NCBI RefSeq assembly: GCF_964204645.1
Contig: NC_134028.1
Location: 2,108,001-2,172,000 of the forward strand
Length of the DNA stretch: 64,000 nucleotides
DNA from: Tubulanus polymorphus
Taxonomy: Eukaryota; Nemertea; Palaeonemertea; Tubulaniformes; Tubulanidae
Direction: 5' to 3'
Shown: positions 1 to 64,000 of the stretch, one piece after another
How positions within the stretch are numbered: position 1 is the stretch's first letter
Layout: every line of letters begins with the position of its first letter
Notes under the pieces: model-generated
Database searches by the model: none
Told to the model about the DNA's origin: nothing
Seen by the model: only the letters and a program-made list of their open reading frames with translations
Program-made: the position numbers and the translations under genes

Positions 1-2219
1 TGGACCTATTCTCATTTAAATTCTCTGAAACATCGATGTTTTGACAGTCTAAGATGTCAAAACAATAATATTCACTGTCACACTCTGAGAAGTCAAAGTA
101 ATACATTCTTCGGTAAGGGGTGTTATTTTAGTGAAAATCCATGATCTAAAGGTCATTCTTAAGGGGTGATTACTAAGTATTCACAAACAAATTCAGACGG
201 CATTAATCATCTATATAATTAGAAAATTAGACATATTGTCTGAGCCTTTGAGACCGTTTCGATGGGTGTTTGATAAATGTCCCTTGCCGAGTTCATCGTG
301 GGTCCTGAGGCCTGCGTTTACTCGTTATCGACTTGTTTCGTTGAGACCCTTCCACAAGATTCAGCGATATACTTCCACAAAAAACCGCGCATCAGTAAAA
401 TGAAAGTCGTGCAGTGATTTGCTGGAAATGATCGAATGACTTTTTGCATTCAATCTTATCCGAGCATCTGTACAAATATTCGAGTAGTGATTGAGATTTT
501 CGGTTGACAGATCATCAGATCGTTTGGAGATTCTGAATCATAATTATGTATATGAATAAAGCAGCTTTTCGCCGTGCCCGCCGGGAACCTGTAGCGTAGC
601 GGCTTTCTGATAGATACACGCCGTGTTAGGAGCGCATCAATTAAGGTTTGTCGAGTGGAAAAAATAGATGTGAGAAATGTCCTGTGTCTGGAGCTGTTCA
701 GACGGAATGTATGATCACCACGCTGTTTGATAATGTGACTCTGCCAGCTCCGATTCGCACAAGACACTTTTCAGCTTATCCGGATCCTGCATTTTACTAC
801 GACATTATATTATGAAAAATTCATATGTAACATTGCAAATTTCTTTATCATATAATTTAATTTTGAAATGTAAAATAAATTCATTCATTCATTCATTCAT
901 AAGCCATGGAACTAAAGTCACAGACAAGTAAACCGAACAATGATACTCAAAGACAGTTATGCACTGCGCTTTTTTCTTATGAAGGATTTCCATAGCTATC
1001 ACGCGCAACCAATGAACAGAATTTTAATGTAGGCCGATCTCGCAGCTTCAGTGCACTGTAGACTAGACTGTGACATGTCTAGCTCGTTCTGTTTCTGCGG
1101 GATTACCATCATTGCAATTAAAAATCTGAAGTCAATCGCTGCAGTCTTTTTCGTGATGCTCGCACTGCACGAGTATATAATTGAATTTAATTATAACCTA
1201 GGATATTTAACAGCAATCAAAACCTGCGTGTTGCGTGACTGGTTTTTCTCATGTAGCTTCCGCAATCGTCCACTTCGCGGGGATCAGCCGACTGAGCATG
1301 AAGACCGAGTAATCAATCACCGGAAAACAATCAAGCTAGCACCGAACCGGTGAAATGGTGATGAGAAATTGTCCTCTATACACATCACAACATGCTGTTA
1401 ATAGATCGGTACTTTCATCGCCTCCGTGATTCATACCAACGCAATATCATTGTTAATGTCGTTGTTTATTGGCCAGAAAAACAGTTCAACGAGACACCAG
1501 AGAAAGAAGACTTCATTGGGCGCAAAGTGAAACCTTCATCGAAGATTGATAAGGCGTATTTTCGGTGATCCAGTCATAATTAGGGTATATAGAGTAAATT
1601 GAACAAGATGGCCGAACACCAGTCCGCATATATATTGCTTCTGATATCTAACATCCAGTTGGTAATGTAAAGTATTCAATGCCACACCTCGGTAAACATG
1701 ACGTATATGAAGATATATGTTATTCTTCTCATCTGGTTCATCTTATGAGGTATTTATGCACCTGGTGACATAAGGTTCTATCGTTAATTCAAAATGGCGG
1801 AAGTTTGATGACGATTCTTTCGTAGAAAACAGCGCTGATTTGACAGATAACACTAAAACTACTAATCATATCTGAAATATCGACAACGTGGATAGATGAA
1901 TAAATAGTTTGCTTTGCCTTTTAAGGTACAAGCTTTCGGCATACGCTGAACTCGGCTAGATATATGTATAAATCCTCGGTCTCCGGGGTGCGCTCTGTGA
2001 ATTAAGATATCTTGTTCATTTTCCGCTAGCCATGGGTCACGAGACCCAGGAGGTTTCGCCTTGCATTATCATCTATCACTAACGGTCGGTATATGTAGAT
2101 ATACGCTATAGCAGCACCGACCATCTCAAACCTAAGACTAACACGCCTATAACTAACCTAAAACTGTCAATGAAGGACACAGATTTGTTTTGTTAAGTAG
2201 AGAATTCGATATTCGGTTG
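1..2219. other. no gene recognised
   Basis: Non-coding by eye. It holds an ATTC tetranucleotide run near 880-900. Short open frames exist on both strands without recognisable domains or splice context. Confidence 0.6.
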
Positions 2220-2228
2220 GTGTTTTCA

Positions 2229-2567
2229 CATCCTCCCTCTGCAGGGACTCGAACCTGATGGCATCGCTACACTCAGCCACGGCACGAACCCCTGCATCAG
2301 TAGACCGGGTGCGCAGGTACATGCGCAGCTTTCCGAACGAAAACTGGCGGCACCAATCAGATTGCTCGTTGTATAATCGTTGAGGCAAATTTCAAGGAAG
2401 AACTATAAATGGGAAAACCCGGGCTAAAATAAAACGGGATTTCTGATTGGCTAAAAATCACATCATCTGAACTGCGCATGTATCTGCGCACACGGTCGAT
2501 TATGGCAGGGTTTCGTGCCGCGGCAATCTCGAGGCCATCAGGTTCGAATCCCTGCCGGGGGAGGATG
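2229..2567 (-). mobile_element. 339-bp Mutator-like non-autonomous transposon, copy 1
   Basis: Starts CATCCTCCC and ends GGGAGGATG, with imperfect terminal inverted repeats of about 105 bp. It is flanked by a perfect 9-bp direct repeat GTGTTTTCA (2220-2228 and 2568-2576). Long inverted repeats and a 9-bp target duplication fit Mutator-like MITEs (family knowledge). Each inverted repeat contains a tRNA-B-box-like core (GGTTCGAATCC / GGACTCGAACC). No transposase is encoded. Strand is arbitrary: opposite to the copy at 27,187. Confidence 0.8.
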
Positions 2568-3335
2568 GTGTTTTCAATGAATGTGGCAGGACATCATCTT
2601 ATAGTGTCTCATCAGTTTAAGTAGATCTGCTAGAACTTGCAGAACAGACACTTAACGTGAAATGGATTTACAACACGAGCCATAAGTTCTCGGGCATCAC
2701 ACAATTCCCTTCCTTGTCCTTCTCTCTCACCTTAGTGACGTGTTCAGTGATCGATTACTGACCCTGAAACTATACCACAAAACAACGGAAAACATCGCGC
2801 ATCGCTAGTTATCAAATTAATAAATGGAAATGTCAAAATTCTTCGCGCGAAGATAATGGAACGGTCGTCGATGTGAAATTAGAACTGGAAGCTCCGCACA
2901 GCGCGACGAACGACGTTCTTTTCATTCCACGTAATGTTGTTGAAATCTATCATTTTCAACTTTCTAATAGTCACTTGAACATTTCACACGATTTCATCGA
3001 ATCGAGAAATTCAAGCCCGATTTACGACGTGTCGGAAGAAGTTATCATTTTCTTTAATCGCGCGCATGGTGCGTACCATGCCGTGACTGGTCGGGTTTGG
3101 TTTGAGAACATCATAAATTAACTCTGAATTCGTTTATATATTCAGCAGATTGCATATATGGATTGTAGATTTGCGACCATCGCAGCGGAGTAGCATATAT
3201 CTACCAACTTCCGTAGATTCTACAAGACTCGAAATTCGCTATTCAGTCAGATTGTAACAGTTTTGGCAAATAAAAACCCGCTTTCCACAAATTAGAAATC
3301 GAAAGCAAGATCTTTTATTCAGAAATTCTAAAACG

Positions 3336-3372
3336 GAGATCATGAAGTTTCGAACACTCACATCCTCATCAG
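3336..3372 (-). ncRNA. degenerate hammerhead-like motif
   Basis: On the minus strand, CTGATGAG, a short stem II and CGAAAC occur in hammerhead order, followed by gatctcc that can pair with gagatc upstream. The cleavage-site triplet reads ATC rather than GTC and stem III is poor, so activity is doubtful. Confidence 0.35.
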
Positions 3373-3780
3373 GTTCGACGATGACGACGATCTCTAGTTA
3401 AACAGTTCGAAATGTCAAGTCCTTTCGTTTTGAAAAATAAATCTTGCTTTTAACTCTTAAATCTGTACATACTGGGTGAGTCATATCATATCATCTACTC
3501 TCCACAAGGTTGGTTATTCTACTATTTTGTAGATCTATTTTACGTCATGATTTAAACGCATGGATCGGAAATAAATCTTTTTAAAATAGCGAACCGACGG
3601 TATATATTTCTAATCTAGTAATGGTGCTTCGATTGATTGTCGTTGTCACGAGCTGGTTTCGGTAATGGTTAATCAGTTAACAGCAGATCAACGCTAAGGT
3701 TTGATAGATTAAGCTAGGTTTGGAATTCCACCTGCGCGTGACAGCCGCCTGGCTCGTTTATTACGATCATCACCTCAACC

Positions 3781-3803
3781 TCCGCCGCCGCCGCCGCCGC
3801 CGC
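3781..3803 (+). repeat. CCG microsatellite
   Basis: Seven uninterrupted CCG triplets in otherwise mixed non-coding sequence. Confidence 0.9.
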
Positions 3804-6012
3804 AAAACAGAACGACGCTCAATTTTGCCGATGAAGCGAAATCTCGCGAGAGCGCCTTTCAAAACAGTAAAGACGATGTTCGATCGTACGGATGTTTAAT
3901 TTAATTATGTCAATCGTTTGATGGATGAATGGAACGAAAGAGAGCAAAAACTACTCTGCTGTTAAGCACATAATTGTGTATCGAGTAAGAGAAAAGACGA
4001 TTGTTTAAAAATGGCGCAACTGATTGTTTATAATTGATTAAACACTCAAAATGCACCGGAAAACCTAAAAATGCACATTTCCCCATATTCTTGAAACGAC
4101 GTTCGTTAATACTCGGATCAATTCAATTGAAATCTTTGGTACTTTTCAAGTTCTGATGTGTCATTATTTTTTTCGATGTTATCCGCGATTGCTGCAGTTT
4201 AGGTTACATCTATTCTTATCCAATATTCGATCTAGACTGCCGGGATAACGGTCTTATACGCGGTGGATTGGAAACTTCAGCTAAACACCGAACCTCCTAT
4301 TGGTTTTAATATCATATCGCAACTTAAGAAAAAAACTTGATTAATAGTAGGTATCATTTCGCCAGAACTGATCGGGTGAAATCTTTTACGAGGTGATACG
4401 TTGTGAAATGAAACAGTCTGCAGTCAATAGCTATACACTACCGTCAGAAATATAACGCCCAACGTTTGCATTAAACATATTGTTCAATGTGGCGACTGGA
4501 CACTGAATATGCGGTAATTATGCGTCGTCAAATGTATTCTATTATATGATTTATGGGCAAACGTGCCGATATAATACACATTTTCTGCGCTTTGTAACGC
4601 TCCACTCGCAATACTGTATAATCATGTGCAATAAAACTTTCGAGTCTGAAGCATATCGCGATATATATCAAAATGAAGTCATGGTTTTCATCAAACGAGT
4701 AATAAGTAATGAGTTCATATAAAAATAGTGTTAAAATCAACCGTCGCGTGGACGGTGGAGCTTTAAATATAGAGCACGTGGTGTAGAGTAAGGCCTGAAA
4801 GATTGTTTTCATGAATCGGAACCGAAATTTCCAATTATTTACTTAGATGTTTAAAAAAAATTCTGTAAATTCGTCCGATCATCGAACTATCTGTACTTCG
4901 ATGTCTGATTTCAAAATAAAACTTCCTATTTCGTTTCGGACAGGTGTGGTGGGTTTATAAGTGACACCTAATCAAATCGAAACTAACGATCGAATAGATA
5001 AGATGGGCAACCGAAATGTGAAGATCAAGATTGGAGGCCTCGCGCTAAAGAGTTCGCCCCATTTGTCATCCACGTGAAGATGCAACATCGACAGTACTAC
5101 AGATAAATCTAGGTTGCAGAGTTGTTTTCAATTCGATTTCATTTCTTCATTTCGTCGTGATAACTGAATTCGGCACACTCGCGATCGACAACTATCCAGC
5201 CGTTAGTAATGCCGATATTAACATTCAGACGCTGGCAAATTACTTCACATTTTATAAAAACGGTCACTCGCGCGTGAGAAATTCAAACTCGCATGATTCT
5301 TTCCGAAGACAAATGACGTATTCGCTCGACGCCGACTCATCCTAACACACTGTGCATTCAACCTCAGTCTCCTCATGAATTCTACATTTCACGTATGCAG
5401 TATAGATTCTCTTCGTAACCATTTTTCTGTTGCTTAGAGTAGTTAATGATGCCGAACTCATTTTTCTTCATTCATCTACGCGTGTTTGCTTTTGCTATTA
5501 TACAAAAAAAAAATATGAAGAAAAACGAACGCGAAAGTTTTGCGCAATGTTTGATTTGCATCTCATACGGTTAGTGTCTAAACGCTGAGATTAATGTTGA
5601 TTATTTTAGAATTGCAGCAGAAAAACCAGCTATTAATCAAACAGAGAATTATATATCGATTTCCCAGTGGACATGACAAATGAGATGCCATTTAAAAAAA
5701 TGACTTGCCTGAAAGGCTTCAGGGTGAGCATAGTTACCGCGAGTTGAAATAGGACTGTCTGCAGGAGGTTGTCAGATCGGTTATTTATTGTGCTCTTCAG
5801 ACTAGACAAATCTGTCCGCTCTTAACAGATTTAATCTCGTCACCAATTGCTTTAAATCGTTCAGACCAAGTTCCACCGTTGACCGTGAATTCATTTCTAA
5901 TAATATGCAACACCTCAGAGTGACAGAAATAGTACGTATGTAACTGTCTTTAATGTAGTATATCAAATTACAGGCTCACCACATCAGCTCATATATCTAA
6001 TAGATTTTCAAT

Positions 6013-6053
6013 GATATACGATATGCGATATACGATATACGATATACGATATA
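6013..6053 (+). repeat. ACGATAT microsatellite
   Basis: About five copies of a 7-bp unit (cgatata), one with a substitution. Confidence 0.85.
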
Positions 6054-6504
6054 TGAAAATATTCTTCAATTTATCAGAAAAACGTTTCTGCGAGATAATA
6101 TGAAGAAGGTGACATCAGTGTTAATGGTTATGAAATATATCTATTGATATATGATTCAATATTCAAGGCTACACGAATGAACGTTACCTGAGTTTACACC
6201 TGATATCACTGTTCAGGATAGTCGGTCAAGTTGATGTCACAATGTAGACAAATTGGATTACCCCCATCCGTAACTCGATCACAAGCCAAGAAAAAAATGT
6301 CCTTCGTCCTAATAAGATACCTGCTGACTTGAATCATAGTTGAAACGAGTGCCCTATCTATATATATATTTATAATTCTCACACGAAAATCGACAATCGG
6401 GGATACGACACCGTTAATGACATTTGTTCACTAGAATTAAGTGTAGAAATCTTGACATTTACATTTCATCTTCTATCGTTATTCCATCCTCGAACAAACC
6501 TACC

Positions 6505-6622
6505 AACCTTACCCCATCCCTCGCAAACATCCAGGTCTACCAACCCTTCTCCCCGCAAAAATCCAGGTCTACCAACCTTTTACCCCCTCGCAAATATCCT
6601 GGTCAAACAACCCTTCCCTAAG
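6505..6622 (+). repeat. degenerate minisatellite
   Basis: About three imperfect copies of a near-38-bp, C-rich unit around aatccaggtctaccaaccct, a few hundred bases before the 40-bp array. Confidence 0.7.
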
Positions 6623-6940
6623 AACCTACCTCAGAATATGCGATTTCAGAAATCTTTAGTTATAAAACTGGGTAATTGTGGCATATTGATGGCGTATGCG
6701 TCTAGATCGTGATCATGCTATCAAAATTCGAGAAACCGTGCACCACTTAATGTTTGTTTCCAAATCCTGGACTCCAGATTCTCTGAGATAAATCCTACTG
6801 TAATTGGAACGATTGGCGGCGGAGTCGAGGTGAAATTGTCGTCGAAAACTTGTCGATGTTAATCTCGATTGAGATGAATTATCTAAAAGTCGGTCGTTCT
6901 CCGATATATTTAGAAAAAAACACCCGACAGAGACAAATAC

Positions 6941-7540
6941 AGAGGAACCCCTTACAACCTCTCGTTTAACCACGAGTTTCAGAGGAACCCCTTACAATCT
7001 CTTGTTTAACCACGAGTTTCAGAGGAACCCCTTACAATCTCTCGTTTAACCACGAGTTTCAGAGGAACCCCTTACAATATCTCGTTTAACCACGAGTTTC
7101 AGAGGAACCCCTTACAACCTCTCGTTTAACCACGAGTTTCAGAGGAACCCCTTACAATCTCTCGTTTAACCACGAGTTTCAGAGGAACCCCTTACAATCT
7201 CTCGTTTAACCACGAGTTTCAGAGGAACCCCTTACAACCTCTCGTTTAACCACGAGTTTCAGAGGAACCCCTTACAATATCTCGTTTAACCACGAGTTTC
7301 AGAGGAACCCCTTACAACCTCTCGTTTAACCACGAGTTTCAGAGGAACCCCTTACAATATCTCGTTTAACCACGAGTTTCAGAGGAACCCCTTACAATCT
7401 CTCGTTTAACCACGAGTTTCAGAGGAACCCCTTACAATCTCTCGTTTATCCACGAGTTTCAGAGGAACCCCTTACAATCTCTCGTTTAACCACGAGTTTC
7501 AGAGGAACCCCTTACAATCTCTCGTTTAACCACGAGTTTC
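6941..7540 (+). repeat. tandem array, 15 x 40 bp
   Basis: Exactly 15 head-to-tail copies of a 40-bp unit starting agaggaaccccttacaa, with no spacers. Each unit contains a small inverted repeat (CTCGT-ttaacc-ACGAG). Copies differ mostly at one dinucleotide (caatct, caacct or caatat) and by isolated substitutions in copies 2 and 13. Not CRISPR: there are no spacers. Confidence 0.95.
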
Positions 7541-10500
7541 ATATTTTGTTTGAATTTACGAATTCATTCGAACAATTTTCAATCGTTCTAACATACAACC
7601 GACACTTAAAGTTTTTTGGTCTCTTCTTTAACAAGATGTTATTCGGAATTCTATGGAATTCTATGGTCTCTGCCAATGTCCGAGGAGTCGTTTTCTTTTT
7701 CAAATCAAACAACCTCAAACTGTCTTATATATCTATATTTACATTGCCAGTAAAGTGATACTTCATACAGCGAACTAACGGAAAACTGAACCTGGATAAG
7801 AATCTGCCGGTGGTTTATCAATAATGACATGTTAGTCACTTCAGAGCCGTTTTAATGGCATTTGAGTCTCCTCAGCCTTTTCCATTAACGCTACCGCCCT
7901 TTCACATCGCGGTCAGTAAACATAACCAAACAGGAACAACGGGTAATTGCGACATAAAAAGGTCATCTAAAGTATGACAGCAACTATTACTTTTCAATAA
8001 ACCTCTGTCGATGACTTTGTAAAAAGGAGCTGTCAAAAAGAATATTACTTTCCTAGTTTTCTCAACAAGGAAAGCATTTGTATAAAGCTTTCTATCTGGG
8101 CCTCGGACAGAAATAGGGCGTATATACTTTTTAAATAGCATGGCCTGGGTATGTGGTTTAGATTTGCTATGAATGTTTTGAAATTGAAACCGATTATGAT
8201 CCGGGCTGTGGATATGATGTAGTAATGCAATAATTGAGTTCATCATCGAAGCAGTGGAGGATATGAATATTACAGGTTTCTGTCACATCATGTCTCATTA
8301 AAATAGTTAGATAGATCAGTGCAGGGTAACGCCTAATGCAAACTATGATTAGGGATCATTAATCGATCGTTTCAACAGAAATGTCGGTATTTATACCAGA
8401 ACTTCAACTGACAACGCCTGTAATAGCAGTATAGAGCAGGCACAGGTCACATACTCAAGGTGGCATATCGACGGTTCGGTTGGAAATCAATTACTGGTGT
8501 CGTGTCAGGTTACCGAAACTGAAACATCCCCGGGGAAAATTGTCCAAGATTCGCCATCGGCACGGTTAGCGTGGTAGAAACACTCTAGACGCCATTACCG
8601 TGGTTCACGATACGACAGAAAGGAAGAGCTGATCGGGAGGGACAAACGACACTCATTACCAAATTCGTGCATTTACATATCGATACACCAATAAATAGAT
8701 TAGCGAGGCTGGGAGTTGTTGAGAACATCGACGTCCTTGTGAAACCATTGAATATGGAATTCTTTCCACAAACTATACGGATTAGAATGCGGGAACCTTC
8801 AAAGCGATCTGGCCATTGCAGCACATCTTGAAAAAATATTTCGTTGGAATTGGTTTCGTTGGAATTTCGTTTAAATCGAATCACGATAAACCGAAATTGA
8901 AATTATAAACTGCAACGGGTTTTACACTGGTGGTGTAACGATCAACGGAAGAATGGAAATAGGAATGTCAGATATAAGATGGAAATGGCTACTTAAGATA
9001 ACAACGTTGGATACAATCATGTGATCTTACTATGTAACGGCATACCAGAGACGAAGAGAAGAATATAACCAGGCCTTAAATACCGTATCGCTCTTTTTAT
9101 TGAAATCTATCACGCCAAACGCCACTCGAAATGCAAATTGCTCGTAGATGAGGCATCAAAGAATAAAATCTAATTCATTTCGCAGTAATGCCATCCCATT
9201 CTCGATGAAAAATAGCGCATTTAACCCAGCAACGCTGCAGCTTATGGAACTTAAACCGAAATTGCTCGTTAGATTGAAAAAGTATCGATGAGACGTCAAG
9301 AGCCCGTACCACGAGTTATGATGGATTTTTGACATTTAATAATATGTCAATTCGCTACGTGTAACTCGCTTAGAATTAGCTACTTTTCACGCCCTTCCGT
9401 GCTTGCAAATATCGCTTATACGTCGCCTTTATATTTCAGTATAGGCCATGTTCCACGGCGTCCGTCTGAAGAACATGAACTTCTTGAGTGTCGTTGTAGA
9501 AGTTCGCTTACACTTCTATGGTGTCGTTGAGAAATCTGAAATAAACTAATCACATATACGCGGTATGACAGAACGCGCGCGCCCTGTAGGTACCTTTTTT
9601 ATGAACACTCCCATGCTAAGACTGATATCAATCACTTTTTTCCTGAAGGCGTCATGGATATAATTGTTAGCGTCGTCAGCTGTCAAAACAAAGCCTATTC
9701 TTCACCGTCTATCGCTTACAGGGTCTTCAGCAAACATAATTCACTTAATAAGTACCTCATCCGTTTTATGTAAGGTTCTGTTACGACCAAGGACTTATCA
9801 TGTCCGGTAAGCTCCGTGCATATCTTTCTTATATTGACACCGAACTGTCAATTGTAATCGAGATAACGTTGACAAAAATAAGCACTTTCTCGTTATTTTC
9901 CCGCTTTTTTCGCCAGGCTCTGTATACAGAATTGTTCAGAAACTTGCTAACTACGAACATGGTTTTCGCTATTGAGCTGAACGGTCCAATAGAGTAGTTA
10001 GTCCATTGGCCCCCTACTTTGTTTGTTTTCTTCCGCGCCAGTCATGTCAGGAATGTTATCGTGTTTGATTTAAATTGATTACTAATAACTGTACCGGAGA
10101 ATCGCCCGCAACGTGAAATATGCAATATTTCTTGCGAATGATGATGATTGCGGAAAGAAATGCAATAATCTTGTTGGTCGTTACGTTGATATTCTATACA
10201 TCCATCTCAATCGAGTTTATTACATATATGAATTAACTAAGTAAGCAATGATAAGATATTATGAAGTAAATCTTTTGATTATAAACTGTTACTTGCCATT
10301 ACAGGAGAGTTACTGATAAGTTTACTGATAAGTTTGGAGTACTTGGGAATTCTAGGCCTACACAAGTATTTGACTTCTGTATCTGTCGACGCTATCTATA
10401 ATCAACCTTTTCCAAGGTTACTTTGGTGGTTGACTGCATCGCCCTGTACGTGCTCTAGACTCGGAACTACAAATCCAGATACGAATGAATAATTCTAGAA

Positions 10501-11164
10501 TGAAACAAAATCACTTCCACACTAAAACCGCTGCGTAACAGCTTTGAAAGCAACATACGTCGCAGTTTATTAGATGCATCAATGGGATAGGATATGGCGC
10601 ATTCCCTTTTCCTTAAAAACTACCATAAAAACCATTAAAGACAGCTGGCTCTGCTAAAACGCATTCGTCGAGGAGAAAAATCAATTAGAAATGTTCTTCT
10701 ACAATTTTAACGGTGGCCTTATTCCGTTACTAACTGACCTGATAGAATGACGTTTTCTTCTACTATAATGTTCATTGGATTTTACTCTTAATGCAATATG
10801 TTCGTTCGACCGTTAAGCAGTTCCCACTCTAGATCCGGGGTATCAACTGGCATTTTCGAGACATAACACGCTGTTAATGTATTATGTGCCGTTATTTGCA
10901 TTGCTGTTGCTTGACAAATGGTAAAAATGTCGACATCTCGAAGAAGGAGAGGGATTACGACCAGAACGTTTCTAGCCATGAGCGGATATTATCTAGGACT
11001 GTACTGACGTACTAAGCCGGACCCAACACCACGTTGAGCCGCGTCGTAGGCGCTAGATATTAAAAGGATTTCGGCCAATGAAATTACGTACGTGAACGGA
11101 TATTATTGCCACCAGCGCCATCTCTTTTTCAATATGGTCGCCGTTTCTTTGCTACGAAATAGCA

Positions 11165-11390
11165 TCATGGGCGAACTTCGGTTATCAGAGTTAGAGTCGA
11201 CTACTTGCAAGCCGAGTGAAACTGAAATTCAATCAATCAATTCGAGTCGGAACTATAGTCCGCCACTGAGCACGGTCGCTGTGGACTAGACCTAGTTCCA
11301 AGATGGCCGACACATGGAAACTGTAGGGCGTTCGGTCATTAGTTTCACTACTAGTCGACTTACTATGAAAACCGAAGTTCGCAGTGGCTG
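11165..11390 (+). repeat. dispersed repeat family member 1
   Basis: Shares gagcacggtcgctgtgg, ttccaagatggccgacac and actagtcgactta with 17,200-17,345, and gcgaacttcggttatc plus gtcggaactatag, inverted, with 41,930-42,015. No protein recognised; likely an unclassified dispersed repeat. Confidence 0.55.
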
Positions 11391-12724
11391 CATCTACCTG
11401 CAGTGTCGTTTTGCTTATAGTCTAATCATGTATGAGGTGATCCAGACGATTGGAGAGCTGACAACTATTTTGGTCACTCCATTTACGTCTAATACAGGAA
11501 ATGAGTGGAGCATAGTGATGTTGAAGAACGGTATGCGTCGAAATAAGGAAGAAAGTGATTCAAAATGCATCTTTCCAGATTAAGATGGACAGCAAAGAGG
11601 GTTACTACCAGTTCCATTGTCACAAAGGAACCACGAACCTGCAATTATCGTTACCACGGCGAAAATATCACGCGTCCTCATCGGTCAGAATAATCTAACC
11701 TGTGCCGTTTCAACGGATGGCAAGGTAGTTATGCAGTCAGCTAACGAGCGCGGTTAATATACCAACCTAGAAACCAACTACAAACAGCTACGCGCACGGT
11801 CTTTCCGCCTTAGACTTTTCCGCGCTCTGTCATTAGCGTTTTTCTACTTGTTTCCCGGCGTAAATCAGCTTCCCGAACGACTGAATTAAACATGACGTTG
11901 ACACGGCAGTGACATCAGCCGCCGAAAGACGCCCCTCATCCGGTCCATAGATTGGATTTGTTTTTCAAAAATAACCCAACGAGTCGTAAATATCTATTCT
12001 TACATTCACGAATATATGGTGAAACTTAGCGTCTTTTGGGTGTTATGCAAAATAGATATATTATATTCTTATATTGTAGTATACTTGATTTGTCTGAACT
12101 CGCTGTCGTCATAAGTTAACTTAATTAGATCTAATCATTCTGACCATAAATAGATATATATTCATAGACAACGCATAGATAAATCCGAAGACGGCATTAA
12201 GTAAATCATGTCCGCTTCCTTCATCGCAAATCGCTCGATCAAAGCACCTTTCTAATTAATCTCCCGCTAACATATAGCTTAAGCCATCCGGACTTTGTCC
12301 GTGTCAAATTATCTGACGGAAGAAATAGATAAGTCGCTTCTGAGATAGAAGCAGTATAACAGTCCGTCCACGAAGATAATCACTAAATCCTGAAGGCTTA
12401 ATTGATTGTAAATTGCATTAATTACCTGCGAATATATCAAACTAACGCCACATACGCATTTTTGTATAATAGGGACGTATTTTGGGTGTTGTGTTCAAAG
12501 TTACGATGTGACATCGAATGTTTACTGTTTCACGGGAGGTCGAGTCACCGATACCCGGCCAAGACTCGTTTGTCGGATCTTATCTTCAGGCCACCTGAGA
12601 TCCACGATCTTTTTAAACCGAATGCCTAATTCATTTGATGCATACATCCCTGTTCATTGGCTACGACCTTACGATAGGTCGTAAGCACACTTTAGGCCAC
12701 ACCAATCCGCCTCGGCAAGTGATT

Positions 12725-12792
12725 TCGATGGTCTAGCGGTTAGTGCTGGCCTAGGACAACATCGGTAGCGTGTTCGAGTCCCTCTTTAAAGA
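12725..12792 (+). repeat. tRNA-like fragment (SINE head or tRNA pseudogene)
   Basis: An A-box-like TGGTCTAGCGGTTAG and a B-box-like GTTCGAGTCCC are correctly spaced, but acceptor and T stems do not pair, so this is not a working tRNA gene. Confidence 0.4.
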
Positions 12793-15265
12793 TTTTCTTC
12801 TAATTTTAATCTGATCAAAATTCATGATTCATGAGCATGATTCATTGAGGTCACTCAGTTCACTGTCCCATTCGGTTTATTCGATGTGTAAATAAAGTTC
12901 ATATAATTTGTCACAATTTACCGTCGCTTAAGCAAGACGCATGAGTCGTAATAATGATGTATGGCGGAAATCCCATGCACTGTGATTTATCACAGGTTTA
13001 TTTCCCGTTTTGATAATTATCCTTTGCTCGGAAATAAAACCTGAAAACCGAGTGTGATGCGAAAGTAAGTTACGCCACATGTGGAGGGCGCGTGCGCGAC
13101 AGACATTTTGTGTTTTGAGGTGAAGGAATAAGGTCTGTCCAAGGTCACAGTCTTAGCAATTTGTTAATTGATAAAATAAATGCGATTTATCCAGACGTCT
13201 AGACGATATCGGGGTAAAATGCATAGCGATCTCTAAGGTTTAATTCTATGATTCGTGTCTATTGCGACTATGCGATCAAAAACAGACCCTTTACGTATCA
13301 TATTATTTTTCTTCCCATCAAAATATTTCAAACATTGGCATTTCTTATAAACAGTTACCGGCATCTCGTTGATTAGACCTGGGATTGCATTTCATATTTT
13401 CCCCCGGTCTTAAACTTGTCGCTTAGCTCAGCTGGTATCAATTTGGTGCATAGGTCACACCATCAACTGCTAAAGTCCGTATTAAGATGATAGTATGTAA
13501 ATGGGTTCAACGTTCGTCCTTTTTTGTTGAAAAACAAGTCAGGTTTTTATGAGAGTTTTTTCATTATCTGATATGGCGTCTTGTGGCTGGGGAGTAGTCT
13601 TCCCTATGCGTATGTCGATCTGTTGCCAAAAGCCAAATCACGAAAACGTTGCTTCGATACTAGATTTCTTTTGATGGCGAGAAAAACCGCCATCGCGAAA
13701 TGAAATGGTATCGATCTTTATTTTGCCCTCTGGTTTCTCAAGTTTTCTTTGAAAATCGTCAAAATTTCGCTCACATATGTCTCAAAATTTATATTTGACA
13801 TTGGTCATAAACTATAACAAAAAAATCGAGATGAGACTTTTGTGTCTGTATAAACGATTTGATTTACCATACTCGAGAGACATCTTAAAAAAGCTTAATG
13901 CAATTTCAAGGAGCCACAATCTTAATGTTTTAGCGATTGTTTGGACTGAAAGCCCGCAAAGCGATCGCCGCCATCTGTAGCGAAAGTGACAAATATTAAT
14001 CAAACCTTTCTCAAACCTTGAACGTGAGTTCAATAAACTGATATTCTGAGCCTATTCGCTCGCATTTTCAAAGGAATCAAACAATCCTTTGATAACACGA
14101 TAACTAGAGAGATTAAAATGCCCGTTGGGTTGGTGTGGTGTCTCTAACAACTACACTGCCGTATATCAATCATAACAGAAAATAATGGATATTAGAAATA
14201 ATTCTATCATAAGCAACTATCATTTTACAAATAACAGGTCATAACCGTGTGATTTTAATAATCAAAGCTTAGAGATTTTGCAGAAAAAGGAAACTCACGA
14301 CAAACCATCAATAATAATGCACTTTCTAGAAGTTTTAATGAAAGCTAAATTGATACGATGAACGAGTATTCATCTTCCTCGATATATCGGCATTTTGTGT
14401 TTCCTCGAGTTTTTGAGTAACATTCTGGTGCACTCGTTGAAAGAATATTTGGTGCAGAAATGGTTTCAGTTCAAGTAAAATTACGAGTGAACTTACGAGA
14501 CGGCTCTGTCAGTACTCGACAGGGGCAAGTTATATTTAATGCATCATTGGCTTTTGTAAATCTACTCATGTCGGTTTTTTGGTATCATCTCGATGGGGGA
14601 ATTCGACTGAATCGCTTATTTTTTTCGAAAATACCGATTCGGGTTAACAACAATGTCGCATTAGAGCATCGTCAACGTTTATGGTTGCTGCTATCGTCGA
14701 CGTGGAGAGTCGCATTAGGAGATAAATCCCGGCGCGTGTCGATCAAACACAAAAGCAAGTCCTGATAAACTGCTGACACGCTGATAAAAGTCAATTAACT
14801 GCCTTAATGACGAAAATCATCAATTTTCCTGCAGCCATTAGCGACTCGTTTAATCAAATTTTAATGCAACTGAAGAGCGCGTATGCGGTGTGAGAATTAG
14901 GGCATTGTTAGGACATTGAGATTATTATGAAATATGACTTAATGTTTGTGTATTTACATTACACTCGTCAAACCAACTATAATTTTACATTTCAGCGTTT
15001 TATGAAGTAAAGCCCGTGCAGTTGAATCGTGCTCAACAAAGGTGATGCTGCAAGCGTGTAGGCATCATAACTATTCTAAAACACATTTCGACCGTGTCAA
15101 AGATGCTAAATAACCATTCAAAATATAAATTTCATCCCATCCGGTATGGCGTCACGAGTTACGGTTACATAAGCTATTGGCAACGAAAGCAGCGCAAAAT
15201 GCGCTGAGTTTGCCGCGCACCTGAGTGAACTTAGCGCTGCAGTGAAAATGGTCAAACACAGATAT

Positions 15266-15375
15266 CATCCTCCCTCGGATTCGAACCTGATGGCAACGAG
15301 ACTCGTCATGATACGAAACCGTGCCACACTAACCCGTTTTATTTCAGCCCGGGTTTTCTAGTTATGGTTCATCCG
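15266..15375 (+). mobile_element. truncated copy of the 339-bp element
   Basis: Begins CATCCTCCC, keeps the tcgaacctgatggc core and the internal gttttatttcagcccgggtt stretch, then loses similarity. The right inverted repeat is absent, so this is a 5' fragment. Confidence 0.6.
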
Positions 15376-16194
15376 TGATTTTGACGCCGCGCACCAGGCG
15401 TACATCAGAATGATGCTTCCCTGATTTCAGAGTTGATAAGATTTTTCGTTGTCGCATTCGTTATTCCTGACGTCGTTTTGGGTTTTATCAGTTAATTCTA
15501 TTAAACGCGGCTCATAAGTGCCGGGTATCTGTTAGATCTGATATGAGTTAAAACCCGCACAGATCGGGATTCCGTCGTGGTACGATTCCTAAGTGATGAG
15601 ATTGGCGCGCTAGGTGCGCATTGGAATAACACTACGGTTCATTACACACACGCATGCGGAAACACAAGCGCCGCAACCTCGCGTAGCCGTGAGGGGAATA
15701 TAATCCACAAACCCAAATCAATAAGGTCCGGATAAGAGACTCACATATGGCTGATTTCCAGGATAAATTACCCGCGAGGTGTGAAAGCTGAAGATGCATG
15801 GATGGATAGCTTTTAATCCATAAATACTTATACTATATACACGACTTAGTGTATATCAAAATAATTGACCGGGGTTACGGGTTCAAGTATACATATATGT
15901 CGCCAATGGTGCTGACGGATTGGTAGATATGTATAAAGAGAATTCTCAGTCATTCGGAAGTTTAAATCATACAAGCAGAACAAGTTTTCATAAAGAAAGT
16001 TTGCGGAGTAAATGAAGTTTTATTTACGTCAATGATATCTATATTCTGGAGATTGTTGATTCGAGTATTTTGTATATGAGTGATTTGATTCATTTCTTTT
16101 TGAAGGGACAAAAGGAAGAAAAACGGAATGAAACGGAGTAATTTCTGTATTCGATGAGGCAGTAAAATGTTCTCTTCCTTTCAACCACGATCTC

Positions 16195-16465
16195 CTGTTA
16201 AATGATTACTCCAGGTTTCATTCATCCTCGCTTGCCAGAGTTCGATGGCCTCCGGTGGAAACTCACGCCGACACAAACCCTGGCCGCCCAAGATTTCTTT
16301 GGCGGACGGGTTGGTTAGATAGCCGCTTAGCGGTAACCTGCCCGCCCGAGAAATGTTGGGCAATGTATTAGATCAACGAAGGGTTAGCGGCCAGGGTTTG
16401 TTGGCGTGAGCTTTGTCGCGGGCAATCAAACCCTGGTAAGTGAGGATGGGTTTCATTAAGCTGTC
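16195..16465. mobile_element. foldback (long inverted repeat) element
   Basis: Two imperfect arms of about 80 bp face each other (about 16,205-16,290 and 16,380-16,465). Shared words are caaaccctggccgc, ctcacgcc and tcatcctc on the left and their complements on the right. A GC-rich loop (cgggttggttag, cctgcccgcccg) lies between. No coding capacity was recognised. Confidence 0.6.
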
Positions 16466-17199
16466 TAGCAATTGGGTTAAGACATACAGATTAAGATGAG
16501 CATTATATATGTATTGTGTCTCATTTCTACTTGATTAGATTCTTCGCAAGGAAAGCTTCTATTAACAACCGAACGTAAATAACATTAACCATTAACGATA
16601 GTTTGCGGAAATTGAGAACTTTTAAGCCTTCCGATGTTAACGAGAAAAAAACATCTAAAAGCGATCGTCCGGATCCAGTACGATAACAGGAATATTGAAT
16701 CGATGCGCGCGGATCAATGGCTATTAAACTGTGACATCGACATATACGAACGAGTTCTCAGCCACAAATCAACCTGAACAAAATCTAATCAATTGAATGC
16801 TGGATTTGGAATCATCTATCGATAATCAAATAGCGACATCGTCGTGATTTCTCGCGTTAACTTGTCAAAATTTCCCCGAGATTTCTGAAACCTCGCGTGA
16901 TTTTTAGGAAATAATCAATTCTTAATGAGTTGGAAAATTGAAACGCTAGAAATTCTAGTTTTCAAGTGCAATTCGAAATGGTTAGTATTCATTTAAATGA
17001 ATGTGAAGTTTGATGAGGATCGATTTTGTACGTTGAAGTGGAATTATGAAATAGATTTCGCTTTGGAGTCAAAAAGTGCAAAACCTCTATTTTAAGACGT
17101 GTGTTTTGAGTCGAGCAACCATGTTTACCATTTGAACTACCATTATCGCAGATAGTCGACTATTTGCGAAATGTTAGTCGAAATTATGGTCCGACAACA

Positions 17200-17345
17200 A
17201 TGGCGAACAACGTATCTGAGCACAGTCGCTGTAGTCCGAACCTATTTCCAAGATGGCCGACGCTGTGTAATACGTAGACTGCGTTCGATTATTACGTAGC
17301 TCCGACCACTAGTCGACTAATTACGAAATCCGTAGAAGTTTACCT
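17200..17345 (+). repeat. dispersed repeat family member 2
   Basis: Matches 11,265-11,370: gagcacagtcgctgtag, tttccaagatggccgacgc and actagtcgacta in the same order. Confidence 0.55.
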
Positions 17346-17740
17346 TAGCTTCCGAGTATTTGAATCCGAAGCGAACAAGAGCCGGAACAAACCAAAACGA
17401 CAACTTTTAATTAGTAGCGATCAATTTGGTAGATATAAAAATAGGCGAAAACGCATTCTGTAGGAGACAGGTGCAGGCGACTGTTTGAATCGGTGGTAAG
17501 ATCCGTCAGGGCGCAATGAGTGAAGTTACAAATTACGAATTAATATTGTCTCAAAATGACAAAATGTCTGAAGACTTTCAGTTGCTGAATTGATAATGAG
17601 ACTCCGAAAGAAGGTTTTTAACGCAGTCGGAGAATGCTATAGGTCTAGGTCTCCGGGGCGAATCGAGTTAAGGCGTATGTATCATAATGTGACCTCAAAA
17701 CATTGGAAATTATATTCGATTATCGGCACAAAGTACAGCT

Positions 17741-17840
17741 ATCGACACCATATGCTTCGTACCACTGGGCCATACGACACCATACGCACCGTACCGCTGG
17801 GCCATACGACACCATGCGCACCGTACCGCTGATGGGCCCT
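17741..17840 (+). repeat. short tandem repeat, 32-bp unit
   Basis: Two near-identical units starting gggccatacgacaccat (17767-17798 and 17799-17830), with degenerate partial units on both sides. Confidence 0.75.
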
Positions 17841-18474
17841 ACGACAAAATGAAATCTGAATAATCAGATTGAGTGAATTCAATTATCTCATAATTTATCT
17901 TTACGCAAAAGATGTTTCTAATGTACTCGCGTGCTGGGTGAAGATATTTTACGACCGTAAAAATAATAACTTCAGGGCGATTCGACTATAAAACTAATCG
18001 TTCAGATTAAATACTCGTAGTTTATTACAACATTCATAAAATGTTCGCATTCGTCAATAAAGCGACGGCGACTGGCGCTGGACGGCAGTAAAACTACAGC
18101 GAATGGCCCCGATGTGGCTGTACGGGAACCGGTTGATGGTCGCCACGACGGAATCTATAGCGAACAGTTAAAGCTTCGTTAGACATAACGTGTTTACGTG
18201 ACATTATTAGCGAATAGCGAGAATCGTCGCAGTCGATCCGTCGAACGCAACGGACGCAGACCAGAAAAAAATTGGACCTTGGTCTTTTTGTTCATTCGCG
18301 TGAACTCAGTCGCAGTTATGGACGGGGTCCACTCACGTTTGAAGTCATTTGTATGACAAAATAAGTCGACAAATCCAAAATATAGAAAATGGGCCAACTC
18401 TGTGTTATGTTGTGTCTTGTAAGCCTAGGCTGGCATTATTTGTGAAGATGATGTTATCATAAACTCATATATAA

Positions 18475-18509
18475 TATCAAAAATTCATAGTCTTTATGAA
18501 TTTTTGATA
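18475..18509. repeat. perfect 14-bp hairpin
   Basis: tatcaaaaattcat and its exact complement around a 7-nt loop (agtcttt). AT-rich; could be a chance palindrome or a small foldback. Confidence 0.7.
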
Positions 18510-21500
18510 GATTGATTAGCTTTGTCTTGTGTGTGCCCTGATGACGCATGGGTGAAATATGTTCCCATGAAGATTCTTTGTATGGATATGCCCGCCTTGG
18601 CATTCGCGGTATAGAAATCAAGAAATAAAAGATGAGCGGGCTATTTTATTATCTAGAGTGAAAGAAAAAGACATCATGGATAAATAAATCGTTTGCCTAC
18701 AACATTATTTGATATGCCGAATCGAATCGTTATCAGCGAAAAAAGCCATCGGCTACAGATTTTATGGCGAAAATATAATGACAGATGAAAGTTATACTCG
18801 TAAAGGCCAATGATTTATATGTGACACCATTTCTGTTCGCCGTTTCGTCCATGAATTATGTATGATGACTACGGCGTGTTTTGTCTGTGCGTTATTTTTT
18901 CTACCGGTATCTTGAGAATTGGCGCTATAACCCATCATCAATCCGCCATCATTCACGGTGAACATGTTCTGACCGCGAGCTATAGTTGATCGTCTGACGT
19001 AGCGAGGCCGCGCCGTGCGGTCGTTTTCGATTTGTTAAAACATCGGAATTGTCAAATGAAAAACGCGTCAGTCATTCGTCTAACACGGTTGTAGCGGACG
19101 TGTCCTTATTTGTCAATTGATCTTTCAATCTTTGGAATAAGCTGTGATCAAATTCATCGTTAGATAGTATATGGAATATTCGAGCGACGTGTCATTGTCA
19201 GTATCTATCAACGATCTTTGCGTGGAATGCCGCAATCATTTAGGTTTAGTAGTAGAAAAAAAATCGAATGCGGAACGCCGTTCACGAGTAACTTCGGAGA
19301 TTGTGCGTTTGCAATTCAAGATGAAGCAATACGTATAAAAGGAGAAAAAAAACAATTTTACGACCATTTCTGAACGGTGAAGATATAATACCACATCGAG
19401 TGAAAATTACTTTCCCTTGAACTTAGTGGAAGCAAATGCTCATCGATTGGGGACATTAAGAGTTGTTGGTGTTTTGATGAATGGCTGCGTTTATGGTTCC
19501 CCATCTTTCCGCTTTACATAACAATTAATCGTCTGGTCATTTATGAACCGTGCTGAGTAAACTGCTAAGCGTCTCTTTCGGCACCATTTTCTTCGTCTTC
19601 TCTAATTGTATTCCTCAGGTGGCGACACGTGAATTATGCCTCGACGCGCAATAGCCGCGTGCGCGTTTCAGCTATTCGTACAGATATTTTTCTTGTCAAT
19701 GTGAAAATAAGCTGATAACTCGTGACGGGATAAGATTTAGGCTTGAACAACCCTGCGACCGCTGCATCGCTACAGCTGTTGTTGACGAATAGGCTTTTAT
19801 TTTTCGTCGCATGAAATCTACACGGGGTTCCGGGTCTCGCTGCGCGTGTTGCACTTAGCAGTTCCTGGAGTTTGTTGCGCCCTTCGGATATATGATCCTT
19901 GTAAAACAATATAAAGGTGATCGTATCACAGCACATTACATAAAGCGAGATAGAGAGATAGAAAGAGAGAGAAAGCGCTAATACGAAATGAAACGACTCG
20001 GTGTGCGCCGCTTACTTCTCAAACAACTATAACAATACATTCCTTACTCATGCTACACATTTCACCGATATATATCTTAAGGATGATTTCCACTTGAAAA
20101 AGATAATTTCCCCTTAATAGGAAATCAAAAACAAGACTCAAGTCTTTCGCTTTTACGAAGAGGAAAGGGAAAAATTCAATACGTGCATTGAGTCCAAAAT
20201 GACAGGTTCGTCTATTACGATGTAATGGAGTATAAGTGATAATGCACGCGTATCTCCTGTCATTAGATTTAAAGGATTTTACAGCTCAAGCAAGTTCCGC
20301 ATCGCATTAATCCTTATTCATTGTAAGATCGACACTGATTTTATCTCGTGAGCTCAGCAGACGCAATAACGATCATTCGCAGCAGCTGTTAATTGATTTC
20401 AATAAATCATGAGAAGAGTTGCTTTATAGTAAACGTTTCAATTTACAACTGAGCGTTTCCAGTTCATTTCCCCATCGAATATTTTTTGTAACGAAAGGAT
20501 TTACCCACTCTGATTAATCCCTAAAAAATCCCGTTCTATTTCATGACGCGAGATCGAGCGTGACGAAATAGAACTTAACAGTTTTTCAGGTATTACGCGT
20601 AACGAAGCTTCCCGTGTTAACGTGACACCAAGAATCAGAGAGCTGTGTCTGGTTTCAAAATCAGATTGAGGCATTGAGTCTAAACGTAAAGTAAAAAGAA
20701 ATAGTTTCCGAAAGATCAAAATATTTGGATTTGTTTATGAACGTCAAGAAATTCCAAGCAATGATTGCTTAAACGGACAATTTGGTTACTGCAAAAAGCA
20801 TAATCGAAAGAACATTTTCTGAGAGGCTTCAATGATCCGTGAAACACATCAGTCGAACATAAGCACATTCTACTTGTAAATGGTAATAACGAGATGATGA
20901 AAACTTGTTAATATGCTTTTAATATCAAATGGAAAACTCGTGTTTTATCATGAAAGCACAGTATTTTGCGACCGCAGACGTTCTTCACACGTCGATTTGA
21001 GGAGCATCTGGAATTCAACAGCAGATGTAATACTTTATTTCTAATGAATATCTAATCAGGTTACAAGCACACTTAGCGTGATTGCTATCGATTAATGATA
21101 GTTTTCGTTATTGCTTTTTTCTGAATACGTCTATAGAAACAGTTCGCAAGACGTGTCTATTGGCTTCGTTTAGTAAACAAACATATTCTTCCGTTAAACG
21201 AAGGCAATTTGTAGGAGGAAATAATTGTTTCTGATATTGATAAGAAAAATCCAAACGAACGTTCTAATTTCAACGTTGAACTACGTAAAACTATATAGAC
21301 ATCCCAAATCTTTGGTTGAATCTAGAGCACTGTGTCCCAGGTCAAGTTGACGCGTAATCAGATTTTGAAATGTTGAGCCTCTCGCGGCAAATCTAGTTAT
21401 GCTTGAGAAAGCTGATGTGTTCTGAGGATGACGGAGATACGTCGTAATTGACCCAATTATTTTCTCGAAACTGTCACTTGTCATCCTGTATCCGACGCGT

Positions 21501-22275
21501 CAGCTTAATTAATGATTTAAAAACTAGATTTCCTACTTTACGATACACATCGGGAACCAGTTATTTTTCTGATTTCTGAAGAGCTGCGTGTTTCGCCACA
21601 TTAATTAAAAGTTTCAGGCCGCGGTTATGGATTTTCGATGCACCGCGGATCTCAGCCGAAACGACGGTTTTCGGTATACTGACATTTGCAGAAAAACTCT
21701 CTTACTTCCGGCTACTTCGTGGAAACGCGTTCTATTTTTGCTGCGGGTTTCTAATTATTGCACAATCGTTGTCTAATAGAAGCTACGAGGAATCGTTCAA
21801 CCAGGTGTTAAAACCACAGCGACGCAAAACTCATTCTACTCACTTCACTACAAGGCCATCCTCGGGGAACGATTTTAATTTGGTTTTTTTTTCACACGCA
21901 GTCTTTCAGTCTTTATCAAGCGGTGGCGTCGGTTCCGTTGAGAAAACGAATCTCATCGGTCGATTTTTTAATTCATTAATGCAAGCCTTCCGAGACTACA
22001 AAAATCAAAAGTAGGCCTATTTTTTACGCATACGCCGATGCAGATCTATACATTCGATTTATGCCAGCGTTCTTCAATTAAAACTTGATTAGATTCTGAG
22101 AGGAATTTCTGAGAAAGTCAATTTTACTTTCTAATCAAGCCCTGTCCTGGATGGTTTAATGGTGCGAAGTAAACGGGGTAAAAAGATTTATATCAGACGT
22201 TGATTTTTGTCGAAAACGCTCGAAATAATCGTTTGTATTTGGAAATCGGGTCCACAACATTGAGAAATCTCCTCG

Positions 22276-22333
22276 TAGAAGGGTGTTGCTGATCATAAAT
22301 GGAAGACCATTTATGATCAGCAACACCCTTCTA
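22276..22333. repeat. perfect 27-bp hairpin
   Basis: Arms 22276-22302 and 22307-22333 are exact reverse complements around a 4-nt loop (AAGA). Not seen elsewhere in the window. Confidence 0.9.
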
Positions 22334-25300
22334 GCATTTTCCTTAATACCAGGTCGACAACCTCTCATCATGACGACTCGAACGTTTCTCGTAAGGGTCA
22401 TCTCACGAAAATCGACTTGAACCAGGGAAATCAGACCTGAATCTGCAGTAAATTATTGATGGCGGACATCCGATCCACGTCAGGAAGCAGCGCCAGAAGT
22501 ACCACCATACTGGTGGTTGAATAATTAATCCTTACCGCTCGTGAAATTCAGTTGGAACTTTATCCAATCTGCGTTCGATTCGTGGGTTCGATTTGATGAG
22601 GTCATTAATTTACGCTGCCAGTCAAGATAGATCTGAAACTAAACTAATATAGCCGCAAAGCAGTGATAACAGGTTTTCGGCATAGCTACATCCTTCACGT
22701 TCGAACTGAAGGAGATAATAGAAAAAAACGTCAGAGAAACTGATATCGTTACTGGTACCACTACGTCGGCCTATTGTGATCCTGAAAATAAATTATGAAA
22801 TTACGGGGTTCGAACTAATGGGATTCATAAGGCGTAGGATTAATAAGGTAAACTATATAGGGAAAGGAGTTCTCAAAACTCAAGGCGTTGAAAGCCCGAT
22901 TTGAACAAATTTTCTGTGACAAATTCGTACATATATACATATAGACATATATACATAGGTAGAATAAATGAATAACGATTCTACGACTCCATATACGTTC
23001 TAAATCTCCACCACGATGAACTCGATATTACTTGAGAGCGATAGAAAAGCCACGATACGGCACGGCTATGAAAGATGGAACATCCCTGTATGAAGATTTA
23101 TAGATTTCGCCTTATCTCTGTTGATACGGTCGATTTGTCGTAGAGGTTAATCTTAATGACTGCGGTCAATATTTGATATCGTACATGTATATCATCGACT
23201 TATTAGATTATCGCGGTTCAGTTGTTATTCACTTATTAAGAATGCCGTTCCGACGACAATAAGCTTCTCGGACGAGAAAGTGATCCATGATCTGAACTGG
23301 GGAACATATTGCGTAGGGTGTTACCGTCGATTTGGGCTATTAATCGATTCATTCTCCGCGGGAACTGTCCGCAATAATCCTGAATCCTATCAATATCATC
23401 GAAATCGCTGAATCGGTGGAGATTAGTGCTATACGAGCCGTAGCTTTGGCTTAATCAGTCATTACGTAGAGCACTAGATGGTGCTAGATGTTCCATCACC
23501 GATCGGTACGAAATGGAAAACACACCTGATAATGGAAAAGATAAATCCACTTTGACCGTTAGCAAAGAATGCCACCGACGTAAGCGTTGCCTTAATCTAT
23601 ATTGTCATTTAGAGCCGGTATTGCGAGAGGCCCGAGGACACGGGATGGCAGATAACGGCTTTAGCATCGAGTAATTACAGAACAAAACTTGTTACCGCTC
23701 TTCGCAAATTTTACCTATTACCAACCAGCAGGAGATAAAATGTGCATTACCTCATCATGGAATAGACACACATAACGCAGACGCACTGAGTATTCAACTT
23801 GCGCCACTACCAATGCAAATGAACGGTTCCGATGAGGAATTAGCTAGAAACCACGTTGAAACTCAAACATATGCTACTTTCATCCGTAACACGTATCAAT
23901 ATGATATTGTAACGGGTTTTCGGTGTCAAAAAACCAAGTTGGTTTGCACTTTACGTACTAATAATCGTTAACCAAGATATATAATCGCAAGCTTATTTAT
24001 CTAACCTGTGTGACAGTAATAAACTAGGAGAACAGACGGCGAGATGCAGAGAGCATCGTAACGGTAATCTATTGTCATTATTGTAACTGTCAGCTGGTGG
24101 TTGTTTAAAGCCATAAATCAGCTATCGCTAAGCGGCCGGAATTATATGTCTTCTATGACAATTAGCGGACAAACACAACGGTAAATATCTCCAATACAGG
24201 AAACCTATAATTTCTACTCGACGGTAAAGCGACTAAGCTCAAGGTTTTGCCCGAGATCTTTACTTTCGTTACTGCTTATACCTATTCTTATAAGCAAGTT
24301 TATTGGCAGTGATGATCCGTTTAGTCCATGGTTTCAGGACTCGGTGGCTGGATAGCAGCGTGAAAAAACTTATGCCTTAATAGTTTTCCAAGGGACTGAG
24401 ATCAAATACTATTCAAACACTGGCTATATTCAAATATAATCTAAAACGATATCTTTAATCGAAATGAATTTATTCTGGTTAATGTCGGCCGGGTATTTTC
24501 GATGACTGCGTTCGTTAATGGTTATTCACTTAACAGATCGGGTGTTCGCCAAAGATATCTAATTAATTGCCTTCGATGATGACGGAATTGGGGCGGATGG
24601 ACTTGAATTCAAAATTCAAGGACCGGATATAAAAATCAGGGACCAATCAAGAGGCGAGTTAAACCAGGTTATCTGTGCAATTAGCGCGGAAGCTGAAAAG
24701 TGCAATCGGTGCATCATCATCATCGGATTCAATTCGAACAGACGAATCGAAGAGGTCGTTAATTGTCAATCAATTAAATCACTTCCGACATGGGACAAGG
24801 TCGTACTGCGTTAAATCTGAATAGATTTGAATCCAAATTGAATTTGCATCACTGGCGCAATGTCTCGACTTAATCTCTTCTTAAACTAAATCTTTCGCTT
24901 GACCACGCTTTATTAATACCCCTAAAAACTATCGATTTTGATTATCGACGTATGGGCTATCATTACAAGAGCGAATCATCAGAAAATCATTAATTTGAAT
25001 TACAATCTTATTTTCCGTTGACATTTAGATAAATGACTGGTTACGTGCTCGATGAAGAGTACGTTTGAACTGACTGTCAGTTGAAATTAATCACCTGTTT
25101 GATTTTTGACCAAACAAGAAGCCGATGCCTCTTTTCATTCTCCTGACGATTCTCTTTACCGATCTTCATCTGTCAGCGAATCTACACATGGCTTTCGCGT
25201 GACGGTAGAGGTTTATTCGTGACTCGCAGATCCGAGAGTATGAACGATCTGAAATTCTGCAGGTCTAGCTAGAGCGTATTTGGCGGTCGATGACTTTCTT

Positions 25301-25809
25301 CCGATCTTTTTCACTAGCTCTGCCAATGGCAAACACTTTTCATTCTTACACATGTGCTCTGTTTACCCCCCAAAAAACTGGAAAAATTACGAAAAGCTCA
25401 CGAAGATTCATTTTTGTGAGTCACCGCTATATTGACGTTTTCGCAGTTAGCAGTGTCAAGAAAAAGATACTAGGTGCAAATATGAAGATATTCTGCGATG
25501 GATAAAGAATGCCTTAAACGTGTCTCACGAATGGCACTTAAAAAATCTTAAATGCAAGAAAGAGAGCAAAAATCCAAAAACGACTTTTAAAGATAATTCA
25601 TGAGGCAAGATTTCCTGAGTATACTGAATCTAATGAGTTATTGTGTGTGTGTGGTTTAGAATACCAGGTACACTGGGAATTAGTGTTGATTCTTAGTATG
25701 TGCCTTTCTAAAAAGTTACCCTATTATCATTGGTGAGGTAGTCAGAATAGGATGCCTCTGAATTATATCATTCTATGATTTTTTCAGAACTGAATATTTT
25801 CATTTGCAG

Positions 25810-28494
25810 AAATGCGCCGATTACAAGACGTCTAACAAAACACTGTATCCTACTTTCACGCGGACGTTACCGACTGATAAACAGGTGACGAAATCCATAT
25901 TAGCGCTGCTTAAATTCCTCAACTGGCGGAAATTTACGCTGGTTTACGGAAAATCCCGAAAACGTGAACCGATGGTGAACAGTCTGCGCGAGTACGCGCA
26001 ATCAGAGACAAACAACGTCACTATCAACCAAGAATTCACGTTCAAAGAACCACATTTGAAACGTTTACAAAACCCCTTCCCAAGAATCGCCGATGTCAGT
26101 TCTTCCAATACCAGAAGTAAGTTTTTTATCTTTACATTTATGAACGCCAAAATTGGTTAGTGCAGCCGAAATGAAAAAAAAGGAAAATCGTATTCTATCA
26201 TGGCGAACTTGTCAAATGAATGCTCATACGAAAAGTATCTTGTCACCATAGACAACGTTGATTTTGATGTCGGTTCATGAAACCACGCGAAACCGATATT
26301 AAAGTGCTTTTTCTCACACTTTGAACAGCTTGAATCTCGCTGATTCGACCCTAATAACATCATTTGCGACGGCGCCTTGTTCTCGAGATCAGAGCAGGCG
26401 GTCTTAATGTGACCATGTACCGCTGTGACAGCTAGAGGAGTGCCACGCTTTCTCTCTTGTCTTCTTGAACATGATATCCGCCGTCGTAAACATATTCTCA
26501 TTTTTACATGTCACATTATATCCGCCTTGAATAGAGCGATCCAGTTGTTGAAACAGAAATTAAAGCACTGTTGAAAGTTTGCAACGCGTTACGTCTTGAC
26601 GCATTTTTGTTAGACTGCCGAATATATCACGGCGTTGTTTAAGTTTTGTTTTCTCAAATTTTTCAGTTTATATCTTTCTCGGGGAACACAATGCAATGAT
26701 AGACTTTATGGCAGCACTGGAGGAAAAGAAGCTGCTCAGTACGGGTCAATATGTGGTTATCCATGTCGACCAAAAACCGTACAACAACGACAGCGGTATC
26801 AGATACTTCGACTGTAAGCCTGCACCGAATCTACCGAAAAGATAAATCCCGGACATCACTTAACGTCTCCTAAAATGTTCATATTCCGTTTTCAGACGAG
26901 TATAACTATGGTGAACTGACGAATGTCCACGCGTCGAGGTCTTTACTAGTTATCGTTCCTAGTCCTTCAATGAACGCCAATTATACAAAGTTCTTAAAGA
27001 AAGTGACGCTGTACAACGCCAAGTCACCGTTCTATTTCTCAAACCCGTTCGGTAATATCGCCAAGACGGCGGAGAAATTAGGCATTACCGAAGAGGAACT
27101 ACTCGAAACTCTAGGTCCAAACAGTTTAAACACGCAAGAAGTACGTATAAAAGCATTCACGTCCATGGTATATGTCCATGTTATACCATCCTCCCCCGGC
27201 AAGGATTCGAACCTGATGGCATCGAGATTGCCACGGCACGAAACCCTGCCATAATCGACTGTGTGCGCAGATACATGCGCAGTTCAGATGATGTGATTTT
27301 TAGCCAATCAGATATCCCGTTTTATTTTAGCCCGGGGTTTCCCATTTATAGTTCTTCCTTGAAATTTGCCTCAACGATTATACAACGAGCAATCTGATTG
27401 GTGCCGCCAGTTTTCGTTCGGAAAGCTGTGCATGTAGCTGCGCACCCGGTCTACTGATGCAGGGGTTCGTGCCGTGGCTGAGTGTAGCGATGCCATCAGG
27501 TTCGAGTCCCTGCAGAGGGAGGATGATGTTACACGTCCAGTTTATACGTATCAACTAGTTTACGTCCGTATATACGACCCAATGTCTAGATAACAGATAA
27601 TCCATTACGTAAACACGTAACAGGCTTCACAAAACTCATCTAACAATTCTAGCCATTCGTGATTGTTTGGATTCATTTATGATAATGATAAACATGGGCT
27701 CTTTAGACAATATCTTGATTGCATTTTTTGGTAAAGTCTTCTTATTGCGGAGACATGAATTACGTTCATTTGAAGTAACCGTCCGTCTTGATGTGTTGAT
27801 TTAGATGTAAATGCTCCGGATAAAAAAGCAATTGACCATCCACAAATTACGCGACGTTATCGAAAGATCGGAGAAGTATTAGGCATTATCGGAGTGTTTT
27901 TCTCCGTTTCAGATACCAGTATACGCTGCGTTTCTGTACGATGCTGTCATACTTTACGCCCACGCGTTAAATGAGATTCTAAGAAAAAATATGAGTCCAA
28001 CGAACGGAACTGAGATCTCTCGTCTTATACGTTCTCGTGTTTACAGGAGTAAGTGAAATAACTTCCAAAACGACGTGAACCATGTTTTTTACGCCTTCAT
28101 AATCATTCTCATATTGCTATTTTGTAGGTATATTGGGGTATGATATATCAATAGATCAAAGCGGCGATGCAGAAGGTAATTACACTGTTCTGAAACGGGA
28201 ACTGGACAGTCGAGATGGTTACCAGATGGTGCCCGTCGGTCGATTCCGTCGAACTATATCTAACGACGATCAGGTATCTGCAGTAAATTAGTCTTTGTTC
28301 AGATTTTGTATTTTCCTGTACGGAAGCGCCCGGGAGAAATAGTTATTCGTAAAAGCAGAAAAGTAAAGTTTCGGGTAACATTTTCGATTATTAATTGCAG
28401 GAGTTCAAATTGTTTTCCAAAAGTCAAGATTTCTTCGCCAATGTACTCGATGAACCGAGTTGCGGATATCACGGCGAAAAATGCATCGGCCCTC
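25810..28494 (+). CDS. guanylate cyclase: ligand-binding domain exons
   Basis: Six exons encode about 358 residues of an ANF-receptor (periplasmic-binding-like) extracellular domain. Diagnostic stretches are [14 protein letters not shown] and [14 protein letters not shown] in the first exon, [14 protein letters not shown] in the second, [17 protein letters not shown] in the fourth and [17 protein letters not shown] in the fifth. The last exon ends in a juxtamembrane Cys pair (SCGYHGEKC), as in natriuretic-peptide-type receptors. The 772-bp intron between the third and fourth exons carries a 339-bp transposon (27187-27525). Confidence 0.92.
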
Positions 28495-30643
28495 GTAAGG
28501 ACTTATTTCGCAATAGTTATGAAGAGAAAAATATATTTTCCAACTTTTCTAGTGAAAAAATACGAACGATGAAACCGATATGTAGTTTTACTATTTTTGC
28601 CTTTAATTTCAGCTATCGTGGAAATCGTATGCGGCGTCCTGGGAGGAATCATATTTACTTCAGGTCTAATCGTGCTCATCATTTACAGGTAAGCATCAAT
28701 TCTGACGGACGCTTTTAGGAGGAAACCACCCTCTAAAACCGGAAATACGCCAATTATTTCTTAGCGACTGAATTTCTCCCGTATGACAGTTCGAACTCGT
28801 CAATTCGTCGCTGTGTCGTGGTACTTCTTATGGTACTGTGTAAATTGAGTACCATTAATGAAGCAATAACTGACGCCAAATAGAAACTAGCATCACACAT
28901 TTCATTATCGACAAATGGCTCTTTACGACATGTCCGCATTTAATGTTTATTCACGTTAAAACACGCTGATAAACGACAATCATACTAATTGCCGGTAAAG
29001 TACCGCAAAATAGATGGCATTGCGTCTTAAGTTGCACAATTACAGCTTTGAAGTTCGCCACTCATCGGAATGTTATGACAGGCGAGTGACCCGCGAGAGC
29101 CTGTTATTTGATGATAGTTCAACGCCAGATCGCTTTCCCGATGAGGATGTGAATTTTTTTTAGTTCCGTTTTTACTCTCGGCATCGTGCTCGTTGCGAAA
29201 TCATCGAGATTTTCCGAGGTTTTTTTCTGAAGATACATGTTGCAATAAATGTGACACGAAGACGAGATGTGGAATTTCTAACGCGAATATCGGGTAATTT
29301 CTGTCGCAGGAACTGGAGAAATGAACAGGAAATAGCTGGTCTGCTGTGGAAGATTAACGTCTCTGATCTACAACCGCTTGAGAACACTTCTCGCGCATTC
29401 AGAGGAAGTAGGGTACGTACAAACCCTATACATATAGCGACACTCGACGAAATGCAAACCCACTTCATCCATACATCATCTCTAGAAAGAAATAAACCAT
29501 TATTGAAATAGAATAGAACTAAATTCCGGATAACATCATAACGAACTCTTTCTAATTTATTCGTGACTCATCATCGTTGGGCGGGACATGTATAAGTTAT
29601 ATAGACCTTCTTGAATTTATAACCGGCAAAGCACGTCTTTTATCGTGGAAAATATACACAAATTTATGTTGTCTGCTTCTAAAACCAGCTCATCCCAGAC
29701 TATGGTCACGACGTATGGAAGATAATCATTTTTTTCACATTTGAATTATGATAAATGTTGAACGAAAGATTAATGTTGGATTGTAAATGATATTTCCTAT
29801 CCTTTTATCATACAAGGCACTCCGTTTGAGGTTTATTGAATTTTCTCTGGAAAGTATGAAAAATCGGTTTTCCTTCCGCTTATGAATTAAATCCGTATAA
29901 ACTGATGACTCACCGGATTCGATCGTATTGTCCTAACGTGATTTATGAGAGCGATTGTTTGTATAATGTATTTTCACATTTTTAGTGTACACTGGTGACA
30001 CAGGGGTCGCTACCGTCCAACTTCTCGCTGGAACACACATTCACGAAGACGGCGACGTACAGAGGAACGATTGTCGCTCTGAAAAAAATAGAAAGACGTA
30101 ACTACGACTTAAGCCGAGCTCAGAAGAAAGAAATGAAAATGGTATACTCGACAAGCACTGTGTTCTTTCAGTTGTCTGGGCGCCCAATTTTCATTTGAAT
30201 CTTTATTACATTTTACAGTCTGGCAAAAAAACAGTAAAAATGACGATGATCATCTCAGAAATTAACTATTTCACTTACAGATTTTTTTTAACGAATATTG
30301 GGTGCTTGAAATATTTTCATATTCCGTGTTCAGGGGATCTTTTCATAGAAAACTTGAAGCTTCCTTAAAATTCCATTAGTGTCAAAATAATAATAATAAT
30401 TATTTATTTTCGTAAACCAGTTACGAGGTATCCAGTGCAAGCCAACAGGCTGTACATAAAATTAAGGCGCTGGAACCTTGTGCAGAGTGCAGGGGAATGT
30501 GCAGTGATACTTATAAATAATGCTATTAATAATCTTAATGCTAACAATAATAATTATGCTAATCAATAATAATAATAATAATAATAATAATGATAATAAT
30601 AATAATAATAATGCTAACAATAATAATACATGTAATGCTAATC

Positions 30644-30704
<61 letters not shown>

Positions 30705-33700
30705 CAAATTCTAATAATAATAATACTAATACTAATAATAATAATAACAATTCTAATAATGATGACAACAATAACTTATACAAATACAAATACAATGATA
30801 ATCATAATTACGGCAATATACCATAACCATTAATATTTCAGTAATTTAGGTAAAGATACTCATAATGATAATAATAAAAGTGATAATAATAATAATAATG
30901 ATAATAATAATAATAATAATAGTAATAATAATAATAATAATGATTGATTAATAATGATAATAATAATAATAATGATAATAATGATTGATTACAAATATGG
31001 AGGAAGCAAATGCCACAGATAATAATGATTACAAAGATAGATAGTCTAGTATAGCAGTCTAGTCAAGTTTAGTTAAGACTAAACACATACCAAGTTTTTC
31101 CTCAACGGGAGATGAATAATTACGCGTATTTCAGTAATATTTGTTTTTTAAATTGGAATGATAGTGAATTTATGCTGGTGGATGAACGGATAACATTCGG
31201 ACTTAACTTAATGGAACTTTAGGTCATTCTTTTACCGAATCAATCACGAAACTTATTCTTAATCCACCCTCAACTGATTTCAACACGTCGGAGCTGTTAT
31301 CGATATAATGGCAATATTGGGCAGATGAATTAGAAACTTTTAAGCGAGACTGATACTAAAAGCTTTAGGCTGTTCGAAAATAATCGCCCGATACATATAC
31401 AGAATTATTGATCCTAGCATCAGTTTGGATGACGATTTAAAACATGGCGAGATTTTCAAACATATATCAGGGACGTATCTGATATACACAAAACTGCTCT
31501 AAGAGAATCGGTAATGTGAAATCGATAGGAATTATTGTGTGAAATGCGACACTTCAATCTTCGATATAAGACAAATACCGATGAAACCAACCGGGAATAA
31601 ACGGTGACGATGACATCGAGAAGACACTTCTTGCAAATAGTTGAAGTGGCGATTTTGGTGATGTAAAAAAATCTCGAAGACACTCTAGTGCAATATTCTC
31701 CGCTCATAAGATGTACGTTGACAGAACGATACTTTTTTCAATTCTCCTTTAACCGTATAATAACGTTTCCGACTTGTATTAATGTTAAGCCGGCAATTTT
31801 CTGATGTGAATTTTAAAACGATTGCGTTTCCTTTGTAGTCGTTATATTTGAAGTCAATGACGACGGTGCGTAAAAGAAACTTCTCGAAGCATCTCGAGTT
31901 ACTAAAATCCCTAGTATAAAAATGCGTCAACGGATGCTGAGATGCACGATATTGATCGATGTGTTGACATCCATTCTTAACTTTTCTTAGCACCGAACGT
32001 GAACCCTCGATATGAGTACAAGAGCTCAAATGGAAAATGAATGTTACATTTGTTTTAATTTCATTCAATTTCGAAAGTTTTCACTATCGATTCGATGTTT
32101 CGTTGTTTTACTGTGCAATGACGTCTCATCGAAAGCGTGACAAACGTTATGTACAGCGATGAAACTTTGAAAAAAAAATGCGAAGTGGAAATCGCAGCAT
32201 TTTAGATAAAATTCATAATTCAGTTTTCGTTTATTATAGTCCTTGGTTTTGAAATCCGGTGAATGAAATTGTTTCCGCCCGTCAGTGTGTTTGTCAGTTC
32301 TCGATCGCAAGGTTGATGATTTTCACGAGAAACTGGTAAAACGTGAAATGTGGTGCAATCACAAACGCGAAATGACAATTTCTTTTCTTGAAGTTTTCGC
32401 ATCGATCAAAGTTGATTTCAATCGCACCTCGTAACTACCCGGCATTTCACATCAATACTGCGCAGATTTAAAATCGAAAGGAGGAAATAGTATTTCGTGC
32501 CAATGAATGAGAACAATTTTAAGTATCTTTTTTATTTCGTGAATCGTAATCGAGTATTTCGTTTGAACATCCTTACTCAACCGTTAATAGGCATGGCAAT
32601 CTGGATTACAACCGTATTTGAACTTCAAAGAGCCCCGTGTTATTACACCTGGGAGAAAAACGGCCTGAGTAACGACAAGAAACGAATTCGAACAGACAGA
32701 AATTCACACGCATCATGAAATAGAAGCTGTTGAAAAGCAAGTGGTTTCAAAGATCTAATTTCGCTCGCGAGTAAAATCATTCATGTTTTATCGGATACGT
32801 GGAAAGTGTCGACTTTGGTCTGATATCGTGAAAATATCTAGGCTTATAACGGTTAAGTTTGAATTGTTGAGCTCGTTGAAAACACGGAGTAACCAATTAC
32901 AATTAAACAAACATTAAACTTTGTTTTTTTCGTGAAAATGTCCTCTGTAACTATAAGAGTATTGAATACACGCGTGTTTTATGTGTGGTCCTGCGAGCGG
33001 AGCCGGGGCCGATACCCGACAAATATGCATGGAAAAAAACAGTTTTTTTTCCTAGGAGATTACTGGCGTACGGAAAGATCAATTTCAACTGCGGCTTTGG
33101 ACATACAATTGAATCCATAACCTACACCATAATACATATTTTCCTTACATATTCTTTTTTCTATGCAGATGAGAGATTTACGTCACGATAATGTTAATTC
33201 GTTCGTCGGAGCTTGTATTGAAACTCATCAGATCATCTTAGTCACTGAATATTGTTCCAAAGGATGTCTGCAGGTATTCATAATTCTTACCATGAACTTC
33301 ACAAACTAAAGCATATCGCATTACATTTACCTGTTGATTTTAAACGCGAGTTAAGAATGATAAAGATCAATATATCAAACTGCAAAAGAGTTACAATTAA
33401 AACAAAAAATGATTTCAGAATCTATATATGCTGAGTTTCTAATGAATAAGTCTCTATAATCATCAGTGAATCGGTATTAATGCGATTTTTGACGGATAAT
33501 TCAATTTACGCTGCAATCGTTTTTCTCCGCGTGTGACTGAAGCGCTTTCAATGCGATGGCGAGTCTGACACAGAATAAATCGACTGATACCTGAAACTTG
33601 TTCGTCCACGCTACGATGAGCATCGATTTCGCGGTTTATTAGATGCGAAAACGAAAATTGTCATCTGAAACAATTCATTAGATACCGAATCACATTGCTA

Positions 33701-36700
33701 TCACTTAACGAATGTACAATTAGTTTCTCTCTTGTTTTGCTCGCTCGAAGAATTATCTGAAGAGTTGCTTTGATCTCGCAGAACATAAATCTAACCGGTA
33801 TGCGAATCGATAAGACAATCTTATCTCCTTCGTTTAGTGGGTGGATGCACCGTTTTTGTCGAGCTGATATTTAAGACACAAATTATTACGACGAACTAAT
33901 CGATGATGTATAGTCCTAGTGGACAGGCTCTCAAATACATCGAATCGTATCGCATCGATAATCTATCATTTCTATGTTTATTCGAACCGTTGACCATTAA
34001 ACTACGACGGGACTGAATCATTATTTAGGATTTTTTAAATGTATATATGCATGTACCTCCGTTAAAACGCTTTCGTAGATTTTTCAAAGATTTTCCAAAT
34101 CCAGATTTTTTTTCGTTCACGGAAATATAACATCCTTTAAGAAAAATGTTTATGATAGATAGATAGACCAGAAAAAGTTCTGGAAAAGTTTCTTTTTCAT
34201 GTCTGTGGAATGCGCAACTTGCTAAACGAGTCGTTTTCAAGTTGGCGGAACATCGTTTGAGTCTAGGAATAGGTGAAAACTTGTTTCAGTCCGTATTGAA
34301 CGACAAGTCGGAAAGTCATTTGATCGTCTGCCAATGACAATTCGAGCTGAATGTTCATCGATCTATTTTTTAGGATATCCTTAGTAATGACGATCTCAAA
34401 TTAGACGCCATGTTCATAGCGTCTTTGGTCATGGATCTTTTGAAGGTTTGTAGAATCAAAAACTATATACTACAAACCTACCATTGCATTTTACTTGATA
34501 TAATGTACGTTTTTAAAAGGTTTGAACAAATGATTAGACAATGCGGGTTCGAGTCCCGTTGTTGCAATGATAGAAAATATACGATACATTTTTAGGGTAT
34601 GACCTATATGCACGATAGCGAATTACACGTTCATGGCAATCTAAAAAGCTCGAATTGCATCGTTAGCAGTCGCTGGACTCTGCAGGTCACCGATTTTGGG
34701 TTACTGGAACTACGAACTCCAAATTCGCACACCCCGAAAGACCATAAGTATTACAGCAGTAAGTCAAACATTCAAAAAGATTTAGATCTTCATAAAAACC
34801 ATTAAGAATATTTGTTATCAATTTCTATCGCTTCAGAGTTCGATGTATGGTGTAGCAAAATTGCATCGCTAAGGTGTAACGCACTTATGATACAAATTTA
34901 CATGACTTTTCATAATGTCGTTGCAATTTTAGTCATCATTTTATTTATATTGATATAATTCAGGTTTATTTTGGACGGCTCCCGAAATAATGAGAACAAA
35001 CTGGCCAAACCGCGGGGCTACACAAAAAGGAGATGTATATTCGTTCGGTATCATTTTGTACGAGATCGTTAGTAGAATGGCTCCATATGAAGACGTCGAA
35101 ATAGAACCATCGGGTGAGATATTTGATCTTATAGGAATTGGCCCTGTTATTTATTTGATTGGTAGAATTCGTTTGATTTGTTTTGATTTGGTGTCCGTTA
35201 CAAACCCACCACACCTGCCGGGAACGAAACAGGGGCTCGGACGAGTTCCTAACGCTCAGTGAATCTAACGTTTCAATGTTATCTATAAGGCCGTGGCTCA
35301 ATATTACTTTATGCCGAAATTGAAACCGTCCGAATCGGCTTAAGTTGCAGTTGATACGCTGTTCATATTGTCGCGTGTCGAGTGTCATTTTGCGACATAT
35401 TTCTCACTGATAACTGTACATAACAAGTTCATTATGTCGGATTGCCGGCAGCTCGGGATGAACGCTCGCAAAGATTCGCTAGATAATGTGTTTATACCAT
35501 GCGCGTTAATTCCACAGTCTTTACGCAGTCTGGGCGATCACTGAGATAATGATAAACCGAACCGTCGCCTACTGGATAAAGAGAAACGCCATTATGTCAA
35601 CCGTTGTTCTGCATCGTCTGCGACAGAAATGATCAAAGATGATCAACAGCGTTCCACTGCAGGATAAATCCCTAATCATTGCACATACGCATCGTTTTAT
35701 CGGGGCCTCATTCCTAGTCCATTTAGCTTATCGCCGTATACGCCTGTCTATTCATGGGGGATTCGATCCCAGGTATCTATCTCTAGGGCACCTATCTCTT
35801 CTTTACTGCCAATTCAAACTATGCTATAATGTACGTATAAATGTCACTAGGATTGTCTGGATAAACTTGTCTATCGTCGTAAGTGTAAGTAAAATACGAT
35901 ACCAAAGGGACGCGGTTTGGATTAATAGATTAGAATGAAATATATATAACTGTCTTCCAATGTTATCGCCTATTATCAAAAAATGTCAAGAAATTCTGGA
36001 TATGTTCAGCTTTTCGGGGTTTAAAGACAAGTCTATACTCGCTTATTTCAGAGATTATCGAGAAGATCAAAAACCCGGATGGAATAATCTGTCGACCGGA
36101 CACGACGACCTTGCAATGCCAGGACTACGTGATGAAGGTCATTAACGATTGCTGGGATGAAACTGTCGATAACAGGCCTGATTTCCGTCAGATACGACAC
36201 AGATTGAAACCCATGTGTGCAGGAGTGTAAGTTATCATGTCTTTACATTGATAAGCATGTATAGGGTTCACTAAGTCATGGAAAGTAAATGCCGCCAGCA
36301 AAACCTCCCAGAAACTTAAGTATCATAGTTCGAAGTTTAGACCTCAACAGAGATTGATGTGATTAAGTATTGGCGTCGGAATTATTTTAGGTTTATAACT
36401 AGTGGGATAAAGAACGTTTCAAGATAATGAACTTTAGTCGCGTTATGGTGCCCGAAGCTCATACGTCAGAGTACACGGTACACAGCGTATTTCAAACTCT
36501 GAAAACCTATCATAAATGTCTCCGGTGTCTCATCCTCGGGATAATAACGCCTAGTAATAAGAAGCAACAAGCAGAAATTACTATATTTCACAGATACGAG
36601 CCTTCAGGTTTCGCCAAGCGCACGGAAGTCAGACTGTGTAATTTTCGGTTAATCCGATCCGATCGCTCAATTATTTTCTCCTATTTTGTACAGTTATTGT

Positions 36701-39700
36701 GTAATTACTCATTCACGCCTCTCCTCATAACGAACCGTTCACAATTCCACAATTCGTTTTTCTCTTTATAAGTTCATTTATACAATCTTGTATTTATGTT
36801 ACAGAAAAACGAATATACTCGATAACATGATCGACATGATGGAGAAATATCAGAACAATTTAGAGAAACTTGTGGAAGAACGTACTGATATGCTAGTCGA
36901 AGAGAAAAAGAGAACCGAAGCATTACTTCATAGAATGTTACCGAAGTAAGTGCGTCTTAATCAGCAACAGTTCATACAGACTTTACAATATCTACAGATC
37001 GTTTTACTAATTTACCACTTTACCTACGGAATTCCGTGAGACTATTAATCATCGAAGTATTCATGTGTTTTGACGGTTAGGTTCGAATCCTACCCCGAGT
37101 AGATTTTAGGAATGCCGTGAAAAACCCTTTCATCGAAAAGCAAAGCATTATTGGCATTTTGTCATCACATCGATTCTTATATCCTCAGATGATAAGTCGT
37201 CAGTTGAACGCTAGGTTTGATAAAACTTCCTTTCCAAAATGCGTCATCCGGGAACGTTTGCTGAGAAACAGATGCGTTGTATTTAATGTCATAAGAAAAA
37301 TCGGATCGTTTAAAAGAGGCCTGATTTAGTAAATCTCTACGATTATTGATACGCATGTTTTTATCATCACAGATAGAGCATTCGGTTGACTTCGGTTCGC
37401 TCAATTATTTTCTCCTATTTTGTACAGTGATTACTGTAATTACTCCGTCAGTTTGGAAAGTATCAGATGCATTTGTGGAGGATCATTTCCACATAGCTTT
37501 AATCAAGGTATTGCTACAAATAATGTGAAACTGTGTTAAATGTGATACCAAGTGAACAAAAAGTTAATCAGTTTATCACCGATGATGATGGACATTGTTA
37601 ATGCAATGAACGTTACGTCGACTACCGCAATGTGCAATCAATCAGATTTTTTTTCGTGCAGAGAATTTCTTTTCTGCCTATATGGGTAAATATTCGGCAT
37701 TTCCTTCTGTTACTCTAAAACGTCAGTCATCGGTTTTTCTCCTTCGGGCGTTAGCCGTCGCTGATATTAATTTTCTAGTTGTTTAATTCACGCGTTTATG
37801 CTAAACATAGTGCTCTATATTTGCCTTCACGTTGACTGATTTGACACCAGGTTTACAAGACTTCCCGTAACTCTCCTAGTGTAAAGCCACCAACTGACAT
37901 GTCATCTTTTTCTGTGCATTATTGAGAACCGTATGACAAACTTTTTCCTGAATAAAACGAGGGTATATTTTGTTTGATCAATCTATTCAGAATCAATTCG
38001 GTAATACAAATCCCGACCCGTTGTCTGTTCATGACGTCATCGTTAAGCGGCAAGGTTAATCCGCATCGGGAGCATTTGTTTTCGAATGTTGTGCTTCGGT
38101 TTTAGGATTAGTGTCACCCGCAGCTCGCAGCCGATCTTAGTTCTGCGTCTCGTTGTACTTGAAAACTTTCGAAACTCGACTTAAGATCAGCTATAAACAG
38201 AATAACCGCAACTTCTTATGTTCAAAAGATGTAATGAATTTTATGAATAAGCTTTGAATTCCATTCTAAGATTTAATAATAATCTTTATTTATATATGGA
38301 AATTATAACGTAACATAACATATTTTCTTTCCTCCGTATTGGGAGTCAGGACTGATTCTTTTTGATATTTCGAATATGATTTTCTTCCGGGAAAATATGA
38401 TCGTATTGTTGTTATAGTTCGGTAATTCGTGTGTTGGTTCATGGTAATCAATAGGATTTATCAAGCAACAACCTTGACATCAAATGATGCGATCTTTTTC
38501 AGATCCGTGGCTGAACAACTGAAGCGTGGTGAGCCGGTTATTCCAGAATCGTTTAACTGTGTAACGATATATTTCAGCGATATTTGTGGTTTTACTGCCA
38601 TGTCTGCAGATAGCTCCCCTATGCAAGTAAGTTCCATCGCTTCGGAATCGATTATGAAAAAAAATTGAACGTCGAAAATCTGCATTTAATTTGCTTGTTC
38701 CTCGTTCGCGTAATAAATTGTAAATGACGGCTTCGTTTTTGCCGAAACCTTTCCGGCAAATAACATCCGTCAACGTGAACGTCCCGAGGCTTAAAACGCG
38801 CGTGAAGGAGATGTTGAAAAATAATGTCAATTGAATTTATGAAAGAATCCCGCGTGTGATGGAGTTTGTTTATAGTAACGAATATCGCCTCGAGGTAAAA
38901 ACGAGAAAACGTCGTTTATAATCTAATTTTATTCCGCTGGTTTTTGTTGTCGGCTTGTTTAAACACGAATTGGTTAATTCATTTCGTTCGTCGTGAAGGA
39001 CCTCGCATGTTTTAATGCGTCCGTCGTAGAGTTCAAAATCTATCCCCGACCGACGCTGTAGGTTTCCGTCTGGTGGCTGTTATAAGAACTATATAACTTA
39101 CGTGGCCGGCCAACTTATAGGCGGTCAATTTTTAAGCTTAGCAGAAGCAAGGTATAAATCTTTTCAGCCTAAACATTGCATTTTGATAAAGGATATGATT
39201 AAATACGACCTATGACGACGCGAGATAAAATGCGTTGAATCATTGTTTTTTTTTCTCAGGTCGTGGACCTTCTCAACGATCTATACACGCTATTCGATTC
39301 GATCATCGCTAACTATGACGTGTACAAAGTAGAAACGATTGGTGACGCGTATATGGTAGTGAGCGGATTGCCTTTACTTAACGGTAACAATCATGCCGGT
39401 GAGATCGCTTCCATGTCATTACACCTTATCAGAATGATCAAAACATTCCGAATCAAACACCTTCCCGACGTCACACTCAAACTCAGAGTCGGTATGCATT
39501 CAGGTAAGGTCGAATAATTCGAGAACGTACTTATATAAAGTTAGTCTCCAAAGACCTCTTCCTTGTAATATGTAATATTTGCAATTGTTTACCCTTAAGG
39601 ATCATGCGTATCTGGTGTGGTTGGTCTTACCATGCCGAGGTATTGTCTATTTGGTGACACTGTGAACACAGCATCCAGAATGGAGTCGAACGGAGAACGT

Positions 39701-40890
39701 AAGTTCTTAAAACTTCATCAAATTCGAATTAGCAACACTTTATCAGCGTTAGAACATTTAACGAACAATATTCAAAAGAGCAAGTTTCAACCACACGTCA
39801 CATGGTTGATGGTTTATTCATTATTGGTACAAATAGCATTGTATAAGTAATCTCGGATCTCCTGCGTTTAATTGCCTTAAATCCTATTTTTTTGTGTAGC
39901 CCTTAAGATTCACCTGAGTGCCGAATGTAAAACTATACTGGATAAACTTGGTGGTTATACAGTGATTGAGCGCGGTCTCGTCAAAATGAAGGTATTTCAA
40001 ATGATGTTTCGAACTCTACTCACAAGCCGAATGTAATAATCTGCATTCACAAGTTATCGACATTTTAATTCGGTATTCAGGGCAAAGGTGAACTGATGAC
40101 GTATTGGTTACAAGACGAAGACGCCGAATATCGACTTCGACGTCTCGAATCATCGAAGAAAGTTCGCCCGATCGTCGAAACGACCGCCAGTACACCGACC
40201 GAGGCGCTTAAACGCGGTAAATTCCGTTCGTTTGGCGGACATCCAGCCAACGAGGTTTCCACGCCAAAAGTGAAACTTCGATCACAAAAAAGTGACAATC
40301 CTAACGATAAAAGTATTATGAGCATTATTCGAGAGATGGGTATGAACGATAAGAATGCAAAAGGTTTAAAACTATCGGACACCCAGCCGTCGCCCCGCGA
40401 CCGAACGTCGGCAAATTTCGGCCGGTCAGAAAATTCACCTACATCGTCCAATTGTGATAACGTATTTTCATGTGATAGTCCAATTCGTAGTCCTGGTCGG
40501 AATCCAGCGTTACATAGGCGCGGTTTCTCAGAGGACGATAGTAAACATTCTCAACGTAGTTTAAATTCTCTAGGGCCACAACGAACGAACACAGTCGATA
40601 TACCAGACGCGCGAGTGTCGCCAACAACCAGACCCACTTTCTTGGACGTGGCAGATCCATGCGAAACGGAGCGCCTCCTAGTGGATCACTCGGACGAACA
40701 ACAAAACAATGAACAATTTAGTTTAGTGACCCTGCATCCGGATGGTCGAAGCGTCATAGAGTCGAATGACGTCACCGTGGATGTTGACGGTTTCAAAAAT
40801 AACCATACGAGGGGAAACAATAATAAAAGTTCGCTTGTAAAACAAGCAACAATATCTGAGGGTCACACCCAATTCGCTGAACACGTTTAA
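25810..40890 (+). CDS. receptor-type guanylate cyclase, 5' part not found
   Basis: Single-pass membrane guanylate cyclase that converts GTP to cGMP when its extracellular domain is engaged. Exons: 25810-26116, 26667-26813, 26896-27140, 27913-28048, 28128-28273, 28401-28494, 28613-28688, 29310-29412, 29986-30141, 33169-33273, 34374-34445, 34596-34758, 34964-35113, 36052-36226, 36805-36945, 38503-38626, 39260-39503, 39600-39698, 39900-39991, 40081-40890. They sum to 3,585 nt (1,194 codons plus stop) with matching phases at every junction. Domains in visible residues: ligand-binding 1-358, membrane segment about 360-383, kinase homology 384-691, linker 692-738, cyclase 739-925, tail 926-1194. 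The first visible exon starts in phase 0 at a motif that in this family lies roughly 150 residues into the receptor, so the signal peptide and N-terminal lobe are missing. Closest family by eye is the invertebrate Gyc32E / natriuretic-peptide-receptor-like group; exact orthology is inference. Confidence 0.93.
27187..27525 (+). mobile_element. 339-bp Mutator-like non-autonomous transposon, copy 2
   Basis: Same element, inverted relative to copy 1 and exactly the same length. It is inserted in a guanylate cyclase intron. Flanks are ATGTTATAC / ATGTTACAC, a 9-bp target duplication with one mismatch. Confidence 0.8.
28613..28688 (+). CDS. guanylate cyclase: transmembrane exon
   Basis: A 76-nt exon encodes a strongly hydrophobic run ([17 protein letters not shown]) with no charged residue, followed by Arg-Asn-Trp-Arg across the next junction. 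This is the single membrane helix separating the ligand-binding domain from the cytoplasmic kinase-homology domain. The flanking acceptor (ttaatttcag) and donor (gtaagc) are standard. Confidence 0.92.
29310..36226 (+). CDS. guanylate cyclase: kinase-homology (pseudokinase) domain exons
   Basis: Seven exons (29310-29412, 29986-30141, 33169-33273, 34374-34445, 34596-34758, 34964-35113, 36052-36226) encode a protein-kinase-like regulatory domain. A beta-3 Lys is visible in [10 protein letters not shown], and [16 protein letters not shown] follows. The catalytic-loop equivalent reads [11 protein letters not shown], with no HRD aspartate, as expected of this family's catalytically inactive domain. 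DFG (VTDFGLLEL) and APE (LFWTAPEIM) are kept. [17 protein letters not shown] is the usual sub-domain IX. ATP binding and regulation of the cyclase are family knowledge. Confidence 0.92.
30142..33168. other. largest guanylate cyclase intron
   Basis: Intron of 3,027 bp between the kinase-homology exons ending EMKM and starting MRDLRHDN. Apart from the AAT microsatellite nothing is recognised. Confidence 0.85.
30530..30990 (+). repeat. AAT trinucleotide microsatellite region
   Basis: Long compound AAT/ATA runs at about 30,530-30,765 and 30,865-30,990, inside the 3-kb guanylate cyclase intron 30142-33168. Translations give only poly-Asn or poly-Leu. Confidence 0.95.
34535..34575 (+). repeat. tRNA-like B-box fragment in an intron
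   Basis: gcgggttcgagtcccgt forms a T-arm-like hairpin in the 150-bp intron 34446-34595. A similar word (taggttcgaatccta) sits at 37,077-37,092 in another intron. No A box was seen; tRNA-derived repeat debris is likely. Confidence 0.35.
36805..39991 (+). CDS. guanylate cyclase: dimerisation linker and catalytic domain exons
   Basis: Exon 36805-36945 encodes an amphipathic coiled-coil linker ([19 protein letters not shown]) ending in LLHRMLPK. Exons 38503-38626, 39260-39503, 39600-39698 and 39900-39991 encode the class III cyclase domain. Metal-binding Asp residues are present in YFSDICGFT and [14 protein letters not shown]. The guanine-specifying pair is intact: Glu in [10 protein letters not shown] and Cys in [17 protein letters not shown]. 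All active-site residues I can judge are present, so the enzyme is predicted to be active and GTP-specific. Confidence 0.94.
40081..40890 (+). CDS. guanylate cyclase: last exon with long C-terminal tail
   Basis: An 810-nt terminal exon starts at [10 protein letters not shown], the canonical end of the cyclase domain, and then runs about 250 further residues with no fold I recognise. It is rich in Ser, Thr, Pro, Asp, Asn and Arg (for example [20 protein letters not shown]), so probably disordered and possibly phosphorylated; that is inference. Stop is TAA at 40888-40890. A possible polyadenylation hexamer ATTAAA lies at 41182-41187. Tails of this length occur in some invertebrate receptor cyclases but are not conserved. 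Confidence 0.9.
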   Translation, partial: GKGELMTYWLQDEDAEYRLRRLESSKKVRPIVETTASTPTEALKRGKFRSFGGHPANEVSTPKVKLRSQKSDNPNDKSIMSIIREMGMNDKNAKGLKLSDTQPSPRDRTSANFGRSENSPTSSNCDNVFSCDSPIRSPGRNPALHRRGFSEDDSKHSQRSLNSLGPQRTNTVDIPDARVSPTTRPTFLDVADPCETERLLVDHSDEQQNNEQFSLVTLHPDGRSVIESNDVTVDVDGFKNNHTRGNNNKSSLVKQATISEGHTQFAEHV

Positions 40891-41734
40891 CCTTTTTTCG
40901 TGGAATTTATCTGTCTCTAATATGGCGGCTGATTTGGGGCATTAGGAAAATTGAAATCAAGGCCGTTCCGACGAACATTTTTTGCGAGGGAAATTTCTAT
41001 TTCTCTATGCGAGAAAACAGGAAATACTGTTTTCGCACGTAAAATGATACCGACCGGGGATCAGCCACCATAGTCTTAAGGTTATATAGAAAAATATTGT
41101 GTGGTTTTCAAAGGTATTCTAATGTTATTTCATGAATTGGTTTTTGATTATTTGAATATCGTTGTATTAAGTGGTATAAGAATTAAATATTTAGTTTGTT
41201 TCTATTCGAGGTGTGTTTTCTTATCAATTCATTATAGATATTCACGTTTTATGAAAGTTAATCCATAGCCTTATTCGTTATCCTTTCGAAATAATCGGTT
41301 TTGATTTTTCGAAATCCCTACAAAATTACCAGAACGATCTCAAAACTAAAATGTCAACACATTACTTATGAATATGGGGTTTTAGTTTGCATTCGGAAAA
41401 CAAACATTCTTCGAAAAATGAACCTACAAATAATTACTTTGAATCGGTGTGTAAACTAGCAATACGGTTGATAGAAAAGATTATTTTATTCCTACGAAAA
41501 ATAGTACACTTTTTTACCAATTCACCTCCGGGGCTCTGTTTCTAATAACATATAGGAAACATTGACTCGTGTCCAATTAACAATTGAGTACATAATACTG
41601 AATGCATGGCACAATCTAAGCAGTACCTTTCACAGTGAGCGGTTTTGCCGCTAATACTTATTTCAAAGTTGACTATAAGAAAACTTGAAATGAAATGTTT
41701 TATTACTTCATGTTTAAAGCTGATGATACCGTCT

Positions 41735-42015
41735 GACAGTCGCTGTTTAGTCGAATCTAGGCCGCGAAAAAGCCAACAGTCATTCGCAGAAATGAAATTG
41801 ACGGCTCTGTCCGGGTTTGCTCCCCGAACTCGCTTCCACCAGCCCCCAGGGCAAAATTCGGTTTTCGTATCTAGTCGACTACAGGGCGGAACTAATAACC
41901 GAATGCGCTTAATTTCCGAACTTTTTCCGGAATATAGTTCCGACTAACTGACATTCGGTTTCATTTAGTTCGACTTAAGTCGGCTAATTCCGATAACCGA
42001 AGTTCGCCCAGGCCT
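41735..42015 (-). repeat. dispersed repeat family member 3
   Basis: The reverse complement of about 41,930-42,015 matches 11,165-11,260 (gcgaacttcggttatc and gtcggaactata). It lies between the guanylate cyclase and copy A. Confidence 0.45.
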
Positions 42016-42499
42016 CACGACGCGCGCTTTCATTACCAGCGATTTAGCGCATGGCGTCATCAACTCGCGAAATACTTCCTTGTTCGTTAAACGTTCGTTG
42101 ATTGGTCTATTTAACGGGAAATTCAACAGAAGCCAATGTCGTTTGTTACGAGCGCTGTGATTGGTACGACCGATTCTAGTAGTAACGACACCAACGAATC
42201 GCCTGGTCATGGGGTTCGGGAAACGGCTTTAGCTTAGTGAATCGCTTGATGGGTGATGATACGTATAACGATTAAATCGGATTTTCCGTTACCTTATTGA
42301 AGTGACGTACGTTAATTCTTACAACAAAAACACGAATTCACAACACACTTTAAATCTATCTGATTTCATGTTTGAACTATTTTAATTCATAGCAATTTTA
42401 CCAGGAGAAAATGGAGAAAAGAAGCAAAAACAAATTAAAATAAAAAGCAGAAAATAACTATAACATAAATTGGCCTTGTGGCCGAAACACATAGGAATG

Positions 42500-42640
42500 G
42501 CGAGAAATGCGTCCTCGTATGTTTTGTTAGTGATAATGATTTGCGACCGACTGAAGAGACTAAAATCAGAAATTGTGTCCGTGTTCAAAATTTGTTGATA
42601 TTACAATGTTATGACTAATAAAACATTAACTGCTCACCCA
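42500..42640 (+). repeat. possible relic of a third 3' flank
   Basis: This stretch resembles the 3' flanks of both copies (51,475-51,600 and 62,005-62,140): shared gagaaatgcgt, then ttgtta/cgtgat, agagacta/aaagacta and actaataaaacat. It lies immediately upstream of unit A, as expected if an older unit once stood there or if the duplication breakpoint used this sequence. Confidence 0.35.
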
Positions 42641-44288
42641 TTAAAATGTAGCTCATCACGTCTCATTTCATAACGTTCATTAGAGCACGTGCTATCGCGC
42701 TAACACAGAATTTGCATGATTTCATGCGCTTTTTCTCAAGGGCGTAACAACACAGCATGCAACAGCCGATTGTGGGAAAAATTAGAACATATTGTTAATC
42801 ACAGCTTGTTAATTGGATTATATTATTGCAGAATTATAAACACATGAACTCCAACTTCTCAAAACTTCAGCTGCACGTTTGAATGGACTCACAAATTCGA
42901 TCATATCATTTCCAGTGTTTTGCACCTTCACATGGTTAACCGTTTCTACAAGAATCCAGATTCTCAATAAAATGCTGCATCTAATTTAGTATTTTACTAT
43001 CTTTCTGAGTGAAACATGTATAACTTAATTGTACCGTATATGAATACAATTTCATTAATTTGTACATTCAGGTCCTTATCTAAACACTTATGATTTTTTC
43101 TATCACCGGTTTGCGTATTAACGACTACTCGAATATACAATATCAATCGCATTTCACTAAAATGAATTCGATCATCACATGGCGTTACTTTCCCTTTCAA
43201 CAATTTATTAAACTCCTCCATTCGTTGAGGGTTCAGTGTTCATCTAAATGAAACAAGAATCAATACCCGGTACGTACTCCTGGAATAATACGGATTCTAC
43301 TTGATACTAATTTTCAGGTCGCGTACCCACATTTCGAATATTAAGATAGCGTTATGAAATGATGTATATTCAATTATGGGGCAACATAGAGACGTGTTTG
43401 TTTATTATATTAATACTTTGAATATGTCCTCGTAATTAACATCTGTCTGACAGTTCTGACCGCGTTCACAGTTTCTACATTTGTCCTGGTATGTCTGAGA
43501 CCAAGGGTAAAAATATAGGGGTGAATTTAGTTTAAAAAAGGATTTGTTTAGGATAGGAAGTCTGGGTCGAAGTTAGGCTCGACAGTCGGATTCGGAGCTC
43601 CTTTTGCTTCGTGAAATCTACGGGCCGAATATTGAGTCGGTGCTCGACGAATCGAATCAAAAAATACAGATCGTCTTTCAATCATGGAGTCACTATTTAC
43701 TATATTCTGGATATTTGGATGAAGTTATCGGAACAACGCATCGGACGTATAAGAGAGCAAAGCCAACCTACCTGCTCTTCTATTTCAATCATTTTCAGTA
43801 AAGTATAAAGTCTAAAGACTGAATTATGAAAGAAACATAAAGGGTGAGCTCTAGATGTGCTAAAGGCTGAGTAATTGGTTACTCGACTAATTAGTGATAT
43901 ATAGCGATATTGATACGAAGATTATGTATGATATTCCATCCTATCACCGACACTACTATAACGTAAGGAGATTCAATACCAGCCCAGTAATCGTTTTGCA
44001 TTCAACAAAACGGAGGATTGGATTAACCCCTTCATTAATTATTTAAACTACAGCAAAAACCTTCATTTACACAACTATCCAGCCAAAGAGGAGTGTGGAT
44101 TCTATTTGTGATGATTTGGCTCTTTGAAGTTAATTTCGCAATCGATGGCTCTTCATGCGTTTATAATAGAAGTAATAATACAGAATTGATAATATCATAT
44201 TAGTTGTGAAATTGAACTTTGAAAACTCTTCAGATATAATATAACTATTAATATGACAGGTGTTAAACTAAAACCACATTGAATATTA

Positions 44289-44347
44289 TATATAAACAGG
44301 CTTTGAGAAGTGTAAAATCGTTTCATTCAACGTGAATGAACTGAAAG
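44289..44347 (+). promoter_or_regulatory. predicted core promoter and 5' UTR exon, copy A
   Basis: A TATA box (TATATAAA) at 44289-44296 lies about 50 nt before a strong donor (AAG|GTAAGT, intron from 44348). The matching acceptor (ttctttatag) ends at 44709, two bases before the ATG. This suggests a short non-coding first exon and a 5' UTR intron. Copy B has the same arrangement. The transcription start is inferred, not seen. Confidence 0.5.
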
Positions 44348-44711
44348 GTAAGTTCAAACAATTATCATTTTTCATCTTAGGTATCTCACGTTCGATCTTA
44401 TCATCCGAATTGGAAATGATAACGGCGGTAGTATTAGATTTTCACTCCTACCTTCCTGGTTACGAGGCATGTATCACTCAAACGTACCGGTATAGAACAG
44501 AAATCAAGAACTCTGGTTTTTTTAAAGAAGAAAGCCTTACTTTGTCGATGAACCGAATGCAAAATAAATACAAGTAGATTTAAGTGCACTATATATGTAT
44601 CTAGTAAACTCAGCTATACGGCGAACAAACTATCTTATTTTATAGAATACTCACCAATATTCTCACTCATGAAAGTTATACACTGAAAAAGGATCAATTT
44701 TCTTTATAGAA

Positions 44712-47700
44712 ATGATGTGGAAATTCCTTTGTTCTGTTGTTTTTGCCTTTTGCTGTGTTGAACTGATTTCATCACAAAACCCAACAAGTAACGTATCTTT
44801 ACGTGGATCATTTAAAATATATATAGAATATTTGATAATGAAATTTTGAAAAACATTGAAAGATTGATAATGAAAAATATTGAACTTTTTCTAACACAAC
44901 TCAACATTTCTTTGTCAGCATGTAAGAACACTGATGAAGGGACAGCATACCAGGGCACGAAGTCTACGACCATTTCTGGCAGAACTTGTGACTTTTGGTC
45001 AAACCATCCCGGTTCTTACTCGTTCCCAGCGGGTGAAACTGCGACGAGTGCTAAAAACTACTGTCGTAATCCCGGAGCAGTTCAGGATACTAGAGTAGTA
45101 ACTGGATTTTACACCAATCCCATGCGAGCGGGACCTTGGTGTTATACAACGGATGCGTATGTGTGGGATTATTGTGACATCCCAAAATGCGGTGATCCTC
45201 CTCGAGATCCTGGTGAGTAAAATGTATAAAGTATATAAATACATAAATATATTCATATTTTGGGAGCGACTAAGATTTCGTCTAAAAAGAACGAAATTAA
45301 CGAAATGATATTCTACAGGTGTTAACTGTGCCACCTACTTGAAAGGTTATTTCATTTATAATGGATCGCTTAGTGTCGCCAACACCGGTCAGAAGTGTGT
45401 TTATGCTCCTAGGCTGGAAGCATTTCGAACAACTATCGGGTATGTATCAGCGTGTAAAATTTTTTCAAATTATCATGAATCTGAATTAGTCTGAAGTTAA
45501 TCTTTTCCTGTCTTGTAGGGGATCAATACAGACGCAAATCAAACGAGGCGATCGATGTTATTTCTACAAAGGCATGGCGCAGAGGATGTTGGGGTGCTGG
45601 GTTTATGAAGGAGATACCACAACCGATGCAACCGCCTTTATGTTTAGACCTTGCACATTTCCAGTTTATTGTAGTAAGTTCGAAGCCTGTCGATCAGTTG
45701 CATCATCATAAGATAAAAACCCACTATGTACAAATTAAAAGAATTTTAAAATGGAGAATTAATTTATTGAAATAAATCTAAAATATGAAATACACGACTT
45801 AACGATCGCATCCTAGAGATCATCGTCAGGTGTGATTTGTACATAGTGGGTTTTTATCTTACTAACCGTTCACCACGTTTGAGTGTGGTTATTGTACGAG
45901 CTGCATTATGGACTCCAGAGTATTAGAGTCCATGGTTGCTTTTAACGCGTTTTTTAAACCGGTGAATTACAGAAGTTTTCTTTCTCCATTTATTTCAGAC
46001 AAATACGTCCCTCCAGCAAATCCTGTAGGAGGTAACATTGGCTCTATTTTTTAGTATACTTGATATATTCATATTATTCAATCGATGCGATTAATGAATG
46101 TGCATATTGAGGTGAATTGAACGTGATTCCTGTACATTAGTGCGTGTGTGTCATTGCATAACAGAATGCTGTTAATTTTCATTTCGAAGATTCATCATAA
46201 AATGCCTGACACCGTTTATTTTACCTCTTAGGCGATCCATATATTCTTACTATTCAATTGATTTAATCCAATTTCAGGTACTGCATGCCAACCCGCTTGT
46301 TCGGATCGTCAAAGCTGCGTCAATAATATTTGTCAGTGCAAAACAGGATTAGTAACCAGTGGAACGACGTGTTCATGTCCCTCGGTAAATCTTTACTGGG
46401 ACACAACTACGTTAACTTGCCAGCGTAAGTGCAACAAACTCATAATGTCCATCTGCTTGAAATTTTACCATATTCACCGCATAGAAATTAATTTGCCATT
46501 GATTAAACATCAGAATAATTTCATGTTGCATCAATTATTTCTACGTTTAAAGCTGCGTGTCAAGGTCGTTGCAAAGATAGGGAGATATGCGTCAATGGAA
46601 ATACTTGTGAGTGTGTAACTGGATTCAATAGATCTCCAAGCGGAATTTGTGAACGTGAGTTCATTCGAAGATACTTTTTCATATTCAACTGCATCGAAAT
46701 GTGACCAAAACCCTCAAATAACGCAATAAGATTATTGTTGTTTTTCATTTAACAGCTCCTCCTACAACATGTCAGAAAATATGTAGAGCGTATGGCGATC
46801 CGCATTTCCTATCATTCGATGGGTTGAGTTTCAGTTTTCATGGCTCTTGCACATACATACTAGCAGAATACAATGTACCAGGATCAACGTGTCGGTTCAG
46901 AATCTCATTGAGAAGTGTTAGAGCTACACCGAGTGTTGCTGCTACCTTTTCAACCGTTCTCATGTTTGAATCGCTCACACCAGGACAAACATTTTCGACT
47001 CGATTCAACCGAATTTCTAAGGAATTAATGGTAAGCTTCTGTTATCCCCGATTTTATCATTATCTTATGATGGCAAAATCTGAGAAGTCAATCTCGTTTA
47101 ATTGGATGGCTTAATGAAGACGTCTGCTAAAATATGAATCGATTTAGTTATTAATGAACTGTTGAATGCTATTACTGAAAGGAAGTATGTATTACGATTC
47201 TATTTGATTATACTGTGGCTTATTGCAAAATCGATAGCACATGTGATTTCGGATTCGACACATATTTTCACTCATTTTCAGATCAATAATAAATTGTCTT
47301 CAAGTCCATATGTTGGATTACCCGGTGATTACCAGGTTGGTTATGAATTGGGAATGTTTTTTGTGAGAAGCGCTCAATGCAGTATTGATGTCACATTCAG
47401 AGATTATTCACTGATCATACAGCTCGGAAAAGCAACTGTAAATACCTACGCAGGTATTACATTACGAATGTTCCTTATTCTAGACACTAGAAAATCGTTC
47501 CACAGTTCTGACTATATTTCATTTTGAACCTCTCAAAGTGAACGGAACTTTAAATCATTCTGTGTCCTTTAAAGTAACACGTCAGTGGGATAATGGAAAG
47601 TAATCATTTTCAATCCGTACACAGGTAATCTGATTGGTCTATGCGGTAACTGTGACGGAAATAAAACTAACGACCTCGATAATTGTTCGCAAGGCACGAT

Positions 47701-50700
47701 GACGATCGGTTCTATAGGAAGAACGACATTAAGGGATTCCTGTTTAGCGAGCGATGCAGAATTATCATTAAGGCCCAGGTATTGTGAACGAGTGATTATC
47801 ATAAAGATAATGGCACATTAAAGCACTCCATATAAATTTGTAAATAAGTAATTAAATTTCTTGCTATATTCCAACTCATACCTTTCAGTTGCGTAAAACC
47901 GACACCTCCAGTTACCTGCGAAAAAAGTATCCTTGATGCATTGGGATCGGACAAACAAAAATGCGCTCTGTTGAAGTATGTTCTAACCAAATATATTCTG
48001 CTTGTTCTACACATTATATAGCAAGTGATTTGAAAATGATTCTGTTAATTTAAGGTTATCACCGGGCCCATTCGCCCAGTGTTTGGCTAGTGGCGTGGTG
48101 GACGTTGCGCCATTTTTCGAATCATGTAAAGCCGACGCGTGTTACACACAAGCAGATATAAACAAACAACAAGAAATAATTTGCGCGAGTCTAAGCACAT
48201 TTGAGGTGAAATGTAGAGAGGCTGGGTTTACAACTGATGTTTGGAGATCAGCAACTTTCTGTCGTTAGTATCCAACATAAATGTACATGTGTTATGGTTA
48301 ATGTAAAAATACATGCGATAAGATCGTCCTTCTACAACAAACATGATAGAAAGATAATCTTATTTCCCTAGGAGCAACTTTTTCAATATTTGTTATTTCT
48401 GTTACAGCACCGCCTGTATGCCCACAAAATTCACATTACAACCACAGTGCTGTTACCCCTCGACCAACATGCACACAACCGTTCCAATACCATGCAGCAA
48501 ACGCCGTCAAATTACCATTGTGTATTTGCGACGATGGGTACATACTTTCTGGACAAATATGTATTCTCAAATCAAAATGTGGTATGTATCAATTTCAAAA
48601 AGGGACAAAATATACATTGTTTCTATACTCACAGATTCTTTTATATAAACGTCAAGAATTACGTAATTCAACATTACAGATGTATGTGCGAAGTCTCAGT
48701 GTAAAAATGGTGGAATTTGTGAACCACAAAACAGTGATTACAGATGTATCTGTCAAAAAGACTATACAGGACAGTACTGTGAAAACGGTAAGGTTATCAG
48801 TCTGATTGTATTGTTAGTGCAATTAGTTCACATAGACGAAACGTGGTTTTTCATTTTAGATTTTCTAATGAAATATGGTAAAAATTTGATTTTCTTATGA
48901 ACTGTTTTCAATTTCTAAGAAAAAGGAAATTGAAACCATTATACGTTTTTTCACAGGTCCTGGTAATTTATGTGATCCAAATCCATGCAATGGTGGGGTG
49001 TGCCAGATTGATCCATATGGTGAAGTAGTTTGCCAATGTCCAGAGTCCCTTACTGGAGAAAGGTGTACAATGCCAGTACCTGTTGGTAAGTATTGAAATA
49101 CCACTTTCCCACTTTTAGAATAACTGAGAAAATCTTTGTACAGGTTTTATTCTATCCTTTAGATCCCTGTTCGTCAAACCCATGTAAAAATGGTCTGTGT
49201 CAAATTCTGCTGGTAAATGGCGTTCCGAACACATACACTTGCAGCTGCGATCCGGATTATACTGGGGATCAATGTCAATGCGGCCCTAATGAACCTTACA
49301 ACGCAAATACTGGTACATGTGTCAGTAAGTATACCAGTATTTTAATGAGGAAATTGAAAATTCTCATCCATACAGATTTATCTGTGTAGCACAAGCCATT
49401 ACATAACAGATTGATGTTAATTTGATTCAGAAGATTCATCATAAAATGCTTGACACCGTTTGTTCAATATTTTAGGTAATCCATGCTCAGCAAACCCATG
49501 TGGTACAAATGGACAATGTGTTCAATCTGCAGCAGGTTACACTTGTAACTGTAATACTGGTTTTACTGGTGATCAATGTCAATGCGACCCTAACAAGCCT
49601 TACGACGCGAACTCTGGTACATGTGTCAGTAAGTATACCAGTATCTAAACAAAATAATTGATAAGAAAAATAAAATTATCAGGAATGGCCACAACATTAT
49701 GGCTATTCATGTGAAGTTTACTAAGATTTATTATGAAACGTCTGAAATCGTTTGTTTAATGTTTTAGGTAATCCATGCTTGGCAAACCCATGTGGTACAA
49801 ATGGACAATGTGTTCAATCTGCAGCAGGTTACACTTGTAACTGTAATGCTGGTTTTACTGGTGATCAATGTCAATGTGGCCCTAATACACCTTACGACGC
49901 TAACTCTGGTACATGTGTCAGTAAGTATACCAGTATCTGAACAAAATAATTGATGAGAAAAAATTCCATCCACACATATTTTCCTGTTAATACCGCTAAC
50001 AAGCCATTGCGTAGCAGATTGCTGTTAATTCGAGTTGGAAGATTTGTTCTAAAGTGCTTGACACCGTTTCTTCAATATTTTAGGTAATCCATGCTCGGCA
50101 AACCCATGTGGTACCAATGGACAATGTGTTCAATCTGGAGCAGGTTACACGTGTAACTGTAATGCTGGTTTTACCGGTGATCAATGTCAATGTGGCCCTA
50201 ATGAACCTTACGACGCAAACACTCAAGCATGCAAATTAGGCGAGTCATATTCTGACCGACAAATATTCATATGTAAAACATTTGCAAAATAAGAAATATT
50301 CTCCTGACCTCATTAATTTCTTACAGTTTGTAATAGCTGCACAGATCGACAAGTGCTCGATGCTAGTGGAATCTGTCAATGTGTATCAGGAACAACATGG
50401 AACGGATCGCAGTGCGCGTGTGATTCCAATCGCCTCTGGGACCCCGTAACGAAACAATGTTTTGGTAAAATTTTATATATCTTTGGAAGAGAGTTCAAGT
50501 ATTCGAATAACCATAAAAGCGATAACACTAACAACTTCATTTTCTAATGAGTAAATAGAGTTTATTGAGACTAACGTTTTCGGGATCATATCCCCCTCAT
50601 CAGGTGAAATACAAGTAAATGAAATGTTTAAACCAAAAGTTTTATATCATATACAACATAAGTTACAAAATTACAAGTGCTAAATTCAAAGCTACATAAA

Positions 50701-51373
50701 AACCAAGTATCTAATTACAAGCTAGTTATTTTAATACATTTAAGATAAAGGATGAGCCGTTTTGGGAAAATAGTTGATTTAAAGAGGGTCGTTGCGCTTT
50801 GATAAATAGGGCCTCCCTAGTCGGGATCAGATGAGCCTTTGTTTAGAATTTTGAATTTGTTATCACTGAATTCCTGATAACAAGAGTGACAAATTGCGAG
50901 ATGTTGTCCAATCGCAGAAGTCTTTGATCTGATCAAAGGCTCATCTGATCTCGACTGCAAAAATTAGGGAGGCCCTGTTTACTCATTAGAAAATGAGGTT
51001 TTTAATTCTATATATATTTGGAATGATCTTTGCAACATTTTAAGCTCTACCAAAGCCGCAATACCTTCTAATTAGCTATGCCTATCGTAACTTTAGATGA
51101 TATTGTTAATCATTGGCTATTACTCATGAAGATATTTCTTCTTTTCAGCGGATGTTGCCAGTGCAGGTAATTCTTAAGAAATCCATTTCAAAATTATGAT
51201 TTGGTCGAAATAATCTAATAAATGCAAATTGTTTTCATTGTGAAATATCAATCCTTTCAGGATGGTGCAGGCTATTCTTTACGAATCCATGTAGCCCAGG
51301 ATTATGCGTTTCCAATGGTCGAGGATATTACTGCATTTGTCCCAAAGGGCACACTATCACTGGATGCCGGTAG
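44712..51373 (+). CDS. copy A: secreted kringle / vWD-C8-TIL / EGF protein
   Basis: Predicted secreted modular protein of 1,042 residues, function unknown. Exons: 44712-44787, 44919-45212, 45319-45439, 45519-45673, 45999-46031, 46278-46424, 46553-46654, 46756-47030, 47282-47453, 47625-47778, 47889-47975, 48055-48263, 48408-48581, 48680-48787, 48957-49085, 49163-49324, 49476-49628, 49768-49920, 50084-50239, 50327-50464, 51149-51166, 51261-51373. The sum is 3,129 nt, an exact multiple of three, with all phases matching. The start follows a splice acceptor two bases upstream and opens a signal peptide ([20 protein letters not shown]). Order: signal 1-20, kringle 26-118, divergent kringle about 124-215, Cys-rich modules 226-309, vWD 310-509, C8 about 539-608, TIL 609-666, EGF-like modules 667-1042. 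No membrane segment after the signal peptide. The splice after 50239 needs a GC donor. vWD-C8-TIL is typical of mucins, zonadhesins and adhesive or matrix proteins, so an extracellular coat, mucus or adhesion role is inference. Confidence 0.9.
44919..45673 (+). CDS. copy A: two kringle domains
   Basis: Exon 44919-45212 encodes a classical kringle: Cys at the start, [40 protein letters not shown], giving the six-cysteine pattern. Exons 45319-45439 and 45519-45673 together encode a second unit with the same six-Cys order ([40 protein letters not shown]). It lacks the NYCRNP and PWCYT consensus, so I call it a divergent kringle; this is moderately sure. Kringles usually bind proteins or carbohydrate. 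A short Pro-rich linker exon (45999-46031) follows. Confidence 0.85.
45711..45859. mobile_element. 149-bp MITE-like insertion in a copy A intron
   Basis: Perfect 25-bp terminal inverted repeats (agataaaaacccactatgta... at 45711-45735 and its complement at 45835-45859), with TA on both sides. Absent from the equivalent intron of copy B. Its right half holds a hammerhead-like core on the minus strand. Confidence 0.7.
45792..45834 (-). ncRNA. hammerhead-like motif inside a MITE
   Basis: On the minus strand: ACAC-CTGACGA, a stem II region, a GAtc (decayed GAAA) box, GTTAA, then GTC-GTGT. The ACAC/GTGT halves pair as stem I around the GTC cleavage triplet. The decayed GAAA box means this copy is probably inactive. 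Confidence 0.45.
46278..46654 (+). CDS. copy A: two small Cys-rich (EGF/TIL-like) modules
   Basis: Exons 46278-46424 and 46553-46654 encode two short modules with motifs [18 protein letters not shown] and [18 protein letters not shown]. The spacing C-x(5)-C-x(4)-C-x-C resembles truncated EGF or the Cys-rich linkers that precede vWD domains. The module [18 protein letters not shown] near the C-terminus (exon 50327-50464) has the same style, so this module type flanks the vWD and EGF regions. All boundaries are phase 1. Confidence 0.8.
46756..48581 (+). CDS. copy A: vWD, C8 and TIL domains
   Basis: Exons 46756-47030, 47282-47453 and 47625-47778 form the vWD domain: start motif [11 protein letters not shown] then [12 protein letters not shown], end motif [17 protein letters not shown]. 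Exons 47889-47975 and 48055-48263 form the C8 domain ([16 protein letters not shown] and VWRSATFC). Exon 48408-48581 is TIL-like ([28 protein letters not shown]). vWD-C8-TIL is the standard order in gel-forming mucins, zonadhesin and similar proteins. The intron 47454-47624 is assigned because only this choice keeps frame in both copies; see findings. Confidence 0.88.
48680..51373 (+). CDS. copy A: EGF-like repeat region
   Basis: One EGF module per exon, all phase 1-1: 48680-48787 ([16 protein letters not shown]), 48957-49085 ([11 protein letters not shown]), 49163-49324, then three near-identical modules at 49476-49628, 49768-49920 and 50084-50239 ([28 protein letters not shown]). A Cys-rich module (50327-50464), an 18-nt microexon (51149-51166, ADVASA) and a final EGF-like exon (51261-51373, [18 protein letters not shown]) end the protein at TAG 51371-51373. 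The symmetrical phases permit gain or loss of single modules without frameshift. No clear calcium-binding signature (D-x-D/N-E) was seen. Confidence 0.88.
50538..50995. mobile_element. 458-bp inverted-repeat insertion in a copy A intron
   Basis: Ends cattttctaatgagtaaata and its complement (50975-50995), about 21 bp with one mismatch. A second, inner foldback lies at 50808-50976 (gatcagatgagcctttg against its complement). A hammerhead-like core is on the minus strand at 50569-50603. Missing from the equivalent copy B intron near 61,545. Confidence 0.65.
50569..50603 (-). ncRNA. hammerhead-like motif in the 458-bp insertion
   Basis: On the minus strand: CTGATGA, a GGG-loop-CCC stem II, GAAAAC, GTTA, GTC. 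This is very close to the short-stem-III hammerhead layout known from Penelope-like elements, with one additional A after GAAA and poor stem I pairing. Confidence 0.5.
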
Positions 51374-51584
51374 AACTCCAACCATCGAATGGTGAGGTTT
51401 ACAAGTTTAATCATCTGTTTCGTTGATATTTGTTTTTTTTACTTATGCGTCTCCTTTCTTTCTAGACTATGAGAAATGCGTTCGCTTCTTGTTTTGTTCG
51501 TGATGAATAATGTGACATCAGAAAAGACTAATATCCAACAATTTCTTCTCATGTCATAAAATTAATTGTATTTGATTCATTACT

Positions 51585-51590
51585 AATAAA
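51585..51590 (+). other. candidate polyadenylation signal, copy A
   Basis: AATAAA about 210 nt after the stop codon, conserved in copy B at 62123-62128. A related stretch with the same hexamer context also occurs upstream of copy A near 42,617. Confidence 0.45.
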
Positions 51591-51907
51591 ACATAATTAC
51601 GCAAACAATGCAGAGTGTCTAAAATTCGTCCATGGTGCATTATATAGAGTTTACCCCCAATTCATCGATAACGATTCATCCCTTCTCCGGAATTCTTGTT
51701 GCTACTCGGAAGAATCTATTCATTGGTTCTGCAAGATCTGAGACACAACAAGAAAATTAGTAGTCCTATATATGGAACCAGACCTAGAGGTAAACGCGGT
51801 ACTAAGCTATAAGACAACTGCTTTTCATCACGGAACTGGTAGATGAACAGACTCCGATAATCTCAGGGCGCTAGTCCAGTATACGACATTATAGTGCGTA
51901 TGTAGAG

Positions 51908-52203
51908 TTAAGGCCCGGACACACTGGGCGATTTAGTCGGCCGACGAAATCGCCTCTGTCGCCAGCGACAGAATCGCCCAGTGTGTCCGGGTACGGCGAT
52001 CAGTCGCCTCGAGCACCGCATTAACCAGCCAATCACGGCTCTTCGATTTATTAAAGGTGGCGCTAGCAGCTGGTCATTTCAAAATAAGCGGCGCTGTTCG
52101 TCGATTTCGTCGGCCGACGAAATCGCCCAGTGTGTCCGGGTCTGTCGGCGATCAAATCGGTTATCAAATCGGCGGCGATTCGTCCAGTGTGTCCGCGGCT
52201 TTA
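51908..52203. mobile_element. MITE-like element downstream of copy A
   Basis: Inverted ends read ggcccggacacactgggcga and, complemented, gccgcggacacactggacga. The same cgaaatcgcccagtgtgtcc word recurs inside. It is not found after copy B, where similarity stops at 62,393. Type not assigned. Confidence 0.55.
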
Positions 52204-53589
52204 CACTGCGTTATTCGATCAGTGTTCACTGGAGTTGACCGTTGACAGTCGACACAAAAAACGACGAGAACAGATCGCAACCTGTCAACCCGTCAACGAG
52301 AACGAGAAGTACCTATGACAGTTTTTTTCAACCCCTTTAACTACCATTTGTGTTCATAATCTTCATTGTCTCTCATAAATCCATTGCGTATTATGAAGTT
52401 GCGGATTATTTGGATGATATTGGTATTTCCAAACACGGCCCAAGTCCAATGTACGGCATTATATTGCAACGTGTAGAGATATTTTTGGAGTAACGCACTA
52501 TGATGTCGTATACTGGATTTAGCGACGGTATTGGAAACATTTATTGTGATTCTGTATCATTATGTTGCACTTTTTTTGCCAACCTTTTTGCAAAATTCTG
52601 TTTTAATCTGGAATATTTACATTTCCGTCATTTCTGTAAATAAATTACCTCTTATCAAAGAATCGCACAATCTTCTTAATTTTGCTGCAAATTTAATTCG
52701 GCGTTTTATTCTCACGAAGCAAGAGGTATCATAATATCATGTTTTTCTATCACCGGTTTGCCTATGACTATAACGACTACTTGAATATACAATATCAATT
52801 GTATTCCACTAAAATGAATTCAATCATAACATCTCGTCAATTTCTCTTTCAACAATCTACAAATTTATTAAACTTATCTATTCGTTGAGGGTCCAGTGTT
52901 CCATTAAATGAAACAAGAATCAATACGTTCTCATGGAAAAACGCCGATTTTACTTGATATCCAAATAAAAATTTTGGAATCGCGTACATACATTTAGAAT
53001 ATCACATTCGCCACGGACGTTTACAGTACAGATAGTAAAGAAAGCATTCAAATAATCATATGAAACTAATTAGTACAAATATCATCAATCATTTGCTGCC
53101 CAGTGTGCCTCTCATTCGCGTCATTTTTCATAGAAAATGCGTAATTTAGTAAATCGTGTATTGCTCCAGCTTGCTGGGCGTCATTATCTTGAACTGGAGG
53201 CATAGAGGAAGACTCAACAGATCGCCTATCTTGGTCATAATAATACGAAATAAAATTAAGTTGTGACTAACTGCTGATCCACTACCAGAATAAAATTACC
53301 AGAGTTTATGTGGTGTTATTTAATTATGGGGCAACATAGAGACGTGTTTGTTTGTTATATAATTACTTTGTTTATGTAATCGTAATTAATATCTGTCTGA
53401 CAGTTCTGACCGCGTCACAGTTTCTACGTCCTGGTATGTCTGAGACCAAGGGTAGAATATGGGGTGAGTTTAATTTAAAAAAAGATTTGTTTAGGATAGA
53501 AAGTCTGGGTCGAAGTTAGGCTCGACAGTCGGATTCGGAGCTCCTTTTGCTTCGTGAAATCTACGGGCCGAATATTGAGTCGGTGCTCG

Positions 53590-54720
53590 AATCAATAAAT
53601 ACAGATCGTCTGTCAATCGTGGAGTCACTATTTACTATATTCTGGATATTTCGATGAAGTTATCGGAACAACGCATGGGACGTGTAAGAAAGCGAAGCCG
53701 ACCTACCTGCTCTTCTCTTTCAATTGCTCTATTTCAACGCTTTCGATAGAACATAAAGTCTAAAAGCTGAATTATGAAAGAAACACGTACAGTCGAACCT
53801 CGCTAGTACGATGCCAGTGGGAAATAAAAAGTCATCGTAGTAACCGAATTTCGTATTAACCATTCAATAAAAACAATTCCATATTACCTCAACATACTAA
53901 CAAACAACCTTTAAGGAAATTTATTGCACGTGTGGTCAGCGCCACCACGCAATAGATAGCTTAGACGACACATCAATAATGCGGATGAGTTCAACTTTAA
54001 AAAAAAAGTGGTAACTCATTATGGACCATCACACTAAGCGTGTTTATTTACTATAGAAATGAATAGGAGATCGTAGATTTTATATCGTATTAACGTGATC
54101 GGACATATTTTCATAGGTAAAGCCGGGAACTCTTAAATTTCTCGTATTACTGAGGTTTTCGTTGTAAGCCGAATCCGTACAAACGAGGTTCGACTGTACC
54201 ACTTTACGTAATGCGTATTTTCAGTATCGTTAAAATGTGCTAAAGGCTGAGTAATTGGTAGGCTACTCGACTAATTAGCGATATATAGCGATATCAATAC
54301 GAAGATTTTGTATGATATTCCATCCTATCACCGACACTACTATAACGTAAGGAGATTCAATAAGACGAATCGGATCAATAAATACAGATCGTCTATCAAT
54401 CATGGAGGCACTATTTACTATATTCTGGATATTTGGGTGAAGTTATCGGAACGACGGATCGACGTATAAGAGAGCGAAGCCGACCTACCTGCTCTTCTCT
54501 TTAAATTGCTCTATTTCAATTACTTTCAATTGAGCATCATATCTAAAAAAATGAATTACGAAAGAAACGTAAAGGGGAGCTATGCACTAAATGTGCTAAA
54601 GGCTGAGTAATTAGTAGGCTACTCGATTAGCTATATATAGCGATATTAATACGAAGATTTATTATATGATATTACATCCTATCACCGACACTACTATAAC
54701 GTAAGGAGATTCAAAACCAG
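53590..54720 (+). repeat. local tandem duplication in the copy B upstream region
   Basis: The stretch with gtcactatttactatattct and aatgtgctaaaggctgagta occurs twice before copy B (about 53,590-53,770 plus 54,230-54,360, and 54,380-54,560 plus 54,590-54,720) but once before copy A (about 43,660-43,980). One of the two repeats was then split by the pogo-like element. Confidence 0.65.
53790..54196. mobile_element. pogo/Tigger-like MITE upstream of copy B
   Basis: 407 bp with ends CAGTCGAACCTCG and CGAGGTTCGACTG, flanked by TA on both sides (53788-53789, 54197-54198). CAGT-GAACCTC termini and TA duplications are typical of pogo/Tigger MITEs (family knowledge). The matching site before copy A reads through uninterrupted (gaaacataaagg). 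No transposase is encoded. Confidence 0.75.
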
Positions 54721-55011
54721 CCCAGTAATCGTTTTGCATTCAACAAAATTCGATTAACCCCTTCATTAATTGTTAAAACAACAGCAAGAACCTTCATTTA
54801 CACAACTATCCAGCCAAAGAAGATTGTGGATTCGATTCGTATCGATTTGGCTGTTTAAGTTGATTCCTTAATCGATGGCTCTTAACGCGTATATGAGAGA
54901 AGTAATAATATAGAAATAATAATATCATATAAGTGGTGAAATAGTTATTTGAAAACTCTCCAGATTATCATTAATATGACAGGTGTTAAACCAAAACCAC
55001 ATCGAATATTA

Positions 55012-55074
55012 TATATAAACAGGCTTTGAGAGATGTAAAATCGTCTCATTCTTTCAACGTGAACGATTTGAAAA
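55012..55074 (+). promoter_or_regulatory. predicted core promoter and 5' UTR exon, copy B
   Basis: TATATAAA at 55012-55019 is followed by a donor GTAAGT at 55075. The acceptor ends at 55442, just before ATG 55445. Same layout as copy A, so both duplicates appear to carry their own promoter. Confidence 0.5.
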
Positions 55075-55444
55075 GTAAGTTCAAACAATTATCATTTTTC
55101 ATCTTAGGTATCTCACGTTCGATCTTATCACTCGAATTGGAAATGATAACGGCGGTAGTATTAGATTTTCACTCCTACCTTCCTGGTTACGAGGCATGTA
55201 TCACTCAAACGTACCGGTATAGAACAGAAATCAAGAACTCTGGTTTTTTTTAAGAAGAAAGCCTTACTTTTTCGATGAACCGAATGCAAAATAAATACAA
55301 GTAGATTTAAGTGCACTATATATGTATCTAGTAAACTCAGCTATACGGCTAACAAACTATCTTATTTTATAGAATACTCACCAATATTCTCACTCATGAA
55401 ACTGAAAGTTATACACTGAAATAGGATCAATTTTCTTTATAGAA

Positions 55445-58400
55445 ATGATGTGGAAATTCCTTTGTTCTGTTGTTTTTGCCTTTTGCTGTGTTGAACTGAT
55501 TTCATCACAAAACCCAACAAGTAACGTATCTTTATGTGAAACATTTCAAGTACATATAGAATATTTGATAATGAAATACAAAAGATTGAACTTTTTCTTT
55601 CACAAATCTTGATAACATTTCTTTGTCAGCATGTAAGAACACTGATGAAGGGACAGCATACCAGGGCACGAAGTCTACGACCTTTTCTGGCAGAACTTGT
55701 GACTTTTGGTCAAACCATCCCGGTTCTTACTCGTTCCCAGCGGGTGAAACGGCGACGAGTGCTCGAAACTACTGTCGTAATCCCGGAGCAGTTCAGGATA
55801 CCAGAAAAGTAGTCGGAAAGTACACCAATCCCATGCGAGCGGGACCTTGGTGTTATACAACTGATGCGTATGTGTGGGATTATTGTGACATCCCAAAATG
55901 CGGTGAAGCTCCTCGAGATCCTGGTGAGTAAATGTATTAATACAAAAATACATTCGTATTTTGGGAGCGACTAAAATTTCGCCTAAAAAGAATGCAACTA
56001 ACACAATGATATTCTACAGGTGTTAACTGTCACATATACCTCGCCCCGTACAAGACCTACACATATAATGGATCGCTTAGTGTCGCCAACACCGGTCAGA
56101 AATGTGTCTATGCTCCTAGGCTGGAAGCATTTCGACCAGCTATGGGGTATGTATCAGTATGCACTGATTTCTCATGATATCATAAATCTGAATTGGCCTG
56201 AAGTTTTATACTTGTCCTGTCTTGTAGGAGAGCAATAAAGACGGAAATCAAACGAGGCGATCGATGTTACTTCTACAAAAGCCAGAGGCAGAGGATGATG
56301 GGATGCTGGGTTTATGAAGGAGATACCGCAACCGATGTAGTCGCGTTTAAATTTAGACCTTGCACATTTCCAGTTAGTTGTCGTAAGTTCGATGGTTACT
56401 AGCCTATCGATCAGAGGCATATAACACGATTAGGTTCAACGCTTAATATTTACTTGCAAGAAAAAAACATGGAATACGCGAATTGATATACGATTTCCGA
56501 TATCCTCTGTCGCTATGAGGTTGCGTATGGAAATCTTCGAATATCTTTGATTTTAACGGAATGAATTAAATCTAGAAAAGCTACTACCGGTTAATATACT
56601 GGGACCGGTTTTATAGACTGGTATCAACTTCAACCCGGGGGCTAACTTAATTCATTGTCAATCGAGTTAACCGTCGGGTTAAAGATAATTCCAGTCTATA
56701 AAACCGGGCCCAGAATTTTACTATCTCCATTATTTCAGGTAAATACGTCCCTCCAACTCCAACACCTCGACCAAATCCTGGAGGAGGTAACATTGGCTCT
56801 ATTTTTTATTTTATCTACTTGATATATTTCAATATTGAATAGATTTATGAATGTGCATATTGAGGTGCATATTTCCCATCCAAACATATTTCCCTATGCT
56901 CAAGCGCATCTGTGTCATTGCATAACAGATTGCTGTTAATTTTCATTTAGAAGATTCATCATAAAATGCCTGACACCGTTTATTTTACCTCTTAGGCGAT
57001 CCATATATTCTTACTATTCAATTGATTTAATCCAATTTCAGGTACTGGATGCCAACCCGCTTGCTCGGATCGTCAAAGCTGCGTCAATAATATTTGTCAG
57101 TGCAAAACAGGATTAGTAACCAGTGGAACGACGTGTTTATGTCCCTCGGTAAATCTTTACTGGGACACAACTACGTTAACTTGCCAGCGTAAGTGCAACA
57201 AACTCATAATGTCCATCTGCTTGAAATTTTACCACATTCACCGCATAGAAATTAATTTGCCATTGATTAAACATCAGAATAATTTCATGTTGCATCAATT
57301 ATTTCTACGTTTAAAGCTGCGTGTCAAGGTCGTTGCAAAGATAGGGAGATATGCGTGAATGGAAATACTTGTGAGTGTGTAACTGGATTCAATAGATCTC
57401 CAAGCGGAATCTGTGAACGTGAGTTCATACGAAGATACTGTTTCAAATTCAACTGCATCGAAATGTCACATAAACCTCTTAAATAACGCAATAAGATTAT
57501 TGTTGTTTTTCATTTTACAGCTCCTCCTACAACATGTCAGAAAATATGTAGAGCGTATGGCGATCCGCATTTCCTATCATTCGATGGGTTGCGTTTCAGT
57601 TTTCATGGCTCTTGCACATATATACTAGCAGAATACAATGTACCAGGATCAACCTGTCGGTTCAGAATCTCATTGAGAAGTGTTAGAGCTACACCGAGTG
57701 CTGCTGTTACCTTTTCAACCGTTCTCATGTTTGAATCGCTCACACCAGGACAAACATTTTCGACTCGATTCAACCGAATTTCTAAGGAATTAATGGTAAG
57801 CTTCTGTTATCGCCGATTTTATCATTATCTTTTGATGGCAAAATCTGAGAAGTGAATCTCGTTTAATTGGATGGCTTAATGAAGACGTCTGCTAAAATAT
57901 TAATCGATTTAGTTATTGTTGAACTATTGAATGCTATTACTGAAAGGAAGTATGTATTACGATTCTATTTGATTATACTGTGGCTTATTGCAAAATCGAT
58001 AGCACATGTGATTTCGGATTCGACACATATTTTCACTCATTTTCAGATCAATAATAAATTGTCTTCAAGTCCATATGTTGGATTACCCGGTGATTACCAG
58101 GTTGGTTATGAATTGGGAATGTTTTTTGTGAGAAGTGCTCAATGCAGTATTGATGTCACACTCAGATATTATTCACTGATCATACAGCTCGGAAAAGCAA
58201 CTGTAAATACCTACGCAGGTATTACATTACGAATGTTCCTTATTCTAGACACTAGAAAATCGTTCCACAGTTCTGACTATATTTCATTTTGAACCTCTCA
58301 AAGTGAACGGAACTTTAAATCATTCTGTGTCCTTTAAAGTAACATGTCAGTGGGATAATGGAAAGTAATCATTTTCAATCCGTACACTTAGGTAATCTGA

Positions 58401-61400
58401 TTGGTCTATGCGGTAACTGTGACGGAAATAAAACTAACGACCTCGATAATTGTTCACAAGGCACGAAGACGATCGGTTCTATAGGAAGAACGACATTAAG
58501 GGATTCCTGTTTAGCGAGCGATGCAGAATTATCATTAAGGCGCAGGTATTGTGAACGAGTGATTATCATAAAGATAATGGCACATTAAAGCACTCCATAT
58601 AAATTTGTAAATAAGTAATTAAATTTTTTGCTATATTCCAACTCATACATTTCAGTTGCGTAAAACCGACACCTCCAGTTACCTGCGAAAAAAGTATCCT
58701 TGATGCATTGGGATCGGACAAACAAAAATGCGCTCTGTTGAAGTATGTTCTAACCAAATATATTTTTCTTGTTCTACACATTATATAGCAAGTGATTTGA
58801 AAATAATTCTGTTAATTTAAGGTTATCACCGGGCCCATTCGCCCAGTGTTTGGCTAGTGGCGTGGTGGACGTTGCGCCATTTTTCGAATCATGTAAAGCC
58901 GACGCGTGTTACACACAAGCAGATATAAACAAACAACAAGAAATAATTTGCGCGAGTCTTAGCACATTTGAGGTGAAATGTAGAAAGGCTGGGTTTACAA
59001 CTGATGTTTGGAGATCAGCAACTTTCTGTCGTTAGTATCCAACATAAATGTACATGTGTTATGATTTATGTAAAAATACATGCGATAAGACCGTCCTTCT
59101 ACAACAAACATGATAGATAGAAATCATATTTCCCTAGGACCAACTTTTTCAATATTTGTTATTTCTGTTACAGCACCACCTGTATGCCCACAAAATTCAC
59201 ATTACGACCATAATGCTGTTACCCCTCGACCAACATGCACACAACCGTTCCAATACCATGCAGCAAACGCCGTCAAATTACCATCGTGTATTTGCGACGA
59301 TGGGTACATGCTTTCTGGACAAATATGTATTCTCAAATCAAAATGTGGTATGTATCAATTTCAAAAAGGGACAAAAATATATATTGTTTCTATACTTACA
59401 GATTCTTTTATATAAACGTCAATAATTACTTAATTCAACATTACAGATGTATGTGCGAAGTCTCAGTGTAAAAATGGTGGAATTTGTGAACCACAGAACA
59501 GTGGTTACAGATGTATCTGTCAAAAAGACTATACAGGACAGTACTGTGAAAACGGTAAGGTTATCAGTCTGATTTTATTATTAGTGCAATTAGTTCATAT
59601 AGACGAAACGTGGTTAAGAATTTTCATTTTAGATTTTCTAATAAAATATGGTAAAAATTTGATTTTCTTTATGAACTGTTTTCAATTTCTAAGAAAAAGG
59701 AAATTGAAACCATGATACGTTTTTTCACAGGTCCTGGTAATTTGTGTGATCCAAATCCATGCAATGGTGGGGTGTGCCAGATTGATCCATATGGTGAAGT
59801 AGTTTGCCAATGTCCAGAGTCCCTTACTGGAGAAAGATGTACGATGCCAGTACCTGTTGGTAAGTAATGAAATAGCACTTGCCCACTTTTAGAATAACTA
59901 AGAAAATCATCATACAGGTTTTATTCTTTAGATCCCTGTTCGCCAAACCCTTGTAAAAATGGTTTGTGCACAATCCTGCTGGTAAATGGCGTTCCGAACA
60001 CATACATTTGCAGCTGCGATCCGGATTATACTGGGGATCAATGTCAATGCGGCCCTAATGAAACCTACAACGCAAACACTGGTACATGTGTCAGTAAGTA
60101 TACCAGTATCTGAAAAAGGAAATTGAAAATTTTCATCCATACAAATTTATTTGTGCACTAACTTAGTAGCGTTTATTAGCCATTGCATAATAGATTGCTG
60201 TTTATTTGATTCAGGAGTATTATCATAAAATGCTTGACACCGTTTGTTCAATATTTAAGGTAATCCATGCTCGACAAACCCATGTGGCTCCAATGGACAA
60301 TGTGTTCAATCTGGAGCAGGTTACACTTGTAACTGTAATGCTGGTTTTACCGGTGATCAATGTCAATGTGGCCCTAATACACCTTACAATGCTAACACCC
60401 GTACATGTGTCAGTAAGTATACCGATATCTGAATAAAGTAATTGATAAGAAAAAAGAAATATCAGGAATGGCCACAACATCATGGCTATCGCTGATAATT
60501 GCACTAAGATTTAACATGAAATGTCTGAAATCATTTGTTTTACATTTTAGGTAATCCATGCTCTTCAAACCCATGTGGTACCAATGGACAATGTGTTCAA
60601 TCTGCAGCAGGTTACACTTGTAACTGTAATGCGGGTTTTACTGGTGATCAATGTCAATGTGGCCCTAATACACCTTACAACGCAAACACTCGTACATGTG
60701 TCAGTAAGTATACCAGTATCTGAATGAAATAATTGATGAGAAAATATTCCATGCACACATATTTTCCTGTTAATACCGCTAACAAGCCATTACATAACAG
60801 ATTGATGTTAATTTGATTCAGAAGATTCATCATAAAATGCTTGACACCGTTTGTTCAATATTTTAGGTAATCCATGCTCAGCAAACCCATGTGGCTCCAA
60901 TGGACAATGTGTTCAATCTGGAGCAGGTTACACTTGTAACTGTAATGCTGGTTTTACTGGTGATCAATGTCAATGTGGCCCTAACACACCTTACAATGCT
61001 AACACTCGTGCATGTGTCAGTAAGTATACCAGTATCTGAACAAAATAATTGATAAGAAAAAAAATTATCAGGAATGGCCACAACATCATGGCTATCGCTG
61101 TTAATTTCACAAAGATTTGATATGAAATGTCTGAAATTGTTTGTTTTACTTTTTAGGTAATCCATGCTCGGCTAACCCATGTGGTACCAATGGACAATGT
61201 GTTCAATCTGGAGCAGGTTATACTTGTAACTGTAATGCGGGTTTTACCGGTGATCAATGTCAATGTGGCCCTAATGAACCTTACGACGCTAACACTCGCG
61301 CATGCAAATCAGGTGAATCATTTTCTGTCCGACAAATATTCATATGTTAAACATTTGCAAAATAAGAAATATTTTCCTAACCTCATTGAGTTCTTACAGT

Positions 61401-61912
61401 TTGTAACAGCTGCACAGATCGTCAAGTGCTCGATGCTAGTGGAATTTGTCAATGTGTATCAGGAACAACATGGAACGGATCGCAGTGCGTCTGTGATTCC
61501 AATCGCCTCTGGGACCCCGTAACGAAAAAATGCTTTGGTAAAATTTGATCTATATTTGAAATGATTCTTGGCAGCATTTAAAACCCTACCAAAACCGCAA
61601 TACCTTCTAATTAGCTATGCCTATCAGAACTTTAGATGATACTGTTAATCATTGGCTATTACTAACGAAGATATTTCTTCTTTTTAGCGCATGTTGCTAG
61701 TGCAGGTAATTCTTAAGAAATCCATTTCAAAATTATGATTTGGTCGAAATAATCTAATAAATGCAAATTGTTTTCATTGTGAAATATCAATCCTTTCAGG
61801 ATGGTGCAGGCTATTCTTTACGAATCCATGTAGCCCAGGATTATGCGTTTCCAATGGTCGAGGATATTACTGCATTTGTCCCAATGGGCACACTATCACT
61901 GGATGCCGGTAG
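55445..61912 (+). CDS. copy B: secreted kringle / vWD-C8-TIL / EGF protein
   Basis: Tandem paralogue of the gene at 44,712, predicted 1,100 residues, same domain order. Exons: 55445-55520, 55630-55923, 56020-56146, 56228-56382, 56739-56786, 57042-57188, 57317-57418, 57521-57795, 58047-58218, 58392-58545, 58656-58742, 58822-59030, 59174-59347, 59447-59554, 59731-59859, 59932-60093, 60260-60412, 60551-60703, 60867-61019, 61157-61312, 61400-61537, 61688-61705, 61800-61912. The sum is 3,303 nt, a multiple of three. Exon lengths match copy A except for +6 nt in the second kringle, +15 nt in the Pro-rich linker, and one additional 153-nt EGF exon. The signal peptide is identical. All donors are GT, including 61313 where copy A has GC. 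Nothing breaks the frame, so both copies look functional. Confidence 0.9.
55630..56382 (+). CDS. copy B: two kringle domains
   Basis: Exon 55630-55923 is a six-Cys kringle ([31 protein letters not shown]). Exons 56020-56146 and 56228-56382 form the divergent second kringle. Relative to copy A, the first dozen residues of the second kringle are replaced (CHIYLAPYKTYTYNG against [13 protein letters not shown]), and there are clustered substitutions near Q-R-Q-R-M-M-G and in D-V-V-A-F-K-F, while the Cys framework is kept. The linker exon 56739-56786 is extended by five residues rich in Pro and Thr. Confidence 0.85.
56599..56713. mobile_element. 115-bp inverted-repeat element in a copy B intron
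   Basis: Terminal inverted repeats of 23 bp with one mismatch (ctgggaccggttttatagac / gtctataaaaccgggcccag). It sits in the same intron as the copy A insertion at 45,711 but is a different element, so the two copies were hit independently. Confidence 0.65.
57521..59347 (+). CDS. copy B: vWD, C8 and TIL domains
   Basis: Exons 57521-57795, 58047-58218 and 58392-58545 encode vWD ([18 protein letters not shown] to [12 protein letters not shown]). Exons 58656-58742 and 58822-59030 encode C8, and 59174-59347 encodes TIL. Exon lengths equal those of copy A. The intron 58219-58391 is 2 nt longer than its counterpart because its end reads cacttag instead of cacag. Both are legal acceptors, and the length change is harmless only if this stretch is an intron. 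Confidence 0.88.
59447..61912 (+). CDS. copy B: EGF-like repeat region with one more module
   Basis: EGF exons: 59447-59554, 59731-59859, 59932-60093, then four near-identical modules 60260-60412, 60551-60703, 60867-61019 and 61157-61312 (copy A has three), then 61400-61537 (Cys-rich), the 18-nt microexon 61688-61705 and the last exon 61800-61912 ending in TAG. All boundaries are phase 1. The introns between the near-identical modules alternate between two sequence types, which shows how the array grew. Confidence 0.88.
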
Positions 61913-62122
61913 AACTCCGAACATCGAATGGTGAGGTTTACAAGTTTAATCATCTGTTTCGTTAATATTTGTTTTTTTACTTATGCGTCTCCTTTCTGTC
62001 TAGACTATGAGAAATGCGTTCGCTTCTTGTTTAGTTCGTGATGAATAATGTGACATCAGAAAAGACCGATATCCAACAATTTCTTCCCATGTCATGAAAT
62101 TAATTGTATCTGATTCATTACT

Positions 62123-62128
62123 AATAAA
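62123..62128 (+). other. candidate polyadenylation signal, copy B
   Basis: AATAAA about 210 nt after the stop codon, in the position equivalent to 51585-51590 of copy A. Confidence 0.45.
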
Positions 62129-62393
62129 ACATAATTACGCAAACAATGCAGAGTGTCTAAAATTCGTCCATGGTGCATTATATAGAGTTTACCCCCAATT
62201 CATCGATAACGATTCATCCCTTCTCCGGAATTCGTGTTACTCGGAAGAATGTATTTATTTGTTCTGCAAGATCTGAGACACAATAAGAAAATTAGTAGTC
62301 CTATATATGGAACCAGACCTAGAGGTAAACGCGGTACTAAGCTATAAGACAACTGCTTTTCATCACGGAACTGGTAGATGAACAGACTCCGAT

Positions 62394-64000
62394 AAAGCAC
62401 ATGGCTGTTTAATGCGGAATTGACAGCGAGCTAGTTGCAGAGACGATGGAATGCAAAATGATACGGATTCTACGCTGAGTTGCGGGTAAATTCTACACAA
62501 AAACCGCAATAACAAAATTCTTAAACTTAACATAGTATCTGAATACGATAGCCGGAAAAGTTGGAGTCCCAGCAGTATTGTGGCTCAAGCCGACTTGCAA
62601 TCATGTACAAATACGTGCTTCCCGATATATCAACGTTCTGTTATTGTGATTTGTTACTCGAGCCTCACCTCGACGTCTTTGGGTTAGGGGTAGAGCCTTC
62701 GTACGTTCCTCCGTCCGTTCGGTCGTGCGTCTGTCACCTTTTTTTCCCACTAATTGCTATTAGTCCTACAGTTTTAATCAAATCAATTCCTAGTATGGTA
62801 TGAATATTCTATGGACCGATACCTACAAAGAACACAGCCGATTTTGGATTATGACCACGAGGGGGAGCCCCTCTTCAAATCACACAGCGGAGCTATATTA
62901 GCCGATATTAGCAATCGTAGCAATACTTTTCTAACATCGTTCCACAACAAAAATTAGACATTTTACAAGTCTTTTGCGGATGTCATACGTTTTTTTGCTA
63001 CAGTAGGCAGTACAGTATTGCGTTCCTGTATAGTCGGCATACAGACGGACAGCATACTGTTATACATACGATTAGCGATAGTTACTTCTAATTTCATTTG
63101 TTTCGAGAAAAATGAGAAATAGATCCGTTGATAAGAGTTGATGAATAGATTTAATATTTGAATATTTTTGAAATTGATATCAATAGTGGATATTCGTGTA
63201 TTGATTTATTGCTTCACTGAGGTGGTACTTGTCTTTTATCACTCGAAAATCTTCCGCTTGCCACACGTCACCAGCTCGAATCAATACGTTTATTGAATAC
63301 TATAGACATTTTCAACAAGCCCGATATTAAATTATATCCTCGTTTATAGCGGGATCGATAGATTTCACCGAAATGTTCGAGTATGTCCAACATGTATCGT
63401 ACGTTAAGTCGTGAAACGTGACGGTTACTGCTGAAAGTGAAAACTTTCAGAACTCATATACAACATTTCTTCTTATTCTTATTCAATTTTGATCTTAATC
63501 AAATTTATATATTTAATTCACTTTGTCTCATTCCAGTATTACGTGGTTTTTTTATTCAATTGATGAATCTTTTTGGGACATCGTTGAATGTGACTTTTCG
63601 TCATGAATTGAGGCAAACTATTAGTAAAAAATCACAAATCATGTAAATTATGTTATATAAATGTTTGACATAAGATAATAAAAAGTGCAATTCTTTATCT
63701 TATATCAACGGCATTCTGTTGATAGATTCGATGAAGTCCGGTCAATAAGATTTGCGTCGTACAATTACAGAAAACGATGCATTATTCTATGTATTACTAG
63801 AATGGAAATTAATCATGTTTCATATAATTCATCGAATATACTGATGTTACCGAAGTAGAAATGGTCGACAAGAGAGTGAAAACCTAAAGAATATCAGTAA
63901 CAAGTTACATTTCAACTTCTAACCACATTTTCTGGAATATGTGGCTGAAGGCCTATAAGTGTGAAAAATAAACTGGTTTCGGGAAATTCAAACTCCAAGA
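62394..64000. other. no gene recognised after copy B
   Basis: Sequence beyond the duplication edge. Mixed AT-rich DNA with no exon, repeat or RNA gene I can support. Confidence 0.6.

Follow-up and report, generated by a model that had tools for sequence, protein, structure and literature searches.

Neighbouring Tubulanus polymorphus genes predicted to join a kringle-type head to a secreted vWD-C8-TIL-EGF protein

Two intact neighbouring genes of the nemertean Tubulanus polymorphus, here called A and B, are modelled to encode proteins with the module order kringle, kringle-like module K', two small Cys-rich modules, vWD, C8, TIL and a run of EGF modules, seven in A and eight in B. They lie within a window of 64,000 nucleotides of contig NC_134028.1. 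Judged from sequence, the best reading is that of an architectural variant of the secreted vWD-C8-TIL-EGF coat, mucus or adhesive proteins, resembling flatworm adhesion protein 1 (ap1) in plan. A and B could well be intact members of a small secreted, disulfide-rich structural family that builds or crosslinks a coat, mucus or adhesive. A preliminary description of the DNA had recognized the overall architecture but missed the two small Cys-rich modules between K' and vWD, and its limit of seven EGF modules applies to A only. Its two genes are confirmed, but they belong to a four-gene run, in which genes C and D come next, and a fifth relative, gene E, is found on another contig. Its functional proposal (coat, mucus, adhesive or immune recognition) is reasonable, if broad, and the relatives of the core appear to lean toward mucus, adhesive or coat. 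The combination had been put forward as no described family, and the open-licence literature searched yielded no protein with both a kringle and vWD-C8-TIL; in the excerpts of PMC9643190, kringle and C8/TIL belong to different proteins, and in those of PMC3878727, kringle occurs only in a reference.

The two ends of the interval singled out at the outset (44712 to 61912) coincide with the ATG of gene A and the stop codon of gene B. Gene A (44712-51373) has 22 exons and encodes 1042 residues; gene B (55445-61912) has 23 exons and encodes 1100 residues (Table 1). In the spliced models, the frame of both genes is open from start to stop through all exons with no internal stop, and the introns are of the GT-AG type, with a single GC-AG exception after exon 19 of A, which agrees with the claim of two intact genes of 22 and 23 exons in one frame. 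By inspection, both N-termini are signal-peptide-like, as had been claimed, and the highest 19-residue hydropathy window of A begins at residue 1; no strongly hydrophobic stretch is found in A or B beyond this start. The two proteins show 93.2% identity over 1042 aligned residues, with a dN/dS of 0.38. In ungapped columns, exons 1 to 16 are 95.7% identical and introns 1 to 15 are 87.3% identical, the latter value rising to 93.5% once intron 4, where inserted repeats set A and B apart, is left aside. The contrast between exons and introns is then small, and constraint is better judged from dN/dS. Cysteine makes up 10.0 to 10.7% of the proteins of genes A to D and 6.1% of that of E. The Pfam scan shows neither a trypsin-like protease domain nor a lectin match in A, B, C or the scanned pieces of E. 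A region rich in Pro, Thr and Ser is absent from the models of A to D when read by eye, and the model of E contains Pro/Thr linkers. Between exons 9 and 10 of A, a stretch at ∼47500 to 47600 could be taken for further vWD sequence, but its frame does not fit that of the neighbouring exons. It was excluded, as positions 1 to 150 of the 156 positions of the vWD profile are matched in A, B, C and E without it.

Table 1. Modules of genes A and B, with positions in the window
Feature	Position	Strand	Basis
A exon 1: start codon and signal peptide	44712..44787	+	inspection; hydropathy
A exon 2: kringle K1, six Cys, RNPG instead of RNPD	44919..45212	+	Pfam, 50.5 bits; PDB plasminogen/HGF/ROR kringles
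A exons 3-4: kringle-like module K'	45319..45673 (45319-45439, 45519-45673)	+	six Cys; hhalign against kringles
A exon 5: short Pro-containing linker	45999..46031	+	gene model
A exons 6-7: two small Cys-rich (EB/EGF-like) modules	46278..46654	+	Pfam matches below cut-off only
A exons 8-10: vWD with GDPH at residue 323	46756..47778	+	Pfam, 60.1 bits
A exons 11-12: C8	47889..48263	+	Pfam, 50.0 bits
A exon 13: TIL	48408..48581	+	19.5 bits in whole protein, 27.5 alone; cut-off 24.5
A exons 14-19: six EGF modules, one phase 1-1 exon each	48680..50239	+	Pfam; repeat family D1
A exon 20: small Cys-rich module	50327..50464	+	gene model
A exons 21-22: 18-nt exon, last EGF and stop	51149..51373	+	gene model
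B exon 1: start codon and signal peptide	55445..55520	+	inspection
B exon 2: kringle	55630..55923	+	Pfam, 48.3 bits
B exons 3-4: K' module	56020..56382	+	gene model; hhalign; Cys count
B exon 5: Pro-rich linker	56739..56786	+	gene model
B exons 6-7: two small Cys-rich modules	57042..57418	+	gene model
B exons 8-10: vWD with GDPH	57521..58545	+	Pfam, 62.3 bits
B exons 11-12: C8	58656..59030	+	Pfam, 49.9 bits
B exon 13: TIL	59174..59347	+	18.2 bits in whole protein, below cut-off
B exons 14-20: seven EGF modules	59447..61312	+	gene model; Pfam
B exons 21-23: Cys-rich module, 18-nt exon, last EGF and stop	61400..61912	+	gene model

The vWD-C8-TIL core is present in that order in A, B, C and a piece of E. 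In the whole proteins of A and B, vWD, C8 and the EGF stretches (seven and eight) pass their Pfam cut-offs; TIL stays below its cut-off there and in whole C, and passes when scanned alone in A and in a piece of E (29.0 bits). The NCBIfam profiles, a set irrelevant to an animal gene, give no match. The closest PDB match to the core of A is FCGBP (whole chain, E value of 1e-118 summed over seven stretches), followed by MUC5AC and MUC2. FCGBP also leads the mucins when only single-stretch matches are ranked, with 67.4 bits for FCGBP (8r0t_B), 57.4 for MUC2 (7qcl), 53.8 for MUC5B (8oer_C) and 45.2 for MUC5AC (8qsp). The GDPH motif at the start of vWD is kept in all six cores of A to E, including both cores of C. 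The first residue of the FCGBP chain 8r0t_C is the Pro of GDPH, and from this point the chain can be aligned with A (query 13 to chain 1) and, in a weak stretch of 14 bits, with E (query 15 to chain 1). Excerpts of PMC10880436 describe GDPH cleavage as stabilizing the vWD domain of FCGBP and a Gln near the site in domain D10 as aiding cleavage, with a partial effect when it is changed; at this position, placed by the numbering of that source, the five cores of A to D have His and that of E has Met. The core may be cut at Asp-Pro with its parts kept joined by disulfides, as in FCGBP; the His or Met counts against this.

Together with FCGBP, the gel-forming mucins are the best sequence relatives of the core with solved structures, sharing GDPH with it, but the family described here adds kringles and an EGF tail, has no long Pro/Thr/Ser region in A to D and does not show the chain of D assemblies of a gel-forming mucin. 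FCGBP contains 13 vWD domains (excerpts of PMC10880436), compared to one core here, or two in gene C. In general plan, the family resembles ap1 of flatworms (Mlig-ap1 and Tmed-ap1), with an N-terminal domain followed by vWD-C8-TIL and a variable run of EGF modules, and in Tmed-ap1 also a signal peptide (excerpts of PMC8621496 and PMC9229212). By description, the N-terminal domain of ap1 is a C-type lectin instead of the kringle of A to E, and Tmed-ap1 further contains vWC and 19 EGF modules (excerpts of the same sources). The sea-star protein Sfp1, likewise compared by description, is a secreted adhesive with vWD-C8-TIL parts and autocatalytic cleavage, whereas no kringle is mentioned for it in the excerpts of PMC8621496. 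The vWD-C8-TIL core is reported as common in aquatic adhesive proteins (excerpts of PMC8621496 and PMC9229212); on the opposing side, it is argued not to be the surface-binding part itself (excerpts of PMC8621496). The proteins of the family would serve as building or crosslinking material of an extracellular coat, a mucus or an adhesive, the role proposed for ap1, Sfp1 and FCGBP, with the EGF tail acting as a spacer of variable length.

The core alone does not fix the function, since vWD domains are found also in signalling molecules and receptors (excerpts of PMC10880436) and TIL-vWD-C8 proteins include the clotting hemolectin of arthropods, which has VWD, TIL and C8 in common with VWF (excerpts of PMC9643190). 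An alternative, though an unlikely one, is a humoral immune or clotting factor that attaches through kringle and K' to the surfaces of microbes or wounds and forms multimers through its vWD core, as VWF or hemolectin does. VWF is also matched by the vWD-C8 of A and E, but scores below FCGBP and the mucins for A; for E, FCGBP comes first among PDB sequences, and VWF and MUC5B tie at 70 bits. A tandem array with length variation fits fast-changing defence genes, but the dN/dS values of 0.38 to 0.44 across the five family pairs computed, whole-gene averages that can mask diversifying selection, give no sign of it. A reproductive or egg-coat protein similar to zonadhesin, which has vWD-C8-TIL chains, is somewhat less probable again: tandem duplication would fit, but none of the analyses brought specific evidence for an egg-coat role.

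The head distinguishes the family from the coat and adhesive proteins named above. The first kringle (PF00051) passes the Pfam cut-off of 34.3 bits in A and B when scanned alone, has the claimed six Cys residues and is found in a six-frame genome search (41.8 bits in A and 40.7 in B), but is missing from the Pfam scan of the whole proteins. The Asp of the RNPD motif is important for lysine binding by kringles. It is absent from all six family kringles, which show RNPG, and is present after RNP in 22 of 25 other distinct kringles of the genome; the C3-C4 span is 27 to 28 residues in all six, compared to 12 to 13 in those 25, which were taken from high-scoring matches and are biased to the canonical form. 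A cofactor or pseudo-factor acting on kringle proteases or growth factors through lysine-binding kringles is accordingly very improbable, although plasminogen, HGF and ROR are the PDB relatives of the kringle, as A, B and C also have no protease domain in the Pfam scan.

The second kringle of the preliminary description, termed divergent there, seems better called K', a kringle-like module of its own. It shows no Pfam match, but all five copies contain six Cys residues with segment lengths near those of a kringle. In the local hhalign comparison with kringles, K' scores 22.8 over 28 columns, above all of 200 shuffles with fixed Cys, at a probability of only 22.6%, and in the global comparison it exceeds 199 of 200; the alignment puts one of the six Cys of E off-column, which possibly weakens the test. 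Two single-protein genome searches gave no match to K' outside A to E at an E value of ≤0.01. Speaking against a kringle, the best nonfamily match of the K' of E in the genome is a non-kringle sequence with two internal stops (C2:19564053, E value of 0.0134), and its best PDB match is the unrelated WAS protein (E value of 0.046). Kringle and K' together may act as a head that binds proteins without recourse to a lysine site of the plasminogen type. Kringles also occur in Tmed-krg1, a six-kringle protein of flatworm anchor cells in the adhesive organ, which is predicted to be membrane bound and is proposed to bind lysine, whereas the kringles of A to E lack the lysine-site Asp; vWD-C8-TIL is not described for it in the excerpts of PMC9229212. 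Excerpts of PMC7333891 list a further secreted kringle protein of invertebrate adhesive mucus, limpet P-vulgata_14, but as an astacin-type peptidase with ApeC, CUB, sushi, C-type lectin-like and ShKT domains and no vWD.

The fusion of the kringle-K' start to the vWD core is found in five gene models at two unlinked places, which argues for one architecture and not for separate kringle and vWD genes. A, B, D and E have one core each, gene C has two vWD-C8-TIL modules, and gene E shows the same kringle-K' start followed by a second kringle and vWD-C8-TIL-EGF. That the model merged a kringle gene with an adjacent vWD gene is hardly credible: the models rest on genomic sequence and the kringle escapes the whole-protein scan, but frame and phase hold across the introns of A to D, and E repeats the fusion elsewhere. 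Spiggin, the nest glue of sticklebacks, differs in its vertebrate MUC19 origin and is not known to contain a kringle. It resembles the present family as a tandem array of secreted, mucin-derived adhesive genes (excerpts of PMC4989455).

Within the coat, mucus or adhesive reading, a more specific proposal is put forward tentatively: an undescribed glue or coat family in which the kringle and a kringle-derived K' replace the lectin head of ap1, the kringle is repurposed from lysine binding and the array makes new forms by exon or module exchange, as in the EGF number of A and B and the double core of C. Proteins of the vWD-C8-TIL-EGF type recur in animal glues and mucus with differing heads. A kringle head, if borne out, would mark the head as interchangeable and reveal if partners in secretions are bound by kringles that lack a lysine pocket. 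The length variants of the four-gene array would lend themselves to a comparison of EGF number with material properties.

Elsewhere in the genome, a kringle pair upstream of a vWD-C8-TIL gene (C7:2580001-2600000) was rejected as a further fusion because a signal-peptide-like start, identified by inspection, lies between them. A separate locus (C9:16319001-16339000) shows the order vWD, C8, TIL, Cys-rich exons, three kringles in one exon, a Pro/Thr linker, C8 and TIL. Phase-1 sites can be selected for most of its exons, two small exons having no fitting donor nearby, and this partial model is probably a second kringle/vWD gene with a different order.

Two neighbouring genes of the window, A and B, join a first kringle (K1), a kringle-like module (K'), Cys-rich modules, a vWD-C8-TIL core and EGF modules. 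The preliminary description had claimed a kringle, vWD-C8-TIL and EGF protein in two intact neighbouring genes, and both are borne out as open, spliceable models. The exons were joined by hand according to AG/GT sites and phase; all internal introns are GT-AG except for one GC-AG intron in A, and no stop interrupts the reading frame of either spliced model. B contains one EGF exon more than A. The genes belong to a duplication that repeats every ∼10.7 kb, 5' flank included, and their proteins show 93.2% identity over 1,042 aligned residues, with a dN/dS of 0.38 (Nei-Gojobori). Across ungapped columns, exons 1 to 16 are 95.7% and introns 1 to 15 87.3% identical, the intron value rising to 93.5% without intron 4, whose inserted repeats differ. 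The inverted repeats of intron 4 may be small transposon remnants in both genes.

Location of the genes and of accompanying features (window positions unless a fetched stretch, L, or contig, C, of the same assembly is named)
Feature	Location	Strand	Exons	Product (aa)	Remarks
ANF-receptor ligand-binding region, upstream neighbour	25762-26157	+			46.4 bits
ORF	40069-40887				no Pfam match
Gene A	44712-51373		22	1042	spliced model
Inverted repeat, intron 4 of A	45709-45861				perfect, 27 nt, arms 99 nt apart
Inverted repeat, long intron 20 of A	50522-51011				37 nt (84%), around another; unlisted for B
Gene B	55445-61912		23	1100	spliced model
Inverted repeat, intron 4 of B	56592-56720				80%, different from that of A
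Gene C	L001:864-9756		30	1511	length counted from its ATG
Gene D	L002		21	992	exons located via similarity to A, rather than Pfam
Gene E	L003 (C7)		19	1273	
Kringle-free genes	L030-L031 (G000:C9:11679501-11699500)				
Three-kringle locus	L005, L028, L029 (G000:C9:16319001-16339000)	minus			
vWD-C8-TIL gene with repeats	L026-L027 (G000:C7:2580001-2600000)	minus			

The two-gene account understated the family, as the array on C4, the contig that carries the window at positions 2108001-2172000, comprises four kringle-headed genes (A to D), with a further relative, E, on C7. A search of the 267.8-Mb assembly (77 contigs) gives at least 125 kringle and at least 108 vWD exon matches, and among the matches listed the C4 array accounts for five vWD starts and four kringles. 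Gene C carries a single K1-K' head followed by two complete vWD-C8-TIL-EGF modules. Exon 6 of its first module is 100% identical to that of D and 89.4% to that of A, whereas its counterpart in the second shows 95.2% identity to A and 89.4% to D. The following intron agrees (first module, 92.1% to D and 53.5% to A; second module, 88.5% to A and 55.4% to D). This D-like exon 6 in the first module and A/B-like exon 6 in the second suggest exchange between paralogues. Further downstream, the two modules are nearest each other in exons 8, 9, 11 to 14, and 16 and introns 8 to 11, 14, and 15, the exceptions being exons 7 and 10 and introns 7, 12, and 13, while exon 15 of the first module shows a tie with B. 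Unequal exchange among paralogues and subsequent homogenization or duplication would agree with this pattern, and several histories would be possible.

Pfam scans of the whole A, B and C proteins place vWD, C8 and EGF over their cut-offs. TIL lies under its cut-off in these three but over it for A alone (27.5) and for a scanned piece of E (29.0). K1 scanned alone reaches 50.5 bits in A and 48.3 bits in B (Pfam cut-off, 34.3), and its PDB sequence matches are the kringles of plasminogen, HGF and ROR. It is unlisted by hmmscan of the whole A and B proteins against Pfam, presumably because of the HMMER filters acting on a protein with 10% Cys. Gene E shows the order K1, K', Pro/Thr linker, kringle, Pro/Thr linker, EGF, PAN-like module, EGF, vWD, C8, TIL, EGF, EGF and a C-terminal domain. 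Pfam gives 50.8 and 49.6 bits for the kringles of E; the PAN-like module, named by inspection, and the C-terminal domain have no Pfam match.

K' had been described as a divergent second kringle. Nothing in K' of A, B or E exceeds a Pfam cut-off, and in hhalign the alignment of five K' rows to 26 same-genome kringle rows (two identical) has a low probability of 22.6% and covers 28 columns, all in the first half. On the other side, the local score exceeds 200 of 200 shuffles with fixed Cys columns and the global score 199 of 200, and all five K' copies contain six Cys. The segments between them measure 24, 28, 14, 20, and 7 in A and 28, 24, 13, 17, and 6 in E, compared to 23, 28, 13, 13, and 6 in one same-genome kringle. 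At E values up to 10, the E copy finds two PDB matches, an unrelated WAS protein (0.046) and then the kringle 1kdu (0.47), listed as a plasminogen activator. In the genome, five of its nine matches at the same limit are K' exons of the family; the best of the others, C2:19564053 (E 0.0134), lies outside Pfam kringle matches, and another, C2:5525503 (E 0.21), overlaps a Pfam kringle exon, frame included. All eight matches of the A copy fall within the C4 array, and neither search finds K' outside the family at an E value of ≤0.01. Taken together, K' is probably a diverged kringle.

The C-terminal domain of E has 12 more genome matches at an E value of ≤0.01, 3 of them on C9, ∼1.4 to 3.2 kb from C8 exons. 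The genes of L030-L031 there encode EGFs, vWD, C8, TIL, two EGFs, a Pro/Thr/Ser linker (some copies have a long repeat here) and the E-type C-terminal domain, with no kringle, as judged by reading frames rather than a Pfam scan. The interval from C9:11681905 to 11744278 contains seven C8 exon matches, of which this stretch includes two. In a ten-row vWD-C8-TIL tree, one branch splits six kringle-family from three kringle-free rows, the three-kringle row of C9 being left uncounted. The split has a support of 93/92, under the starred level, and recurs in 95% of the 200 bootstrap trees. The tree has long branches and carries a program warning that rows may be joined falsely. It is consistent with, without proving, a single gain of the kringle head. 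The three-kringle locus comprises vWD-C8-TIL, small Cys-rich exons, a three-kringle exon, a Pro/Thr linker and a second C8-TIL, probably exons of one gene. The vWD-C8-TIL gene of L026-L027 contains acidic GDSD repeats and a long repeat exon, whose repeats we take to be antistasin-like.

FCGBP is the best PDB sequence match for the core of A, ahead of MUC5AC/MUC2 and, lower still, VWF; whole-chain scores add up repeats, and among one-stretch chains FCGBP is still ahead of the mucins. For the core of E, FCGBP is again top, with VWF level with MUC5B. Each of the six cores of A to E contains the GDPH motif with its Asp-Pro bond. A study on FCGBP describes cutting of this Asp-Pro bond, which stabilizes the domain, and a block of cleavage by D and H mutants, with a partial effect of a Gln mutant (PMC10880436). 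The Gln position is His in A to D and Met in E. All six family kringles read RNPG at the lysine-site motif and have a C3-C4 span of 27 to 28 residues. The Asp of RNPD and a second acid are lysine-pocket residues of kringles. The comparison set comprises 25 other distinct kringles of the genome, drawn from 20 regions with better-scoring matches and from the C9 triple after removal of one duplicate; 22 of them carry Asp at this site, 11 also the second acid, and all 25 have a span of 12 to 13. The RNPG motif and longer span make plasminogen-type lysine binding by the family kringles unlikely. From the core relatives, GDPH and the kringle residues, we infer that A to E would be secreted, disulfide-rich structural proteins of mucus, coat or glue, with a probably self-cleaved vWD core, the kringles acting as a head and the EGFs as a spacer.

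In the titles, abstract starts and selected passages of papers retrieved for kringle proteins from open-licence PMC, no protein joining a kringle with vWD-C8-TIL is described. The kringle-headed vWD-C8-TIL-EGF order adds a new architecture to an established kind of secreted protein rather than a new type of system. Upstream of A, the neighbour with the ANF-receptor region is perhaps, on our assumption, a receptor guanylate cyclase, and the ORF that follows may be its tail.
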